The notes beneath the pieces are model-generated. The model had not been told where the DNA came from. It worked only from the letters and a program-made list of their open reading frames with translations, and made no database searches. The translations under genes were made by a program, and so were the position numbers. From contig CAKMKG010000010.1 in NCBI GenBank assembly GCA_927441425.1, positions 124,001 through 188,000 of the forward strand: a stretch of DNA of 64,000 bases, given 5' to 3'. Of this stretch, positions 1 to 64,000 are shown in pieces (position 1 is the first letter of the stretch; every line of letters begins with the position of its first letter). This DNA comes from an uncultured Bacillota bacterium. Lineage in GTDB: Bacteria; Bacillota; Clostridia; Peptostreptococcales; Anaerovoracaceae.

Positions 1-1638
1 ATTACAGCGACGGCGGCGACCATCGTTTATCTGGAGTTCACACAGCAGTATTTTCCGCGAAGCATTTATGTCTTCAGCAGCGTACTGGATATCGTCCTCA
101 TCGGCGGCGTTCGTTTTGGCTATCGCATCATACGGGATCTGAGAAAGCCGGGAGCAATGATAAACCTCGTTTATCTCATGCGTAAAAGCGGAGAGGGTGC
201 GGCAATCAGCAAGGTCATGGTGGTCGGTGCCGGAGATGCGGGAGCGGCGATCATAAAGGATATCAAGCAGCACCCCGATCTTGGGAAAAAGGTCGTTGTG
301 GTGGTAGACGACAACCCGAATAAATTGAATCAAACCATCGTAGGCGTCAAGATTGCGGGCAATCATTTGGCAATCAAGCAGATTGCCAGAAAGTATGGGG
401 TAGATGAGATCATCATTGCCATACCGTCGGCAAACAAAAAAGCCATTCAGGAAATCGTCAACGAATGCAATAAAACCCGCTGTAAGATGAAAATTCTGCC
501 GGGAATCAGCGACCTGATCAACGAAAAGGTCAGCATCAGCAAGCTGAGAGATGTCGATATCGAGGATCTCCTCGGCAGAGATGCGGTGCAGGTCAACCTC
601 AAGGAGATCAGCGGCTATCTGGAAGGGAAAATCGTTCTGGTCACCGGCGGCGGCGGCTCCATCGGCTCCGAACTTTGCCGGCAGATCGCAAGGTTCAAGC
701 CCAGAAAGCTCATCGCGCTGGACATTTATGAGAATTCTGTTTTTGAGCTGTCCAACGAAATCAAGAGCACATTTCCTGCCTTGGAGTTTGAAGTGGTCAT
801 TGGATCGGTTCGCAGCAGGCACAGAATGCGGGAGGTATTTATCAAGTACAAGCCTCACGTGGTCTTCCATGCGGCGGCCCACAAGCATGTCCCTCTGATG
901 GAGAGCAATCCCAAGGATGCGGTAATCAACAACGTTGTTGGAACAAAGAATATGATCGACCTATCTGATGAGTATGCAGTTGAGAATTTTGTCATGATCT
1001 CCACCGATAAGGCCGTGAACCCCACCAATGTTATGGGTGCAACGAAGCGTTTGGCGGAAATGATTCTGCAGGAAAAGAGCATGAATTCACGTACAAGCTA
1101 TTCCGCAGTCCGGTTCGGAAACGTGCTGGGCAGCAACGGCAGTGTAATTCCGTTGTTCCGAAAGCAGATCGAACGGGGAGGCCCGGTTACCGTCACCCAC
1201 GAGGAGATAACCAGATATTTCATGACCATACCGGAAGCGGTGCAGCTGGTAATCCAGGCCGGAGCTATGGCGACGGGAGGAGAGATCTTTATTCTGGATA
1301 TGGGTGATCCGGTCCGTATCATGGACCTTGCGGAAAATGTGATCCGGCTTTCGGGCTATATCCCCAACGTGGATATCGACATCAAGATCACTGGCCTGCG
1401 CCCCGGAGAAAAATTATACGAAGAGCTGCTTCTTGACGAAGAAGGCATCGAAAAGACGGCTCACAATAAAATTTATGTGGGCCATCCATTGCCGCCATCA
1501 CCGGAGCTCGGAGAAATGTTGGAAAATCAAAGGATTTGCAATGAAGAAAGCATCAATGGCATTCTGACGATGAAGGATGAGGAAGTCAAGACTTGGCTGC
1601 AGAAGCTGGTACCGAATTACAGTCGGTCAGAATCATAA
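1..1638 (+). CDS. Nucleoside-diphosphate-sugar epimerase/dehydratase, CapD/FlaA1 family (5' truncated)
   Basis: The frame is open from base 1, so the N-terminus lies outside the window. The first visible residues form a hydrophobic stretch (IYVFSSVLDIVLIGGVRF), which fits the last membrane helix of membrane-anchored CapD/WbpM-type enzymes. Two Rossmann domains follow: a CoA-binding-like domain with GAGDAG, and the catalytic SDR domain with TGGGGSIGSELCRQ. The segment STDKAVNPTNVMGATKR carries the family's Met-x-x-x-Lys in place of the usual Tyr-x-x-x-Lys. Known members act at the inner membrane on UDP-GlcNAc-type sugars (4,6-dehydration or epimerisation) for capsule, glycan or O-antigen synthesis. 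pgi follows 16 bp later, so the two probably share a transcript. The family assignment is firm, but the exact substrate cannot be read from the sequence. Confidence 0.92.
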   Translation: MTATAATIVYLEFTQQYFPRSIYVFSSVLDIVLIGGVRFGYRIIRDLRKPGAMINLVYLMRKSGEGAAISKVMVVGAGDAGAAIIKDIKQHPDLGKKVVVVVDDNPNKLNQTIVGVKIAGNHLAIKQIARKYGVDEIIIAIPSANKKAIQEIVNECNKTRCKMKILPGISDLINEKVSISKLRDVDIEDLLGRDAVQVNLKEISGYLEGKIVLVTGGGGSIGSELCRQIARFKPRKLIALDIYENSVFELSNEIKSTFPALEFEVVIGSVRSRHRMREVFIKYKPHVVFHAAAHKHVPLMESNPKDAVINNVVGTKNMIDLSDEYAVENFVMISTDKAVNPTNVMGATKRLAEMILQEKSMNSRTSYSAVRFGNVLGSNGSVIPLFRKQIERGGPVTVTHEEITRYFMTIPEAVQLVIQAGAMATGGEIFILDMGDPVRIMDLAENVIRLSGYIPNVDIDIKITGLRPGEKLYEELLLDEEGIEKTAHNKIYVGHPLPPSPELGEMLENQRICNEESINGILTMKDEEVKTWLQKLVPNYSRSES

Positions 1639-1654
1639 GAAGGAGGAAAGCTCC

Positions 1655-2902
1655 ATGAGTGAGACTTTAAAACTGGATCTGTCGCGTTCCTTGCTTGGAC
1701 CGCAGACAATCACCGCCAGTCAGGCAGAACTTGAAGCCGCAAAAAATAGACTGTGGTCAGGGAAAGAGCCCTTTACGGGCTGGGTCAATCTGCCCTTTGC
1801 CTATGATAAAATGGAATTGAAAGAAATATTAGCAGCCGCGGAAAAAATCCGAAAGCAATGCGAGGTATTGATCGTAATCGGCATCGGGGGTTCTTATCTG
1901 GGTGCCCAAGCTGCCATCAGCGCACTGAAGGCCGGAAATGATTCTGCGCCGGAGATCTATTTTGCCGGACAGAATCTGAGCGGAACCTATCATAAGGAAC
2001 TTCTTGAAAAAATAAAGGGGAGAGAACTGTGCCTCTGCGTCATCTCCAAATCTGGGACGACAACGGAATCTAGTGTCGCCTTTTCTATATTGAAAGACGA
2101 GCTCTATCGAAAGTATGGCAGGGAAGAAGCTGCCAAACGGATTTATGCCATCACCGATGCGGAAAAGGGGATCTTGAGAGAAGAGACGAACCGGGAGGGG
2201 TACGTTTCCTTTGTCATTCCCGACGATATTGGCGGAAGATATTCCGTATTAACGGCTGTTGGCCTGTTGCCCATCGCAGTAGCCGGAATTGATGTGCCTG
2301 CCATGCTCAAGGGTGCGGAATGTGCAGCGGAAGCTTCAAAGGATGAAAAAGCGGATGCGTCCATGCTGGCTGCAACGAGGGTTTCCTTGTTGAATAGCGG
2401 GAAAACCATTGAAATATATGAATATTACGAGCCGAAGCTGCAGTATTTTGCCGAATGGCTGAAGCAGCTCTTTGGAGAGAGTGAAGGAAAGGACGGGAAG
2501 GGAATCTTTCCCGCAGCATTGCAGTTCAGCACCGACCTCCATTCCATGGGACAATTCCTACAGGATGGCAACCAGATCTTCTTCGAAACGGTACTGAACG
2601 TATTGAATCCGCCGGAGGACCTCATCGTTCCGGAAAGCGCCGGTGAGCTGCTGGCCGGCAGGAGCATGAACGCCATCAATCAGGCGGCGGTGGAAGGTGT
2701 CATTGCAGCCCATGAAGCAACCGGTGTTCCCATCATCAAGCTGGATATCCCCGCACTGACGCCTCACTGCTTTGGACAGCTGGTATACTTTTTCGAGACG
2801 GCCTGTGCTCTCAGCGGATATCTCAACGGGGTAAATCCTTTCGATCAGCCTGGGGTGGAGAGCTATAAGAGTGAGATGCGAAAAGTGTTACAATCGAAAT
2901 AA
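1655..2902 (+). CDS. pgi: Glucose-6-phosphate isomerase
   Basis: A cytosolic enzyme interconverting glucose-6-phosphate and fructose-6-phosphate. The ATG at 1655 follows AGGAGGAAAG and gives 415 aa. The upstream in-frame ATG at 1577 overlaps the preceding gene and has no ribosome binding site. Recognisable parts are the GIGGSYLGAQ sugar-phosphate loop, SKSGTTTE in the second SIS domain, GGRYSVLTAVGLLP, and the C-terminal FFETACALSGYLNGVNPFDQ with the VESYK lysine motif. At 415 aa it is somewhat shorter than the roughly 450 aa common in Firmicutes, but all signature blocks are present. Placed after a sugar-nucleotide enzyme, it may feed precursor sugars as well as glycolysis. Confidence 0.95.
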   Translation: MSETLKLDLSRSLLGPQTITASQAELEAAKNRLWSGKEPFTGWVNLPFAYDKMELKEILAAAEKIRKQCEVLIVIGIGGSYLGAQAAISALKAGNDSAPEIYFAGQNLSGTYHKELLEKIKGRELCLCVISKSGTTTESSVAFSILKDELYRKYGREEAAKRIYAITDAEKGILREETNREGYVSFVIPDDIGGRYSVLTAVGLLPIAVAGIDVPAMLKGAECAAEASKDEKADASMLAATRVSLLNSGKTIEIYEYYEPKLQYFAEWLKQLFGESEGKDGKGIFPAALQFSTDLHSMGQFLQDGNQIFFETVLNVLNPPEDLIVPESAGELLAGRSMNAINQAAVEGVIAAHEATGVPIIKLDIPALTPHCFGQLVYFFETACALSGYLNGVNPFDQPGVESYKSEMRKVLQSK

Positions 2903-2976
2903 GCAATCGTTAAAAAATAAACGGTGAAAACCGCGAAAAATGAACCAAATACAGACATGGAACCGGAAAATAGTGG

Positions 2977-3005
2977 TTGAAAATTTCCGGAAAAAGAGGT
3001 ACTCT
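2977..3005 (+). promoter_or_regulatory. Possible sigma-A promoter for hbd
   Basis: TTGAAA at 2977-2982 and TACTCT at 3000-3005 are separated by 17 bp in the 189-bp gap between pgi and hbd. The -10 is weak (4 of 6), so this is tentative. Confidence 0.3.
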
Positions 3006-3091
3006 ATATGAGTGTAATATTGGAGAATTTTAACACGGTTGTTAGTGCTCGCGGTTGATCTTGGGCGAGCCGGTAAAATGGAGGAACGGAA

Positions 3092-3937
3092 ATGAAAAAG
3101 ATAGGAGTTTTAGGAACTGGAACCATGGGTGCAGGTATCATACAGGTACTCGCGCAAAACGGCTATGAAGTTGTTCTTCGTGCCAGAAGAGAAAGTTCCG
3201 TAGAAAAAGGAATCGCGACTGTCAGCAAGAATCTTGACAAATTAGTTGCGAAGGAAAAGATTACGGCTGCCGACAAGGAAGCTGTTATGGGAAGAATTAA
3301 AGGATCAACGGATATCGCCATCGTTGCAGATGCAGATTTGATCATCGAGGCAGCTACCGAAGACATGGAATCAAAAAAGGCATTGTTTGCCGAGCTGGAT
3401 CAGCTTTGCAAGCCCGGAACCATTATTGCAACAAACACATCCTCGCTCTCCATCACGGAAATCGCAGCGGCCACAAACAGAGTTGACAAAATCATCGGAA
3501 TGCATTTTTTCAATCCGGTGCCAATGATGAAGCTGGTTGAGATCATCAAAGGGCTTGGGACCTCTGACGAAACAAGAGATGCCATTCTGGAGCTCACAAA
3601 GAGTCTGGGAAAGACGCCGGTAGAGGTTGAGGAAGCTCCGGGCTTCGTGGTAAACAGAATATTGATTCCTATGGTTAATGAAGGAATCGGAATCCTCGCT
3701 GACGGCGTTGCCAAAGCAGAGGATATTGACCAGGCAATGATGCTTGGCGCAAATCACCCAATGGGACCTTTGGCCCTTGGAGATCTGGTCGGACTTGATG
3801 TTTGTCTCGCGATTATGGAAGTATTGCATGCCGAATACGGTGAAGACAAGTACAGACCGCATCCGCTTCTCAAGAAGATGGTTAGAGCAGGAAAATTGGG
3901 TAGAAAATCAGGAGAAGGATTCTATAAATACAGCTAA
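3092..3937 (+). CDS. hbd: 3-hydroxybutyryl-CoA dehydrogenase
   Basis: A cytosolic NAD(P)H-dependent enzyme reducing acetoacetyl-CoA to 3-hydroxybutyryl-CoA on the clostridial butyrate route (or running in reverse). The N-terminal Rossmann fold carries GTGTMGAGI, where classical forms have GxGxx[18 protein letters not shown] contains the catalytic histidine, and [19 protein letters not shown] starts the C-terminal helical dimerisation domain. The length of 281 aa is standard for the family. The ATG is preceded by GGAGGAACGGAA. The gene stands alone; no crotonase, thiolase or acyl-CoA dehydrogenase genes are adjacent, unlike the usual bcs operon. Confidence 0.95.
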
Positions 3938-3961
3938 AGTATCTATAAATGCAGTTAATTT

Positions 3962-4918
3962 ATGAAAATATTTTTAAAAACGTTTGTTACAGGATTTTTA
4001 ATATTTACAATACTCTTAGTCCCCATTCAATGGGGACTAAGTCTTGTAGGGAATATCAGACTATTCAGCGGCACGGAAAAGCTCGTGGAGGAAATGCCTG
4101 CTCTGGTGGACCAGAACAGTCCGTTTTTCGAGGCCTTCAAGGATAAGAACAGGGTGAACATCCTGATGCTTGGTATCAACGACGGGATGACGGATACGAT
4201 AATGCTGGGCAGCTATGATCTGGATGCCAAGCATGTGGATATCATTTCGATCCCAAGAGATACATACTATGCGAGAGAAGAAGCGAACAGTGCCGCTGCC
4301 ATGAAAATCAATGCTATTTATAGTGTCGATAAAGCAGTCGGTACCGCCGCTGCAGTCAGTGATGTTCTCATGGGGATGCCGATCAATTATTACGTGATCG
4401 TGGACTATGCTGTGGTTAAAAAGGTTGTGGATTCCATGGGCGGAGTACCGATGGACATCACCTTTCACATGCGCTATAACGATCCTTATGACGATCCTCC
4501 GCTGAAAATCGACATTCCGGAGGGCTATCAGGTGTTGAACGGAGATAAGTCCGTGGAATTCCTGCGGTTCCGAAAAGGATCCGGCGGCTATGCGGGCTAT
4601 CCGGAAGGAGACATCGGCAGGGTCAAAGCACAGCAGGTGTTTGTGAAATCCGCATTCCGCCAAGCCCTTGGCTTTAGTCTTCCGAAGGTGGTAAAGACGA
4701 CGCTGGACAACGTGGATTCCGACCTTCCGCTGGGCATGGCCACAAAGCTTGCCGCCAACGCGGTGGGTCTTGACGGAGAGGACATACAAACCGTTATGAT
4801 TCCGGGGGAATCCGGCACGAAGAACGGGTTGTCCTACTGGTGGCCTGATGAGGACGGAATCGAGGAAATGCTGACACAGATCTATAACATTGAGCCGGAC
4901 GGATCAGAAACTGAATGA
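3962..4918 (+). CDS. LytR-CpsA-Psr (LCP) family protein, copy 1
   Basis: 318 aa with an N-terminal membrane anchor (about residues 3-25) and an extracytoplasmic LCP domain. LCP enzymes transfer undecaprenyl-linked polymers such as teichoic acids or capsule onto peptidoglycan. Conserved blocks are NILMLGIND, DTIMLGSYD, IISIPRDTYY, the VDSMGGVPMDI core and FLRFRKG followed by GDIGRVKAQQ, whose arginines and aspartates bind the pyrophosphate lipid. The start has only a weak ribosome binding site, 24 bp after hbd. It is a clear paralogue of the gene at 6702 (shared MPINYY, VDSMGGVPMDI, GDIGRVKAQQVF). A terminator follows directly. Confidence 0.9.
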   Translation: MKIFLKTFVTGFLIFTILLVPIQWGLSLVGNIRLFSGTEKLVEEMPALVDQNSPFFEAFKDKNRVNILMLGINDGMTDTIMLGSYDLDAKHVDIISIPRDTYYAREEANSAAAMKINAIYSVDKAVGTAAAVSDVLMGMPINYYVIVDYAVVKKVVDSMGGVPMDITFHMRYNDPYDDPPLKIDIPEGYQVLNGDKSVEFLRFRKGSGGYAGYPEGDIGRVKAQQVFVKSAFRQALGFSLPKVVKTTLDNVDSDLPLGMATKLAANAVGLDGEDIQTVMIPGESGTKNGLSYWWPDEDGIEEMLTQIYNIEPDGSETE

Positions 4919-4928
4919 ATGACAATGA

Positions 4929-4966
4929 AAAAACATCGTACAAATGAATTGCACGATGTTTTTATT
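4929..4966 (+). terminator. Intrinsic terminator after LCP gene 1
   Basis: AAAACATCGT (4930-4939) pairs with ACGATGTTTT (4953-4962) and is followed by a T-rich run. A similar A-run on the 5' side means it could also stop the opposing ATPase transcript. Confidence 0.8.
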
Positions 4967-5013
4967 TATCATTTAATCTATTTCTAATATACTCTCGCTC
5001 CTTATAACGATTT

Positions 5014-6309
5014 TCAGATGCAGAATGAAGCATAAAGCGGAACCGTTTTCCTGTTATTTTCAAATCCAAAATTTTTCGTGGAGAATTTGACTGCATAAGA
5101 CGGTTTAAAGGACTCTATGTAAACATTAAGACTTTTCGCTTTCACATTATCGGCTGATTTGACTTCGATAGGGATAATATTGTTCTCCCTTTGAATAATA
5201 AAATCAATTTCTGCTCCTCTAGCCGATAACCAATAATAACCTTTGTATTTATTTGATATCAATTGACAGCAGATGTAGTTTTCTACCATACCGCCTTTAA
5301 AATCATTCAGTTCATTAGAAAGAAAGAGAATATCCTCCGCAGTGATGTCCTTCTTAGCACAGAGTAATCCAACGTCAGATACATATATTTTAAATGAGTC
5401 AATATCCCGATAGTTTTCCAATGGTTTTTGCGGTTGCTCAATTCTATGGATACGTGTAACAATACCAGATAGAACCAACCATTCGATAGCATTTTCGAAT
5501 TCAGCGGCTCTTCCGCCTTTTTTGATCAATTTATATTGAAAGCGCGTATTCTTTTTTGATAACTGGACTGTGATATTGTCATATACAAGCCTTGTCTTTT
5601 TTATTTCGTTTTTGGAATTGTATTTGCTCATGTCATTGAGGTAACTTTCGAGAATCATTTTTTGTATATGTCTTATTAAAATATAGTCTTTGGTTTCAAG
5701 AAATTTACTGATGCATTCAGGCATGCCACCAACAACCAGATATTGACGATAATATTGTAAAGCTGCTTCATGGAGAACTGCGGGCATCGATTGATCGGTT
5801 TGAAAACATTTTTTGATCTGCACCACCATATCTTTTTCTCCGCAAGCCAGTAGAAATTCCTCCATATCCATCGGGTAGAGCGTTTGAATATCCACCTTGC
5901 CAACAGGAAAGGAATATTTTTCTCTGCTTACCGCTACTCCAAGCAAACTGCCTGCTACGATAATGTGATACTCCGGAGATTCTTCATAAAAATATTTTAA
6001 TGAAGTAAGTGCCCGTTCGCAAAGCTGTATTTCATCAAATACGATGAGGGTCTTTCCCTTGATAATAGTCTGATCTGCCAACCGTGATAGGATCGGAATC
6101 AGATATGCCGCGCTAATGTTTTCGTCAAAGGTTTTTATGAGTAGTGGATTTGTCTCGAAATTAAAATAGGCCACATTTTCGTATTCTTTGCGTCCGAATT
6201 CAAGGATTGAGTATGTCTTTCCGACTTGCCTTGCACCTTGTAGAATTAAAGGCTTCCTATATTTGCTGTTTTTCCAATCACTTAAATATTCCATGATTTT
6301 CCGGTACAT
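5014..6309 (-). CDS. Lone AAA-type ATPase with DUF4143 domain
   Basis: 431 aa. The N-terminal P-loop ATPase has Walker A GARQVGKT (about residues 25-32) and Walker B LIVFDEIQ (about 88-95). The C-terminal half is DUF4143-like and contains GAEIDFII and IPIEVKS, a D-x(n)-E-x-K pattern reminiscent of PD-(D/E)XK nucleases. Such stand-alone ATPases are common in bacteria and archaea, often as mobile accessory genes, and their cellular role is not settled. The gene is AT-richer than its neighbours, lies on the opposite strand, and splits two LCP paralogues, all of which suggests later acquisition. The start codon at 6307-6309 is preceded (in its own orientation) by an AGGAGG-like site. Confidence 0.88.
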   Translation of the reverse strand: MYRKIMEYLSDWKNSKYRKPLILQGARQVGKTYSILEFGRKEYENVAYFNFETNPLLIKTFDENISAAYLIPILSRLADQTIIKGKTLIVFDEIQLCERALTSLKYFYEESPEYHIIVAGSLLGVAVSREKYSFPVGKVDIQTLYPMDMEEFLLACGEKDMVVQIKKCFQTDQSMPAVLHEAALQYYRQYLVVGGMPECISKFLETKDYILIRHIQKMILESYLNDMSKYNSKNEIKKTRLVYDNITVQLSKKNTRFQYKLIKKGGRAAEFENAIEWLVLSGIVTRIHRIEQPQKPLENYRDIDSFKIYVSDVGLLCAKKDITAEDILFLSNELNDFKGGMVENYICCQLISNKYKGYYWLSARGAEIDFIIQRENNIIPIEVKSADNVKAKSLNVYIESFKPSYAVKFSTKNFGFENNRKTVPLYASFCI

Positions 6310-6701
6310 TATAACACCTCCTATTGATATATAGAAGAGTATAATTCATATAAGTGCGAAATTCAAGCAAATATTTGAAATATTTAGCACTAAATTGCAT
6401 GAATACTACCGATGAAGTTACACTAAACGACACGAATGCAAGTTGGCCTTCTTAAAGTGAAATCTCAAAAGGAATGCTTTTTTAATATTACGATTAACTA
6501 CTTAATAAAAAAGATAAGCCTAACAAAAAACGTAATAAAAAAGTAATATAGGGAATTTGCCATCCCTATTTATTTTTTTTGTGAAAAGGTATAAAATATA
6601 ATGACTACTGGGTATTAATAACGAAATGGACAAATCCGAAATGATTCGTCTGTACCCGGGAGTTTTGCAGCAAATGGGGGAAAAGAGAGGTTACAGTAAC
6701 A
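6310..6701. other. 392-bp AT-rich intergenic region
   Basis: I see no gene here. It holds the upstream region of the minus-strand ATPase, a terminator-like hairpin (6548-6580), and a TATAAT at 6597-6602 that may be the -10 of LCP gene 2. No convincing -35 lies upstream of that -10. Confidence 0.5.
6548..6580 (+). terminator. Terminator-like hairpin upstream of LCP gene 2
   Basis: ATAGGGA (6548-6554) and TCCCTAT (6563-6569) form a 7-bp stem followed by TTATTTTTTTT. No plus-strand gene ends just upstream, so this may be a relic of a lost gene or may attenuate read-through into the LCP gene. Confidence 0.55.
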
Positions 6702-7709
6702 ATGGGTACAGAGATTAGAAACGGAAAAGAAAAGGCCAAAACGAAGACAAGTTCAATGCAGAGCTTCTTAAGGACTTTTCTCATATCATTTATTGTTTTT
6801 GTCGTTTTATGCACGCCGGGTTTGGCTATTTTTGGAGAAGTCGCTGACTTCAATCCTTTTGATCCGGACGGCGATAATTTGGTGCTGGAAGAGCACCTAG
6901 ATGCTATCGTAGATGAGGATAGCCCATTCTTTGAAGCGTTTAAGGACAAAAAAAGGGTGAATATTCTGCTCCTTGGCGTCAATGGGAATCTGACCGATAC
7001 CATTATGGTAGCCAGCTTTGACACAAAGGCAAAACATATGGATTTGATTTCCATTCCAAGGGATACTTACTTCCATCGTAGCGGCTATAACGGCGACGGT
7101 GAAAATAAAATTAACGCGGCTTATCGGGGAAATCCGGTGAATACGGCCAAAGCCGTCAGCGAGATCCTTCTGGGGATGCCGATCAATTATTATGCAGTCA
7201 TTGATTATGATGGAGTTGAAACAATTGTAGACTCTATGGGTGGTGTGCCCATGGACATTGAGTTCAACATGAAATATACAGACCCTTACGATACGCCGCC
7301 GCTGGTGATCAACATACCAAAGGGGCCACAGGTTCTGGACGGGGAGCACGCCGTGCAATTTCTCAGATACCGCAAAGGATATACCGAGGGGGATATCGGC
7401 CGTGTGAAGGCACAGCAGGTATTTATGAAGTCGGCATTCAGGCAATGTCTAAGCTTCCAGCTTCCAAAGATTGCGAAGACCGTATTTAATAATGTGGAAT
7501 CCGACATTACCATCGGAAAGGCAACATCACTGGCCACAAAGGCCATGGGCATTTCCGGAGAAGATATTCAAACCTACCTACTTCCTGGTACCCCGTTGCC
7601 GGATGCACCGTATTTTGTGATACCGGATGCGGAGGGAACCGCTGAAATGATCAATCAGATCTATTCCATCGAGCCCAAAAACACGACTGAGGATGAAGCC
7701 GGCGAATAA
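6702..7709 (+). CDS. LytR-CpsA-Psr (LCP) family protein, copy 2
   Basis: 335 aa with a cytoplasmic Lys-rich N-terminus, one membrane helix (about residues 24-45) and an external LCP domain. It shares the core motifs of copy 1: NILLLGVNG, DTIMVASFD, LISIPRDTYF, MPINYYAVIDYDGVE, VDSMGGVPMDI and GDIGRVKAQQVFMKSAFR. It probably attaches a lipid-linked wall polymer to peptidoglycan. The SLH-domain gene starts 9 bp downstream, so the pair is probably co-transcribed and concerns the same wall polymer; SLH domains bind pyruvylated secondary wall polymers in studied species. Copy 2 keeps the catalytic arginines. Confidence 0.9.
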   Translation: MGTEIRNGKEKAKTKTSSMQSFLRTFLISFIVFVVLCTPGLAIFGEVADFNPFDPDGDNLVLEEHLDAIVDEDSPFFEAFKDKKRVNILLLGVNGNLTDTIMVASFDTKAKHMDLISIPRDTYFHRSGYNGDGENKINAAYRGNPVNTAKAVSEILLGMPINYYAVIDYDGVETIVDSMGGVPMDIEFNMKYTDPYDTPPLVINIPKGPQVLDGEHAVQFLRYRKGYTEGDIGRVKAQQVFMKSAFRQCLSFQLPKIAKTVFNNVESDITIGKATSLATKAMGISGEDIQTYLLPGTPLPDAPYFVIPDAEGTAEMINQIYSIEPKNTTEDEAGE

Positions 7710-7718
7710 GGAGATGAA

Positions 7719-8879
7719 ATGATGAAGCGAGGGAAACGGTTAGCAATTATCGTAATGGCATTGATCATAGGTCTCGGTCTCTTTTCTTTTCCGGGAGAGA
7801 AATTTTCCTATGCCATGACAGCAGTCGACTTTGGTGATGTTGCAGCCAACTACTGGGGATACGCTTACATAGACTTCGCCGCCGAAAGAGGAATCATTAA
7901 TGGATATCCCTTAGCAGACGGTTCCTATCGGTTTCTTCCCGAGAACGCGGTAACCAGGGAAGAATCCATGGCCATGCTTTATAGAGCCTTATCCGCAGCG
8001 GATGAGCTGAAAAGCACCGATGACTCCTCTGCGGAATATACTGATTTGTTCGCAGAAAATAAGATTGCTGACTGGGCGAAAACGTATGTTGCCTATGGAA
8101 TGAAATATGCACTGATTACAGAGGAAGAACTCCGTGATTTTACCGATGAAAATGGGCGCGGGATTCCGGCACCGAGAGAACAGGTAGCCCTTTGGACGGC
8201 AAAAGCCATAGAACGACCACTTTCCCCGGCCTATTCCCTGATCTATATCGACAAGGATAGTATTTCCGCGGAAAAGCTGCCTTATATAGATTTGTTGTAT
8301 CGCCAGGGAATCATGCAGGGGGATGACACGAAAATGTTCCATCCGGCCAGCAGCATCAAAAGGGCGGAATTTGCTGCGATCAGCAACCGCGTTTTTGCAT
8401 TGGCAGAAGCCGAGCTTTATTCTATTGACAAGGAAATTCAATCCTATCGGGGCACTGTCGTATCCGTCGATTCATACAATAGCAAACTCATGATGACCCA
8501 GTCAGACGGTACCGGCAGAGTGATCCAGATAAATCCGAAAACACAGATTGTAATTAACGGCAAGGTGAATTATAATGGACTTGCTGGTGTCAGCATGGGC
8601 ACCACTGCAATTGTTGCTTGGGGTGCCTTCTATAACGAAAACAATCCAAAGGTAGATGCCTTGCAGCTGCACGTAATCACGAAGACGCAGACCAGGACCG
8701 GGCTTTTGACCGGAATTGAGAATTTGGACAGCAGCACGTCCCTATTGCAGATTGAGAACAGTGACAAGGATACCATCTATTATATTCTTGATAAAAATAG
8801 CCGGACAGAGAAAACACCGCGCAAAGGAACGGAAGTAACCTTTCTTGCAGACGGTATTAAAATCTTGGAAATGAAGTAA
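7719..8879 (+). CDS. S-layer homology (SLH) domain cell-surface protein
   Basis: 386 aa with an N-terminal signal peptide (about residues 1-32, basic MKRGKR then a hydrophobic core) and three SLH repeats in order: VDFGDVAANYWGYAYI, an SLH-like unit around DLFAENKIADWAKTYVAYG, and one around KLPYIDLLYRQGIMQGD. A C-terminal beta-rich domain of about 150 aa has no recognisable catalytic motif. SLH triplets anchor proteins non-covalently to the cell wall. Two adjacent ATGs (7719 and 7722) follow AAGGAG; the first is used here. The gene sits directly after the LCP gene, consistent with a wall-polymer partnership. Confidence 0.85.
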   Translation: MMKRGKRLAIIVMALIIGLGLFSFPGEKFSYAMTAVDFGDVAANYWGYAYIDFAAERGIINGYPLADGSYRFLPENAVTREESMAMLYRALSAADELKSTDDSSAEYTDLFAENKIADWAKTYVAYGMKYALITEEELRDFTDENGRGIPAPREQVALWTAKAIERPLSPAYSLIYIDKDSISAEKLPYIDLLYRQGIMQGDDTKMFHPASSIKRAEFAAISNRVFALAEAELYSIDKEIQSYRGTVVSVDSYNSKLMMTQSDGTGRVIQINPKTQIVINGKVNYNGLAGVSMGTTAIVAWGAFYNENNPKVDALQLHVITKTQTRTGLLTGIENLDSSTSLLQIENSDKDTIYYILDKNSRTEKTPRKGTEVTFLADGIKILEMK

Positions 8880-8910
8880 TCAGGCAAAGATATGCAAGTC
8901 CTGATTTTGT
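8878..8910 (+). terminator. Probable terminator after the SLH gene
   Basis: AATCAGG (8878-8884) pairs with CCTGATT (8900-8906), followed by TTGTTG. The stem is short and the T-run imperfect. Confidence 0.45.
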
Positions 8911-9014
8911 TGTAGCCCTTTATTTTATCTTAACAACCCTTCTTATCATTCTTTTTTCAAAGGTTTCATTCAAAAACGATCAATTTATTCTGAAAATCCA
9001 AATCGGGAGGTAAT

Positions 9015-10583
9015 ATGGATATAGAGATATTGAATAGCAAAAAGATTGCGGAACTGCGAGAAATTGCAAAGTCTTTTCATGTTCAAAATTATGAAAAGCT
9101 GAAAAAGGCCGAGTTGATTCAGGCGATTTCACAGCCTATTAAAAGTGAGGAGGTAGCTCCGGCAAAGTCTGCGGCAGCCCCGGATCAGACCGAGGCAGCT
9201 TCGGCAAAGTCTGCAGCCAGAGCGACCACCAGAAAGAAAACCGCACCAAAGCAGGAGATAAAATCGGAACCTCCTGCTGAGGCGGCCAGCCCGGCGGAAC
9301 CTAAGACGACACCGGCAGAGCCAAAGAAGGCACCGGCAGAGCCAAAGAAGGCACCGACAGAGGCAGTGGCTCCAACAACAACAACAGCAACAGCAACGGC
9401 AACGGAAGCCGTAGCAGTCGCTGCCGAGGGTCAAACTAAGAAAAACCCGGAAGGGCCGAGAGAAGACAGACCCGAAGTAGAAGGACTTCTGGAAATCGCC
9501 GAGGGCGGCTTTGGGTTCCTTCGATTTCATAATTTCCTGACCAGTGACAAGGATATTTATGTTTCTCCGTCTCAGATCAGACGATTTAACTTAAAAACAG
9601 GGGATAAATTAAGAGGAATATCCAGAAAGCCAAATGAAGGAGAACGATTTGGCGCGTTGCTGTATGTCAATTCGGTAAACGGAGATGAGCCGGGGGTTGC
9701 CATCAGAAGACCGGACTTTGACGATTTGACTCCAATCTTTCCAAATCAGAGAATTTCACTAGAAAACGGTGCGACGGAGCTTTCCATGCGATTGATCGAT
9801 CTTGTTGCTCCCATTGGAAAAGGGCAGCGAGGACTCATCGTTGCACCGCCGAAAGCCGGTAAAACAGTACTTTTAAAGAAGGTTGCAAACAGCATCGAAA
9901 AGATGTATCCCGATATCGAAATGATCGTTCTTCTCGTTGATGAACGCCCGGAGGAAGTAACCGACATGAAGCGGTCCATCTCAGGGGAAGTCATCTACTC
10001 CACCTTCGATGAACTTCCGCAGAACCATGTAAAGGTAGCGGAAATGGTTCTGGCTAGGGCACAACGTCTCGTCGAGCACGGAAAGGATGTCGTGATCCTG
10101 ATGGACAGCATAACAAGACTGGCAAGAGCCTACAATCTTGTGATTCCGCCTACAGGAAGGACCCTGTCCGGAGGACTGGATCCCGGCGCTTTGCACAAGC
10201 CGAAAAAGTTCTTCGGTGCAGCCCGAAAAATGGAAGAAGGCGGCAGCATCACGATTCTTGCAACGGCGCTCATCGAAACCGGGAGCCGCATGGACGATAT
10301 GATCTTTGAAGAATTCAAGGGAACAGGAAACATGGAGCTGCATCTGGATCGTAAGCTTTCGGAAAAGAGAATCTTCCCGGCAATCAATCTGAACAAATCC
10401 GGAACAAGAAGAGAAGATCTGCTCATGAGTCAGGACGAGCTGGAAGCAGTCTGGACCATGAGACGAGCCATGGCGAATATCGGAACACAGGAGGTCACGG
10501 AAAATATTATTGACCAGCTTGCCCATACAAAAAACAATGCCGACTTTATCAGGCTCATAAAAAAGACGAAGCTGGAGGCATAA
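9015..10583 (+). CDS. rho: Transcription termination factor Rho
   Basis: A hexameric RNA-dependent ATPase that terminates transcription. 522 aa: an N-terminal Rho_N/SAP-like helix bundle (residues 1-40), a low-complexity insert rich in Ala, Pro, Glu, Lys and Thr (about 45-150), the cold-shock-like RNA-binding domain starting at [15 protein letters not shown], then the RecA-type motor. The Walker A-like [39 protein letters not shown] and the Q-loop region [20 protein letters not shown] are conserved. The insert lengthens the protein by about 100 aa over E. coli Rho (419 aa). Good ribosome binding site (GGGAGG). It heads the rho-DUF1385-prmC string. Confidence 0.96.
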
Positions 10584-10588
10584 AGAGA

Positions 10589-11635
10589 TTGGACTTTAAG
10601 AAAATTTTTATCAAGAGCGCTTGCCCGACAAAGGTTGGCGGTCAGGCAGTTCTGGAAGGAATCATGATGAAGGGTGAGGATCGCACTGCCGTGGTGATTC
10701 GCAAGCCTGACGACTCGCTTCATATCAAGACTGAGCTGCTGAAAAAACCGGGAAAGGTGAAAAAAATCCCGGTTTTGAGAGGCGTTTTCATCTTTGTCGA
10801 TTCTCTGGTCGTCGGGACGAGGACGCTGCTCTATTCCGCAGAAGTACTGGAGAGCTGCGAGGGCAGCCAGGGCTACGAAAAGGATAAGCTGACGCTCTGG
10901 ATGGAAAAGAAATTCGGAGAAAAGGGTGCGCTGAATGCGATCTTATATCTCTCCGTTGTGCTTGCAATTCTGTTTACAGTTGGTATCTTTATCATCGCGC
11001 CCACAGCCGTGGTGAGTGTTTTCAAATATATTACCACCAATGAGGTGGTGTTGAATCTGATCGAAGGATTTTTCCGAATCGCACTCTTTGTGATCTATAT
11101 CCTGCTCATCTCAAAGATGAAGGATATCCAGACCGTATTCCAATACCATGGAGCGGAGCACAAAGCCATTCACTGCTATGAAAGTGGATTGGAGCTGACT
11201 CCGGAAAACTGCAAGCCATTTCAAACCCTGCACCCTAGATGCGGAACCAGTTTTCTCATGTTTGTCATGGTGATCAGTCTGCTTCTGTTTTCCCTGTTGG
11301 GCTGGCCCAATCTGGCATGGAGGATCACATCCCGATTGCTGCTGATCCCCATCATCGCCGGGTTGTCCTATGAGCTACTCCGATGGGCGGGACGCAGTGA
11401 TTCCATTGCAGTGAAAATCCTAAGCGTTCCCGGCTTGCTGCTTCAGAAGCTGACCACGAAGGAGCCGGAGGAGAAACAGCTGGAGGTTGCCATAGCTGCG
11501 ATGAAGGCAGTGCTGGTGTCGGCGGAAACGCCGGTTTATGTAGGGAGTTGCGACAAGGATGGCAGGTTGATCGCGGACGAGGAAAAGCCCGCCGGTAATA
11601 CAGCCGATGAAAAACCGGAAGAGAAAGAGGAGTAA
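10589..11635 (+). CDS. DUF1385 (YqhQ-like) membrane protein
   Basis: 348 aa, starting at TTG 10589, 5 bp after rho, with GGAGG about 10 nt upstream. The N-terminal KVGGQAVLEGIMMKG is the DUF1385 signature, and FQYHGAEHKAIHCYE is a second conserved block with two histidines. Several hydrophobic helices (about residues 113-140, 155-180 and 220-260) place it in the membrane. The function is not established. Its placement between rho and prmC is common in clostridia. The C-terminal tail is charged (Glu/Lys-rich). Confidence 0.88.
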   Translation: MDFKKIFIKSACPTKVGGQAVLEGIMMKGEDRTAVVIRKPDDSLHIKTELLKKPGKVKKIPVLRGVFIFVDSLVVGTRTLLYSAEVLESCEGSQGYEKDKLTLWMEKKFGEKGALNAILYLSVVLAILFTVGIFIIAPTAVVSVFKYITTNEVVLNLIEGFFRIALFVIYILLISKMKDIQTVFQYHGAEHKAIHCYESGLELTPENCKPFQTLHPRCGTSFLMFVMVISLLLFSLLGWPNLAWRITSRLLLIPIIAGLSYELLRWAGRSDSIAVKILSVPGLLLQKLTTKEPEEKQLEVAIAAMKAVLVSAETPVYVGSCDKDGRLIADEEKPAGNTADEKPEEKEE

Positions 11636-11641
11636 TCATCT

Positions 11642-12562
11642 ATGAGCCTAATCATAAAAGAACTTTTGCAAATTGGAGAAGCAGCACTACAGAAAGCAGG
11701 CTGCATGGATCCCCGGATTGATGCGGAACTGATTATGCGATTCCTGTTGACGATGGACAGGCAGGAGTTATTTATCAAATCTGCCTCCTTGCTTGATGAA
11801 AAAAGATGCGAAGCATATTTTAAACTGATCGACATCAGAGCCGGAGGAACACCGGTCCAATACATAACCGGAGAACAGGAATTTATGGGAATTCCCTTCA
11901 AGGTCAACGAGAATGTCCTGATCCCAAGGCAGGATACGGAGACTCTGGTTGAGGAAATCATCAGTGACTTGAAAGCCATGACCGCCGGGAAAAAGAACCC
12001 GGGAGGCGGATATCTGATCTTGGATTTATGCTGCGGAAGCGGTGCCATCGGGGTAAGCCTCTGCAAGCTGATCAAGGAGGTCAGGGTGACGGGAACCGAT
12101 ATTAGCGGCAAGGCAATCACCGTTGCAAAAGAAAATGCACAGAATGCCGGTGTCGGCAAGCTGATGAAATTTGTGGAGAGTGATTTATTCGGCTCCCTGC
12201 GAAAAGGGATCGGTGGAACAAAGTATCATGTGATCGCATCCAACCCCCCTTATATCAGGAGGGAAATCATACCAACCCTGCAGCGAGAGATTACGGAGCA
12301 TGAACCGTTGCTGGCCCTGGACGGCGGAGAGGACGGACTAGATTTTTATCGCCGCATTCTAAAGGACGCCCCGGAGTATCTCAAGACGGAGGGAATGCTG
12401 TTCCTCGAGATTGGGAACGATCAGGGGGAGGCGGTCTGTGATATGGCTAGAAGCACAGAGCGGTTTGAAGCGATCACCGTCGTGAGAGATCTTGCCGGCC
12501 ATGACAGAGTGGTAAAATGTAAACTGAAACGGCCTGAGAAAAAGTCCCGCAAGAAAAAATAA
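11642..12562 (+). CDS. prmC: Peptide chain release factor N5-glutamine methyltransferase
   Basis: 306 aa. It methylates the glutamine of the GGQ motif in release factors, using S-adenosylmethionine. The N-terminal helical domain carries IDAELIMRFLL. The SAM-binding motif ILDLCCGSGAIGVSL lies near residue 125, and the substrate-clamping NPPY is at about 200-203. TPVQYITGEQEFMG is also typical of the family. The start is 7 bp after the DUF1385 gene. Its target release factor gene prfA is usually the immediate neighbour, but here it lies 13 kb downstream, separated by the dehydratase cluster. Confidence 0.95.
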   Translation: MSLIIKELLQIGEAALQKAGCMDPRIDAELIMRFLLTMDRQELFIKSASLLDEKRCEAYFKLIDIRAGGTPVQYITGEQEFMGIPFKVNENVLIPRQDTETLVEEIISDLKAMTAGKKNPGGGYLILDLCCGSGAIGVSLCKLIKEVRVTGTDISGKAITVAKENAQNAGVGKLMKFVESDLFGSLRKGIGGTKYHVIASNPPYIRREIIPTLQREITEHEPLLALDGGEDGLDFYRRILKDAPEYLKTEGMLFLEIGNDQGEAVCDMARSTERFEAITVVRDLAGHDRVVKCKLKRPEKKSRKKK

Positions 12563-12638
12563 CTGCTGCAGGAAGTCTGAATAACAGCTGCCCAGTTATT
12601 GACAAGGATAAATTGTCAGATAATTTAGGAATTACTTC

Positions 12639-12667
12639 TTGACAGAAGAAAAAAACCATAGCATAAT
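12639..12667 (+). promoter_or_regulatory. Sigma-A promoter of the dehydratase cluster
   Basis: A consensus TTGACA (12639-12644) and CATAAT (12662-12667) are separated by 17 bp. The predicted start near 12674 gives a leader of about 180 nt. A second TTGACA at 12599-12604 with TAATTT 16 bp downstream could be an alternative promoter. Confidence 0.7.
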
Positions 12668-12717
12668 GAATACAATCATATATGGCAGATGGATATAGGC
12701 GTTGAGCAGATTGAAGT

Positions 12718-12836
12718 AAGCCACAAATGAGGGTATAAACCAATAAGTGACGGTCACAGGACTGAAAATTCAGTCAGGTGGGCAGGATCACTTTGAATGT
12801 TTGTATCGTCATTTGTGGCTTTTTATCTTTTTTGCT
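12718..12836 (+). promoter_or_regulatory. Long structured 5' leader with terminator-like closing stem (candidate riboswitch or attenuator)
   Basis: AAGCCACAAATGA (12718-12730) pairs perfectly with TCATTTGTGGCTT (12809-12821), followed by a T-run to 12832. Inside, GGTATAAAC (12732-12740) pairs with GTTTGTATC (12799-12807) using G-U pairs. AAGTGA (12745-12750) pairs with TCACTT (12788-12793). A hairpin GACTGAA/TTCAGTC (12760-12775) sits at the centre. The outer stem plus T-run would terminate transcription just before the first dehydratase gene. I do not recognise a known class; the cobalamin riboswitch conserved boxes are not visible. Confidence 0.65.
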
Positions 12837-12856
12837 TAAGAAAAGAAGGAGGGTAT

Positions 12857-14521
12857 ATGAAAAGATCGAAACGATTTGAAAAGCTGGAAAAAATGCCAAT
12901 CAATTCAGACGGCTTTTCTTACGAGTGGGTGGACGTTGGTCTGGTCACCATGGAATCGCCCAATGATCCAAATCCAAGTATTCGCATCGAGAATGGACGA
13001 ATCGCGGAAATGGATGGCAAGGAACGAAAGGACTTTGATTCCCTAGATAAGTTTATTGCAGATTATGGAATCAATGTGGCGGAAGCGGAACGATCCATGG
13101 GCATCGACTCCCTTGCAATTGCAAGGATGCTGGTGGACATTCACGTATCAAGACAGGAAATTGTAAAAATTTGCAGTGGCTGTACACCGGCAAAGCTGGT
13201 GGAAGTGATCAATCATCTCAATGTCGTGGAGATGATGATGGCTCAGATGAAGATGAGAGCGAGAAAGAATCCGGCAAATCAGGCACACGCAACCAATCTG
13301 GATGACAATCCGGTATTGATTGCGGCCGATGCGGCGGAGGAAGCATTGAGAGGCTTCGCGGAAGTGGAGACCACCTGCGCCCTTGCCCGCTATGCGCCTT
13401 TTAACGCCATCGCACTGATGCTGGGTGCACAAACCGGAAGAGCGGGGGTCCTCAATCAGTGCTCCATGGAAGAAGCGACTGAGCTGGAGCTTGGGATGAG
13501 AGGCTTTACCTCCTATGCGGAAACCTTATCTGTTTACGGAACGGAAACCGTATTGATTGACGGCGGAGATACCGCTTATTCCAAAGCATTCCTGGCCTCC
13601 GCCTATGCATCCAGAGGAATCAAGATCCGATTCACCTCAGGGACAGGCTCTGAAGTGTTGATGGGAAATGCAGAACAAAAGAGCATGCTGTATTTGGAGG
13701 TGCGCTGCCTCTTTCTCACGAAGGCCTGCGGCGTGCAGGGGATCCAAAACGGATCCATCAACGCCATCCCGCTGGTTGCAGCTTTGCCAAACGGATTCAG
13801 AGCCATCGCAGCGGAAAACCTGATTGCTTCCATGCTGAACATTGAAGTTGCGGCAGGAAACGATACCGCATTTACCCATTCCGATTTCAGAAGAGGCGTT
13901 AAGCTGGCAATGCAATTTATGCCGGGAACCGACTACATCACATCAGGCTTCGGCGGAATTCCAAATCTGGATAACGTATTTGCAGGCTCAAACGAGGACT
14001 GTGACGATTATGATGACTTTTATGTGCTGCAAAGAGATATGAAGGTGGACGGCGGTATCAAACCCATCAAGGAAGAGGACGCGATCGCTGTCCGCAACAT
14101 GGCGGCAAAGGTCTGTCAGACCGTATTCCGACATCTGGGTCTGCCTGAAATCACCGATGAGGAAGTGGAAGCGGCAACCTACGCGTATTGCTACACGGAT
14201 ATGCCTCCAAGAAACAAAGCAGAGGATATGAAGGCCGCAACGGACATGATGGAAAGAGGAATCACAGGCTTTGATATTGTGAAGGGTTTGCATGAAAACG
14301 GATTTGAAGAAATCGCGGAACGGGTCATGAATATGCTGAAGCAGCGTGTCATCGGCGACTATCTCCATACCTCTTCTGTCCTGGATGAAAATTTCAAGGT
14401 CATGAGTGCAATCAACAATCAGAACGATTATATGGGTCCGGGAACGGGCTACCGTCTAAGCGACGAGCGGTGGGCTGAGCTGAAAGAAAAATTCAATGCG
14501 TTGAAACCGCAGGATATTTAG
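12857..14521 (+). CDS. pduC: B12-dependent diol/glycerol dehydratase-type large (alpha) subunit, copy 1
   Basis: 554 aa TIM-barrel subunit of an adenosylcobalamin enzyme that, in known members, converts 1,2-diols or glycerol to aldehydes. The ATG at 12857 follows AGGAGGG. An in-frame ATG at 12797 lies inside the leader hairpin and is rejected. Compared with Klebsiella PduC (numbering offset +1), the catalytic and metal residues are kept: Gln142, His144, Glu171, Glu206, Glu222, Gln297, Asp336, Ser363 and Phe375. Two substrate-pocket residues differ: Asn302 replaces Ser301 and Thr337 replaces Gln336. First gene after the structured leader, followed 16 bp later by the beta subunit. The fold assignment is certain; the substrate is not known. 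Confidence 0.93.
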   Translation: MKRSKRFEKLEKMPINSDGFSYEWVDVGLVTMESPNDPNPSIRIENGRIAEMDGKERKDFDSLDKFIADYGINVAEAERSMGIDSLAIARMLVDIHVSRQEIVKICSGCTPAKLVEVINHLNVVEMMMAQMKMRARKNPANQAHATNLDDNPVLIAADAAEEALRGFAEVETTCALARYAPFNAIALMLGAQTGRAGVLNQCSMEEATELELGMRGFTSYAETLSVYGTETVLIDGGDTAYSKAFLASAYASRGIKIRFTSGTGSEVLMGNAEQKSMLYLEVRCLFLTKACGVQGIQNGSINAIPLVAALPNGFRAIAAENLIASMLNIEVAAGNDTAFTHSDFRRGVKLAMQFMPGTDYITSGFGGIPNLDNVFAGSNEDCDDYDDFYVLQRDMKVDGGIKPIKEEDAIAVRNMAAKVCQTVFRHLGLPEITDEEVEAATYAYCYTDMPPRNKAEDMKAATDMMERGITGFDIVKGLHENGFEEIAERVMNMLKQRVIGDYLHTSSVLDENFKVMSAINNQNDYMGPGTGYRLSDERWAELKEKFNALKPQDI

Positions 14522-14537
14522 GAAGGAGGGTGCAAAC

Positions 14538-15101
14538 ATGTCAGACGAATACGAAAACAACATCACAGTGACCGAATTGGACACGGCTTCTCAGGGAACC
14601 GGTGCTGATGAGGTAGTCATTGCAGTTTCACCGGCCTTTGGAACCAAAATAAAAAAATCGATTGTAGACATCGGACTGGATAAAATACTGAAAGAATTAT
14701 GTGCTGGTATTGAAGAGGAAGGGCTGAAGTATCGCTTCGTCAAGGTATATAACTCTACGGATCTTGCTCTTATCGCAAGTCAGGGTTCCAAGCTTTCCGG
14801 TTCCGGCATCTGTGTGGGTCTGCAGTCAAGAGGCACAACGGTGATTCATCAAAGAGATCTGGTCCCCTTGGATAACCTGGAATTGTTCCCCCAATCTCCC
14901 CTTTATGATGAAACAATCTATCGGAAGATAGGGAAAAATGCAGCTAAATATGCCAAGGGAGAAAATCCGGAACCGGTGGAAATCCTGAATGATTTCATGG
15001 TACCCTCCAAATATTTGGTGAAATCCACATTGCTTCATTTTAAGGAAGGCGAAATGATGGATAAGTCAAGAAAGGCTGTCAATGTGGAAATCACATTTTA
15101 G
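14538..15101 (+). CDS. pduD: Dehydratase medium (beta) subunit, copy 1
   Basis: 187 aa, the medium subunit that with alpha sandwiches adenosylcobalamin. It has the family blocks ADEVVIAVSPAFG, LCAGIEEEGLKYRFVKVY, SKLSGSGICVGLQSRGT, VIHQRDLVPLDNLELFPQ and KIGKNAAKYAKGENPEP. It starts after GGAAGGAGGG and shows no N-terminal extension of the kind that targets PduD to microcompartments beyond about 20 polar residues. The matching small subunit is not next: a permease gene intervenes before pduE. Confidence 0.9.
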   Translation: MSDEYENNITVTELDTASQGTGADEVVIAVSPAFGTKIKKSIVDIGLDKILKELCAGIEEEGLKYRFVKVYNSTDLALIASQGSKLSGSGICVGLQSRGTTVIHQRDLVPLDNLELFPQSPLYDETIYRKIGKNAAKYAKGENPEPVEILNDFMVPSKYLVKSTLLHFKEGEMMDKSRKAVNVEITF

Positions 15102-15167
15102 CAGATACATGAACCGTTATTATAAGATTAAGGTATTGTGAAGTTTTAAAGAAAAGGAGAACAGATT

Positions 15168-16499
15168 ATGTCAAACAACAACACAGACTTACAACTGAAA
15201 AAAGTTCTGAAGCCGATACATTTATGGGCGATTGCTGTTGGCTTAGTTATTTCCGGACAGTTTTACGGATTTAGCTATGGATATGCAGCAGGCGGACCGG
15301 TATCATTCTTATTATCCTTTATCCCCGTCAGTATTTTCTATTTCAGCTTTATCTTCTGCTACACAGAGCTTGCCACAAGCATTCCCCACGCGGGGGGGCC
15401 GTCGGCATACACACGCAGAGCAATGGGACCTTTCTGGGGATTTGTAACCGGCTTTAGTATGCTGCTTGCCTTCCTCATGGCACCTTGCGCGATCTCCCTT
15501 GCAGTGGGCGCAGTCATCAATTTCTTGTTTCCTGCGATCCCTGCAATGACAGCAACCATGGTATTCTTGATTGGATTTATCTTAATTGCCACATTAGGAG
15601 TCGAATCCTCTGCAAAGATTGAGCTTGCGGTTACCGTACTTTCTTTACTGGGTCTTCTGCTATTCTATTTCCTGGCAGCGCCTCATTTTGAAGTGGAAAA
15701 CCTGATCACCACACCTGCATTGACCAATGGCTTTTGGGGAATCTGCGGAGCCGTTACCTTTGCAATGTGGCTCTATTTCGCAGTAGAAGGTGCTGCGATG
15801 AGCGCGGAAGAAATGAAAAACCCGAAAAAAGATATTCCGAAGGCGTATATCGGCGCAATGTTAACACTGGGCGTTACCGCGCTGATCACCATCGTTTTAG
15901 CAGGCGGCGTAGGAGATTACCAAGCGATTGCTTCTGTTGATTTCCCGCTGACACAGGCGTTGTCCAATGCATTGGGACCTGACAGCGTATGGGTAACGAT
16001 TATGGCTTTGGTTGGATTGGTTGGCTTAACAGCCAGTATGATCGGCTGTGTTCTTGGCTATTCCCGTCAATGCTATGCAATGGCCAGAACCGGTTACCTT
16101 CCGGAGTTCCTTTCAAAATTGAATGTCAAGTTTAAGACACCTCACTATGCTCTGATCGTACCCGGAGTCATTGCAGTTGCAGTAGCGCTTTCCGGACTGA
16201 CTGCAGTTGTTATCACCATTTCCGTATTCAGTGCATTATTCATGTATATCCTTGCAACAATCAGTGTGTTTATTCTTCACAAAAAAGAACCAAACATGGA
16301 GAGACCATACAAAGTTGCCTATCCAATCATGCCGATCATATCCTTGGTCAGCGTACTGTTCATTACCTTCTGCGTCGTTGCCTTCAATCTGGCAATCGTC
16401 AAGTGGGTACTGCTGGTTTACGCAATCGCGATCCTCTATTACTTCCTGCTGGGAAGAAAAAGACTAAGACCTTACGAGGAAGAATTCGACCTGGATTAA
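15168..16499 (+). CDS. APC-family permease, ethanolamine-permease-like
   Basis: 443 aa with about 12 membrane helices. It belongs to the amino acid-polyamine-organocation family. Segments such as VISGQFYGFSYGYAAGG, PHAGGPSAYTRRAMGPFWGF, YFAVEGAAMSAEEMKNPKKD, YSRQCYAMARTGYLPE and EPNMERPYKV recall ethanolamine permeases (Eat) as I remember them; no alignment was run. It is placed between the beta and gamma subunit genes, 66 bp after pduD and 15 bp before pduE, and so belongs to the same transcript. I infer that the dehydratase substrate, or a precursor, is an amino alcohol or similar amine-bearing compound rather than plain propanediol or glycerol. Confidence 0.85.
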   Translation: MSNNNTDLQLKKVLKPIHLWAIAVGLVISGQFYGFSYGYAAGGPVSFLLSFIPVSIFYFSFIFCYTELATSIPHAGGPSAYTRRAMGPFWGFVTGFSMLLAFLMAPCAISLAVGAVINFLFPAIPAMTATMVFLIGFILIATLGVESSAKIELAVTVLSLLGLLLFYFLAAPHFEVENLITTPALTNGFWGICGAVTFAMWLYFAVEGAAMSAEEMKNPKKDIPKAYIGAMLTLGVTALITIVLAGGVGDYQAIASVDFPLTQALSNALGPDSVWVTIMALVGLVGLTASMIGCVLGYSRQCYAMARTGYLPEFLSKLNVKFKTPHYALIVPGVIAVAVALSGLTAVVITISVFSALFMYILATISVFILHKKEPNMERPYKVAYPIMPIISLVSVLFITFCVVAFNLAIVKWVLLVYAIAILYYFLLGRKRLRPYEEEFDLD

Positions 16500-16514
16500 T
16501 AGGAGGTGAATGAA

Positions 16515-16934
16515 TTGGAAAAGCTAAATGCAAATACGGATTATCCGTTATATGAAAAACATCCGGAGCTCATCAAAACCCAGACAGGGAAATCCATAGA
16601 TGAAATCAATATGGAAAACATCCTTTCCGGGAAGGTAATGCCCTCTGACTGCAGAATCAGCGCCGAGACTCTGGTCTATCAGGCCGAGATTCAGGAATCC
16701 TTCGGGAATCCTGCAATCGGTGCGAACTTCCGCCGGGCGGCAGAGATGACCCGGATCCCAGACGATAGGATCATCCAGATCTACAATCGCATGAGACCCC
16801 ATGTTTCCACAAAGGAAGAGCTCTTGGCCATCGCTGAGGAATTGGAAACACAGTATGATGCCAAGATCAATGCCGCCTTATTACGAGAAACAGCGGAAGT
16901 ATATGAAGAAAGAAAAATGTTCCGCGTAGACTAG
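16515..16934 (+). CDS. pduE: Dehydratase small (gamma) subunit, copy 1
   Basis: 139 aa helical small subunit of the dehydratase. Family features are DYPLYEKHPELI, TGKSIDEI, DCRISAETLVYQAEIQE, ANFRRAAEM and RMRPHVSTKEELLAIAEELE. TTG 16515 is chosen: it sits 8 nt after AGGAGG and aligns with the ATG of the second copy (MDRLHVKKDYPL). The alternative GTG at 16506 overlaps the ribosome binding site. It is followed by a long hairpin and the reactivase genes. Confidence 0.9.
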   Translation: MEKLNANTDYPLYEKHPELIKTQTGKSIDEINMENILSGKVMPSDCRISAETLVYQAEIQESFGNPAIGANFRRAAEMTRIPDDRIIQIYNRMRPHVSTKEELLAIAEELETQYDAKINAALLRETAEVYEERKMFRVD

Positions 16935-16974
16935 TAAAATCAGATATGATAGACTTGAAGCATAAATTATAAGT

Positions 16975-17036
16975 AAGCTGTACAAATCACTACCGTTGCC
17001 CCTGCTTCAGCAACGGTAGTGATTCCCGTACAGCTT
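16975..17036 (+). promoter_or_regulatory. Long near-perfect hairpin between pduE and the reactivase genes
   Basis: AAGCTGTAC (16975-16983) pairs with GTACAGCTT (17028-17036), and inside it ATCACTACCGTTGC (16986-16999) pairs perfectly with GCAACGGTAGTGAT (17010-17023). No T-run follows, so a simple terminator is unlikely. It could be an mRNA processing or stability element or an operator palindrome that uncouples reactivase from subunit expression. Confidence 0.7.
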
Positions 17037-17068
17037 GAAAAATTTCTGCATACCCCAGGGAGGAAAAG

Positions 17069-18904
17069 ATGATTCAGTATGTAGCCGGAGTGGATATCGG
17101 GAATGCCACAACGGAAACCGCATTAGGACAGATCCAAGACGGAAAGCTGCTGCGTTGTGTCAGTGGTATTTCGGCAACCACGGGGATCAAGGGCACGAAA
17201 GAAAATATGCAGGGAATCCGTCTCTCTTTGAAGGATGCGGCGGAAAAACTGGGCATCAATTTTGCGGATTTGGATCTGATTCGAATCAATGAGGCAACAC
17301 CGGTGATTGGTGATTTTGCCATGGAAACAATCACAGAAACCATCATAACGGAATCCACCTTGATCGGGCATAATCCGGATACGCCGGGGGGACTCGGTCT
17401 CGGAAAAGGAAGGACCATACGGATCACGGAGCTCGATGGAGCAGATAAAAATGAAAAATATATTGTTGTCGTACCGGAGGAAATCGATTTTGTCGATGCG
17501 GCAAGAATCATGAATGATAGAGTGAAGGAAGGGTATCAAATTGAGGGAGCCATCATCAAAAAGGACGATGGCGTGCTGGTGAACAACCGTCTGGATCGTA
17601 AGATTCCGATTGTAGACGAGGTGGAGATGATCGGCAGAGTTCCTTTGGGTATGCCCTGTGCCGTGGAGGTGGCGCCGCCAGGCAGCTGCATCGATCTTCT
17701 TTCCAATCCTTATGGGATCGCCACGGTGTTCGAGCTGAATACGGAAGAAACAAAGCAGATCGTCCCAATCGCAAAAGCATTGATTGGGAATCGGTCCGCT
17801 GTCGTCATAAAAACCCCTGCCGGGGAAATCAAAGAGAGAAGGATTCCCGCAGGAGAGATCATGATCCATGGTGAGCAGAAAACCTATAAGGCTTCTGTTG
17901 ATCATGGTGCACAGGAAATCATGGCGGTAGTCGGGAAGGTCAATCGGATCAAGGACGTGACCGGAACGACAGGAACCAATGTGGGAGGCATGCTGGAGAA
18001 GGTCCGCCATGAGATGGCAATTCTCACCGAACAGGACAGCAAGGATGTTTTTATCAAGGACTTAATGGCAGTAGATACCATCGTGCCCAAGGAGGTCCAG
18101 GGAAATCTGGCCAAAGAATTTGCTATGGAAAAAGCGGTGGGGATCGCGGCAATGGTAAAGACTCACAAGCTGCATATGGAGCGTTTGGCGAAGACGCTGT
18201 CGGAGGAGCTTTCCATCCCCATCGACATTGGCGGTGTGGAGGGCAGCATGGCTGTCAGAGGCGCCCTGACGACGCCGGGGACGGACAAGCCCCTGCTGGT
18301 GCTGGATATCGGAGCGGGATCCACCGATGCCTGTCTGATGGACGAAAATGGAAACACGAAGCCCATCCATCTGGCGGGAGCCGGAAACATGGTCACAATG
18401 CTCATCAGCGCAGAGCTGGGACTGGACGATTTCCGTCTGGCCGAGGATATCAAGAAATATCCCCTTGCCAAGGTGGAATCCCTGTATCATGTCAGACATG
18501 AGGACGGCAGTGTCCAATTCTTTGAAGAGGCAATCGACAGCAAGCTATTTGCGCGAACCATCATCGTAAAGCCGGCAGGCTGGAAGGCGATCAAAACAAA
18601 GAAGCCCCTTGAGAAAATCAAGCAGGTCCGAAGAGAAGCGAAGGAAAAAGTTCTGATACAAAATATTTTAAGGGCGTTGAAAAAGGTTTCCCTCACGGGA
18701 AATATCAATGAGTTTGAGCACGTGGTGCTGGTGGGAGGATCCTCCCTTGACTTTGAACTGGGAAATATGGTCACCGATGTCCTCTCCTACTATGGAATCG
18801 TCAGCGGGAAGGCCAACGTGAGAAAAACAGAGGGGCCCAGAAATGCGGTGGCTACCGGTCTCCTGCTTTCTTATCTGGAGGAAGTGAACCATGGAAAAGG
18901 TTGA
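17069..18904 (+). CDS. ddrA: Diol dehydratase reactivase, large (ATPase) subunit
   Basis: 611 aa, DdrA/PduG-like. In known systems the DdrAB complex uses ATP to release damaged cobalamin from inactivated dehydratase. The actin-like ATPase domain has GVDIGNATTETALG at the N-terminus and VLDIGAGSTDACLM near residue 410, with LVGGSSLDFELG further on. EGAIIKKDDGVLVNNRLDRKIPIVDEV and the swivelling domain blocks are typical. The ATG follows GGGAGG. This is the only reactivase pair in the window and would have to serve all three dehydratase sets. Its stop overlaps the small subunit gene by 14 bp, implying translational coupling. Confidence 0.93.
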   Translation: MIQYVAGVDIGNATTETALGQIQDGKLLRCVSGISATTGIKGTKENMQGIRLSLKDAAEKLGINFADLDLIRINEATPVIGDFAMETITETIITESTLIGHNPDTPGGLGLGKGRTIRITELDGADKNEKYIVVVPEEIDFVDAARIMNDRVKEGYQIEGAIIKKDDGVLVNNRLDRKIPIVDEVEMIGRVPLGMPCAVEVAPPGSCIDLLSNPYGIATVFELNTEETKQIVPIAKALIGNRSAVVIKTPAGEIKERRIPAGEIMIHGEQKTYKASVDHGAQEIMAVVGKVNRIKDVTGTTGTNVGGMLEKVRHEMAILTEQDSKDVFIKDLMAVDTIVPKEVQGNLAKEFAMEKAVGIAAMVKTHKLHMERLAKTLSEELSIPIDIGGVEGSMAVRGALTTPGTDKPLLVLDIGAGSTDACLMDENGNTKPIHLAGAGNMVTMLISAELGLDDFRLAEDIKKYPLAKVESLYHVRHEDGSVQFFEEAIDSKLFARTIIVKPAGWKAIKTKKPLEKIKQVRREAKEKVLIQNILRALKKVSLTGNINEFEHVVLVGGSSLDFELGNMVTDVLSYYGIVSGKANVRKTEGPRNAVATGLLLSYLEEVNHGKG

Positions 18905-19268
18905 AAACAAATCCCTTCCTGTCATCGAGATCCTCAGCGAGGCGGGCCAGCAAGGCTTGGCCGAAGCGGTGGGATATGGGATTGAAGAGGAAGGACTGCC
19001 CTATCACATTACCAGCGGAGCATTCACCCCGTCTGATGCCTATGATATTTGTCATGGGGTGGGACTTGGGGTTTCCATCCTGATCCAGGCCGGAGCGGTT
19101 TCGGTCTTTACCAGACAGCTGCAGGAGAAGAGACCTTTGTTCGATTATCCTGTCAGAAACGTGGAAATGGCAAAGGCCACCGGTAAAAATGCGGCAAGAA
19201 TCATAAAAAACAAGCCATTTATCGATTTGGACGAAATGGAGGAACAAGATGTTTCAGTTAAAAAGTGA
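18891..19268 (+). CDS. ddrB: Diol dehydratase reactivase, small subunit
   Basis: 125 aa, DdrB/PduH-like. It resembles the dehydratase beta subunit fold, which it displaces during reactivation. Visible features are AEAVGYGIEEEGLPYHI, DICHGVGLGVSILIQAG and VRNVEMAKATGKNAARIIKNKPF. It overlaps ddrA by 14 bp at its start and the YbhB-type gene by 20 bp at its end. It sits in the usual ddrA-ddrB order. Confidence 0.9.
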   Translation: MEKVENKSLPVIEILSEAGQQGLAEAVGYGIEEEGLPYHITSGAFTPSDAYDICHGVGLGVSILIQAGAVSVFTRQLQEKRPLFDYPVRNVEMAKATGKNAARIIKNKPFIDLDEMEEQDVSVKK

Positions 19269-19758
19269 AGGAATCCGCAATGGATTGATATTGGATCCCT
19301 ATGGGATCAACGGGGACAACAATAAACAGGGCGTACCGCAGCGGTCTCTGCCCTATGAATGGGAAGGCGCGCCGGAAGGGACGAAATCCTTCGCCATCGT
19401 ATTCCAGGATTATGACAACGTTCCCGATGAGGGCTTCAGCTGGCTCCATTGGCTGGTGGCGGATATTCCTGCGGCTGTAAGATCGCTGTCGGATAATGCC
19501 AGCAGAGAAGATGGCACTTTGGTGCAGGGTACAAATAGCTGGAGCATCCCCTACGGTCCCTATGGGTCGATCGATGAGGATTTGACTCATCATTACGGTG
19601 GTCCGGCTCCGGAACGCCGCCATGAATATGAGACGAAAATTTACGCGCTGGATACGTTGCTTGCCTTGCAGCCGGGATTTTATTATAATGAGCTGCTGCG
19701 TGCCATGGAGGGACATATTCTGGCCGAAGCCACGCTGAAGGGCTATTATGGGGAATAA
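19249..19758 (+). CDS. YbhB/YbcL family (PEBP-like) protein
   Basis: 169 aa with the phosphatidylethanolamine-binding-protein fold. YEWEGAPEGTKSFAIVFQDYD and FSWLHWLVADIP are the hallmark ligand-site segments, followed by GTNSWSIPYGPYG and HHYGGPAP. The physiological role of bacterial homologues is unclear. There is no signal peptide, so it is probably cytosolic. Its ribosome binding site lies inside ddrB, which it overlaps by 20 bp, so it is tightly embedded in the dehydratase operon and likely co-expressed. I cannot infer a direct enzymatic role; binding of a phosphorylated or anionic small molecule is possible. Confidence 0.88.
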   Translation: MFQLKSEGIRNGLILDPYGINGDNNKQGVPQRSLPYEWEGAPEGTKSFAIVFQDYDNVPDEGFSWLHWLVADIPAAVRSLSDNASREDGTLVQGTNSWSIPYGPYGSIDEDLTHHYGGPAPERRHEYETKIYALDTLLALQPGFYYNELLRAMEGHILAEATLKGYYGE

Positions 19759-19779
19759 AAGGACAGGAAGCTTGAAAGG

Positions 19780-20202
19780 ATGAACCATCAGAATTTCGAC
19801 AGTAAAATGAGAAATAAGATGCGCAAAGAAGTCGAAGATTTTTATAAATCATGGGTTCACAAGAATTTTCAAAAAGGCTTACGAGACGCAAGGGTAATCA
19901 TTACAGGAAATCTTGTAGTGATTATTGGCGTGGAGTTTTTGACCTACGTGGAACAGTCGATTTTAGATGATGAATACAGCAAGCAAGCGGTGGCTCATAC
20001 GAGAAGGAAGCTGGTGGAAAAGTTTTTCCCTGTTTTAAAGCAAAACCTTGAGTTGATCCTGTCACAAAAAATTGCGTACTATTTTATAGATTTTTCTATG
20101 GATGACAATATGTCCTGCATGACGATTCTTTGCGAAGGGGAGGTAGTACCCTCCTTTGACAAGGGAAAGGAGGGTAACATTGAAAAGATCGAAACGGTTT
20201 GA
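19780..20202 (+). CDS. DUF2294/MpsC-like protein
   Basis: 140 aa. The pattern LRDARVIITGNLVVIIGVEFLT, then VAHTRRKLVEKFFPVLKQNLE and YYFIDFSMDDNMSCMTIL, matches DUF2294, a family also linked to the MpsC sodium-dependent bicarbonate/membrane-potential system of staphylococci. No membrane helix is seen. The C-terminus overlaps the TTG start of the second large subunit by 23 bp. Its presence inside the cluster is unusual. The function here is unknown. Confidence 0.75.
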   Translation: MNHQNFDSKMRNKMRKEVEDFYKSWVHKNFQKGLRDARVIITGNLVVIIGVEFLTYVEQSILDDEYSKQAVAHTRRKLVEKFFPVLKQNLELILSQKIAYYFIDFSMDDNMSCMTILCEGEVVPSFDKGKEGNIEKIETV

Positions 20203-21841
20203 AGTATTGGAAAAAAGACCGATCAATCTGGACGGCTTTTCTGAGGAATGGGCAGAGGTCGGCCTGATTGCCATGGAATCGGAGTACGATCCGGAACCGA
20301 GCATTGAGATTCAAAGCGGGGTCGTGATGGAGATGGATGGAAAGCGAAGAGAAGCGTTTGATTCCATCGATCTGTTCATCGCCGACTATGGGATCAATCT
20401 GGACAATGCGGAAGCTGCAATGAAGACAGATACGCTGCAAATTGCAAGGATGCTGGTTGATGTCAATGTCTCACGGGACGAAATCCTGAAAATAACGACT
20501 GCCATTACCCCCGCCAAGATCACGAAGGTAATGAGCCATTTGAACGTTGTAGAGATCATGATGGCACAGATGAAAATGAGGGCACGTAGACGACCCTCCA
20601 ATCAGGCTCACATCACAAATCTGGAGGACAATCCGGTCTTGATGGCGGCTGATGCCGCCGAGGCTGCGCTGCGGGGTTTTTCTGAAATTGAAACCACCAC
20701 TGCCGTATCCCGGTATGCACCGTTTAATGCGCTAGCGTTACTCGTTGGCGGACTTTGCGGGAAACGAAGGATTCTTTCTCAATGTTCTCTGGAGGAAGCT
20801 TTGGAGCTGAAGATGGGAATGAAGGGGTTGACCTCTTATGCAGAAACCGTATCGGTTTACGGCACCGAGGCAGTGATGACCGACGGAGATGACACGCCAT
20901 GGTCCAAGGGGTTCCTGGCATCCATCTATGCGTCTCGAGGGATGAAAATGCGATTCACTTCCGGCACGGGAGCGGAAGTTCTTATGGGAAATACGGAAAA
21001 GAAATCCATGCTGTATCTGGAGGCCAGATGCCTGTTTTTGACCAAGGGATGCGGTGTGCAGGGTACCCAGAACGGCTCAGTCAGCTGCATCGGTATTCCG
21101 GGAGCGGTCCCCGGAGGTTTTCGTGTCATAGCGGCGGAGAATCTCATGGCTTCCATGCTGAATCTGGAGGTTGCCTCGGGAAATGATCAGACCTTTACCC
21201 ATTCCGACATGAGAAGAATGTCGAAGGTCTTTATGCAGCTGCTGCCGGGAACGGACTTTATCAGCTCCGGCTACAGTGCCATGCCGAATTACGATGATAT
21301 GTTCGCAGGCTCCAATACGGACTGCGACGACTATGATGACTGGTACATTTTACAGCGTGATATGCGCGTTGACGGCGGCATTCTCCCCATTCGGGAAGAG
21401 GATGCCATTGGGATAAGAAATAAAGGAGCAAAAGCGCTCCAGGCTGTATTTCAATATTTTGATCTGCCTGAGATCACCGAGGCGGAGGTGGAAGAGGCAA
21501 CCTATGCCTATTCCAGCTATGACATGCCGAAACGGAATATGGTGGAGGACCTGAAGGCGGCGGAACGGTTCCTGGCCGGCAATACCGGCTTTGACGTGGC
21601 GAAAGCCTTATGGGAAAAGGGCTTTCAGGACGTGTCGGAAAACGTTCTGGATATGCTGAAGCAGAGAATTACCGGGGATTACCTTCATACGGCGGCGATC
21701 TTCGATGAGGAATTTAAATTAGAAAGTGCATTAAATGATCCCAATCTTTATGAAGGACCGGGAACGGGTTACCAGATTTCTGAAGAGCGATGGAGCAAAA
21801 TGATACAGAAGGAAAACATATTAGGACCCAGTGCTCTTTAG
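20180..21841 (+). CDS. pduC: B12-dependent diol/glycerol dehydratase-type large subunit, copy 2
   Basis: 553 aa. TTG 20180 follows AAAGGAGGG and aligns with the start of copies 1 and 3 (KRSKRFE). The upstream ATG at 20156 is inside the DUF2294 gene. This is the most canonical of the three: His144, the glutamates of IETT and YAET, GTQNGSVSC (Ser at the Klebsiella 301 position) and GNDQTFTHSD (Gln at the 336 position) are all retained, together with SSGYSAMPN. It would therefore be predicted to act on glycerol- or propanediol-like substrates. It is followed by its own beta and gamma genes without a permease. It is coupled by overlap to the DUF2294 gene. Confidence 0.93.
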   Translation: MKRSKRFEVLEKRPINLDGFSEEWAEVGLIAMESEYDPEPSIEIQSGVVMEMDGKRREAFDSIDLFIADYGINLDNAEAAMKTDTLQIARMLVDVNVSRDEILKITTAITPAKITKVMSHLNVVEIMMAQMKMRARRRPSNQAHITNLEDNPVLMAADAAEAALRGFSEIETTTAVSRYAPFNALALLVGGLCGKRRILSQCSLEEALELKMGMKGLTSYAETVSVYGTEAVMTDGDDTPWSKGFLASIYASRGMKMRFTSGTGAEVLMGNTEKKSMLYLEARCLFLTKGCGVQGTQNGSVSCIGIPGAVPGGFRVIAAENLMASMLNLEVASGNDQTFTHSDMRRMSKVFMQLLPGTDFISSGYSAMPNYDDMFAGSNTDCDDYDDWYILQRDMRVDGGILPIREEDAIGIRNKGAKALQAVFQYFDLPEITEAEVEEATYAYSSYDMPKRNMVEDLKAAERFLAGNTGFDVAKALWEKGFQDVSENVLDMLKQRITGDYLHTAAIFDEEFKLESALNDPNLYEGPGTGYQISEERWSKMIQKENILGPSAL

Positions 21842-21885
21842 ACTTCAGGGTTACAGAGTACGAAGGACTTCTAGAGGTGAATGGA

Positions 21886-22467
21886 ATGAGCAATACAGAA
21901 AAAAGACTGGAGCTGGAAATCAAGGAATTGGGGACAGCGGAACCAAGAGGTGAGGCCGATGAGATCATCATAGCCGTATCTCCCTCCTTCGGCGTCCAGC
22001 AAAGGGAAACCATCGTAGGTTTGCCCCACGCCATTGTTGTGAGAGAACTGGCCGCCGGGGTGGAGGAAGAAGGCTTCAAGCCCCGCTTCGTAAAATATTA
22101 CAATAGCTCTGATCTTTGCTCCTTTGCCAATGAGGCGGCGAAACTCAGCGGGTCGGGAATCAGCATCGGGATTCAGTCCAAGGGCACTATCATGATCCAT
22201 CAAAGAGATTTGGAGCAGCTGGACAATCTGGAGATTTTCCCTCAGGCGCCTTTGTACGATGCGGAGATTTACCGCAAGATCGGGAAAAACGCGGCGCGCT
22301 ACGGAAAAGGGAACACACCGGAGCCCGTACCTACGCTGAACGATCAGATGGCCCTGGCCAAATATCAGATCAAAGCAGCATTGCTGCATATTAAAGAAAC
22401 CGAGCTGGTTGTCAGCAAGAAACCGCCGGTGGATTTAGAACTTCATATCAAGGAGGTAGCCGAATAA
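21886..22467 (+). CDS. pduD: Dehydratase medium (beta) subunit, copy 2
   Basis: 193 aa from ATG 21886, which follows GAGGTGA; the longer in-frame ATG at 21790 would start inside pduC copy 2. Family blocks are DEIIIAVSPSFGVQQRE, LAAGVEEEGFKPRFVKYY, SGISIGIQSKGT, MIHQRDLEQLDNLEIFPQ and IGKNAARYGKGNTPEP. These parallel copy 1 closely. The stop codon overlaps the start of the gamma subunit by one base, indicating coupled translation and a fixed subunit ratio. Confidence 0.9.
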   Translation: MSNTEKRLELEIKELGTAEPRGEADEIIIAVSPSFGVQQRETIVGLPHAIVVRELAAGVEEEGFKPRFVKYYNSSDLCSFANEAAKLSGSGISIGIQSKGTIMIHQRDLEQLDNLEIFPQAPLYDAEIYRKIGKNAARYGKGNTPEPVPTLNDQMALAKYQIKAALLHIKETELVVSKKPPVDLELHIKEVAE

Positions 22468-22886
22468 TGGATCGATTGCATGTGAAAAAGGATTATCCTC
22501 TGGCGGATAAACGGCCTGAGCTTATTTTGACACCCACGGGAAAGAAAATCGACCAGATCACCATGGAGCAGGTGCTGGAGGGGAATGTCACCATCGACGA
22601 CTGCAGGATCAGTGACCGGACATTGGAATATCAGGCACAGATCTCAGAATCAGCGGGAAACCGCCAAATGGCGGCAAATTTGAGAAGAGCAGCAGAACTC
22701 ACCACATTTTCCGATGAACGGGTGTTAGAGATCTATGGTGCTTTGCGGCCCTTCCGTTCCACCAAAGAGGAACTTCTAAAAATCGCAGAGGAACTGGAAG
22801 CTAAGGGTGCGGTGCTGAATGCCGCCTTTGTAAGGCAGGCAAGCGAAGTATATCAAAAGCGGAAGAAACTGAAGGGTGACAAGTAA
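22467..22886 (+). CDS. pduE: Dehydratase small (gamma) subunit, copy 2
   Basis: 139 aa. MDRLHVKKDYPLADKRPELI, GKKIDQITMEQVLEGNV, DCRISDRTLEYQAQI, ANLRRAAELTTF and RPFRSTKEELLKIAEELEAKG match the small subunit family and copy 1. The ATG overlaps the beta stop (TAATG arrangement). This is the last gamma gene in the cluster; the third large-subunit gene that follows has none of its own. Confidence 0.9.
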   Translation: MDRLHVKKDYPLADKRPELILTPTGKKIDQITMEQVLEGNVTIDDCRISDRTLEYQAQISESAGNRQMAANLRRAAELTTFSDERVLEIYGALRPFRSTKEELLKIAEELEAKGAVLNAAFVRQASEVYQKRKKLKGDK

Positions 22887-22937
22887 TCACTTAAAAAATG
22901 AAACGAAAGCTGCAATCAGAAAGAGAGAAGGATCGCC

Positions 22938-25172
22938 TTGAAAAGGTCAAAAAGATTTGAAAAACTGGATAGAAGACCGATCAATCAGGATAGCTTTGTC
23001 GCCGAATGGCCCGAGGGAGGTCTTTCTGCCATGGGCTCTCCCTATGATCCATTGCCTGGAATTCGGATCGAGGACGGACGGATTGTCGAAATGGACGGCA
23101 AAGCCTATGAAGATTTTGATTCCCTAGAGCTTTTTATTGCGGAACACGGAATCAATTTGGAGATGGCAGAGCAGGCTATGGCCTTAAAGCCGCAAGAAAT
23201 CGCCCGATGGATTGTTGATATTAACGTGAAGCGGGAAGAGGTCATTCGCATTACAACCGCAATCACGCCCGCCAAGATGCTGCAGGTAGTCAGATGCCTC
23301 AATGCAGTTGAAATGATGATGGGCCAGATGAAAATGAGAGTCCGAAGAACGCCGGCCAACCAGGCCATCGTTACAAATATAAAAGACAATCCGGCGCTCC
23401 TTGCAGCGGATGCGGCGGAAGCGGCACTGCGGGGGTTTTCCGAAATTGAGACAACCTGTGCCGTATCCAGATATGCGCCCCTGAATGCCCTATCTATTTT
23501 AGTGGGAGGACAGACCTGCAGAGGCGGGGTCCTGACCCAATGCTCCATGGAAGAATCTCTGGAGGTCAGAATGGGGATGTTGGGACTGACCAGCTATGCA
23601 GAGACTGTTTCCTTGTATGGAACAGAAGCGGCAATGGACGACGGCGACGATACCATCTGGTCCAAGGCTTTTTTGGCATCCGTTTATGCATCCAGAGGAA
23701 TGAAGATGCGATTTACCTCAGGAACGGGAGCAGAGGTGCTGCTAGGACACAGCAATCAAAAATCCATGCTGTATCTGGAGATCCTCTGCGTATATCTGGC
23801 GCGCTCCTGCGGCGCTCAGGGCGTACAGAATGGCTCCATCAGCTGTATCGGCATTACCACGGCTGTGCCGGAAGGGTTTCTCGCCATCGCGGCAGAAAAT
23901 TTAGTGGTATCCCTGCTGGATATGGAAGTTGCATCGGGGAATGACCAGACCTTCTCCCATTCAGATATGAGGAGAACGGCAAAGCTTTTAATGCAGATGA
24001 TGCCGGGTACGGACTTCATCACATCGGGCTACAGTGCCACGCCAAATTTTGACGACCTGTTCGCCGGATCCAACACGGATTGCGATGATTATGACGACTA
24101 TTATATGATTCAAAGAGATATGCAGATCGATGGTGGGATCGAGCCGATTCTGGAAAAGGATGCCATTACAGCCAGAAATAAAGCGGCGAAGGCTTGCCAG
24201 GCAGTGTTCAAGGGACTTGGACTTCCGATCATCACCGATGAAGAGGTGGAAGCTGCCACCTATGCTTATTGCAACGAAGAGATGCCCCCAAGAAATATGG
24301 CGAAGGATCTCGTGGCAGCCCAGGAATTTTTCAATCAAGGGGTGAATGCCATCGATATTGTGAAAGCACTGTATCAGGGAGGCTTTACAAGGGTTGGAGA
24401 CAATGTTTTGAAAATGCTGAAGGAACGGGTTTGTGGGGACTACCTGCAGGTTGCCACCATATTTGATAAAGATTTTAAAACCGTAAGCGGGCTGAACGAC
24501 TCCAATGATTATCAGGGCCCGGGGACCGGCTATCGTTTGCAGGGTGAACGGTGGGAGAAGCTGAAGAAAAAGACCACCGCTCTGGTGCCCGATACAATTT
24601 TAGAGAAACAGGGTGTGCTGGATAAAAAGAAGGGCTTTTACAAGCTGACCGAGGAGAGAAATGCAGAAGCCGGCGAAGCTGATGTGGTTGTCGGAATTTC
24701 TCCTGCCTTTGCAAACCGTGCTACGGCGGAAGAGATCTATCATAACCATTACCGCATTCTGGAAAAAATCCTGGAAGGTGTGGAAGAAGCCGGCATGAGT
24801 ACTGCGGTTGTTAAGATTTACCATACCGACGATCTGGCTGAAATTGCCAAGCTGAGTGCAGGCTTCAGCAAAACAGGAATTGGAATCGGCATCCAGTCCA
24901 AGGGTATGGTTCGGATCAATCATGCCGACCATATTGCGGAAGATAGCCTTGAGGTTTCCTTTCATATGCCATTCTCCAGTTTTTCCCTGTTCAAAGAAAT
25001 CGGGATCAACGCAGTGGAATACGCCCGGGGATCAAAGCCTCTACGGGTTTCCGACAAAATCAAACCGGGAGGACTGACCAGCTACCAGATCGCCATGATC
25101 AAGCTGAGCTCCGATGAAACTGCCTTTATCAACCGGAGGAAAAAACCCACCCGTATGTTACTGAACATATAA
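22938..25172 (+). CDS. Divergent dehydratase alpha-beta fusion protein, copy 3
   Basis: 744 aa from TTG 22938. Residues 1 to about 553 are a diol-dehydratase large subunit, a linker of about 25 aa follows, and residues 580-744 are a beta-subunit domain (EADVVVGISPAFAN, VEEAGMSTAVVKIYHTDDL, GIGIGIQSKGM). The catalytic histidine equivalent to Klebsiella His143 is Ile144 (codon ATC at 23367-23369), while the glutamates, GVQNGS, GNDQTF and ITSGYS motifs are kept. The beta domain lacks the HQRDL block (INHADH instead) and its end differs. No gamma gene or reactivase follows. It could be an enzyme with altered chemistry, one that borrows gamma from copy 2, or a non-catalytic relative. Confidence 0.88.
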   Translation: MKRSKRFEKLDRRPINQDSFVAEWPEGGLSAMGSPYDPLPGIRIEDGRIVEMDGKAYEDFDSLELFIAEHGINLEMAEQAMALKPQEIARWIVDINVKREEVIRITTAITPAKMLQVVRCLNAVEMMMGQMKMRVRRTPANQAIVTNIKDNPALLAADAAEAALRGFSEIETTCAVSRYAPLNALSILVGGQTCRGGVLTQCSMEESLEVRMGMLGLTSYAETVSLYGTEAAMDDGDDTIWSKAFLASVYASRGMKMRFTSGTGAEVLLGHSNQKSMLYLEILCVYLARSCGAQGVQNGSISCIGITTAVPEGFLAIAAENLVVSLLDMEVASGNDQTFSHSDMRRTAKLLMQMMPGTDFITSGYSATPNFDDLFAGSNTDCDDYDDYYMIQRDMQIDGGIEPILEKDAITARNKAAKACQAVFKGLGLPIITDEEVEAATYAYCNEEMPPRNMAKDLVAAQEFFNQGVNAIDIVKALYQGGFTRVGDNVLKMLKERVCGDYLQVATIFDKDFKTVSGLNDSNDYQGPGTGYRLQGERWEKLKKKTTALVPDTILEKQGVLDKKKGFYKLTEERNAEAGEADVVVGISPAFANRATAEEIYHNHYRILEKILEGVEEAGMSTAVVKIYHTDDLAEIAKLSAGFSKTGIGIGIQSKGMVRINHADHIAEDSLEVSFHMPFSSFSLFKEIGINAVEYARGSKPLRVSDKIKPGGLTSYQIAMIKLSSDETAFINRRKKPTRMLLNI

Positions 25173-25329
25173 ATTGATGCATTTACTTTTTCAATTATTA
25201 GACGGCGCGCAGCAAGAGGGATTAGCAAAAAAGTACTTGCCTATAATGACAACTTGTGCTACTATGTAATAGCTATCGTTTAGAATTAAGTAAATTTAGA
25301 TAGATACTATTCGGAAAGAGGTGAAAAGC

Positions 25330-25530
25330 ATGAAGGAAGGAATCCACCCAGATTTTAAGGAATGTACAGTTACATGTGCATGTGGAAACACATTTGTTAC
25401 AAAATCGACTAAGGAAGAACTTAGATTGGATGTATGCTCTGCTTGTCATCCGTTCTTTACGGGACAGCAAAAATTTATCAATCGCGGCGGCCGTGTGGAA
25501 AAGTTCAAGAAAAAGTTCAATATCGATTAA
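25330..25530 (+). CDS. rpmE: 50S ribosomal protein L31 (zinc-binding type)
   Basis: 66 aa. [16 protein letters not shown] and [24 protein letters not shown] (given here as two parts, CSACHPFF and [15 protein letters not shown]) are typical of the C+ form with four zinc-ligand cysteines. ATG 25330 lies 6 nt after AAAGAGGTG; the in-frame GTG at 25321 overlaps that site. A weak promoter (TTGCCT, 17 bp, TACTAT) may lie at 25237-25265. rpmE normally follows rho; here the 12.6-kb dehydratase cluster separates it from rho-prmC. Confidence 0.95.
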
Positions 25531-25540
25531 TAGCAAAATT

Positions 25541-25570
25541 AACTGGAAATTCTGATTTCCAGTTTTTTTT
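25541..25570 (+). terminator. Intrinsic terminator after rpmE
   Basis: AACTGGAAAT (25541-25550) and ATTTCCAGTT (25555-25564) form a 10-bp stem with a TCTG loop, followed by a run of T. Confidence 0.9.
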
Positions 25571-25684
25571 CGGTTAATTTCATGATATAATTGTTGGGAT
25601 TTATATGAGCGGCTGACTGAAAAGCAGGGAAGCCGAATGTTCAGCAGAACCAAATTAGTCGATAGATTAGGAGTTGAAAAAATA

Positions 25685-26752
25685 ATGTATGATAAATTAG
25701 ATTTTATCAAAGAAAAATACGAGGAGCTTTCCCTTAAGGTTTCCGATCCGGCGATCATCAACGATCAGGTCGTCTGGCAGAAATCCATGAAGGATATGTC
25801 TGATATGGAGCCCATCGTTAGCAAATATAATGAATTTAAAAAAGCCACGGATGAGTTGAAGAATACAAAGGAAATGCTGGGGGACAGCAGCTTGGACGAA
25901 GAGATGAGAGAGCTTGCAAAAATGGAGCTTTCCGAGCTGGAAGACAGGCAGGAAACCCTGAGCAATGAACTTCGAATTTTACTGCTGCCCAAAGACCCCA
26001 ACGATGATAAAAACGTCATCGTGGAAGTCAGAGCAGGTACGGGCGGCGAGGAAGCGGGGCTTTTCGGCAGCGATCTTTTGAGAATGTATATGAGATATGC
26101 AGAGCGTAGAGGCTGGAAAACCGAAATGATTGATATCAACGATACGGGGATCGGAGGGATCAAGGAAGCAGTCATCCTGATCAAGGGAAAAGGCGCTTTT
26201 TCCAGACTGAAGTATGAGAGCGGAGTTCATAGAGTACAGAGAGTACCGGAAACCGAATCCAGCGGAAGAATCCACACCTCGGCGGCCACCGTTGCCGTAC
26301 TTCCGGAAATTGACGATGTGGAAGTGGATCTCAATCCAAATGATGTTCGAGTAGATGTCTACCGTTCTTCCGGAAATGGCGGACAGAGTGTTAATACAAC
26401 AGACTCTGCAGTTCGGCTTACCCATGGACCAACGGGAATCGTGGTCACATGTCAGGATGAAAAGTCACAGACGAAAAATAAAGAAAAAGCCTTTAAGGTG
26501 TTAAGAGCCAAATTATACGATGCGAAACTGCAGGAGCAGAATAAGGAAGTCTCCGAACAGAGAAAAAGCCAGGTCGGCACGGGAGACCGAAGCGAACGGA
26601 TCAGAACCTACAATTTCCCCCAGGGCCGCGTATCGGATCACAGAATCGGGTTAACACTATATAAACTCGATTACTTCTTGGACGGCGATCTGGATGAGAT
26701 CATCGATGGACTGATTACGTCGGATCAGGCGGATAAAATGAAGAATTTTTAA
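25685..26752 (+). CDS. prfA: Peptide chain release factor 1
   Basis: 355 aa. It recognises UAA and UAG stop codons and triggers peptide release on the ribosome. ATG 25685 ([15 protein letters not shown]) matches the usual N-terminus and follows an AGGAG; the longer in-frame start at 25637 adds a non-homologous tail. The GGQ motif lies in [20 protein letters not shown]. The [10 protein letters not shown] region and the C-terminal [13 protein letters not shown] are also characteristic. Its GGQ glutamine is the target of PrmC, encoded 13 kb upstream. Confidence 0.96.
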
Positions 26753-26779
26753 TGATGGATAGAGCGCCTGGCTTGATTG

Positions 26780-26952
26780 GGGCGACTACCAAGTGTATTC
26801 CCTTGGAAACCGTCTCCTGCTGAATAAGTATTTCCACGAAAACCGCCTCCTTTAGGATGCTTCGCATCAAAGTCGGTAATAGGTTTCACGGTTTTCTTAG
26901 CAAACACTTATTTCAGCCTGATCTCCCAGGAGAATACTCACGGGCGTCGCCT
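26780..26952. repeat. 170-bp imperfect palindromic element (MITE-like or structured RNA)
   Basis: Nested arms pair across the whole element: GGCGAC/GTCGCC at the ends (26781-26786 with 26946-26951), GTATTC/GAATAC, CTGAATAAGT with ACTTATTTCAG (one-base bulge), GAAAACCG/CGGTTTTC (26838-26845 with 26889-26896), and a cap GATGC-TTC-GCATC (26856-26868). No ORF of note. It fills most of the prfA-ywlC gap. A long cruciform of this kind fits a non-autonomous mobile element remnant or a folded RNA. No target-site duplication is obvious. Confidence 0.6.
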
Positions 26953-27023
26953 GAAAAAATTCACCGACGACCACCATTTAAATAAAAAATTCACGTGTAG
27001 ATATATAAAGGGAACAGCAGCAA

Positions 27024-28115
27024 ATGAAAACGAAGATTTATGATGTAAGAGACTTAAATAAACACAATTTGGAACAGAGCATCATCTATGATGAGGCGGA
27101 GGCCAATGCCAAGGTCAATGAGGCTCTGAATAAAATAGATGAGGCGGCCAAGATTCTCGTTAACGGCGGCCTAGTAGCTTTTCCAACCGAGACGGTTTAC
27201 GGATTGGGGGCCAACGCAATGGATCCGGAAGCGGTGGCGAAGATTTATGAAGCAAAGGGACGTCCGGGAGACAATCCGCTGATCGTGCATATCGCAAGAG
27301 CGAGCAATATTGGGGAGCTGACGCCTACATTAACGCCTAAGATCATTCGTTTGATCGATAATTTCTGGCCTGGTCCGCTGACTATCGTGCTGAAGAAAAA
27401 GCCTGAGGTGCCGGACATCACAACCGGCGGACTGGATACGGTTGCGATCCGGATGCCCGATGATCCCATTGCACTGGAGCTGATTAAAAAAGCGGGCTGC
27501 CCGATTGCCGCACCCAGCGCCAATCTTTCCGGCAGACCCAGCCCGACTAGGGGTGAGCATGTCGTAACGGATTTGGATGGTAAGGTGGATGCAATACTCA
27601 TCGGAAATGACTGCAGGATCGGTATCGAATCCACAGTTTTAGATATGACTGGGGCGGTTCCGACCATTTTAAGACCCGGCATTATAACGGCTGAAAATAT
27701 TGAGGCTGCTATCGGTGAAACGGTGGTAATGGATCCGGCGCTGAATCAGCGCATGGATGCTTCCAACGGGGACGAGGATGAAAATCTCATTCCGAGAGCA
27801 CCGGGAATGAAATATGCCCATTATGCGCCAAAAGCGGAAATGACCATCATCGAAGGCCAGATCGATAAAGTAAAAAAAGAAATCCAGCGGCTCAAAGGAC
27901 TCAACGAAGGACTGGGGCTAAAGGTCGGAGTGATTCTCTTTGAAGAGAAGGCTTTCATCGAGGCAGCCCATGAATTCTTTGCAAAATTAAGGGCCATGGA
28001 TGACGATGGGGTTGACCTGATTCTGGCGGGTGCGTTGAGTGAGCAGGATGGTGTCGGCTTTGCGGTGATGAACCGGATGCTGAAATCCGCAGGATATCAT
28101 ATTGCTAAAGTATAA
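27024..28115 (+). CDS. ywlC: Threonylcarbamoyl-AMP synthase (Sua5/YwlC)
   Basis: 363 aa. It makes threonylcarbamoyl-adenylate from threonine, bicarbonate and ATP for t6A modification of ANN-decoding tRNAs. The YrdC domain (about residues 40-230) shows GGLVAFPTETVYGLGANA, KIYEAKGRPGDNPLIVHI and AAPSANLSGRPSPT. A linker with RAPGMKYAHYAPKA leads into the C-terminal Sua5 domain, so this is the long two-domain form. The N-terminal 35 residues are an extension. It lies in the conserved order prfA-ywlC-rpiB-upp. Confidence 0.93.
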   Translation: MKTKIYDVRDLNKHNLEQSIIYDEAEANAKVNEALNKIDEAAKILVNGGLVAFPTETVYGLGANAMDPEAVAKIYEAKGRPGDNPLIVHIARASNIGELTPTLTPKIIRLIDNFWPGPLTIVLKKKPEVPDITTGGLDTVAIRMPDDPIALELIKKAGCPIAAPSANLSGRPSPTRGEHVVTDLDGKVDAILIGNDCRIGIESTVLDMTGAVPTILRPGIITAENIEAAIGETVVMDPALNQRMDASNGDEDENLIPRAPGMKYAHYAPKAEMTIIEGQIDKVKKEIQRLKGLNEGLGLKVGVILFEEKAFIEAAHEFFAKLRAMDDDGVDLILAGALSEQDGVGFAVMNRMLKSAGYHIAKV

Positions 28116-28158
28116 CAGGTTGGCAATATAACTGGGATAGTTTTTTAGGAGGGACAGT

Positions 28159-28605
28159 ATGAAAATTGCTTTGGCAGCTGACCATGGAGGCTATGAATTA
28201 AAAGAAAAAATAAAGGTGTATTTGCTGCAGAAAGGAATTGAACTTCTGGATCTGGGCTGCAATATCGGAGATTCTGTGGATTATCCGAATTACGGAAAAG
28301 CCTGCGGGGAAGCGGTAATGAACGGAGAGGCAGATAGTGGTATTGTCATTTGCGGCACAGGCATCGGGATTTCCATCGCGGCAAACAAGGTGAAGGGAAT
28401 TCGCTGTGCTTTGTGTACAAGTCTGTTCATGGCAGAGATGGCGCGAAAGCACAACAATGCCAATGTACTTGCCCTTGGCGGCAGGATCCTTACGCCGGAA
28501 CTTGCGCTGGATATCGTGGATGTGTTTCTGACCACCGAATTTGAAGGCGGGCGGCATCAGCATCGAGTTGATCTGCTGCACTGCATAGAAAACGGGACTT
28601 TATAA
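28159..28605 (+). CDS. rpiB: Ribose-5-phosphate isomerase B
   Basis: 148 aa. It interconverts ribose-5-phosphate and ribulose-5-phosphate in the pentose phosphate pathway. The N-terminal ALAADHGGYELKEKIK, DLGCNIGDSVDYPNYG, GIVICGTGIGISIAANK (active-site cysteine) and HNNANVLALGGR are signature motifs of the RpiB/LacAB family. The ATG follows AGGAGGG. It is clustered with ywlC and upp, as in many Firmicutes. Confidence 0.95.
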   Translation: MKIALAADHGGYELKEKIKVYLLQKGIELLDLGCNIGDSVDYPNYGKACGEAVMNGEADSGIVICGTGIGISIAANKVKGIRCALCTSLFMAEMARKHNNANVLALGGRILTPELALDIVDVFLTTEFEGGRHQHRVDLLHCIENGTL

Positions 28606-28687
28606 AACAGGATTTCAATCAGTTTCAAATTAAATTAATGATAAATGTAATGGCTTGATTCCATTCAAGCAGTATGGAGGTAAGATT

Positions 28688-29317
28688 ATGGGAAAAGTTT
28701 ACGTATTTGATCATCCGCTTATTCAGCACAAGACAGCAATGATTCGTGATAAGAATACCAGCGTGAAAGATTTTAGGGAACTTGTTCGTGAGATTTCAAT
28801 GCTTATGGCTTATGAGGTTACTCGAAACCTACCTCTGAAGGATGTAGAGGTTGAAACTCCGCTGTGCAAAGCAACGATGAAAATGCTGAAGGGTGAGGAT
28901 ATTGCTATTGTACCAATTTTAAGAGCCGGACTGGGAATGGTAGACGGTATGCTGGAATTGGTCCCGAATGCGAAGGTTGGTCATATCGGACTTTACCGTG
29001 ATCCGGATACCCATATGCCGGTGGAATATTACTGCAAATTGCCTGCCGATATCGAAAACAGACAGGTAATCGTTGTTGATCCAATGCTTGCAACCGGTGG
29101 TTCGGCTGCTGCAGCAATCGATTTCATCAAAGAAAAAGGAGCAAAAACGGTTTCGTTTATGTGCCTGATTGCCGCACCGGAGGGAATTGAAGTGCTGCAG
29201 AAACAGCATTCCGATGTTGATATCTATATCGCAGCAAAAGACAGCCATCTCAATGACCACAAGTACATCGTGCCTGGTTTGGGAGATGCCGGAGACAGAT
29301 TATACGGAACAAAATGA
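28688..29317 (+). CDS. upp: Uracil phosphoribosyltransferase
   Basis: 209 aa. It converts uracil and PRPP to UMP for pyrimidine salvage. ATG 28688 follows TATGGAGG and gives [15 protein letters not shown]; the upstream ATG at 28655 has no ribosome binding site. Conserved segments are [15 protein letters not shown], the PRPP-binding loop [17 protein letters not shown] and the C-terminal uracil-binding [17 protein letters not shown]. Confidence 0.96.
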
Positions 29318-29339
29318 AACAGAAGAAGGATAGATATAA

Positions 29340-30587
29340 ATGTTAGAATTAAAAGCAAATGAAAACGTTTTTGACGTTTTGGAAGAAAGAGGCTTGATTA
29401 GGCAAGCGACTCATAAAGATGAAATCCGTGAACTGCTGGGCAAGGAGAAGGCCATCTTCTATATCGGCTTTGACCCAACTGCAGACAGCCTTCATGTTGG
29501 TCACTTCATGCAGATCATCATTATGATGCATATGCAGAGGTATGGACACATTCCGATTGTATTGATCGGGGGAGGCACGACGATGGTTGGAGACCCTTCC
29601 GGCAGAACGGATATGCGCCAGATGATGACGAAAGAGGTCATCCGTGCCAATGGAGATAAATTTAAAGAGACCTTCAGTAAGTTCATTGATTTTTCTGACG
29701 GAAAGGCGATCATCGACAACAATGCAGATTGGCTTCTGGAATTAAACTATGTCGATTTTATAAGAACCATCGGAAGACATTTTTCTGTAAACAGGATGCT
29801 AACTGCGGAATGCTTCAAGCAGAGGCTGGAAACCGGTCTTTCTTTCCTAGAGTTCAACTATATGCTGATGCAGTCCTATGACTTCCTGGAGCTCCATCGC
29901 AGATACAACTGTAAGATGCAGTTCGGTGGCGATGATCAGTGGTCCAATATCATTCAAGGTGTGGATCTGGTGCGTCGTGAGATGGGAGACCAGGTTTATG
30001 GGATGACCTTTGCCCTTCTCACAACAAGTGAAGGGAAGAAAATGGGCAAAACCCAGAAGGGTGCTCTGTGGCTTGACCCGGAAAAGACATCTCCTTACGA
30101 GTTCTACCAGTATTGGAGAAATGTCGAAGACGCAGATGTAAAAACCTGCCTGTCTATGCTGACCTTCCTGCCGATGGAGGAAGTGAATAGACTGTCTTCC
30201 TTACAGGATGCGGAGATCAACAAGGCGAAGGAAGTTCTCGCCTTCGAAGTAACCAAGCTGGTCCATGGGGAAGAAGAAGCAAATAAGGCACAGGATTCGG
30301 CCAGAGCGCTTTTCTCAGGGGGCGGAAATATGGATGATGTACCGAAAACACAGATGCCTGCTACAGCCTTTGAAGGTGAAGGCATGGGTGTGGTGAGCCT
30401 CATCGCAGAACTAAAGCTGGTGTCCAGCAAGGGCGACGGTTTCCGAACCATCGAACAGGGCGGCCTTGTCATCGACGAGGTGAAGGTAACGGATACCAAG
30501 CTGATGGTAACAAAAGAAATGTTCAAGGACGGAAAGATCCTGATTAAAAAGGGAAAGAAAACCTTCCATCTAATTGAATTAATTTAG
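29340..30587 (+). CDS. tyrS: Tyrosyl-tRNA synthetase
   Basis: 415 aa class I aminoacyl-tRNA synthetase. The HIGH-type motif is HVGHF (in [14 protein letters not shown]), the KMSKS-type motif is KMGKT, and [12 protein letters not shown] is the tyrosine-specific segment. The C-terminal S4-like RNA-binding domain (about residues 345-415) includes [15 protein letters not shown]. It is 22 bp after upp, so there is no room for a T-box leader, which often precedes tyrS in Firmicutes; it is probably expressed with the rpiB-upp string. Confidence 0.95.
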
Positions 30588-30602
30588 TTTACGATGAAAT
30601 AA

Positions 30603-30645
30603 AGAAATGACATGGTGATTCCGAATCGGATCCCATGTCATTTCT
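30603..30645. terminator. Bidirectional terminator between tyrS and the FMN reductase gene
   Basis: AGAAATGACATGG (30603-30615) pairs with CCATGTCATTTCT (30633-30645) in a 13-bp stem. The T-run is interrupted, but it lies between convergent genes. Confidence 0.65.
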
Positions 30646-30678
30646 CATTCTGATTCATAAAATGTTCAGCAAGCCTAA

Positions 30679-31230
30679 TTATCGTAATGCTTTCATTGCG
30701 GTGCTCCAAGCGACCACTTGATCGAATAAAGTGTTGAGCCCTTTCTCGTGGCGAGGCTTTGGTTTGGGTATCCCGTTTTCAAAGTCGTCAGCCAGGAATA
30801 GCATGACTTGCTCCCGTACATCAGCAATTTTAAACTGAGCCATGATCGGGCGCAGGGCTTCAACGGCACGTGCTCCGCCAATTGATCCGTAACTGATAAA
30901 GCCGGCGGCCTTATTGGTCCATTCATTGTACAGAAAATCAAGGGCATTTTTCAGAGCGGCCGAAGTGGAATGATTGTATTCCGGTGTAACGAAAACAAAT
31001 CCGTCAAGCTCGTTGATTTTTGCCGACCATTTCTGTGTATGCTCCTTGCTGTACTCCTGTGTTGAGGCAGGTTTCGGCTCGTCCAGCAGAGGCAGGTTGA
31101 AATCCTTAATGTCCACCAGCTCAAACGCTGCATCCGTACGCTCCTTTGCCAGAGCATAAGCCCATTTCGCCACCTCTTCTCCGACGCGGCCGGGTCTGGT
31201 ACTACCGATGATGATTCCTATCTTTATCAT
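30679..31230 (-). CDS. NADPH-dependent FMN reductase-family protein
   Basis: 183 aa from the ATG at 31230 (MIKIGIIIGSTRPGRVG), preceded in its own orientation by AAAGGGA; a longer reading to 31287 adds 19 residues without support. The flavodoxin-like fold carries the phosphate-binding GSTRPGRVG and the PEYNHS loop (TPEYNHSTSAALKNALDFL), with YGSIGGARA after it. Family members reduce quinones, azo dyes or FMN. A cytosolic redox or detoxification enzyme with no specific partner nearby. Confidence 0.9.
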   Translation of the reverse strand: MIKIGIIIGSTRPGRVGEEVAKWAYALAKERTDAAFELVDIKDFNLPLLDEPKPASTQEYSKEHTQKWSAKINELDGFVFVTPEYNHSTSAALKNALDFLYNEWTNKAAGFISYGSIGGARAVEALRPIMAQFKIADVREQVMLFLADDFENGIPKPKPRHEKGLNTLFDQVVAWSTAMKALR

Positions 31231-31528
31231 TGTATTTCCCTTTCTTTGCATCTCTAATCTATCAGTGTATGCAGTTTCTTCAATCAATATACCAATTTTT
31301 ATTTCAATTTTTCGATCTCAGAATTGCACTTTTTATATTTATTTTTTAGTACCCGGGAATAGACGATGTCAAACAAATTATACCAGATTATGGCAAGAGC
31401 AGGTATGAAAAATAAATTCTTAATAATTTCTTAAGATGGATTATTCTTGAAACTTTTGGATATTATTTCCGTCTAATCTTGTGGTAAAATGTTAGGGAAA
31501 AATATGCGATCGAGATAAGGGGTTAGCG

Positions 31529-32227
31529 ATGGAGCCATTGATTACAGTCAAAAACATACGTAAGGTTTACCGGATGGGTGAGGAAAAGGTCATTGCACTG
31601 GACGATGTAAGCCTTGAGATCTATAAGGGAGAAATCATCTGTTTTCTCGGCGCTTCGGGCTCCGGGAAATCGACATTTTTAAACATGGTAGCCGGATTGG
31701 AAAAACCAACAAAAGGGGAAATTTACATAGGAGGGATCCCGATCCACAAGCTCAATGAGGAGAGCATCACACTTTTTCGGCAGAAAAACATCGGGTTTAT
31801 TTTTCAGGCATATCACCTGCTGCCCATGTTTACCGCAATGGAAAATGTGAGTCTCCCATTGATCTTTCAGGGGATGGAAAAAAAGAAGCGGGAGAAAATG
31901 GCGCAGGCGACACTGGCAGAAGTTGGTCTGGCCGGATACGGAAACCGCAAACCAACACAGATGAGCGGAGGACAGCAGCAACGGGTGGGTATCGCCAGAG
32001 CATTGGTGGGAAATCCAAAGATCATCTTTGCCGACGAGCCCACGGGAAATTTGGACACCCATACTTCAAAGGAGGTCATGGAGATCATGATGACAAAGGT
32101 GAGAGAGTTTGGCCGTACGCTGATTGTCGTCACCCATGACAGAAAGATTGCCGATTTCGCGGACCGGATTGTGACTATTCAGGACGGCAACATCCTTTCA
32201 ATTGAAGAAAAAGCAAAAGTGATATGA
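31529..32227 (+). CDS. ABC transporter ATP-binding protein, MacB/LolD type
   Basis: 232 aa nucleotide-binding subunit. Walker A GASGSGKST (about residues 38-46), Q-loop IGFIFQAYHLL, signature SGGQQQRVGIARALVG and Walker B IIFADEPTGNLDT are all present. The sequence type matches ATPases paired with MacB/FtsX-like permeases, which move substrates or signals across or at the membrane. It overlaps the next gene by 4 bp and forms an operon with a large surface protein and a MacB-type permease. The 298-bp gap upstream contains no gene. Confidence 0.93.
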   Translation: MEPLITVKNIRKVYRMGEEKVIALDDVSLEIYKGEIICFLGASGSGKSTFLNMVAGLEKPTKGEIYIGGIPIHKLNEESITLFRQKNIGFIFQAYHLLPMFTAMENVSLPLIFQGMEKKKREKMAQATLAEVGLAGYGNRKPTQMSGGQQQRVGIARALVGNPKIIFADEPTGNLDTHTSKEVMEIMMTKVREFGRTLIVVTHDRKIADFADRIVTIQDGNILSIEEKAKVI

Positions 32228-34272
32228 AGGAGATTAAGATGAACAGCAAAAGTAGGAAAGGGATTCTTGTTTTTATTGCGTTGGTTATGGCTTTGGGCTT
32301 CCAGTCAACGCCTAGCGGCTTTGGATCTGGTTCGGGAAATCAGGTTTACGGCGGAACCATGTGGATCAACTCAAAGGTTATAGGCTCTGCCTCAGCTGTG
32401 CAGGGAGATCAGAACGTTGTGATCACCATTGAGGTGGAAAATAAACAAAACGGAGACTTTACCTTTGACAGTGCCACACTGGGCTTGAGCACAACAAAGG
32501 ATGTCACCATTTCTGGAGGTACCACGGGAACCATCACCCTGGCGAAGGGGCAGAAGGCAACCATTAGCTTTTACTTGACCGTAGGCCGGTTCGCAGTCAG
32601 CGGCTCCAGGACCGTGAGTCTGATTTTGAGAAATGACGGCACGACGGTGCATGAGAACGGTTCTTTGGGACGATTTACGATTTATGACAAGGTGGGGGAC
32701 CCGAATAACGGAGCGGGTACTTACGTAGCTGTTCTGGACATTGCCCATTATACCAATCCATCAGGAGGCTTCGACGCGGGGCAGGACAATACGCTCATTC
32801 TGGACATCATCAATAATGGGAATACGATTATCAAAAATGCGGAGTTGAGCCTGACCATGCCCGACGGCTTATCCATGAACAACGCTAGCAATTCTGTGGC
32901 GATGGGGTACATCTCTACGGGGAGTCGCAAGGAGGTTAGCTTTCCTATGGCGGTGGACACAGATGCGGAATCGAAAAACTATGCCATCACAGCAGAGCTG
33001 ACAGGGCTGAGCTTTAACAATTCTGCGGTGAGCCTGAAAAAAACCTTTTATATTCCTGTAAATGGATCAGGCACATCCATAAAAAGTGCGGAGATCGTAA
33101 ATATCAGCGTACCGGGACAGGTTTCCGGCGAGGAGGAATTTATCCTTTCCTTTGACGTTAAAAATGAGAGCAGTGCAGCCCTGAAGAATGTCAAGATCAA
33201 TGTGGACGTTCCCGAGGGCCTTTTGAATAAAACGAGGACCACCTTTATCGAATCCAGCATACCGGCGGGAAGCAGCAAAAACTACACCGTCAACTTGTTT
33301 GCCGCTGACGGAGCCAAGGAAAAAACCTATTCCATGAAACTATCCTTATCCTCCAGTGCTTCTACGGAAAGCACCGATGCGGTGACGCAATATGCCAGCG
33401 TCTATGTGAGCGGTGTTGCGGGTGCGAAAACGCCCCAGCTTATGGTAGACAGCTACAGCTATGGCGGTACCTTTGTGCAGGCGGGGGATGAATTTCTTCT
33501 GGAGTTGTCGCTGTACAACACCAGCGGATCTCATACCATATCCAATATCAAGGTGACGGTCAGTGCAGCAGACGGAGAAATTATTCCGGTGAACAGCAGC
33601 AACTCCTTTTATATCGACAGGCTTGGGAAGAAGGAGAGGATCAATCAATCCCTTTATCTTTCCGTAAAGCCCGGTGCAGAGCAAAAGACAACCCCGCTGA
33701 ACGTAAAGATGTCCTATGAGGACGGCGCGGGGAACCCCTTTACTTCTGAGGATATGATTTCGATTCCGGTGATGCAGGATACAAGGCTGGAGGTGGACGA
33801 CATCATCGCACCGCCGGAATTATATGCAGGAATGCAGACGGGTGTATCAGTTCAGTTTTACAACACGGGAAAAACCACCCTAAACAATCTCCGCATAACG
33901 GCTGAGGGGGACTTTGATACGCCGGAGTCCACCAGCTATTTTGTGGGAAACATGGAGGGCGGCAAAAGCGATAGTTATGATTTCAGCTTTATTCCGAGAA
34001 AAGGCGGCACCATGGAGGGTAAAATCATCTTCTCCTACGAAGATGCCTCCGGTGATGTGCAGCTTCTTGAGCGGCCGTTTTCCTTTCAGGTGATGGATGA
34101 AATGCCCGTTTTCGATGAAGGCATGATGCCGGAGGATATGGCCCAGGCAGGAGGAAGTAAAGCTCCTTGGATCATCTTGGGGGTTCTGGCGCTGCTCACA
34201 GGCGGCGGAATATTCGCATGGAGAAAAATAAGAAAAAAGAAAATGAACAGGGAGATGGAAATCGATGAATAA
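32224..34272 (+). CDS. Large membrane-anchored CARDB/COG1361-type extracellular protein
   Basis: 682 aa with an N-terminal signal or anchor (about residues 9-26), a long extracytoplasmic region of repeated beta-sandwich units, and a C-terminal helix (WIILGVLALLTGGGIFAW) followed by a Lys/Arg-rich cytoplasmic tail. Repeats show patterns such as DNTLILDIINNGNTIIKNAELSL (here broken as DNTLILDIIN and NTIIKNAELS) and EFILSFDVKNESSAALKNV, typical of COG1361/CARDB adhesion-like domains. It overlaps the ATPase gene by 4 bp and the permease gene by 8 bp, so all three should be made together. It may act as the periplasmic-face adaptor of the ABC system; this is inference. Confidence 0.82.
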   Translation: MKEIKMNSKSRKGILVFIALVMALGFQSTPSGFGSGSGNQVYGGTMWINSKVIGSASAVQGDQNVVITIEVENKQNGDFTFDSATLGLSTTKDVTISGGTTGTITLAKGQKATISFYLTVGRFAVSGSRTVSLILRNDGTTVHENGSLGRFTIYDKVGDPNNGAGTYVAVLDIAHYTNPSGGFDAGQDNTLILDIINNGNTIIKNAELSLTMPDGLSMNNASNSVAMGYISTGSRKEVSFPMAVDTDAESKNYAITAELTGLSFNNSAVSLKKTFYIPVNGSGTSIKSAEIVNISVPGQVSGEEEFILSFDVKNESSAALKNVKINVDVPEGLLNKTRTTFIESSIPAGSSKNYTVNLFAADGAKEKTYSMKLSLSSSASTESTDAVTQYASVYVSGVAGAKTPQLMVDSYSYGGTFVQAGDEFLLELSLYNTSGSHTISNIKVTVSAADGEIIPVNSSNSFYIDRLGKKERINQSLYLSVKPGAEQKTTPLNVKMSYEDGAGNPFTSEDMISIPVMQDTRLEVDDIIAPPELYAGMQTGVSVQFYNTGKTTLNNLRITAEGDFDTPESTSYFVGNMEGGKSDSYDFSFIPRKGGTMEGKIIFSYEDASGDVQLLERPFSFQVMDEMPVFDEGMMPEDMAQAGGSKAPWIILGVLALLTGGGIFAWRKIRKKKMNREMEIDE

Positions 34273-35638
34273 TCGTGATCTGATCAGTCTGGCTTTCCGT
34301 AATCTCCTGCGGAGAAAGACCAGAACGATCCTAGCCATCATTGGCGTCGTGGTCGGCACCAGCGCCATCATCGTCATGCTCTCCATCGGATTTGGTCTGT
34401 CGGCCAGCTTTCAGGAGCAGATCGAGAGCTATGGGAATCTGCATCTCGTGGATGTTTACGGCGGCGGTGGCGGAGGTGGCGGGATGTATTACGGCGGCGG
34501 AGGCAGGGGGATGGCCTTTTCCTCGGGAGGCGTTGGGAATGAAGGTGTCTTGGACGACAAGTCCCTCGCAACAATAGAGAAAATCAAGGGTGTTGATGCA
34601 GTATCGCCCAAGGTACAGTTTTATCTCTCCTTTGGTGTGGGAAAATATATTGCACAGGCTTCGGTAATCGGCATGAAACCGGAGGTCATGCAAAAATTCG
34701 GATATGACCTGCAGGAGGGGAGACTCCTTGAGGCTGGGGACAAGTACGCAATGGTATTTGGAAACCAGGTGCCCAGCTGGTTTTATAACCCGAAGAAAAC
34801 CTGGGGCAGCTCCTGGGGAGGGGAAGCGCAGGTGGATGTACTCACCAACAAGATGATTGTTACTGCCGATGAGACCTATGGCCAAAAGCAGCAGCAGAGA
34901 CAGAGCCCCGATGCGGAAAAGATCAATTATAAGGAATACAAAGCCAAGGGTGTGGGGATTTTAGCAAACCCCAACGATGATTCCGCATACAATGTCTATA
35001 TGAGTCTGGAGGGTTTAGAGATCATCAGGAAAGAAGCAGCAAAGGCAAGAAAAGAAACGGCCTCCAATAGCCGCGGATATGAATCGGCAATGGTTTACGT
35101 CGGAGATATCAATGATGTGGAGGACGTGAGCAACGCCATCCGGGAAATGGGATTTCAGACGAGCAGCCTGAATGACTGGTTGAAATCCATGCAGGAAACG
35201 GCAAGAATGATTCAGGGGATCCTGGGAGGAATCGGTGCAATCTCCCTGCTGGTTGCGGCCCTTGGAATCACAAACACGATGATCATGTCTATCTATGAGC
35301 GGACAAAAGAGATTGGCATTATGAAAGTCATCGGGGCAAACCTGGGGGACATTAAAAAGCTGTTCCTGCTGGAAGCCGGAATGATTGGGTTTCTGGGCGG
35401 CACCATCGGTTTGATTTTTAGTTTTATTCTTTCCTTATTGATGAATACCGTTTTGAGTGGTATTATGTCTGTCATGCTTGGTACGATAGGCGGCGGTGGT
35501 TCCACGGTTTCTATTATTCCATGGTGGGTTGCCGCAGGCTCCCTTGTGTTTTCCACTACCATCGGCATCATCGCGGGTTATTCCCCAGCAAGACGGGCGA
35601 TGCGACTTTCTGCGCTGGAAAGTTTGAGGAATGAATAA
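34265..35638 (+). CDS. MacB-like ABC transporter permease (FtsX family)
   Basis: 457 aa. An N-terminal helix after LAFRNLLRRKTRTILAIIGV is followed by a large extracytoplasmic MacB_PCD domain and three C-terminal FtsX helices (IGAISLLVAALGITNTMIMS, LLEAGMIGFLGGTIGLIFSF and the final helix before SPARRAMRLSALESLR). Near residues 65-90 there is a glycine-rich, tyrosine-containing insert (GGGGGGGMYYGGGGRGM) that I do not associate with MacB. The four-TM topology fits mechanotransmission-type exporters. It overlaps the upstream CARDB-type gene by 8 bp. Confidence 0.9.
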   Translation: MNNRDLISLAFRNLLRRKTRTILAIIGVVVGTSAIIVMLSIGFGLSASFQEQIESYGNLHLVDVYGGGGGGGGMYYGGGGRGMAFSSGGVGNEGVLDDKSLATIEKIKGVDAVSPKVQFYLSFGVGKYIAQASVIGMKPEVMQKFGYDLQEGRLLEAGDKYAMVFGNQVPSWFYNPKKTWGSSWGGEAQVDVLTNKMIVTADETYGQKQQQRQSPDAEKINYKEYKAKGVGILANPNDDSAYNVYMSLEGLEIIRKEAAKARKETASNSRGYESAMVYVGDINDVEDVSNAIREMGFQTSSLNDWLKSMQETARMIQGILGGIGAISLLVAALGITNTMIMSIYERTKEIGIMKVIGANLGDIKKLFLLEAGMIGFLGGTIGLIFSFILSLLMNTVLSGIMSVMLGTIGGGGSTVSIIPWWVAAGSLVFSTTIGIIAGYSPARRAMRLSALESLRNE

Positions 35639-35642
35639 CGTG

Positions 35643-36308
35643 TTATTTCGTAGGCGGTTCGAAGAAGTGAAGCCCTTCGATTTCGCAGACAAACTTCATC
35701 TTTGTCTCGATGGTCTTATCTTCCGTAAAATCAGGATTGACAAAATAATAGGTATCGTTGGTCAGCTCCGTCACTCCGACGCCGCTTAAAACGGCATTGG
35801 CCGCCTCGATGGAGTCCGGTTCGATTTCCTTTTCATAGGCCGACCCGTTATGGATCGGAGTAAACTGGTGGGGTGCCGTCATGATGGCCAACAGATCATC
35901 CCCATAATGGGGACCTGTCCAACGATTCATTACAACTTGCCCCACGGCTACCTTGGCTTTGTAGGATAGCCCGTATGCTTCCGCATTGATCAAGTGGATC
36001 AATACATCTTTTTCTTTTCTGTCTGCGATTCCGCCACGATTTGCATTCAGACAGATATAGTCGGGCTGCGCCACCTCCGGTGCTTCCGATACGATCGTTT
36101 CAACGGCTTCGTCTTTTTTCTCTTCTGTTATTTCGTTATGTAAGGGTTCCGTTTTCGTTATCTGTTCTGATACCACGGACATTACTTCGGAAACCGGATA
36201 CGTCCATACCTTCGGGCCGGGAGAGCCTAAATAGGAGCCAAATGCCAGTGCGGCCAAAATACAGATTGCGGACATGGCGTAATCGGCCTTCTTTTTTTCC
36301 TTTGTCAT
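35643..36308 (-). CDS. Cell-wall hydrolase, SleB/Hydrolase_2 family
   Basis: 221 aa from the ATG at 36308, which follows GGAGG in its orientation; the TTG five codons upstream overlaps that site. One N-terminal membrane helix (ICILAALAFGSYLG), a linker of about 60 aa, then the catalytic domain: LIHLINAEAYGLSYKAKVAVGQVVMNR, written in two parts as LIHLINAEAYGLS and AKVAVGQVVMNR, with the glutamate of INAEA as likely catalytic residue, and HQFTPIHNGSAY. SleB-type enzymes are lytic transglycosylases or amidases that open spore cortex or wall. It ends 4 bp from the convergent permease gene. Confidence 0.88.
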   Translation of the reverse strand: MTKEKKKADYAMSAICILAALAFGSYLGSPGPKVWTYPVSEVMSVVSEQITKTEPLHNEITEEKKDEAVETIVSEAPEVAQPDYICLNANRGGIADRKEKDVLIHLINAEAYGLSYKAKVAVGQVVMNRWTGPHYGDDLLAIMTAPHQFTPIHNGSAYEKEIEPDSIEAANAVLSGVGVTELTNDTYYFVNPDFTEDKTIETKMKFVCEIEGLHFFEPPTK

Positions 36309-36512
36309 TTTAATAACCTCCAAATCTTCACCATTTAATCGAGGATTCTGTTATAATGACAGAGGAGTACAGTGCTGTGAATTGGTGAATTATTCTGATG
36401 TTCCGATTGTTGACAAGCAGCTTTGTTTTTATTCATACTAAGAGTCTATGGCAAAACATCGGATCAAAGACCAACTTTTTCGCGGAATTTCTGCCGAATG
36501 GTTATATTATGA

Positions 36513-36542
36513 TTGACAAAGTGGTCAATAAAATATTATAAT
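36513..36542 (+). promoter_or_regulatory. Strong sigma-A promoter of rplM-rpsI
   Basis: TTGACA (36513-36518) and TATAAT (36537-36542) are separated by 18 bp. Another TTGACA at 36410 with a weaker -10 may be a second promoter. The 36309-36658 gap carries no gene. The leader from about 36549 to 36658 includes a GC-rich inverted repeat (GCCGG at 36600 with the later GCCGGC), compatible with an L13-type autoregulatory leader, though this is not proven. Confidence 0.8.
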
Positions 36543-36658
36543 GTTCGTGCATTATGTGTAAAAATCCATTAGCCCCGGATTTTACGATAGAGTAGCAATT
36601 GCCGGAGTGGGGTGAAACGCGCCGGCGAGTCGAATTAGATTATGAGGAGAGTTTTAAG

Positions 36659-37087
36659 ATGAAATCATTTATCGCAAAACCTCATGAAGTGGAACATAAG
36701 TGGTATATAATCGATGCTGAGGGCAAAACTCTTGGTAGATTGGCTACCGAAGTCGCTTCCATTTTAAGAGGTAAGAGAAAGCCAATTTATACACCACATG
36801 TTGATACTGGGGATTACGTCATTATCATAAATGCCGAAAAAGTCGAAGTAACCGGAAACAAGAGAAAAGATAAGGTATACAAGAGACACACCGGCTATCC
36901 GGGCGGACTGCGCGAGATCACTTTTGAAAAGTTACAGGCGAAGAAACCGGAAGAAATTATCAGACATGCTATAAAAGGCATGATGCCTGATGGTAGATTA
37001 GGCAGACAGATGTTCAAGAAGCTAAAGGTCTATGCTGGCCCTGCACACAAGCACGAAGCACAGCAGCCTGAAGTTTGGAATTATTAA
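36659..37087 (+). CDS. rplM: 50S ribosomal protein L13
   Basis: 142 aa. [41 protein letters not shown]-type segment ([19 protein letters not shown], in short [14 protein letters not shown]), the [13 protein letters not shown] block and [19 protein letters not shown] are hallmarks. ATG 36659 follows GAGGAG; an upstream in-frame ATG at 36599 lies in the leader. It forms the universal rplM-rpsI pair. Confidence 0.97.
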
Positions 37088-37105
37088 GAAAGGGAGGAAT
37101 CATAA

Positions 37106-37501
37106 ATGGCAAAAATGCAATATAGAGGTACAGGCAGAAGAAAATCTTCCGTTGCTAGAGTCAGATTAATCCCTGGTAAAGGCAATATCATAGTAAATAA
37201 AAAGTCACTTGAAGACTATTTCGGAATGGAAATCCTGAAGAGAGAGGTTAGAAGACCTTTCGAGGTTGCAGGTGCAGAAGGCAAATTTGACGTTATCGCT
37301 ACCGTTCACGGTGGTGGATTTACAGGTCAGGCCGGCGCTTTAAGACATGGTATTTCCAGAGCCCTTTGTGTTGTTGACAAAGAAGCGTACAGAGCGCTTT
37401 TGAAAGCAGCAGGTTTCTTAACCAGAGACCCAAGAATGAAGGAAAGAAAGAAATACGGACTCAAGAAAGCAAGAAGAGCATCCCAATTCTCAAAACGTTA
37501 A
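37106..37501 (+). CDS. rpsI: 30S ribosomal protein S9
   Basis: 131 aa. [16 protein letters not shown], the [19 protein letters not shown] region and the C-terminal [17 protein letters not shown], whose tail reaches the ribosomal P site, are diagnostic. It starts 18 bp after rplM behind AAAGGGAGGA, and is followed by a strong terminator. Confidence 0.97.
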
Positions 37502-37543
37502 TCGAAGCGAGAACAGGAAAGAAGAATACAATACAAAGAACAC

Positions 37544-37575
37544 AGCCCTCCAAAGCAATTTGGAGGGCTTTTTTC
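37544..37575 (+). terminator. Intrinsic terminator of rplM-rpsI
   Basis: AGCCCTCCAAA (37544-37554) and TTTGGAGGGCT (37559-37569) form an 11-bp stem with a GCAA loop, followed by six T. Confidence 0.95.
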
Positions 37576-37596
37576 AGTTCCAAGTATCGAGGTTTA

Positions 37597-37605
37597 TGAT
37601 ATAAT
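37597..37605 (+). promoter_or_regulatory. Extended -10 promoter for the sensor kinase operon
   Basis: TGATATAAT (TGN plus TATAAT) lies 37 bp upstream of the kinase start and just after the rpsI terminator. A poor -35 (TTCCAA, 37578) is typical for extended -10 promoters. Confidence 0.5.
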
Positions 37606-37641
37606 ATGAAATAAATGTGTTGCTCATCGGAGGAAATATTC

Positions 37642-39534
37642 ATGCAACGAATAAGACCTGTTTTACTAAGAGTATTGTTCCTGCTGTTGACCTCAATCAT
37701 ATTGATCTCTAATTTTCATTTCTTAGACAATTCAGAACAGAATGCAGTTGCTGTAAAAGGATATCTGGATCTGTCGCATTATGATTTCGAGAAGGAGGGT
37801 ATTCTGTGTCTTGACGGAGAATGGCAGTTCTATTCCAATCGTTTCCTTGAGCCGGTACGCCATACGGATATAAACGCCGCTGAACAACCCGATGTTTATA
37901 TTACTCCTCCGACGACCTGGAACTATTACGAGGCAAACGGAAAGCCGATTTCCGGCTTTGGCTACGGAACCTATCGGATGATTTTGACCGGAGTAACGCC
38001 GGATATTCCGATGGCAATGAAAATGCTTCCCCAGTCCACCGCCTTTGAGCTTTACATCAATCATATGCGCATGGCAAGGAACGGTGTGGTCGCAAAAGAC
38101 CAAAAGAATTCTGCAGTCGCGTATCGTACCGACAGCATTCAATTTACTCCTCATACTACGGAACTTGTAATCACCATACATATCTCAAACTATGTCTATG
38201 CCCGGGGAGGCCTTTGGGATGCGCCAACAATCGGCACAAAAGAACAGATTGCATCACTGGACGAATTTGTTCTCCATCGGGATTTATTCCTGCAGGGCTG
38301 TTACTGCATCGCATTTCTTCTTTTTTTCGTGATTTATATCTATCGACCCAGCAACCGCTCCTTGCTTTACTTTGCAATGCTGTGCGTTATTGCTGCAGCA
38401 AGAGTGCTGATTTACGGAGGGCACCTAATCACCCAGTATACGGAAAACTTCCGCTTGATCACCTTTATTGAATATGGCACTCGGCTCTGGTTTCCACTCC
38501 TCCTCCTGCTGCTGCTCAATGAGGAGCTTTCCGGAACGCTTTCGAGAAAGCTTCTGTCGGCGATGACGCTGCTGATCTCAGCACTGACCGTTGCCGTCGC
38601 TGTTCTGCCGATTCATGTATTCACGGCGTATGCGAGAGGATTGATTGCCTATGATTTCATCTTCGGGCTGGGCGTGTTGGTCATCATGCTGTGGCCTGGT
38701 GATCGGTTCTTTCCAAAAGGAAAGAATAGAAGCAAGGTATTTTTTTTCTATGGAAATGCCGCGATCTTTGGGTGCGCTGTTTATGATATGTTTTTTGCTA
38801 CCAGTGCCTATATTGAAATGTTCCACATTGGATTCTTTGTCGCACTGCTTGCTTTTGCATTTGTTCTAGCGATCACCTATGCCGATGCACTGACCAACTC
38901 TGAGGATGCGCTTCTAAAACTGGAAATTGAAAGTGACCGGAAACTGCAAACTGAGCTAAAATTACTGCAATCCCAGATCCGACCACATTTTTTATATAAT
39001 GCACTATCTGCAATCGCAAATGTATGTGGCAAAGACGGGAAGAAAGCGGAACAGCTGATTCTGGATCTGGCGTCTTTTATGCAGACCAGCTTCGATTTCA
39101 ACTCCTATGAGAAGCTGACCACGCTGGAGAATGAACTGGAATATATCCGTAAATATGTGCAGATTGAAAAAGCCAGATTTGGAGAAAGGGTTACCTACAC
39201 AGAGCAAATCGAAGTACCTCTGACCATCCAGCTACCGCGACTCATCATTGAACCTTTGGTGGAAAATGCCATACGCCACGGAATATCAAAGAAAAAAGGC
39301 GGAGGTGAGGTTCGACTTCGGATTACAAAGGTGCCGGAAGGAATTCTTGTTGAAGTGAGCGATGACGGCGTCGGAATGACCGGGGAGAAATTGTCAGAAG
39401 TATTTGCCGAAGAAAGCAAAGGCGTCGGGTTGAAAAATATTCGGGATCGGCTGATCCACTCTGGTGGATCAGGGCTGGAAATTGAGAGCGTGTTGAATGA
39501 AGCTACAAAAGTTAGCTTTATCTTTAAGGATTAA
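37642..39534 (+). CDS. 7TM-type sensor histidine kinase (LytS/HisK_3-like output)
   Basis: 630 aa from ATG 37642, after CGGAGGAAA. Order: a membrane helix (about 9-26), an extracellular beta-sandwich of 7TMR-DISM type (about 40-215), seven closely spaced helices (about 215-415), then a kinase core beginning LLQSQIRPHFLYNALSAIA with the phosphorylatable histidine, the N-box LIIEPLVENAIRHGI, and the G boxes DDGVGM and GVGLKNIRDRL. It signals to the regulator 13 bp downstream. The ligand is unknown; 7TMR-DISM proteins are thought to sense small molecules or carbohydrates. Confidence 0.9.
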   Translation: MQRIRPVLLRVLFLLLTSIILISNFHFLDNSEQNAVAVKGYLDLSHYDFEKEGILCLDGEWQFYSNRFLEPVRHTDINAAEQPDVYITPPTTWNYYEANGKPISGFGYGTYRMILTGVTPDIPMAMKMLPQSTAFELYINHMRMARNGVVAKDQKNSAVAYRTDSIQFTPHTTELVITIHISNYVYARGGLWDAPTIGTKEQIASLDEFVLHRDLFLQGCYCIAFLLFFVIYIYRPSNRSLLYFAMLCVIAAARVLIYGGHLITQYTENFRLITFIEYGTRLWFPLLLLLLLNEELSGTLSRKLLSAMTLLISALTVAVAVLPIHVFTAYARGLIAYDFIFGLGVLVIMLWPGDRFFPKGKNRSKVFFFYGNAAIFGCAVYDMFFATSAYIEMFHIGFFVALLAFAFVLAITYADALTNSEDALLKLEIESDRKLQTELKLLQSQIRPHFLYNALSAIANVCGKDGKKAEQLILDLASFMQTSFDFNSYEKLTTLENELEYIRKYVQIEKARFGERVTYTEQIEVPLTIQLPRLIIEPLVENAIRHGISKKKGGGEVRLRITKVPEGILVEVSDDGVGMTGEKLSEVFAEESKGVGLKNIRDRLIHSGGSGLEIESVLNEATKVSFIFKD

Positions 39535-39547
39535 AAAGGGGGAGCGA

Positions 39548-40393
39548 ATGATGCTGCGAATTGCCATACTGGATGATGAACGCCATGCTTTGGAGCTGTT
39601 TGAATCGGTTACTGAGAGTTTTGAAGATGTTTCGCTTTGTGGATTGTTCGACGATGCAGATGATCTGCTTGCTTATCTTGAAGTAAATTCTCTTGATATT
39701 ATATTTCTGGATATTGAAATGCCCGGAAAATCAGGAATGCAGCTTGCAGAAGAACTCAGCGGGATCTGTCCGGAAATTTCGATTGTTTTTGTCACAGCAT
39801 ACAGCGAGTACGCAGTGGAGGCATTTGAACTAAGCGTGTTTGATTATATCCTGAAGCCGGTTTCTGCAGAAAGGCTGCGGAAAACGCTGAACCGCATCGG
39901 GAAAGGCAAGCAGACCATTGCATTCACTCCCAAAAGACTGACGATCCAATGCTTCCAAAGATTTGAATGTAAGATTGCCGAGAAAGTATTCCCCCTTAAC
40001 CACCTGATGAAGGCTAAGGAACTACTTGCTTTTCTTGTAAGCCGAAAAGGGGCGGAGACCTCCTGGGAACAGATCACAGAAGCCTTGTGGCCTGATATGA
40101 ATTGTGAAAAAGCACATAACAACCTCTACATCACGACATACCGCCTGCGTAAGTGGCTGTCGGAAAACAACCTCTCCCAGATTTTTGAGTCAAGCCGAAA
40201 CAGTTACCGCATTGTTCCGTCGGAATTCAGTTGCGATTTGTTCGATCTGGAAAATGCCATGAAGGAGGGAGATAAAAGAAGGATATCGGTACTCTATCAA
40301 GGTGAATTTTTAGAAGAGGATGGTTATGAATGGGCCTATCCTATTCAGGCTGAATGGGCAAGAAAGCTAAATTTACTGGCAGGACAGGAATAA
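39548..40393 (+). CDS. Response regulator with SARP/OmpR-like winged-helix and BTAD-like output
   Basis: 281 aa. ATG 39548 follows AAAGGGGGAGCG. The receiver (about 1-115) has the acidic pair LDDE, the phosphoacceptor Asp in IIFLDIEMPG, the conserved Thr in FVTAYSEY and Lys in YILKPV. The C-terminal half is a winged helix (AKELLAFLVSRKGAETSWEQI, in part AKELLAFLVSRKG; ALWPDMNCEKAHNNLYITTY) followed by a bacterial transcriptional activator helical part. This matches SARP-like regulators found in Firmicutes with 7TM kinases. It is the partner of the upstream kinase. Confidence 0.88.
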   Translation: MMLRIAILDDERHALELFESVTESFEDVSLCGLFDDADDLLAYLEVNSLDIIFLDIEMPGKSGMQLAEELSGICPEISIVFVTAYSEYAVEAFELSVFDYILKPVSAERLRKTLNRIGKGKQTIAFTPKRLTIQCFQRFECKIAEKVFPLNHLMKAKELLAFLVSRKGAETSWEQITEALWPDMNCEKAHNNLYITTYRLRKWLSENNLSQIFESSRNSYRIVPSEFSCDLFDLENAMKEGDKRRISVLYQGEFLEEDGYEWAYPIQAEWARKLNLLAGQE

Positions 40394-40471
40394 ATAGATA
40401 AGTAAGGGTTCGGTAAGGGTCATCGTGTTACACTCAAAAGCAGAACAAAACCCATATTGCTTTTGAGGAGG

Positions 40472-40843
40472 ATGATTGATACGGATTATATGATAGCAGA
40501 CTGCGACAAAAAACGCTGTCACTCACTTCAAAAAAAAATCAATCTATACAGGCGGGCGAAATGCGTAGGAAGCTTTGGCAGGGAGTTAGAACTTCTTGAA
40601 AAAACGTGGCTGGAGCTTCCTGAAGTGGTGTTGGTTTATGCCGGTGATCTCAAGTTGAATGCTTACTCTGTTCTGAAGAGGATCAAAGAAGTAACCCCTG
40701 AGATCAAAGTTGTGTTTTACTCGGAACAGAAGGACTATGCACTGGACGCCTATGAAAAAGGAGCAGACTATTTTCTGCCTCTGCCCGCAGATGACATTAC
40801 GATCGGTAAGCTGATTTTTCGATATATGGGAAATAAAATATAA
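40472..40843 (+). CDS. Degenerate receiver-domain-like protein
   Basis: 123 aa. The pattern MIADCDKKRCHSLQKKI, VVLVYAGDLKLNAYSVLKRIKE and KVVFYSEQKDYALDAYEKGADYFLPLPAD follows the receiver fold, but tyrosine replaces the phosphoacceptor aspartate (VLVYAGD) and the invariant lysine before proline is Leu. It lies 78 bp after the response regulator on the same strand. The start is unclear: AGGAGG directly abuts ATG 40472, so ATG 40490 is an alternative. It may be a phosphorylation-independent modulator of the adjacent two-component system, or a decaying paralogue. Confidence 0.6.
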   Translation: MIDTDYMIADCDKKRCHSLQKKINLYRRAKCVGSFGRELELLEKTWLELPEVVLVYAGDLKLNAYSVLKRIKEVTPEIKVVFYSEQKDYALDAYEKGADYFLPLPADDITIGKLIFRYMGNKI

Positions 40844-40869
40844 AAGTGGGCACGCGCAGTGCCCACTTT
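40843..40869. terminator. Bidirectional terminator
   Basis: AAAGTGGGCAC (40843-40853) and GTGCCCACTTT (40859-40869) form an 11-bp stem with a GCGCA loop between convergent genes. Confidence 0.8.
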
Positions 40870-40870
40870 G

Positions 40871-41239
40871 CTATCTGTACGGAATGATTTCAAGCCAGTA
40901 ACCATCGGGATCGTTGATGAAATAGATCCCCATGCTCGGGTTCTCATAACAGATACAGCCCATTTCCTTATGCAGTGCATAAGCGCCGTCATAATCATCA
41001 ACCTTGAAGGCGATATGAATTTCATTATCACCGAGCTGATAAGGCTCATTTTTGTCCCGTAGCCAGGTCAACTCGATCTGGTGTTCGGAGTTTTCGTTGG
41101 CGGTAAATACGATGATAAAGGAGCCGTCGTCTGCGGTTTTTCTTCTGACTTCCTTTAGGCCAAGCGCTTCCTCATAAAATTTTAATGATTTTTCCAAATC
41201 AAATACATTGAGATTGTTGTGTACGATCTTAAAATTCAT
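40871..41239 (-). CDS. gloA: VOC-family protein, glyoxalase I-like
   Basis: 122 aa from ATG 41239 (MNFKIVHNNLNVFDLEKS); an ATG five codons upstream is possible. The vicinal-oxygen-chelate fold has KFYEEALGLKEVRRK, the metal-site glutamate in HQIELTWLRD, HIAFKVDDYDGAYALH and the C-terminal IYFINDPDGYWLEIIPYR with the last Glu ligand. It resembles lactoylglutathione lyases of clostridia, which convert the hemithioacetal of methylglyoxal. The thiol cofactor in this organism is not known. Confidence 0.85.
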   Translation of the reverse strand: MNFKIVHNNLNVFDLEKSLKFYEEALGLKEVRRKTADDGSFIIVFTANENSEHQIELTWLRDKNEPYQLGDNEIHIAFKVDDYDGAYALHKEMGCICYENPSMGIYFINDPDGYWLEIIPYR

Positions 41240-41439
41240 TCTGCAACCCACCATTTCTTTCTGTTTTTGGCATCGATGTATTCGCTTGCACAGCGAATAT
41301 GGCGATACCTCTTCTATAGTATACCAATTTTTTATCCGAGAAAAAAGCCCGATTACTCTGTTGTGATATTTTCTTTATCGCAGCCTGGTTTTGTGGATAA
41401 ATATTGCGATTGCTGACAGAACTTGTCTAGGGAAACTGC

Positions 41440-41468
41440 TTAAAAAATGGGACATCCCAACGTATAAT
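41440..41468 (+). promoter_or_regulatory. Probable promoter of the amidohydrolase gene
   Basis: TTAAAA (41440-41445) and TATAAT (41463-41468) are separated by 17 bp, 20 bp upstream of the start codon. Confidence 0.5.
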
Positions 41469-41488
41469 TATGACAGGGGGGTGTAACC

Positions 41489-43489
41489 ATGAACAAAGAA
41501 AAATGGAAAAAAATATTTGCTTGGGTCGTCGTGTTTGCCTTTATTTTGAGCACATTTCCGGTGACTTCTTCCGCGGCGAACGACATCGCGGACAGTGTCT
41601 ACATAAACGGAACTATTTACACAATGGATGAAAAGCAGCCGACCGCTACAGCCATTGCGGTAAAAGGGCAGAAGTTGATATTCGTTGGCAGCAATGAAAA
41701 TGTAAAGAACTACATAGGAAACAATACAAAGATTACAGATTTAAAGGGGAAAACCGTGATCCCGGGTTTGATGGAAGGGCATATGCATCTTCCCATGCTT
41801 GGGGAGAATCTGATGAAAGTTGATGCATTCTGGAAGCCGAAGGCGGAAATCATTGCAGCGGTTAAGGCTGAAGTGGCGAAAGTTCAGCCGGGTGAATGGA
41901 TCACTGGCTTCGGGTGGAACAACACTATCTGGGAGGATAAAGCCTACCCAACCAAGGAAGAATTGGATGCGGTAGCTCCGAACAACCCTGTCGTCATGGA
42001 AAGAACCGACGGGCACATGATCTGGGTCAACTCAAAGGCTCTCGAGCTCGCGGGGATCACGAAGGACTCGGTCAATCCCCAAGGCGGTGAGATCCTAAGA
42101 GATGCCGGCGGAAACCCAACAGGCTGCCTTACCGATACGGCAGGAGAACCGGTACAGAAGATCATTCCTGCCTTGAGTGAAGACCGGAAAAAGGAAGCAA
42201 TCGTGAAGGCGGAGGCTCAGCTGCTTTCCTATGGGTTTACCAGCATCATGGATGCAGGATCAAATATGGCCACGATCAATCAATACCACGGGTTATACAA
42301 AGACGGCAAACTGAAGATCAGACTGTATTCTCTCATTGGAGGAGATTGGGGCGGAACCATTGGGAAAGCGGAACGAGATTATATTGCAAATAATCCACCT
42401 CAAAAGGGGCTTTATGATAATCGTCTCAGCATCAATGCGGTAAAATTCTTTGCAGACGGTTCTCTGGGCTCCAGAAGTGCTGCGCTGCTTGAGGATTACA
42501 GCGACAGAGCAGGACATCAGGGCAATTATAAATTTACTGATCAGCAGATTTTTGATGAGATGAAGGACCCTTATAACAAAGGGTATCAGATTGCAACCCA
42601 TGCCATCGGAGACGGAGCCATCAATCAGGTAATCAACGCCTATGAAAAGCTGATGAAAGCAAATCCCAGAGAGGATGCGAGGCTTCGGATCGAACACTTC
42701 CAGATAGCGCAGGTTTCGGATATTCAGAGAATTGTAGATTTGGAAATTCTCCCGGCTATGCAGCCGACCCATGCAACCTCCGACAAAACCATGGCAGAGG
42801 ACCGAGTGGGGTCGGAAAGAATGAAGGGAGCCTATGCCTGGAGAAAGGTCATCGAATCCGGGAGCATCATTATCGGAGGTTCCGATGCTCCTGTTGAGCT
42901 GGTAAATCCGTATCATGGACTTTATGCAGCGGTAACAAGAGAAGGCAGAGACGGTCAGCCGGAAGGCGGCTGGTATCCCGGGGAATCAATGACAAGAGAG
43001 GAAGCGCTAAAGACATTCACCATCTGGACTGCACTGGGACAATTTGAAGAAGATCTCAAGGGAACACTGGAAGCCGGAAAGCTAGCTGATTTCGTGGTAT
43101 TAGACAGAGATTACATGAAGTGCCCTGCAAACGAGCTCAAGGATATTCAGGCATTGACTACCATTCTCGGTGGAGAGGTCGTCTATCAAAAGGATACCAC
43201 CAACCCATCGGTCATCTGGGAGGGGATTCCCATCAGCTTTTCCATTGCGCCGGTGAACCGTGACGGTAAGCTTTATGTAGAAGCTGCAGCGCTGGCAGAT
43301 AAGCTGGGTGCAACGGTGGCGTATACTGAGGGCAGCTTTGAACTGACCATGAAAAAAGGAGAAAAGAGCTTGAACCTGACTGTACATAAGACCGGTGATC
43401 AGGAGATGGTTCCAATCCGAGATGTACTGGAGGGCTTTGATTACAGTCTGATCTGGAATAATCTGAGTAAGTCAATCTCCATTGATTAG
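41489..43489 (+). CDS. Exported YtcJ-type amidohydrolase with C-terminal copper-amine-oxidase-like domain
   Basis: 666 aa. The signal peptide spans about residues 1-29, ending SSAAND. The amidohydrolase_3 domain (about 35-570) has GKTVIPGLMEGHMHLP with the H-x-H metal motif, ADGSLGSRSAALLEDY, IATHAIGDGAI and GGSDAPVE. The last 90 residues (GIPISFSIAPVNRDGKLYVEAA, here GIPISFS and DGKLYVEAAALADKLGA) resemble the stalk domain found in clostridial surface proteins. YtcJ-like enzymes hydrolyse amides or imines; the substrate is unknown. An exported version with a stalk domain is uncommon, since most family members are cytosolic. A typical AGGGGGG ribosome binding site precedes it. Confidence 0.85.
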   Translation: MNKEKWKKIFAWVVVFAFILSTFPVTSSAANDIADSVYINGTIYTMDEKQPTATAIAVKGQKLIFVGSNENVKNYIGNNTKITDLKGKTVIPGLMEGHMHLPMLGENLMKVDAFWKPKAEIIAAVKAEVAKVQPGEWITGFGWNNTIWEDKAYPTKEELDAVAPNNPVVMERTDGHMIWVNSKALELAGITKDSVNPQGGEILRDAGGNPTGCLTDTAGEPVQKIIPALSEDRKKEAIVKAEAQLLSYGFTSIMDAGSNMATINQYHGLYKDGKLKIRLYSLIGGDWGGTIGKAERDYIANNPPQKGLYDNRLSINAVKFFADGSLGSRSAALLEDYSDRAGHQGNYKFTDQQIFDEMKDPYNKGYQIATHAIGDGAINQVINAYEKLMKANPREDARLRIEHFQIAQVSDIQRIVDLEILPAMQPTHATSDKTMAEDRVGSERMKGAYAWRKVIESGSIIIGGSDAPVELVNPYHGLYAAVTREGRDGQPEGGWYPGESMTREEALKTFTIWTALGQFEEDLKGTLEAGKLADFVVLDRDYMKCPANELKDIQALTTILGGEVVYQKDTTNPSVIWEGIPISFSIAPVNRDGKLYVEAAALADKLGATVAYTEGSFELTMKKGEKSLNLTVHKTGDQEMVPIRDVLEGFDYSLIWNNLSKSISID

Positions 43490-43681
43490 AAGGGAAAGTA
43501 ACGAATAAGGGGTTGGAGAACAGTGAAAAATAATGCTTGCTTTTTTGCAGAAACTGTAATAAACTTAAATAGTCGCAAGAATATTGCGGTGGATGAATAT
43601 TTTAAGACATGCTCTCTTTAATTTATTGGAGAACGATTTGTGTAAAATAGCAAGTCCAATTTTATTAAGGAGGTAATCTAT

Positions 43682-43840
43682 ATGGAAGACAAGAAAGTAT
43701 CATGCAAAGATTGTGGATGTGAATTTACATTTACAGTAGGCGAACAGGAATTTTATAAAGAAAAGGGTTTCGAAAACGAACCTCAGAGATGTCCTGAGTG
43801 CAGAGCTGCAAGAAAAAGACAAAGAAACAACAAGTACTAA
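43682..43840 (+). CDS. Small zinc-ribbon protein
   Basis: 52 aa, too short for many gene callers. ATG 43682 follows AAGGAGG. CKDCGCEFTFTVGEQEFY and CPECRAARKRQRN carry two cysteine pairs (CxxC and CPEC) spaced as in the probable zinc-ribbon (zf-trcl) family common in Firmicutes. The tail is basic (RKRQRNNKY), suggesting nucleic acid or ribosome contact. The function is unknown. A terminator follows directly. Confidence 0.85.
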   Translation: MEDKKVSCKDCGCEFTFTVGEQEFYKEKGFENEPQRCPECRAARKRQRNNKY

Positions 43841-43862
43841 TCTTTGTAAATAGCAAAAATTG

Positions 43863-43890
43863 AAAAGCAGGCTAACTACCTGCTTTTTTT
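43863..43890 (+). terminator. Terminator after the zinc-ribbon gene
   Basis: AAAAGCAGG (43863-43871) and CCTGCTTTT (43879-43887) with further T. Confidence 0.88.
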
Positions 43891-43918
43891 ATTGTGTCGG
43901 GAATATCGCTAAAGTAGA

Positions 43919-43952
43919 AAAAAACGGCCTCGGTTTGTCGAAGCCGTTTTTT
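43919..43952. terminator. Terminator of the CHASE4 kinase gene
   Basis: AAAAAACGGC (43919-43928) and GCCGTTTTTT (43943-43952) form a 10-bp stem between convergent genes; A and T runs on either side suit both directions. Confidence 0.85.
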
Positions 43953-43953
43953 G

Positions 43954-45834
43954 TTAATCAATGATGTCAGAGAACTCCATGGATGCAGTATATTCAACCT
44001 TTCGCACATCCGTTTCCGGATCATTTCCGCCCGAAGGCGACAGTACGGCAGGGAGAAGAACGGTAAAATTCGAACCATATCCTTCCCGGCTGATTAGTGA
44101 AATTTCACCGCCCAAGATCGTTACAAAAGACTTGACGAGATAGAGCCCTATTCCTGTGCCTTCGGCATGCCGGGACAGAGAACTGTCCACCTGACCGAAC
44201 CGTTCAAAAATCAGCTCTTGCTTTTCTTCCGGAATCCCGATACCGGTATCGATGACCTCCAATTGGATGAAATCATACTTATCCGTTAATACGACAGAGA
44301 TACTTTTCTCCGCAGGAGTAAATTTGATCGCATTGGAAATAAGGTTCAGGAGTATGCGCTCATAGATCAGCTCGTCCATCTGCATTACCTTCCGATCCAA
44401 ATCGGAACAGAAAGCTAGGTGGATGTTCTTTTGCTGAGAATATACCCTGATGGACTCTGTTATTTCTCGTGTCATTGATATGATATCCACGTTTTTCATG
44501 TTGACCTTCATTTGCCCGGCCTTGATTTTTGTGATATCAAGGAGGTTATCGACTAGGCGAAGTTGCCGGAGGGTGTTTCTGTTGATTTTACTGAGATAAC
44601 CTTCCATTTTCGGAGTCATCTCATCCTTGCAAACAATACTCATGGTTTGGATCGCTGCATTGATGATCGTAATTGGCGTTTTGAATTCATGGGAGATCAA
44701 TGCAATAAATCTGTCTTTCGTTTCAATATCTTCCTCTTTGGTGTGAATGGTCTCTATCAAGCTGTTGAAAGCATCCACGACTGTTTTGACTTCACTGGTC
44801 GCTTCCACCTCGATTCTCTCCGGATGACCGCTGGTCATCATAGCGTTGATCTTATTTTGTATTATATACAGAGGGCGCGTGATATACCTGCTCACTAAAA
44901 GGCTGAGAATCACGATGGTAATCAGCAGGATATTAGATCCGATCCCCATGATTTGGTTGATGCTGCGGTAAAGCTGGGCATACTCTTGATTGGATCTGCC
45001 GATGATCAAATCGGCCACAGGTTTGTTGCATGGATTTTCAAGTATCACAGAAGTCAGAGTGTAACTATCCTTCTGCCTGGTAGATTGAGCTCCGTTTTGC
45101 AAATACTCTTCAACTTTATCCTTCGGAAGATTTCCGTAAATGGTTTTACTGTCAAGGCCAATACTGATCTTATAATCATATTTTTCTTCCAAAAAAGCCA
45201 GATAATGCGGACTGATCCGATCGCCTAATATTACAACTCCGCCGGATGACCCGGAATAATCCTGGTTCATGATAGGGCTGATTCCAATCGAGTAGAGGCT
45301 GTCACCGAGGCGTATCAGACCACATTGATCTGTTTCGCTGATATCCAGGTAAGAAGTATTCAGGTTAGCCTGGATTGCCTGACTCATCCAGGAATTCTTT
45401 CTAAGGTCCTCCGGTTTCGGACCATAATTCGTTAGAATATTCTTGTCGGAATCGAAGACTAAAATCAGGTCTATGCCCAGATTCGCCGGCAGCCACTCGT
45501 TATAATTCAATTTAAAAAAGTCCGTATCACGATCCTCCGCCTTCCGGAAGGCCTCATCCCATACACTGTAATCGGTTGCCAATCCATACATCCGATTGCA
45601 AGATCCTTCAATATCCGCCTGAATCACTTTGGAATGACGCTGGAGCTCTTCATATTCATTCATATCCAAATTTTTACTTATGGTATGCAGGGTTATAGAG
45701 TAGAATAAAAAAACCGATAGGATAGAAACTGATAAAAATGAAAGAAGAAAGATGGACCTGATTGTAAAATTAGAGGACTTTAGATGTCCGGTCTTCAAAT
45801 AAATTCTTCGCACATAGTTTAATATCTGATCCAT
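43954..45834 (-). CDS. Orphan sensor histidine kinase with CHASE4-like sensor
   Basis: 626 aa. Two membrane helices (about 28-48 and 290-312) bound an extracytoplasmic CHASE4-like domain (LATDYSVWDEAF, FFKLNYNEWLPANLGIDLI). A HAMP linker leads to HisKA (FIALISHEFKTPITIINAA) and a HATPase domain with N box ILLNLISNAIKFTPAEK, G1 DTGIGIPEE and G2 GTGIGLYLVKSFV. No response regulator lies beside it. The tRNA-Ala gene begins 226 bp upstream of its start in the opposite direction. The ligand is unknown. Confidence 0.9.
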   Translation of the reverse strand: MDQILNYVRRIYLKTGHLKSSNFTIRSIFLLSFLSVSILSVFLFYSITLHTISKNLDMNEYEELQRHSKVIQADIEGSCNRMYGLATDYSVWDEAFRKAEDRDTDFFKLNYNEWLPANLGIDLILVFDSDKNILTNYGPKPEDLRKNSWMSQAIQANLNTSYLDISETDQCGLIRLGDSLYSIGISPIMNQDYSGSSGGVVILGDRISPHYLAFLEEKYDYKISIGLDSKTIYGNLPKDKVEEYLQNGAQSTRQKDSYTLTSVILENPCNKPVADLIIGRSNQEYAQLYRSINQIMGIGSNILLITIVILSLLVSRYITRPLYIIQNKINAMMTSGHPERIEVEATSEVKTVVDAFNSLIETIHTKEEDIETKDRFIALISHEFKTPITIINAAIQTMSIVCKDEMTPKMEGYLSKINRNTLRQLRLVDNLLDITKIKAGQMKVNMKNVDIISMTREITESIRVYSQQKNIHLAFCSDLDRKVMQMDELIYERILLNLISNAIKFTPAEKSISVVLTDKYDFIQLEVIDTGIGIPEEKQELIFERFGQVDSSLSRHAEGTGIGLYLVKSFVTILGGEISLISREGYGSNFTVLLPAVLSPSGGNDPETDVRKVEYTASMEFSDIID

Positions 45835-46060
45835 ATTGCCCTCCTCGACGATTCATGCTATCTTTTCTTTGGACTCAATAGGGCTTTCCACTATCGTACC
45901 ACTTTCAAGTCAAAAATCAATAAAACAAACGATAAATACAAGAAAATCACTCATCGATAATTCGAGAAAAACCATTGACAAAATGGTAAAAATCTCGGAT
46001 AATGTTAATTACTGATAAGCATATGTTCCCACAAATATGTAAGGGCAAACAAATGAATAT

Positions 46061-46136
46061 GGGCTTATAGCGCAGCTGGGAGCGCGCCTGACTGGCAGTC
46101 AGGAGGTCAGGAGTTCGATCCTCCTTAGGTCCACCA
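46061..46136 (+). tRNA. tRNA-Ala (anticodon GGC)
   Basis: A complete 76-nt cloverleaf. The acceptor GGGCTTA pairs with TAGGTCC and carries the alanine identity pair G3:U70. The D stem is GCGC/GCGC, the anticodon stem CCTGA/TCAGG with loop CTGGCAG (anticodon GGC), and the T stem AGGAG/CTCCT with loop TTCGATC. The discriminator is A and the CCA is encoded. Positions 22-76 recur exactly at 61877-61931. Confidence 0.95.
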
Positions 46137-46137
46137 T

Positions 46138-46172
46138 AAAAAAGTAACTCTCCACGTGAGAGTTACTTTTTT
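46138..46172 (+). terminator. Terminator of tRNA-Ala
   Basis: AAAAAAGTAACTCTC (46138-46152) pairs perfectly with GAGAGTTACTTTTTT (46158-46172) around a CACGT loop. Confidence 0.92.
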
Positions 46173-46180
46173 ATTACTTG

Positions 46181-46440
46181 AACCCTAAGGAGGATCGAAC
46201 ACGAAAGAGCAGGAGCGTTAAGAAGGAACGTCCGGCGAACGTTCCTTTAGCGACTGGCCCAGCCGACCGAAAGGGGAGGCGTCGGGGGGCAGCTGCTACA
46301 ACGGAGCAGATGCGAATCCTCCTTAGGTCCCAATCAATATAAGAACAAATATTATAAAGGTGAGATCCTCATTGCCCATTTTCCGCAGCTTAACGGAAGA
46401 ATTCCAATTCGGCTGAAGCCGGGGAATTCCCGTATGGCAC
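46181..46440. repeat. tRNA-tail mosaic repeat, copy 1
   Basis: A non-coding block made of tRNA-derived pieces. CCTAAGGAGGATCGAAC (46184-46200) is an inverted copy of the tRNA T-arm (46113-46129). AATCCTCCTTAGGTCC (46315-46330) is a direct copy of the tRNA end. A 23-bp motif beginning GTGAGATCCTCATTG at 46360-46382 recurs exactly at 62011-62033. GGAGCAGATGC at 46303 resembles a segment at about 62088. An inverted repeat (GAACGTTCC region near 46225-46245) adds further hairpins. Confidence 0.75.
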
Positions 46441-46638
46441 CTAAGAGACATTTGACGAAGCAAATGTGGTTATGTCTTTTAGGTTGTTGACCTCCAGGAT
46501 ATCCAGCAGTAGGTCGAAGGTTGCGATTTCTTTGCCCAGGAGCGGTTCCCCACCATACCAGGTGATAAATACTTCTTTTGCCATCTTTGCTGCCCGTTCG
46601 ATATAGTTCAGCAACTCTTGTTGTACGTTCTCCGGCAT
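46441..46638 (-). pseudogene. Fragment of a radical-SAM peptide-maturase-type gene
   Basis: 65 aa readable. MPENVQQELLNYIERAAK and FITWYGGEPLLG are typical of radical-SAM/SPASM enzymes just after the iron-sulfur cysteine motif. The CxxxCxxC motif itself is missing: upstream in frame only about 14 further codons precede a stop. The reading frame also ends after about 65 residues, far short of the 350-450 aa of the family. It therefore looks like an internal remnant, located at the edge of the tRNA-flanked region. No precursor peptide gene is visible nearby. Confidence 0.75.
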
Positions 46639-46723
46639 GAAGGCATTTTGACCATAGAATAAACTAGGATAGACTGTTCAGACTGCAGTATATTTTTATA
46701 TTGATATTTTGTTAAAATTATGG

Positions 46724-46755
46724 TTGACTTTTATTATCACAATAAACTATATAAT
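46724..46755 (+). promoter_or_regulatory. Probable promoter of the three-component sensor operon
   Basis: TTGACT (46724-46729) is followed by TATATA (46748-46753, spacing 18) overlapping TATAAT (46750-46755, spacing 20). The leader would be only about 10 nt. Confidence 0.5.
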
Positions 46756-46772
46756 ATGACATGGAGGATAAC

Positions 46773-48494
46773 ATGAAATTCCGGGCCAAAATAGCATTAA
46801 CAATTGTTTTCATAGCGATCTTGATATCAATTGTTACCTCAATTATTTATTACAATATAACATCGAGCGTCACAGAAAAGAACTATCGACAGTCTATTCA
46901 GCAGAATGTTAACAATCAGGCTCTTAAATTTGACAGTTTAATGAAGGAGATGTATTATGCTTCTATAAAAGTCAGCAGTGACCCGGAGTTAATTCAGTAT
47001 ATTAAGGAGCAATACTCGGGTGAAGACAAGCTTCTGGAAATTAGTATATTACTCCATAGTTATCATATTTCTGATCCCAATATTGATTCCATCTATGTAT
47101 ACCTTCCAAATGAGCAGAAAGTTGTCAAATCTCAGCAATATAAAGCAGTGAAAGATATTTTAGCTTCAGAAGATTATGCCTGGATTCGCAAGATAACGAG
47201 TCATGAACAGACCGTGAAGCCAATCACTGTAAAAGATGAGATCGGCTCTGTCAAGAAATATATCTTTCTTTATTCTAAGCCTGTAATTGATCCAGAGACG
47301 GGGAAGATTTTGGGCGAAATTGCAGTTAATATGGATGAAAGATTGGTATATTTTTCATGCCTTGACAGTTTAAATAACTCATTAAATAGTACGACCGAAA
47401 TCGTTGATAATAATATTATTGCCTCCAGTAAAAGAATTGCAAACCTGGGCAAAAACATTAATGATATGCCAATAAGCAGTTCTGATAAGAGAGAAGAATA
47501 TGCAGTTGCACCCTTTACTGGCTATCGATTTGTCAGCACTCTGGACATTGCTTCACTGACAAAAGATTTAACGGAACTAAGGGATTTAATCATTGGGATT
47601 TCTCTTATAACAATGATTTTCTCCATCATTCTTGCATTCTTCTTTTCAAAGAGATTATACACGCCGATTAAAACCCTGAAAGATGCTATGTGGAGGCTGA
47701 GCGAGGGGGATTTAAAGGCAAGAGCAGATGTGAAAGGTAATGACGAAATGACCATGCTAAGTACAAGATTTAACAGTATGGCAGATAGAATAGAAAAGCT
47801 CATTGAAGAGCTTGTTACTGAGAAACTTCTCAAGAAGGAAGCTGAATTGGAAGCCTTGCAGCATCAAATCGCACCCCATTTTATGTACAATACGTTAAAC
47901 TCAATTAAATGTGCGGCCTATTTGCAAAATGCACATGACATTGTGAAACTGCTGGATGCATTTATAGATTTATTGCAATCCAGCATTAGTAAGAAAGGTG
48001 CATTTATCACACTAAAAGATGAATTAAAACTGGTTGAAAACTATGTGCTGCTGCAAAGTTTCAGACACAGATACAGTTTTATTGTTGATTACAGCATTGA
48101 TCCGAATACAGAAGATTTGTACGTTCCCAGGCTTATCATACAGCCACTGGTTGAGAACTCTATTTTTCATGGTCTAGATACAAAAACAAATCGTAATAAG
48201 ATAATGATTCGGTCTTATATGGATGGAGATTATGTTATCATCAACGTGGAGGATAATGGGAAGGGAATGAGCGTTGACGAATTGGAAACCATATCCGTAA
48301 AGAAAAAAGTTAAGAAAGAGCAATTCAATCATATCGGAATTAATAACATAAAAGAGCGGATTAGTTTATATTATGGAATAAACGGAGGCATTGAGTTTCT
48401 AAGCAACAGCGAAGAAGGAACAAAGATTACGATAAAAATTCCCGCTTCAGCAAATCAGGAGCAATATAAGATACGTGAGGATGAGGAAGTATGA
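46773..48494 (+). CDS. YesM-type sensor histidine kinase
   Basis: 573 aa from ATG 46773, five bases after GGAGG; an ATG at 46761 overlaps that site. Two membrane helices (about 10-30 and 270-292) enclose a Cache-like sensor domain. HAMP follows, then the His_kinase core with LQHQIAPHFMYNTLNSIKCA (phosphoacceptor His) and the ATPase motifs LIIQPLVENSIFHGL and VEDNGKGM. The next gene, a sugar-binding lipoprotein, overlaps by 4 bp, and a YesN-type regulator follows. This is the signal input for the inositol operon by context. Confidence 0.9.
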   Translation: MKFRAKIALTIVFIAILISIVTSIIYYNITSSVTEKNYRQSIQQNVNNQALKFDSLMKEMYYASIKVSSDPELIQYIKEQYSGEDKLLEISILLHSYHISDPNIDSIYVYLPNEQKVVKSQQYKAVKDILASEDYAWIRKITSHEQTVKPITVKDEIGSVKKYIFLYSKPVIDPETGKILGEIAVNMDERLVYFSCLDSLNNSLNSTTEIVDNNIIASSKRIANLGKNINDMPISSSDKREEYAVAPFTGYRFVSTLDIASLTKDLTELRDLIIGISLITMIFSIILAFFFSKRLYTPIKTLKDAMWRLSEGDLKARADVKGNDEMTMLSTRFNSMADRIEKLIEELVTEKLLKKEAELEALQHQIAPHFMYNTLNSIKCAAYLQNAHDIVKLLDAFIDLLQSSISKKGAFITLKDELKLVENYVLLQSFRHRYSFIVDYSIDPNTEDLYVPRLIIQPLVENSIFHGLDTKTNRNKIMIRSYMDGDYVIINVEDNGKGMSVDELETISVKKKVKKEQFNHIGINNIKERISLYYGINGGIEFLSNSEEGTKITIKIPASANQEQYKIREDEEV

Positions 48495-49492
48495 AGAGAA
48501 TAAAAAGAACAACGCAAATTATTCAAATTGGCATGATACTGTTTCTGTTGGCTGGCTGCGCCCCTCAAACGAGTTATGATAACAACCAGCCTGATAACAT
48601 GTTAAATTATAAATACAAAGTTGGGGTAGTTTTAAAAGCAATGGACAGTGAATATGGGCTGTCTTTAAAATCCGGCATCGAGACGGCTTCGGAAGAATTT
48701 GGAGTCAATTCTATCATTGTGCATCCGATATCAGAGACAGATGTCCAAGCGCAAAACATCATGATTAACGATATGCTGAACAGTGATGTTGATGCGATTG
48801 TAATCATGCCATGCGATTCTTATAATACGGAACAGTATATGAATAAAGCAAAGGAAAAAGATATTCCGGTATTTTCTATGGATACCGAAATGTACGGTCA
48901 GGATGAGCCTTATATTGGGTCGAACAATCAAGAGATCGGCACAATAGCAGCAGAATATATGAGTGAACTGTTAAACGGTAAAGGCTCAGTTGCAGTTTTG
49001 GCGGGCACCTTGATTCAGTCTCCGCATGCCGATAGATTAATGGGATTCAAAGAATATATTGAAGCCGAGACGGATATTCATATTGTTTATGAAGCGGAAG
49101 CTTATTCCAGCTTCCTTGAAGGCGTAAAAAAGACCGGTGAGATTTTTGAAATGTATCCAGATATTGATGGAATCTTCTGTACCAATGCGACAATGGCATT
49201 AGGTGTCGTAGACAGAATGGAATTTATGGATATAAACCGGGCAATTCCGATTATTGGAGTTGATACACAAAGTGACAGCATCCACAAAATCTTAGATGGA
49301 AAGATTGCCGGAATGGTTTCCCAGAACGGGTATGACATCGCATATGAGACAATAGGAGCCGTGGCTAAATACTTGAATGGAGAGAAAGTGGAAGGGAATA
49401 TTTATATTAAAAGTGATTTAATAACGAAGAAAAATGCATTGAAATATTTAAATTCAGAACCGAGCATCAAGACTAAGGAAAACACCCAGTAA
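48491..49492 (+). CDS. Sugar-binding lipoprotein, likely sensor component (XylFII-like arrangement)
   Basis: 333 aa. The lipobox LLAGC near residue 22 gives a membrane-tethered protein of the periplasmic binding protein I / Peripla_BP_4 class (VGVVLKAMDSEYGLSLKSG, IVIMPCDSYN, YIGSNNQEIGTIAAEYM, VAVLAGTLIQSPHADRLMGF, IIGVDTQSDSI). It overlaps the kinase gene by 4 bp and precedes the regulator by 27 bp, whereas the importer has a separate binding protein at 51264. I infer a role as the ligand-sensing subunit of the kinase, as XylFII does for LytS in clostridia. Confidence 0.82.
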   Translation: MKRIKRTTQIIQIGMILFLLAGCAPQTSYDNNQPDNMLNYKYKVGVVLKAMDSEYGLSLKSGIETASEEFGVNSIIVHPISETDVQAQNIMINDMLNSDVDAIVIMPCDSYNTEQYMNKAKEKDIPVFSMDTEMYGQDEPYIGSNNQEIGTIAAEYMSELLNGKGSVAVLAGTLIQSPHADRLMGFKEYIEAETDIHIVYEAEAYSSFLEGVKKTGEIFEMYPDIDGIFCTNATMALGVVDRMEFMDINRAIPIIGVDTQSDSIHKILDGKIAGMVSQNGYDIAYETIGAVAKYLNGEKVEGNIYIKSDLITKKNALKYLNSEPSIKTKENTQ

Positions 49493-49519
49493 GATTATTC
49501 AGTCATTGAGGAGAGAGTA

Positions 49520-51061
49520 ATGATAAAAACAATATTAGTTGATGACGATTATTTGGTGCGCATGTACTTATTGGCATCTGCAAACTGGGAAGAAGTAGGA
49601 TTTGAAATTGTAGCGGATGTACAAGACGGAGAGCAAGCCCTGGAAAAGATTGAAGAACTTCATCCTGAGCTCGTAATCACCGATATCAGTATGCCTGTAA
49701 TGGATGGTATAGAATTAATTAAAGAGATAAAAAGCAGACAAATACCATGCACAACCGTAGCGTTAAGCTGCCATGATTCCTTTCACCATGTAAAAGAGGC
49801 ATTAAAATATGGAGCGGACGATTACATCCTTAAGAATGAATTTAAAAATGAAAACATCTATAAGATTTTAGAGAATTTAAAGAATAAAGTAATTACAGCC
49901 AGAAAGGAAACGGAAGAGAGACGAGTACGATCGGAGTTGGCGGATCTCGGCAGTAATGAATTAAAAAAGAAATTTCTAAATAAAATTTCTGAAAACGACT
50001 ATGACTATCATCAGTTACAGGAGAATGCACAAAAATATGGGATTCGATTATCTTTGTTAAAAACAGCCGTTGCTGAAATAAAATTGCTTCAACATGTTCA
50101 GGACGATGATTCGAGTGAAATCAAGAGAGTTATCTTTTCGAATCTCATAAAACTATGCGATGAGGTATTAGGGCGCGACTATTGGTATGAACTCATCTCA
50201 AAATCTGAATATGAGTATACCTTATTGCTTGATGGAAATCACATCGCGGATCTACTTATACTAAATACAATCGCATCCGACTTATACAATGCAATTGATG
50301 AGATACTCCAGCTTCCTTTTGCAATTGGGTTGAGCGACATATGTATAGGAAAGAACAGTCTAAAGCATGCATATACCCATGCAAAACAGGCAATAGAGTG
50401 CAGTTTCTATCAGAGCAATAAAATATATCATTACGAACCTGAAAATTCATTGATACGCCACAGAACATCATTTCTTAGTTTCTATGATGAAATCAGAAAA
50501 CGTCTGGTCTCCTCCGATATTCAAGGAGTGATTGAATTGGCGGAAAAGCAGGTATCGCGTTTTGAGAAAGAAATTGCCGAACCTGAAATTGTAATAAACT
50601 GGATTAGAGAACTGGATACGATATTGAAAGTAGAACGTAAGAGTGAAGAATATGAAAAAATTATTCACATTGACCAGATAAAGAAAATAGTTGAACATTA
50701 CAAGGAACATATATGGAGTTACCCAAATATCGAGGCCAAGATTTCCAATATTTTAGTTGCAAAGACGATTGAATATATCATTCAAAATTATCGAAAATCG
50801 ATTTCTTTGTCCGAAGTTGCAGAATATTTAAAAGTGAATGCCACTTACTTAAGTAGAATTTTCAAACAGGAAACTAAAACGAATTTTACAGATTATTTAA
50901 CAATGTATCGTATTGAATCGGCGAAAGAACTATTAAATAATACGAACAAAAAAATAAAAGATATTTCAGTTGAATGTGGATTTTTTGATTATCGGTACTT
51001 TTGCAAGATCTTTAAGAAATCAGCCGGACAGAGTCCTTTATCTTATAGAAGGACTGATTAG
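49520..51061 (+). CDS. YesN-type response regulator, AraC-family output
   Basis: 513 aa. The receiver (about 1-125) has VDDDYLVR, phosphoacceptor Asp in LVITDISMPVMDG, and the Lys in DDYILKNEF. A middle region of about 250 aa links to the C-terminal AraC/XylS helix-turn-helix pair (SLSEVAEYLKVNATYLSRIFK and KDISVECGFFDYRYFCKIFKK in the stated order). It is predicted to activate the downstream ABC importer and iol genes when phosphorylated by the upstream kinase. Ribosome binding site GAGGAGAG. Confidence 0.9.
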   Translation: MIKTILVDDDYLVRMYLLASANWEEVGFEIVADVQDGEQALEKIEELHPELVITDISMPVMDGIELIKEIKSRQIPCTTVALSCHDSFHHVKEALKYGADDYILKNEFKNENIYKILENLKNKVITARKETEERRVRSELADLGSNELKKKFLNKISENDYDYHQLQENAQKYGIRLSLLKTAVAEIKLLQHVQDDDSSEIKRVIFSNLIKLCDEVLGRDYWYELISKSEYEYTLLLDGNHIADLLILNTIASDLYNAIDEILQLPFAIGLSDICIGKNSLKHAYTHAKQAIECSFYQSNKIYHYEPENSLIRHRTSFLSFYDEIRKRLVSSDIQGVIELAEKQVSRFEKEIAEPEIVINWIRELDTILKVERKSEEYEKIIHIDQIKKIVEHYKEHIWSYPNIEAKISNILVAKTIEYIIQNYRKSISLSEVAEYLKVNATYLSRIFKQETKTNFTDYLTMYRIESAKELLNNTNKKIKDISVECGFFDYRYFCKIFKKSAGQSPLSYRRTD

Positions 51062-51177
51062 CATCCCACAAGCAAAATATTGCACCATTGTAGCAAAAGT
51101 ACACTTTTCAAAAAAATCCTTCGTGAAATTTCTATATACAGTTAATCGTGATGTAAACAAAATACCACATAAAATAG

Positions 51178-51214
51178 AAAAAGCATGTCTTATAAAGGCA
51201 TGCCTTTTCTTTTA
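51178..51214 (+). terminator. Terminator after the response regulator
   Basis: AAAAAGCATG (51178-51187) pairs with CATGCCTTTT (51199-51208, one bulge), followed by TCTTTT. It lies only 50 bp upstream of the binding-protein gene, so it may attenuate read-through. Confidence 0.6.
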
Positions 51215-51263
51215 CAATGACATTACAAATTAATTCAAACCTACATAAAAAGGAGAGGTAAGT

Positions 51264-52229
51264 ATGAAAAAATTATTAGCGATAACATTAGTATTGATGT
51301 TAGTGGTATCAGGTTTGGCTGGCTGCGGCTCATCAGAACAGACATCCACTGAGCCTGAAGAAGGCGGTAAAATTAAGATCGGACTTACAATGTCATCTCG
51401 CGACCAGTTCCTTTCCACTTTGGAAACTGCCTTAACTGCTGCTGCAGACGAAAAGGGTGATGTGGAAATCATTGCTTTTGACGCTGAAAATGACATCCAA
51501 AAACAGCTGTCTCAGGTCAGCAGCTTTGCATCTCAGGGAGTCAGCGCTATTATCGTTAATCTCGTAAATTCCGATTCAACTGCAGAGATCATGAATGCCG
51601 CCGGAGATATCCCGGTTGTGTTCGTTAATCGATTTCCTGACACTGCGATTCTTGAAGCTGCAGAAAAAGCCTCTTATGTCGGATCAAATGAAAGCGAAGC
51701 CGGACAGCTTCAGGCTGAATTCCTGACTAATTACTTTAATGAAAAAGGCATGAAAGAAATCAACTATGTTTTATTCATGGGAACATTAGGACTTCAGAAC
51801 ACAAATGCACGTACCGATTCTGCAAAGCAGGGACTGGAGGACAGCGGTTTTACATTAGTTAAGCAGTTTGAAGACACTGCAGATTTCGACAGAGCAAAAG
51901 CAATGGAAAAAATGCAGCAGTTCATCGGAGCGAAAAAGCCTTTCGATGTTGTAATTGCCAATAATGATGAAATGGCTCTAGGCGCAGTTGAAGCACTGAA
52001 AGCAGCAAATATCACAGGAATTCCGGTTGTAGGTATTGATGCAACAGCGAATGCCTTGGAGGCGATAGGCTCAGGCGATCTGGCGTGCTCTGTATTCCAG
52101 GACGCTAAAGGACAGGGTTCCGGCGCATTAGACTTAGCGTATAAGTATGCTAAGGGTGAGACCGTCGATAAGTATGGATGGATTCCGTTCCAGATTGTAT
52201 CCAAAGATAACCTTGCAGATTTCCAATAA
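51264..52229 (+). CDS. ABC transporter sugar-binding lipoprotein (RbsB-like)
   Basis: 321 aa. The signal peptide ends in a lipobox (VSGLAGCG) and is followed by a Ser/Thr/Glu-rich linker. The mature protein is of the RbsB class: IGLTMSSRDQFLSTLE, VSAIIVNLVNSD, YVGSNESEAGQLQAEF, FDVVIANNDEMALGAVEAL and PVVGIDATANALEAI. It delivers a sugar or cyclitol to the RbsA/RbsC-like genes downstream. By operon context the ligand is probably myo-inositol or a related inositol. Ribosome binding site AAGGAGAGG. Confidence 0.9.
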   Translation: MKKLLAITLVLMLVVSGLAGCGSSEQTSTEPEEGGKIKIGLTMSSRDQFLSTLETALTAAADEKGDVEIIAFDAENDIQKQLSQVSSFASQGVSAIIVNLVNSDSTAEIMNAAGDIPVVFVNRFPDTAILEAAEKASYVGSNESEAGQLQAEFLTNYFNEKGMKEINYVLFMGTLGLQNTNARTDSAKQGLEDSGFTLVKQFEDTADFDRAKAMEKMQQFIGAKKPFDVVIANNDEMALGAVEALKAANITGIPVVGIDATANALEAIGSGDLACSVFQDAKGQGSGALDLAYKYAKGETVDKYGWIPFQIVSKDNLADFQ

Positions 52230-52238
52230 TTAGAGACG

Positions 52239-52267
52239 AGTGGGGTAAATGTCTCATTTACCCCACT
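52239..52267 (+). promoter_or_regulatory. Perfect 13-bp hairpin between binding protein and ATPase genes
   Basis: AGTGGGGTAAATG (52239-52251) pairs with CATTTACCCCACT (52255-52267) around a TCT loop, with no real T-run after it. Such hairpins often stabilise the upstream mRNA or partly terminate, giving more binding protein than ATPase. Confidence 0.75.
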
Positions 52268-52301
52268 TCTATAATCACCTGTTACAACGGAGGTGGAATA
52301 T

Positions 52302-53816
52302 TTGAGCGATTATATTTTAGAAATGATTGATGTTATGAAGGGTTTTCCAGGCGTAAAGGCACTGAATGGAGTAACCCTGAAGGTGAAGCCTGGTACAGTT
52401 CATGCATTAATGGGTGAAAACGGTGCCGGCAAATCTACCCTTATGAAATGTTTGATCGGAATGTACGAAATGAACTCCGGAAAAATTCTTATCAGTGGGG
52501 AAGAGGTACATATCAAGGATACAATCTCAGCACTGTCACAAGGTATTTCAATGATACATCAGGAGCTGAACGTTGTAACGGAACGCACAGTAGCAGAGAA
52601 CGTCTGGCTTGGACGGGAGCCCATGAAAAACCGTATCATGGTTGATCACAAAAGAATGGTAAAGGATACGGTAGAATTGCTTAAGAAATTGGAAATGGAA
52701 ATCAATCCGAACGAACTTATGCGCAATCTGACTGTTGCCAAAACACAGATGGTTGAAATTGCAAAGGCAGTTTCGTTTAATGCAGATATTGTAATTATGG
52801 ACGAACCGACTTCTGCATTAACCACTTCGGAAGCAGAACAGCTTTTTAAGATTATTAAGAGTTTAAAGGAAAAAGGCGTAACCATTATATACATCTCACA
52901 TAAAATGGACGAAATTTTCAGGATCTGTGATGAAATCACCGTACTTCGAGATGGCCAATTTGTCATGACGGATGATGCATCCAATCTCGATATCAATAAA
53001 CTGATCTCACTGATGGTTGGCCGTGAATTAAAAGAGATGTTTCCCAAAATTGAATGTGAAATCAGTGAACCGATATTAAAGGTAGAAAACTTGAGTTCAG
53101 GTAAGGATTTCAGAGATGTTTCATTTGATTTGCATCGAGGAGAAATCCTTGGATTTGCAGGTCTTGTGGGAGCAGGAAGAACAGAAATCGTCGAATGTCT
53201 ATTCGGAATCAGACCCAAAACCGAAGGGAAAGTTTGGGTGAAAGGGGAAGAAGTTGACATAAAAGAACCATACAATGCGCTTGAGAAAGGTATTGCGCTC
53301 TTAACAGAAGATAGAAAGAAAACTGGCATTATTCCGGTTCTCAGCGTAAAGGACAATATTATCCTTTCAAATCTGGGCAGATACACAAAGGGAATAAAGC
53401 TTAATCATAAAAAAATTAACTCTGATGCAGAAGAATACATTAAAAAGTTAAATGTCAAGACGGCAGATCATGATACGATGATTCAAAATCTAAGCGGAGG
53501 AAATCAACAGAAAGTTCTGGTTGCCAGAGCATTGCTTACGGAGCCTGATATTCTAATCGTGGATGAGCCTACACGTGGTATTGATGTTGGAGCAAAAGCT
53601 GAGATACATACTCTGATTACCAAGCTCGCCGCTCAAGGCAAAGGTGTAATTATGATTTCTTCAGAAATGCCTGAAGTACTGGGAATGAGTGACCGGATTC
53701 TAACCATGCATGAAGGAAGAATGACAGGTATCATAGGGCGTAAAGATGCGACCCAGGAAGTAATCATGAAATATATCACCGGCAGTGTTGAGAATATGGA
53801 GGTAAGCTATGAATAA
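52302..53816 (+). CDS. Sugar ABC transporter ATP-binding protein (RbsA/MglA-like)
   Basis: 504 aa from TTG 52302, eight bases after CGGAGG; GTG 52293 overlaps that site. Two fused nucleotide-binding domains: the first with GENGAGKSTLMKC, signature LTVAKTQMVEIAKAVS and Walker B IVIMDEPTSAL; the second with the degenerate P-loop GLVGAGRTE, signature LSGGNQQKVLVARAL and Walker B ILIVDEPTRGIDVG. This architecture is specific to carbohydrate uptake type 2 importers. It overlaps the permease gene by 8 bp. Confidence 0.94.
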   Translation: MSDYILEMIDVMKGFPGVKALNGVTLKVKPGTVHALMGENGAGKSTLMKCLIGMYEMNSGKILISGEEVHIKDTISALSQGISMIHQELNVVTERTVAENVWLGREPMKNRIMVDHKRMVKDTVELLKKLEMEINPNELMRNLTVAKTQMVEIAKAVSFNADIVIMDEPTSALTTSEAEQLFKIIKSLKEKGVTIIYISHKMDEIFRICDEITVLRDGQFVMTDDASNLDINKLISLMVGRELKEMFPKIECEISEPILKVENLSSGKDFRDVSFDLHRGEILGFAGLVGAGRTEIVECLFGIRPKTEGKVWVKGEEVDIKEPYNALEKGIALLTEDRKKTGIIPVLSVKDNIILSNLGRYTKGIKLNHKKINSDAEEYIKKLNVKTADHDTMIQNLSGGNQQKVLVARALLTEPDILIVDEPTRGIDVGAKAEIHTLITKLAAQGKGVIMISSEMPEVLGMSDRILTMHEGRMTGIIGRKDATQEVIMKYITGSVENMEVSYE

Positions 53817-54801
53817 TGTACAAGAGCTGAAAAAGGCTGTTTCAAAAAACTCGATCTATATCGTTTTAGTTCTTCTGGTTATCGGAATAACAATCGTATC
53901 CCCTAACTTCCTGTCCTTATCGAATATTATTAACCTGTTCACCACGGAATCCCTGAAAGGACTTTTGGCATTAGGGGTAGCTTTTACAATCCTTTCCAAA
54001 GGAATCGATCTCTCGGTAGGTTCCATTGTCGCCCTGTCTGCAGTGGTATCTGCCAGTTTAATACAGGAGCCGACTTATGATGCCCAGTTATTCCCAGGAC
54101 TGGATATGCCGATTTCTCTTGGCGTACCGGTTGCAATTATTGCCGGAATTCTGATTGGAACGATCTTTGGTGTGATCAATGGATCCCTGATCGCATACAC
54201 AAGAATACCTCCTTTTATTGCTACCTTGGGAAGTATGGTTGTAGCAAGAGGTCTGGCCATGCTCTATACAAACGCATATCCTGTACCGATGCTGAAACCA
54301 GAATTTAAAGCAATTGGGCAAGGCTCCCTTTTCAATATACCCAATCTTGTAATTGTATTAGTTCTCTTTTCTGTTACAGCGTGGTTTCTGTTGAATCAAA
54401 CGCGTTTCGGGAAAAATGTTTATGCAATCGGTGGCAATGATGTGGCCGCGAGAGTGGCCGGAATAAAGATCAATAAAAACTTGATTCTAATCTATACATG
54501 GTCAGCATTCTGTGCTTCCGTTGCGGGCGTTTTGTTAGCATCCAGAACCGGCTCCGGCATCGCCACTCTGGGCGTCAGCTATGAGCTTGATGCGATCGCA
54601 GCAGCTACAATTGGAGGCGTGAGCCACAGCGGCGGCGTCGGAAAAATCGGAGGTGTGATAGCCGGAATTCTGATCCTGGGTGTTGTAAATAACGGGTTGT
54701 TGATTCTGGGCGTATCCCCATACATACAACAAATTGTAAAAGGTGTCATCATTGTAAGCGCAGTCGTATTTGATATGCGGAAGAATGCAAAAAAAATGTA
54801 A
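53809..54801 (+). CDS. Sugar ABC transporter permease (RbsC-like)
   Basis: 330 aa, with 8-10 membrane helices. FTILSKGIDLSVGSIVALSAV is the signature substrate-path segment, and IPPFIATLGSMVVARGLA, GGNDVAARVAGI and IGGVSHSGGVGKIGGVIAG (the coupling region) are characteristic of the family. It works as a homodimer with the RbsA-like ATPase. Adjacent to the inositol catabolic genes, it likely imports an inositol. Confidence 0.93.
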   Translation: MNNVQELKKAVSKNSIYIVLVLLVIGITIVSPNFLSLSNIINLFTTESLKGLLALGVAFTILSKGIDLSVGSIVALSAVVSASLIQEPTYDAQLFPGLDMPISLGVPVAIIAGILIGTIFGVINGSLIAYTRIPPFIATLGSMVVARGLAMLYTNAYPVPMLKPEFKAIGQGSLFNIPNLVIVLVLFSVTAWFLLNQTRFGKNVYAIGGNDVAARVAGIKINKNLILIYTWSAFCASVAGVLLASRTGSGIATLGVSYELDAIAAATIGGVSHSGGVGKIGGVIAGILILGVVNNGLLILGVSPYIQQIVKGVIIVSAVVFDMRKNAKKM

Positions 54802-54828
54802 TTTTAAGATTTCAAAGGAGGATTTCAA

Positions 54829-55662
54829 ATGAAAATTTGTTTTAATCAAGCAACAACGATGAAAAATTCAACGCTGGAGAAGGACCTTGAATACTGTGAA
54901 AAATATGGATATGACCTGATCGAAATCAGATTGGATAAACTGCAGGATTATTTGACCAGAAATACGATAATAGATTTGGCTGATTTTTTTAAGAAAAATA
55001 AAATAAAGCCTTTTGCCTTTAATGCTTTAGAATTCATCACCTTCAGGGATGAAAAAGGATATCAGGAAATTCTGGATAATCTGAAATTTCTCTGTGAAGC
55101 GGGAAATGTAATTCACTGTAAAAAAATTGTCGTTGTTCCGACCTTTGACGTTGGCGGCTACACAAAACAGGAGATCAAGGACGAAAGCGTCAAGAGACTG
55201 ACAGAGCTTGCAGAAATAGCAAAAGAATATGAGGTGAAACTTGCTTTTGAATTTGTGGGATATCCGAACTGTTCTGTCAATCGGTTTGATCAGGCATACG
55301 AGATTGTAAAGACAACTGATTTGGATAATGTGGGTATCGTTTTGGATTGCTTCCATTTCCATGCCATGGGATCGAATCTTGAAGATTTGAAGAAAGCTGA
55401 CGCAAAAAAAATCTTTATCTTCCACATCGATGACGGTGAAGATCTGCCTGTTGGAGCATCTCGGGACGACAAGAGGTTATGGCCAGGAGACGGAGCGATT
55501 GACCTTGACCAGATTCTGTTAACATTAAAAGAGATCGGATACGACGAAATGGTATCGGTTGAGTTATTTAGACCGGAATACTGGGATTGGGATATTGAGG
55601 AAACAATTAAAACAGGGAAAGAAAAAACACTCAATGTCGTATCAAAATACTTTGAATTTTAG
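54829..55662 (+). CDS. iolI: Inosose isomerase
   Basis: 277 aa TIM barrel of the xylose-isomerase-like/AP-endonuclease-2 class. MKICFNQATTMKNSTLEKDL, LAFEFVGYPNCSVNRFDQAY, GIVLDCFHFHAMGSN, FIFHIDDGEDLPVG and MVSVELFRPEYWDWD closely follow Bacillus subtilis IolI as I remember it. Metal ligands are expected at Glu of FEFVG, Asp of LDCFH, His of FHIDD and Glu of VELFRPEY. It interconverts 2-keto-myo-inositol and 1-keto-D-chiro-inositol, so D-chiro-inositol may also be used. The start follows AAGGAGG. Confidence 0.92.
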   Translation: MKICFNQATTMKNSTLEKDLEYCEKYGYDLIEIRLDKLQDYLTRNTIIDLADFFKKNKIKPFAFNALEFITFRDEKGYQEILDNLKFLCEAGNVIHCKKIVVVPTFDVGGYTKQEIKDESVKRLTELAEIAKEYEVKLAFEFVGYPNCSVNRFDQAYEIVKTTDLDNVGIVLDCFHFHAMGSNLEDLKKADAKKIFIFHIDDGEDLPVGASRDDKRLWPGDGAIDLDQILLTLKEIGYDEMVSVELFRPEYWDWDIEETIKTGKEKTLNVVSKYFEF

Positions 55663-55688
55663 TTTACTGAGTTGGAGGGAATAATCAT

Positions 55689-56714
55689 ATGGTTAAAATC
55701 GGTATTATCGGTGCAGGAAAAATAGGGAAGCTGCATACTGAAAATATATGCTACAACGTGCCAAAAGCGGAAGTGGCAGCAATTGCAGATCCATTCATGA
55801 CGGATGAGATCATCAGCTGGGCGAATGGATTGGGAATCACTCAGTGCTATAAGGATTACAAGAAAATTCTTGAAGATCCTGAGATTGAAGCGGTAATGAT
55901 CTGCTCTTCAACCAATACACATGCCCCGATTTCAATTGAAGCAATCAAGGCATCAAAGCACGTATTCTGCGAAAAGCCTGTTGACTTGGAGCTTGAAAAA
56001 ATACTGGAAGTGATTAGTGCAATGGAAGGTAAGAATTTGAAGTATCAAGTGGGGTTCAATCGCCGTTTTGATCACAATTTTAAATCGATCAGGACAGCAG
56101 TTGAAAGTGGCAAAATTGGTGACCCTCATATTCTTAAAATTACTTCTAGAGATCCAGCTGCGCCGCCAATTGAATATGTGAAGGTTTCCGGTGGCCTGTT
56201 CCTGGATATGACGATCCATGATTTCGATATGGCTAGATACCTTGTGAATAGCGATGTTACTGAAATATTTGTTCAGGCAGATGTTTTGATTAACGAGGAA
56301 ATTGGTAAGGCAGGCGATGTTGATACGGCTTTGATTTCAATGAAAATGGAAAACGGAACACTGGCAGTAATTGACAATTCCAGAAGGGCAGTATACGGAT
56401 ATGATCAAAGAGCTGAGGTCTTTGGTTCAAAAGGAATGATTGCAACAAGCAATGACCTTCCCTCTACCGCAGTTTTCAGTGGGGAAGATGGCGTGACGGG
56501 AGAGAAGCCGCTGTATTTCTTCCTTGAAAGATATATGAACTCATTTAAAGAAGAGATTAATGAGTTTGTGAATTCCATTATTAATGACACTCCCGTTCCT
56601 GTCAGCGTTCATGACGGACTGAAGAGCGTCATGATTGGTTTGGCTGCGAAGAAGTCTTATAAAGAAGGCAGACCTGTTAAGATTTCAGAAATCATATCAA
56701 ACGAAGTCATATAA
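55689..56714 (+). CDS. iolG: Inositol 2-dehydrogenase (Gfo/Idh/MocA family)
   Basis: 341 aa. It oxidises myo-inositol to scyllo-inosose with NAD+. The N-terminal Rossmann fold has GIIGAGKIGKLH, CSSTNTHAPIS and CEKPVDLE with the catalytic lysine. The C-terminal domain shows GGLFLDMTIHDFDMARYL, containing the Asp and His of the active site. VGFNRRFDHNF is typical of IolG. It lies between iolI and iolD, which supports the inositol assignment over other members of this broad family. Confidence 0.9.
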   Translation: MVKIGIIGAGKIGKLHTENICYNVPKAEVAAIADPFMTDEIISWANGLGITQCYKDYKKILEDPEIEAVMICSSTNTHAPISIEAIKASKHVFCEKPVDLELEKILEVISAMEGKNLKYQVGFNRRFDHNFKSIRTAVESGKIGDPHILKITSRDPAAPPIEYVKVSGGLFLDMTIHDFDMARYLVNSDVTEIFVQADVLINEEIGKAGDVDTALISMKMENGTLAVIDNSRRAVYGYDQRAEVFGSKGMIATSNDLPSTAVFSGEDGVTGEKPLYFFLERYMNSFKEEINEFVNSIINDTPVPVSVHDGLKSVMIGLAAKKSYKEGRPVKISEIISNEVI

Positions 56715-56826
56715 ATGCATGCTGCTAAATTCAGCAAGATGAATAACACCTTATATTTATCCAATGAGGTCACAAAGACTCCTCAAACTAAGTGACCAAC
56801 AGTTGATTGATTAATCCAAAGGGTAA

Positions 56827-56856
56827 GGGCTGTGGCAAGATTGGTTGTCACAGCCC
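56827..56856 (+). promoter_or_regulatory. Hairpin upstream of iolD
   Basis: GGGCTGTG (56827-56834) pairs with CACAGCCC (56849-56856). No long T-run follows. It lies in the 177-bp iolG-iolD gap and may be a processing or partial termination site. Confidence 0.5.
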
Positions 56857-56891
56857 ATTCTCTATCTAATTTAAGAAAAGGTGGTCATGAA

Positions 56892-58757
56892 ATGAAAACA
56901 AAGCGAATGACGATGGCGCAGGCACTGTTAAAATTTTTAGATAATCAATATATCAATATGGACGGCGAAGAAATTAAGTTTGTCCAGGGTGTCTTAGGTA
57001 TATTTGGCCACGGGATGGTCATAGGTCTGGGCGAGGCGCTTGAATCGGGCGACCATAGCCTTCGTTTCATACAGGGAAAAAACGAGCAGGGCATGGCACA
57101 CATCGCAATGGGATTTGCAAAACAGAAAAAGAGAAAACAGATCATGGCGGTTACCAGTTCCATCGGACCAGGTGCGCTGAATATGGTTACCGCAGCTGGT
57201 ACTGCAACGGCAAACCGCATTCCTGTTTTGTTCTTGCCTTCTGAAGCATATGCAAGCAGACAGCCTGATCCGGTACTTCAGCAGATAGAACAAACGTATG
57301 ATTATAACATTACTGCAAACGATGCATTCAAATCGGTGAGCAAATACTGGGATCGTATTGCAAGGCCAGAACAACTCATGACGGCGGCCATCAACGCGAT
57401 GCGTGTTCTCACCGATCCGTCAGATACGGGAGCCGTAACACTAGCCCTCCCGCAGGACGTGCAAGGGGAAGTATATGATTATCCGGCTGAGTTTTTCGAA
57501 AAGAGAGTCCATTACATTCAGAGAAGGAATATCGATTCGGAAGCGCTGGATAAGGCAGTCGAATTGATCGCATCTAAGAAGAGGCCGTTCATCATATGCG
57601 GAGGAGGCGTGAAATATTCCGATGCAGCGGAAGAACTGGATGAATTTGCGGAAGCGTTCAGAATCCCATTTGGCGAGACTCAGGCAGGAAAGGGCGCGGT
57701 ACTCTTCGACCATCCGATGAACATGGGAGGAGCTGGGTTGACCGGATCCTCAGCTGCAAACAAACTGGCACGAGATGCCGATCTCATCATCGGAATAGGC
57801 ACAAAGCTGAATGACTTCTGTACCTGCTCGAAATGGCTGTATCAGAATGATGACGTATCAATGCTGACAATCAATTTGAACAGCTTTGACGCGTATAAAA
57901 TGAACTCCTTTCCTGTGCTTGCAGATGCTAAGCTAGGCATAAAAGCACTGACCAAAGCCCTAAAGGATAAGGGTTACCAAAGCGCTTATCAGAATGAGAT
58001 CGCAGATGCAAGAAAAGAGTGGGATTCCGAAGTCGATCGACTGTATGCCATTGAGATGGATGGAGGTTTGTCGCAATCCAGAATCCTTGGCGAACTAAAT
58101 GAAAAGCTAATTCCAGACGACGGGATCATCGTGACGGCTTCTGGCAGCCTTCCAAGCGATGTGCAGAGAGTATGGAGATGCAGATCTGAAGGCGTCTATC
58201 ATGTGGAATACGGCTTCTCCTGCATGGGATATGAAGTCGCAGCCGCGGTAGGAGTCAAGATGGCTGAACCACATCGGGATGTCTATGTCCTTGTTGGAGA
58301 CGGAAGCTTCAATATGCTGCACTCGGAATTCATTACAAGTTTACAAGAAGACATAAAAATCAATGTCGTCCTTATCGACAACCACGGCTTCCAGTGCATT
58401 CACAACTTGCAGAGAAGCCAAGGCATCCCCAGCTTCGCCAATGAGTACAGAAGAAGAGAAAACTCCACAGAACGTCTTACTGGCAAATACCTGCCTATCG
58501 ATTATGCGATGGTCGCACGCGGTTACGGCGGAAGCGGCTTTACTGCAAAAACCGTAGCCGAGATCGGACGGAGTTTCAAGGAAATGGTCGAGAGCAAAGT
58601 CAGCGGCCTCATCGACATCAAGACATTACCCGGAACCATGACAGACGGGTATCACGCGTGGTGGAGAGTAGGAACTGCCCAAATATCGAAACATGAGTCA
58701 GTAGAAGCTGCTGCAAAGGATATCAAATCGCACGTGATGAAGGCTAGACAGTATTAA
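56892..58757 (+). CDS. iolD: 3D-(3,5/4)-trihydroxycyclohexane-1,2-dione hydrolase
   Basis: 621 aa from ATG 56892; an earlier in-frame GTG/ATG region at 56832 lies in the leader hairpin. This thiamine-diphosphate enzyme opens the ring of the trione to 5-deoxy-glucuronate. It has the three-domain acetolactate synthase-like layout: IGLGEALESGDHSLRF-type N-domain with the activating Glu region, SSIGPGALNMVTAAGTATANR (in short SIGPGALNMVTAAGTA), and the ThDP motif VLVGDGSFNMLHSEF followed by IDNHGFQCI. SQGIPSFANEYRRR and the WWRVG segment are IolD-specific. Key step of the classical iol pathway. Confidence 0.92.
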   Translation: MKTKRMTMAQALLKFLDNQYINMDGEEIKFVQGVLGIFGHGMVIGLGEALESGDHSLRFIQGKNEQGMAHIAMGFAKQKKRKQIMAVTSSIGPGALNMVTAAGTATANRIPVLFLPSEAYASRQPDPVLQQIEQTYDYNITANDAFKSVSKYWDRIARPEQLMTAAINAMRVLTDPSDTGAVTLALPQDVQGEVYDYPAEFFEKRVHYIQRRNIDSEALDKAVELIASKKRPFIICGGGVKYSDAAEELDEFAEAFRIPFGETQAGKGAVLFDHPMNMGGAGLTGSSAANKLARDADLIIGIGTKLNDFCTCSKWLYQNDDVSMLTINLNSFDAYKMNSFPVLADAKLGIKALTKALKDKGYQSAYQNEIADARKEWDSEVDRLYAIEMDGGLSQSRILGELNEKLIPDDGIIVTASGSLPSDVQRVWRCRSEGVYHVEYGFSCMGYEVAAAVGVKMAEPHRDVYVLVGDGSFNMLHSEFITSLQEDIKINVVLIDNHGFQCIHNLQRSQGIPSFANEYRRRENSTERLTGKYLPIDYAMVARGYGGSGFTAKTVAEIGRSFKEMVESKVSGLIDIKTLPGTMTDGYHAWWRVGTAQISKHESVEAAAKDIKSHVMKARQY

Positions 58758-58794
58758 TATATCCAACAACGATTTTCAATATGGGAGGATTTTT

Positions 58795-59844
58795 ATGGAC
58801 AAATTACTCGAAATGACACAGAAGTTCCCGATGACAAAATACTGGAACGATTCCTGTTCCATCAAGGAGCTCACCTACGCCATCGAGCGTGGCGCCGTCG
58901 GTGCAACGACCAATCCGGTCATCGTCAAAGGCGTTCTGGAAAAAGAGCTGGATGACTACCGCGATTACATCACACAGCTTGTGAAGGACAATCCGACTTC
59001 ATCGGAGGATGAGCTCGCTTGGACTGTCATCGAAAAGATGGCAGTTGACGGCGCGAAGCTTCTGGAGCCGATGTTCGATTCGGAAAACGGCACCGGAAGA
59101 ATTTCCATCCAGACCAACACCAAGCACTTCAATAATTGGGAGAAGCTCGTGGAGCAGGCTGTTTACTTCAATACACTTGCTCTGAATATGCAGGTAAAGG
59201 CGCCGGCGACTTCCGCAGGCATCAAAGCCTTTGAGGAAATGACCTATCGCGGCATCAGCATCAACGCGACGGTCTCCTTCTCCGCTACCCAGGCACTCGC
59301 AGTGGGCGAGGCGGTGGAGAGAGGACTAGCAAGAAGAACAGCAGAGGGCCTTGACAACTCCAAGCTCAATCCGGTCTGCACCATCATGGTGGGAAGACTG
59401 GACGACTGGTTGAGAGAAGTCGCTGAGAAGAAGAACATCTGCGTAGACCCCAATGCGTTCCATTATGCGGGCATCGCTTGCGTGAAGAAAGCATACAAGG
59501 TCTACAACGAAAAGGGATACAAGACCAAGATGCTTTCCGCAGCGTACCGGACACCGCTCCAGTGGTTGGAATTCATTGGCGGAGAAATGCTCATGACCAT
59601 CCCATACAAGAATCAGGTGCCGTTCAACGGTTCTGACTTTGAAATCAAAGCCCGGATGGACAACGAAGTGGATCCGTACTACATCAAAGAACTGAGAAAG
59701 CTCCCGGATTTCATTAAAGCTTATGATGAGATGAGCATTGCTGAATTTGACACGTTCGGACCGGTCAACAAGACGTTGGACCAGTTTGCAGGCGGATATG
59801 ACGATCTGGTCAAGATCATCAGAAAATTCATGATCAAATATTAA
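58795..59844 (+). CDS. Transaldolase-family protein within the iol operon
   Basis: 349 aa TIM barrel. Motifs: GATTNPVIVKGVL (residues about 36-48), GRISIQTNT, the Schiff-base lysine candidate Lys135 in MQVKAPAT, NATVSFSATQAL and RLDDWL. Transaldolases transfer a dihydroxyacetone unit between sugars. 2-Deoxy-5-keto-gluconate, the product of IolB, has a terminal hydroxyketone; cleavage between C3 and C4 would give malonic semialdehyde plus a bound dihydroxyacetone unit. This would bypass IolC and IolJ, which are absent here. That role is inference, by analogy with the sulfoglycolytic transaldolase route. Ribosome binding site GGGAGGA. Confidence 0.85.
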   Translation: MDKLLEMTQKFPMTKYWNDSCSIKELTYAIERGAVGATTNPVIVKGVLEKELDDYRDYITQLVKDNPTSSEDELAWTVIEKMAVDGAKLLEPMFDSENGTGRISIQTNTKHFNNWEKLVEQAVYFNTLALNMQVKAPATSAGIKAFEEMTYRGISINATVSFSATQALAVGEAVERGLARRTAEGLDNSKLNPVCTIMVGRLDDWLREVAEKKNICVDPNAFHYAGIACVKKAYKVYNEKGYKTKMLSAAYRTPLQWLEFIGGEMLMTIPYKNQVPFNGSDFEIKARMDNEVDPYYIKELRKLPDFIKAYDEMSIAEFDTFGPVNKTLDQFAGGYDDLVKIIRKFMIKY

Positions 59845-59973
59845 ATTAAATTTTATTTCGTGTACTGTCAGCGGGAGAGGGAGTCGATCTTTCTCCCGTT
59901 GGCATACGCTAGTGCGCATGCTGCCGGGCTGCCGATCCAGAGCAATCTCGCCAGCGTGGAAATGGAGAAGAAA

Positions 59974-60762
59974 ATGGTTACAGTTTATGGCGACCTGAAA
60001 AATGGCTATAACGAGATCTGCAATATGGCGGACAATCATCCAGATATGCTGATGGATATCGGTATTCAGGTGATGGCAGCAGGGGAAACACTTGCCATCT
60101 TGGAGCTGGTAAAGGAGACCGCAGTTCTGCTGCTGGATGGTGAAGTTGCATTCCACTGGGAAGGGCAGGATGCCAAAGCAGTGAGAAGATCCATCTTTGA
60201 TGAAAACCCGGTGGCACTGCATGTGTCATGTGGAGTTGAGATTTCTGTTACAGCGATAGGGAATGCAGAACTATTGATCCAAAAAACAACCAACGATGGA
60301 AGCTTTGCTTCAAAATTATACACTCAGGATGACGTAGGAACCGAGATCTTTGGCGACGGCGTCTGGGATAACACGGCGCGACGCGCCTGCAGAACGGTAT
60401 TTGATTACAATAAGGCCCCCTATTCCAACATGGTTATGGGCGAACTGATCAATTATCCGGGCCGTTGGTCCAGCTATATCCCCCACGGGCATGATCAGCC
60501 GGAGGTTTACTTTTATCGCTTTAACAAGCCGGAAGGATTTGGTGCGGCGTTCCTGAGCGATGAGGCATTTAAGATCAAAAATAACAGCGCGTTCTTTATT
60601 CCGGGGGGACCGACACATCCTCAAGTCGCAGCGCCCGGTTTTGCCATGTACTATTGCTGGATGATAAGGCACCTTAAGGACAATCCGTGGGTGTCAAGAG
60701 ACAATGATCCGAGGTATACCTGGCTTCTGGAAAATGACGCAAAAATCTGGCCCAACAAATAA
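59974..60762 (+). CDS. iolB: 5-deoxy-glucuronate isomerase
   Basis: 262 aa from ATG 59974, after GGAGAAG. A longer frame opens at GTG 59860 and adds 38 residues, which I do not trust. The cupin-type IolB/KduI fold shows GRWSSYIPHGHDQPEVYFYRF with the metal-binding histidines and glutamate (region in two parts: WSSYIPHGHD, PEVYFYRF), FFIPGGPTHPQVAAPGF and YYCWMIRHLKDNPWV. It isomerises 5-deoxy-glucuronate to 2-deoxy-5-keto-gluconate. It follows the transaldolase-family gene, whose proposed substrate it makes. Confidence 0.9.
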   Translation: MVTVYGDLKNGYNEICNMADNHPDMLMDIGIQVMAAGETLAILELVKETAVLLLDGEVAFHWEGQDAKAVRRSIFDENPVALHVSCGVEISVTAIGNAELLIQKTTNDGSFASKLYTQDDVGTEIFGDGVWDNTARRACRTVFDYNKAPYSNMVMGELINYPGRWSSYIPHGHDQPEVYFYRFNKPEGFGAAFLSDEAFKIKNNSAFFIPGGPTHPQVAAPGFAMYYCWMIRHLKDNPWVSRDNDPRYTWLLENDAKIWPNK

Positions 60763-60787
60763 TTGAATGAATATAGGAGGAAATAAT

Positions 60788-61684
60788 ATGGATGGTAAAA
60801 AAATTAGAATCGGTATCGCTCCAATTGGATGGACTAATGATGACCTGCCTGATTTAGGAAGTGAAAATACTTTTGAGCAGTGTGTCAGTGAAATGGCTCT
60901 CGCAGGATTCACAGGGTGTGAGGTGGGAAACAAGTTCCCTAAAGATACGGCTGTACTAAAAAAAGCCCTCAGTATACGCGGCATTGAAATCTGCAACGCT
61001 TGGTTCAGTGCCTGTTTTACAACGAAACCGGAGGAAGAAGTGCTGAAAGAATTTATTCAACATAGAGATTTTCTATATGAAATGGGCGCGAAGGTCATCG
61101 GTGCCGCGGAGGTCGGCAACAGCATCCAGAGTCTCAATGAACCGATTTATGATGCGAAGCCTATATATACCGAAGAACAATGGGATGTAGTTGTAAAAGG
61201 ATACAACAAGATGGCGGATCTTGCTGACGAAAAGGGCATGAAACTATCCTGCCATCACCACATGGGTACTGGGATACAGACTATTAAAGAGATCGACCGT
61301 TTTATGGAAAATGTGCAAGCCAATGTATATCTTCTTTACGATGCCGGGCATATCTATTACTCAGAAGGTAACTTCGACGCCTGTATCACTGTGCTAAAGA
61401 AATACATCGATCGGATTGCACACGTCCATCTGAAGGATGTCAGACCAGGCATAATTGAAAAAGTTAGAGAACAGAAATTGAGTTTCTTGGATGGTGTCCG
61501 TGCCGGCACGTTCACGGTTCCTGGAGACGGTGCCATTGATTTTGAACCGATTTTTAATATAATAAGTGAAAGCAATTATACAGGATGGATGGTCGTGGAG
61601 GCTGAGCAGGATCCTGCGAAAGCGAATCCTTTGGAATATGCATTAAAGGCCAGAAAATATATAGAAGCAAAATCAGGAGAGTAA
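60788..61684 (+). CDS. iolE: Inosose dehydratase
   Basis: 298 aa from ATG 60788, after ATAGGAGGAAA; an upstream ATG at 60767 lacks a site. It dehydrates scyllo-inosose to the dione used by Iol[18 protein letters not shown] is the classic IolE N-terminus, with [39 protein letters not shown] and [10 protein letters not shown] as metal or substrate loops. Last gene of the iol operon; only a hairpin without a T-run follows. Confidence 0.93.
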
Positions 61685-61698
61685 ACAAGAGGAACCGA

Positions 61699-61720
61699 CT
61701 TTTTCTTGATTAAGAAAAAG
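61699..61720. terminator. Hairpin after iolE
   Basis: CTTTTTCTT (61699-61707) and AAGAAAAAG (61712-61720) form a 9-bp AT-rich stem with a GATT loop. No T-run follows on the plus strand, so it is a weak terminator at best. Confidence 0.35.
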
Positions 61721-61876
61721 AGTTGACAGCTTCTTTGTATCCTTCTTGTGGGGCGAGTTGGATTCTTGGTGATGAGAAATTTATGTATATGGTAAAAGCT
61801 CAAATGACTGGGTTTGTTAATAGCAGGAAAATAGCATATGGAATGTTTATGGGCTGTGTTTTTGAATCAGGTGGCA

Positions 61877-61931
61877 GCGCGCCTGACTGGCAGTCAGGAG
61901 GTCAGGAGTTCGATCCTCCTTAGGTCCACCA
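61877..61931 (+). repeat. Exact 55-bp copy of the 3' part of tRNA-Ala (att-like)
   Basis: Identical to 46082-46136, covering the D-stem 3' strand, anticodon arm, T arm, acceptor 3' strand and CCA. The 5' half is diverged: GGGCT at 61851 is followed by unrelated bases and the D-stem partner is missing, so it cannot fold as a functional tRNA. It bounds a 15.8-kb interval containing the iol genes, as an attachment-site duplicate would. Confidence 0.88.
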
Positions 61932-61971
61932 CAAAACAAAAACTCTCCATCCTGGAGAGTTTTTGTTTTGT
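61931..61971 (+). terminator. Terminator after the tRNA-Ala copy
   Basis: ACAAAACAAAAACTCTCCA (61931-61949) pairs perfectly over 19 bp with its complement at 61953-61971; loop TCC. It differs in sequence from the terminator at 46138 but shares the CTCTC/GAGAG core. Confidence 0.85.
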
Positions 61972-61983
61972 TCTGAATCAAGA

Positions 61984-62125
61984 AGGAGGATCGAACTCCT
62001 GGAAACGAAAGTGAGATCCTCATTGCCCATTTTACGCGACTTTAGTCGCAGTGTAAAATGGGACAGCGTAGTGCGCGAAGTGCACGGAGGAGCAGACGCA
62101 GTCTGCGTTAGGTCCACTAAAATAA
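61984..62125. repeat. tRNA-tail mosaic repeat, copy 2
   Basis: AAGGAGGATCGAACTCCTG (61983-62001) is an inverted copy of the adjacent T-arm (61903-61921). The 23-bp motif at 62011-62033 matches 46360-46382. CCCATTTTAC (about 62026) and GTAAAATGGG (about 62053) form an inverted repeat. GGAGCAGACGC and a partial tRNA end (TTAGGTCCACTA) follow near 62088-62117. No gene is present. Confidence 0.75.
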
Positions 62126-62184
62126 TATCTCGAGTAACACTCGAAAGAGGTGACTCAAAGTAACTAGCCCAGATTGTACAGGCA

Positions 62185-62193
62185 TGATATAAT
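62185..62193 (+). promoter_or_regulatory. Extended -10 promoter for the hybrid kinase
   Basis: TGATATAAT at 62185-62193 lies 22 bp upstream of the GTG start, with GGGAGG between. No clear -35. Confidence 0.5.
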
Positions 62194-62215
62194 TATTTTA
62201 TTTCGGGAGGTGCCT

Positions 62216-64000
62216 GTGAATAGATCGCTTCACTTTATCAGTGATAAATTTTTAGCCAAGTATTTGGACTTCCGTGTTCGGATGTTTAACGTACTGGCAA
62301 TGGCGGGCATGATGATTAGCATCATAATGTCGGTTCTGGGTATTCTTACAAACGCAGGATTTTGGAATATACTGTTTAGCCTGATCGCTGCGGCGCTTGC
62401 GTTCTTCTTGATATACTATGCCAACAAAAGCGGTAAATATCAGCAGTGCTATATGTTCACCACGATTATCGTCTTTCTGATCTTTTTCCCCGTCTTGTTT
62501 TTTAGCGCCGGAGGCTATCATAGCGGAATGCCTTCGTTTTTTGTGTTTGCCATTTTGTTTACGTTCTTTATGCTGGAAGGCAGGAAAATAATTGTTATGA
62601 CGGTCATAGAAATGGTGGTTTACATAGGAATCTGCCTGATTGCGTATGTGTATCCCCAAAGCGTTCACTTTTTTAAAACAGAACAGGAGCTTCTGGCAGA
62701 CATCATTATCGGATTTTCCTGCGTCAGCCTTGCGCTTGGCGTTACACTGTACATTCATTTCGAAATGTACAACAATCAGAAGCGAGAGCTTGAGGCAGCC
62801 CGAATGGAAGCGCTGGAACTCAGCAAAGCAAAGAGTAGTTTTCTTGCCAATATGAGCCACGAAATCCGAACCCCCATCAATGTCATGCTTGGCATGAACG
62901 AAGTGATTATCCGGGAGAGGGGCTCGGAGCGCATCAGGGACTATAGCCTGAATATCCAAAACGCAGGCAAAACTCTTCTGGCTCTTATCGATAACATTTT
63001 GGACATGTCAAAAATAGAATCAGGGAAGCTGGAGATCGTATCAGAAAACTACCAGACGGCAGATTTAATTGATGATCTTGCAATGATTGGAATGGAACGG
63101 GTTGGTCGGCGCGGTATCGAGTTCAAAGTTCAGGCTGACGAAAACCTGCCCTGCGGACTAACCGGTGATTTCTTACATATCAAACAGGTAGTAATCAACT
63201 TCTTAAGCAATGCGGCAAAGTATACGGAGCGGGGTGGAGTTACACTTTCCTTCACTCAAAAGCCAGGAAAGGCGACGGATGAAATACAACTTTGCATATC
63301 AGTTTCTGATACGGGAATCGGTATCAAAGAGGAAAACATTGCCCTGCTGTTTGATGCGTTCACACGGGGTGATCTCCCTGTTCATAGGGATATTGAAGGC
63401 ACTGGCCTGGGCCTTTCCATAGCGAAGAATTTCACCGATCTGATGCAGGGGCGTATTGATGTAAAAAGCCGTTTGGGCCATGGCAGCGTTTTTTCCGTGG
63501 AGATTCCGCAAAAGGTTCACAATAAAACTCCGCTTCATCAGCGGACCATAAAGGCAAAAGAAGAAACGGCAGGGGAGGGCAGTTTTATTGCTCCCGGCGG
63601 CAATGTCCTTGTGGTGGACGACAGTACGGAAAACCTGCTGGTCGTAAAATCCTTGCTTTCCCGGACGCTGCTGCGGGTGGATACAGTCATAAGCGGAGAG
63701 GAATGTATTAAAGCAGTTACGAAAAATCACTATCATGTAATTCTAATGGATTATATGATGCCCGATATGGACGGTATTGACACCTTGCGTGCTTTGAAGG
63801 AAATTCCTGGTTTTAATACGCCGGTGGTAGCCCTGACCGCTAATGTTGTGGCCGAGGTAAAGCAAACCTTGATGAATGCCGGGTTTATCGAATACTTATC
63901 CAAGCCCATCATGTGGAAGAACTTGGAGGAAACACTCAAGGGGCTTCTTCCCGAATACCTGATAACGATCAATAATCGGCGCGCACAGAATCTGATCCCT
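62216..64000 (+). CDS. Hybrid sensor histidine kinase/response regulator (3' truncated)
   Basis: 595 aa visible from GTG 62216 (after TCGGGAGG); the frame is open to the window end. About six membrane helices (residues 20-200) form the input. A short coiled coil leads to HisKA with FLANMSHEIRTPINVMLGM, then HATPase with VVINFLSNAAKYTERG, DTGIGIKEE and GTGLGLSIAKNFTDLM. A receiver domain follows: VLVVDDSTEN, phosphoacceptor in VILMDYMMPDMDG, and the LSKPI lysine. An HPt or second receiver may lie beyond 64000. It sits just outside the tRNA-Ala copy. The ligand is unknown. Confidence 0.92.
   Translation, partial: MNRSLHFISDKFLAKYLDFRVRMFNVLAMAGMMISIIMSVLGILTNAGFWNILFSLIAAALAFFLIYYANKSGKYQQCYMFTTIIVFLIFFPVLFFSAGGYHSGMPSFFVFAILFTFFMLEGRKIIVMTVIEMVVYIGICLIAYVYPQSVHFFKTEQELLADIIIGFSCVSLALGVTLYIHFEMYNNQKRELEAARMEALELSKAKSSFLANMSHEIRTPINVMLGMNEVIIRERGSERIRDYSLNIQNAGKTLLALIDNILDMSKIESGKLEIVSENYQTADLIDDLAMIGMERVGRRGIEFKVQADENLPCGLTGDFLHIKQVVINFLSNAAKYTERGGVTLSFTQKPGKATDEIQLCISVSDTGIGIKEENIALLFDAFTRGDLPVHRDIEGTGLGLSIAKNFTDLMQGRIDVKSRLGHGSVFSVEIPQKVHNKTPLHQRTIKAKEETAGEGSFIAPGGNVLVVDDSTENLLVVKSLLSRTLLRVDTVISGEECIKAVTKNHYHVILMDYMMPDMDGIDTLRALKEIPGFNTPVVALTANVVAEVKQTLMNAGFIEYLSKPIMWKNLEETLKGLLPEYLITINNRRAQNLIP

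Follow-up and report, generated by a model that had tools for sequence, protein, structure and literature searches.

Diol dehydratase, a textbook example of a radical enzyme, is known chiefly from propanediol and glycerol, and B12 dehydratases of this kind normally remove water from small polyols. What, then, might an uncultured Bacillota bacterium of the Anaerovoracaceae do with an operon that carries three dehydratase large subunits side by side and a single reactivase? The operon lies between prmC and rpmE on the forward strand of the window (the whole stretch of 64,000 nucleotides that was analysed), and runs from the ATG of a1 (12857) to the last base of the stop codon of the a3-b3 fusion (25172). 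The interval encodes 12 proteins (Table 1), which we divide into module 1 (a1 b1, a permease, g1, DdrAB and a PEBP/YbhB-family protein) and module 2 (an MpsC-domain protein, a2 b2 g2 and the a3-b3 fusion). Searches with Pfam and NCBIfam profiles identified three large subunits (PF02286, with 924, 934 and 894 bits), two stand-alone medium subunits plus one joined to a3, and two small subunits; in sets 1 and 2 the large, medium and small subunits all exceed the curated cut-offs (PF02286, PF02288 and PF02287). An earlier note on this DNA had described three dehydratase sets, one of them an alpha-beta fusion, with a single DdrAB. All the genes that it named are present and the outer coordinates agree, but the permease, the PEBP and the MpsC-domain protein had been overlooked, and only sets 1 and 2 are complete, the third having neither a gamma of its own nor His143. 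Chance reading frames are ruled out by the Pfam scores (180-930 bits for most subunits, 55-115 for the medium-subunit matches) and also by synteny in other genomes. In the genome as a whole, from an assembly rated 90% complete, the profile search counted three large subunits, two small subunits and one DdrA.

Table 1. Genes of the dehydratase operon, in positions of the window.
Feature	Coordinates	Strand	Remarks
a1, dehydratase large subunit	12857..14521	+	profile match; pocket variant N301/T336
b1, medium subunit	14538..15101	+	profile match; without N-terminal targeting extension
APC-family permease	15168..16499	+	exceeds cut-off of ethanolamine permease model
g1, small subunit	16515..16934	+	profile match; without targeting extension; TTG start picked by ribosome-binding stretch, frame open from GTG 16506
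DdrA, reactivase large subunit	17069..18904	+	TIGR04491, 918 bits; sole copy found in genome
DdrB, reactivase small subunit	18891..19268	+	small PF02288 protein, read as DdrB from its position after DdrA
PEBP/YbhB-family protein	19249..19758	+	profile match; usual neighbour of this dehydratase branch
MpsC-domain protein	19780..20202	+	PF10057
a2, large subunit	20180..21841	+	profile match; canonical pocket residues; TTG start
b2, medium subunit	21886..22467	+	profile match; start chosen from relatives, frame open from 21790
g2, small subunit	22467..22886	+	profile match; probably common to a2b2 and a3b3
a3-b3 fusion, 744 aa	22938..25172	+	profile match; TTG start; His143 to Ile

Among canonical control loci with long flanks, hand-picked from lists (11 of shell type and 14 of dha type), shell genes are found in all 11 of the former and an Fe-type alcohol dehydrogenase in 13 of the 14 shell-free latter. 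The operon has neither, which agrees with the contrast to classical loci drawn in the earlier note. The 12 products of the prmC-rpmE interval include neither shell proteins nor aldehyde or alcohol dehydrogenases, and the reported lack of aldehyde-handling genes stands. The reported lack of a microcompartment is correct for the operon and for the window, in which a BMC-domain search found no shell genes, but not for the genome, with 21 BMC-domain matches (20 above the cut-off) in two regions outside the window. Targeting of the operon's products to these other microcompartments was rejected, as N-terminal extensions are missing: the gamma N-termini are short in 19 of 19 cases (no more than 24 residues ahead of the anchor), whereas 47 of 65 canonical gammas have at least 49. 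No cobalamin riboswitch was found at the gathering threshold over the whole window, and the sole match of an RNA-model search of 12300-25700, with E up to 1, was to an animal miRNA model far below threshold, which we take as chance.

With the Pdu microcompartment, the operon shares homologues of PduCDE and PduGH, but it has no shell genes, no targeting extensions on beta and gamma, and no aldehyde or alcohol dehydrogenase. It resembles the dha-type DhaB123 and reactivase of Klebsiella and clostridia in its subunits, its reactivase, its short untargeted beta and gamma N-termini and the absence of a shell; it differs in the separate clade of its large subunits, in the S301N/Q336T pocket of a1, in an alpha-beta fusion without a gamma, and in that a PEBP, an MpsC-domain protein and an amine-type permease take the place of the Fe-type alcohol dehydrogenase. 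An ethanolamine-type permease and B12-dependent elimination are common to the operon and to eut; EutBC, however, is another family, absent from the operon; its genes lie on contig C13 of this same genome, amid shell genes and with a permease of their own.

The three large subunits are 61-64% identical to the Klebsiella glycerol dehydratase chain 1iwp_A. In a 46-row tree they fall within one 17-row clade, apart from the canonical dehydratases (support 100/100), which supports the earlier interpretation in part. The tree was computed with the three diagnostic columns removed, and it kept 46 of 88 rows: those dropped were canonical rows sharing over 85% identity with a row already kept, and rows of fewer than 300 residues. 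Support for pairing a2 with a3 is weak (88/53), and L100 (G091:C9), on a long branch, falls outside the clade with unsure placement. The same gene order, which the note had proposed to look for, was found in other genomes, and Sinanaerobacter chloroacetimidivorans BAD-6 has the same operon. Of the loci read, L179 is unreadable past a frame break, and only part of L180 is present. The more distant fusions have other neighbours, namely urease-like genes, an NCS1 or SSF transporter, and Fe-ADH.

With active-site residues numbered as in Klebsiella oxytoca, E170, E221, Q296, D335 and S362 are invariant in 88 of 88 rows, and a1 and a2 hold all of these together with Q141 and H143. The pair S301/Q336 is found in 77 of the 88 rows, and also in L119, L124 and L126, near-duplicates dropped from one residue comparison; N301/T336 is found in 7, every one a1-type, and D301 with T336 or G336 in 4, every one a fusion. 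The a1 of the window carries S301N (codon 13760-13762) and Q336T (codon 13865-13867), and the canonical pair is retained by a2 and a3. On these residues, the idea of a system beyond the standard propanediol/glycerol model is supported by a1, in which both residues on the C3 side are changed, but not by a2 and a3. According to PMC9850924, S301 hydrogen-bonds the 3-OH of glycerol, S301A/Q336A mutants shift the chain-length preference, and S301/Q336 mutants of the Klebsiella enzyme take longer diols.

At each of the family's nine a1 loci, the position immediately 5' of g1 is occupied by an ethanolamine-type permease (the G002 contig starts inside the permease); a tenth a1-type locus, L029, has a different APC permease upstream. 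That of the window matches TIGR00908 with 439 bits (cut-off 381.75) and is only 54-58% identical to the same-slot permeases of its relatives. Although such a family model does not determine the transported substrate, we infer that the substrate of module 1 may be an amino alcohol or an amine-bearing diol taken up by the permease. A simpler view, possible but in our judgement unlikely, is that these are duplicated ordinary cytosolic diol/glycerol dehydratases, the pocket changes of a1 only tuning chain length towards longer 1,2-diols, as the Klebsiella mutants would allow, and the permease being a passenger. As a1 has lost no metal ligand and D335 is kept too, it might still accept 1,2-propanediol or glycerol; the other two copies have the canonical pair, and many canonical clostridial copies are likewise shell-free. 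A passenger permease is harder to reconcile with a slot kept with a1 at all nine family loci, in which the window has a diverged permease that matches the same model, while none of the 14 dha-type loci has such a permease and nearly all have the alcohol dehydrogenase that is missing here; nor would Asn or Asp at 301 be a mere enlargement of the pocket, as Ala is.

As for module 2, the canonical S301/Q336 pair of a2 means that this copy may be nothing other than a usual diol dehydratase. In a3 an Ile (codon ATC at 23367-23369) stands in place of the catalytic His143, the other active-site residues being intact, and the same replacement is present in 4 of 4 a3 copies seen, from two genera. The b3 domain (PF02288 match at residues 589-701 of the fusion, above the Pfam cut-off but below that of NCBIfam) is highly diverged, with 97 bits as against 260 and 270 for b1 and b2, and the entire genome has two gammas. 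It might be argued that a3b3 is a pseudoenzyme, non-catalytic or decaying, as its altered beta domain and missing gamma would suggest, and as would the His143Ala mutant of the Klebsiella enzyme, which keeps 5.1 of 304 per second (PMC7674605). We find this doubtful: the 744-aa frame is intact and 92% identical to its G005 counterpart, and the dN/dS of this pair, 0.040, indicates purifying selection, although only two of nine pair comparisons gave a ratio, the other seven being saturated at silent sites. Together with the constancy of Ile143, these observations lead us to reject a decaying copy; such conservation argues against decay, not against a non-catalytic role. For a3b3, an AlphaFold prediction based on 10 aligned rows (mean pLDDT 55, pTM 0.38) was set aside, and the argument on residues is made from sequence only. 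The best reading of module 2 would be a diol dehydratase partnered by a tethered, altered copy. One-chain alpha and beta, as in a3b3, are also found in PDB 9vi2, a glycerol dehydratase, and in four related sequences, all taken as engineered; an alpha-beta fusion variant was made by Gibson et al., as retold in PMC7674605. Unlike the engineered fusions, a3b3 is natural, its beta domain is diverged, and His143 is missing in two genera.

The MpsC-domain protein was seen only where a2 or a3 occurs, and module 1 is found without module 2 in four MAGs (loci L026, L027, L032 and L039), three of which (G158, G192 and G305) have one large subunit genome-wide. Such independence tells against the multi-step eliminase pathway suggested earlier, with three enzymes acting in succession on one polyol or amino-polyol. 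Three diverged copies with a single reactivase in one operon could be accommodated by it, but enzymes for handling the intermediates are absent from the operon and nothing indicates sequential steps; we regard it as very improbable.

PEBP is a widespread bacterial protein family. It adjoins 11 of the 13 readable loci of the window's dehydratase branch and its relatives, two of the distant fusions having none in the stretch read, and is found beside none of the 25 canonical loci with long flanks (0 of 11 shell-type, 0 of 14 dha-type). A literature search, which most subscription journals lay outside, found nothing linking diol dehydratase with a phosphatidylethanolamine-binding protein, and a single review that mentions diol dehydratase together with an ethanolamine permease. 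The recurrent adjacency offers a possible functional setting for the family.

We would give an even chance to the reading of the operon as a cytosolic, shell-free side-branch of the AdoCbl diol/glycerol dehydratases, with two modules and one reactivase, in which module 1 would act on an amine-bearing alcohol and a3b3 would pair with g2. The permease would import a small amine-bearing alcohol, from which a1b1g1, its pocket altered near substrate C3, would remove water or ammonia via the usual radical mechanism. Module 2 was probably added through duplication: a2b2g2 would retain the canonical diol pocket, and a3b3, tethered and without His143 or gamma, would most likely pair with g2 and serve in a mixed complex as its slow, specialised or regulatory half. 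Enzymes encoded elsewhere would take over the aldehyde. One might speculate, tentatively and with clear reservations, that the a1 type is an eliminase of aminodiols or amino alcohols (e.g. 3-amino-1,2-propanediol or 1-amino-2-propanol) that arose within the diol dehydratase family, Asn301 (Asp in the fusions) replacing the Ser that faces the third substituent; a3b3 would then be the His143-less partner in an a2b2g2/a3b3g2 complex, and the PEBP a new accessory protein of the cycle.

With an altered a1 pocket beside an amine-type importer, and a conserved a3 without a key residue, the operon may therefore act on substrates beyond those assayed so far. In this lineage the two positions targeted by engineers to alter specificity have changed in nature, coupled to that importer; alpha-beta fusions also occur naturally in it, and one copy is conserved despite having lost the catalytic histidine. 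A review (PMC7674605) calls the effect of an alpha-beta fusion on reactivation unknown; because its beta is tethered and unable to leave, such a fusion offers a test of the beta-swap model of reactivation.

The plus-strand gene run between prmC and rpmE-prfA (listed in the table) lies on contig C10; the assembly measures 3.58 Mb and its completeness is rated at 90%. It is likely to be one operon, because the widest gap between adjoining genes is only about 130 bases. A recognisable ribosome-binding stretch precedes most of its genes; start positions are less sure for g1, b2 and MpsC. The large subunits a1, a2 and a3 score 924, 934 and 894 bits against PF02286, and in a3 a medium-subunit domain follows in the same chain (PF02288, residues 589-701). 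The genes named in the earlier note, three B12 dehydratase sets and one DdrAB reactivase, are right, but three were left out: a permease (TIGR00908, ethanolamine permease, 439 bits against a cut-off of 381.75), a PEBP/YbhB protein (TIGR00481, 108 bits against 57.75) and an MpsC-domain protein. The whole genome holds three alpha genes, two gamma genes and one DdrA gene.

Coordinates of the operon, its borders and other loci mentioned in the text
Feature	Sequence	Position	Strand	Content
prmC	window	11642-12562		upstream border
Operon	window	12857-25172	+	a1, b1, permease, g1, DdrA, DdrB, PEBP, MpsC, a2, b2, g2, a3b3
Operon permease	window	15168-16499	+	
rpmE	window	25330		downstream
prfA	window	25637		downstream
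L044	G000:C10	18000-37999		5-methylthioribose kinase and isomerase, aldolase-like protein, aldehyde dehydrogenase, DhaK-like protein
L045-L047	G000:C13	100000-159999		CutC choline TMA-lyase and activase; EutBC with own ethanolamine permease
L040/L101		about 1450-11720		urease-like run (named by eye), then directly PEBP, alpha-beta fused dehydratase, gamma, DdrA
L099		6078-7181		distant 2,4-diaminopentanoate dehydrogenase relative after PEBP, beside fused dehydratase
L100	G091:C9	8432-15493		very diverged fusion (D301, G336), NCS1-type permease before, HbpS-like protein after reactivase genes

A maximum-likelihood tree of 46 of the 88 aligned large subunits, with three diagnostic columns removed, places a1, a2, a3, their orthologues, the a1-type sequence of G055 (L015) and the fusions L099, L101 and L102 in one 17-row clade (support 100/100). 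Within it the grouping of a2 with a3 is weak (88/53); the G091:C9 fusion (L100) is a long branch outside. In the numbering of the K. oxytoca enzyme (reference chain 1iwp_A is shifted by one), E170, E221, Q296, D335 and S362 are identical in all 88 rows and Q141 in 87, the remaining row having a gap. Positions 301 and 336 are S/Q in 77 rows, N/T in 7, all a1-type, D/T in 3 and D/G in 1, these last four all being fusions. In the known enzyme S301 is described as hydrogen-bonding to glycerol's 3-OH, and chain-length preference as changed in the S301A, Q336A and double mutants (PMC9850924). The substrate of a1b1g1 would carry something other than the CH3 or CH2OH of known substrates as its third substituent. 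Every metal ligand is kept in a1, however, and a1 may be no more than a diol dehydratase that prefers substrates of a different size.

Position 143 is His in 83 rows, a gap in one and Ile in four, namely the a3 copies of the window, of its congeners G005 and G002 and of Sinanaerobacter; the fusion of the MAG UBA5559 (L024) retains His143. For the Klebsiella enzyme, H143A is reported to lower kcat from 304 to 5.1 per second and to speed up inactivation (PMC7674605). The a3 frame nonetheless shows purifying selection (749 codons compared between the window and G005: dS 1.09, dN 0.043, ratio 0.040), and a2 against Sinanaerobacter gives a dN/dS of 0.046; 7 of 9 comparisons were saturated at silent sites, and these ratios come from the other two. 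Their subunits, reactivase and active-site residues place a1 and a2 in the diol/glycerol dehydratase family; a3b3 belongs to it by descent but lacks one catalytic feature. Since a third gamma was not found in the genome, a3b3 would need to borrow g2 or g1; one might even guess at a mixed complex with a2b2g2.

Neighbouring genes could be read at 13 loci, which belong to this branch or its relatives; G005 is cut by contig ends. No shell gene occurs in the stretch readable at any of the 13, and PEBP adjoins 11 (window, G098, G093, G192, G158, G305, G085, G055, G091:C2, G261 and G002). It was not found in G226, whose readable stretch before the fusion is only some 320 bases long, or in G091:C9, outside the clade. 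An alignment of nine PEBP copies has 37 invariant columns. All 11 canonical loci with long flanks have shell genes and none has PEBP; because these were all of the shell type, 14 dha-type loci were added as controls, of which none has PEBP, permease or shell gene and 13 have an Fe-type alcohol dehydrogenase. In the phylum sample a shell gene lies within 1.5 kb at 21 of 28 loci and PEBP at none, a weaker control since several kb separate a1 from PEBP in the a1 cassette. Before the conserved anchor, branch gammas have at most 24 residues (19/19) and canonical gammas at least 49 in 47 of 65; for beta the figures are at least 45 in 48 of 61 canonical copies and 17-57 in 13 branch copies, the maximum of 57 being b2, for which the start adopted here gives 25. 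Canonical copies without targeting exist too, so short N-termini mark these enzymes as cytosolic, not as new.

Among the named genomes scanned, the complete gene order recurs in Sinanaerobacter chloroacetimidivorans BAD-6 (L022) and UBA5559, and partially on contigs of G005 (L021) and G002 (L023). Sinanaerobacter is set beside other genera of Anaerovoracaceae (PMC11362086), the family name we infer for the window; contig coordinates identify G098, a genome of the window's family, as the Sinanaerobacter record. The operon sits between prmC and rpmE-prfA in both the window and Sinanaerobacter; in UBA5559 different genes follow it. Three of six same-genus genomes without a large subunit (G004, G007, G008) have prmC, rpmE and prfA together, and the site is therefore empty there. 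Of the other three, G006 is cut by its contig end, prfA was not found in G003, and no PrmC match was found beside rpmE-prfA in G001 (L142, C37), although three other genus members have it in that place. A shorter cassette, a1 b1 permease g1 DdrA DdrB PEBP, occurs alone in four MAGs (L026, L027, L032, L039), two named for goat cecum and water deer rectum; in the loci read, MpsC is seen only with a2/a3. PF02286 genes occur in 19 of 296 sampled family genomes, 12 belonging to the branch or its relatives and 7 canonical by residues and neighbours. The class sample matched in 28 of 391 genomes, own included, the other 27 loci all being S301/Q336, and the phylum sample in 30 of 398, with S301/Q336 in 27 of 28 loci read and one unreadable.

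The permease lies directly 5' of g1 in all nine a1 loci of the family (window, G098, G093, G192, G158, G305, G085, G005 and G002, whose contig starts inside it); G055 has a different APC permease upstream, 25% identical. The three permeases run, from the window, L026 and the eut locus, all pass the TIGR00908 cut-off. Together with Asn/Asp at position 301, the permease points to an amine as the third substituent. Permease family models are weak guides to substrate, and against an amine speaks the window permease being unlike those of relatives. It is only 54-58% identical to their cassette permeases; those of G005, Sinanaerobacter and UBA5559 are 88-92% identical mutually, and the fragment from G002 matches both the Sinanaerobacter and the G005 permease at 93% identity. 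As the flanking b1 and g1 remain 84-94% identical to their Sinanaerobacter and G005 counterparts, the window permease looks exchanged in place.

The surroundings of the more distant fusions differ: L100 has an NCS1-type permease, L037 an SSF transporter with Fe-ADH, and L040 urease-like genes. Elsewhere in the window's own genome, the microcompartment locus L044, roughly 100 kb upstream of the operon, perhaps serves methylthioribose or deoxyribose breakdown; its aldehyde dehydrogenase, the one tested, matches PRK15398. The CutC and EutBC genes share one long stretch rich in shell genes.

The aldehyde produced could go to the aldehyde dehydrogenases of such microcompartment loci. The operon itself is not a Pdu microcompartment system, a dha-type locus or a eut operon; it is shell-free and combines single-clade dehydratases, an altered a1 pocket, a conserved fusion without His143, one reactivase, an amine-type permease and PEBP.
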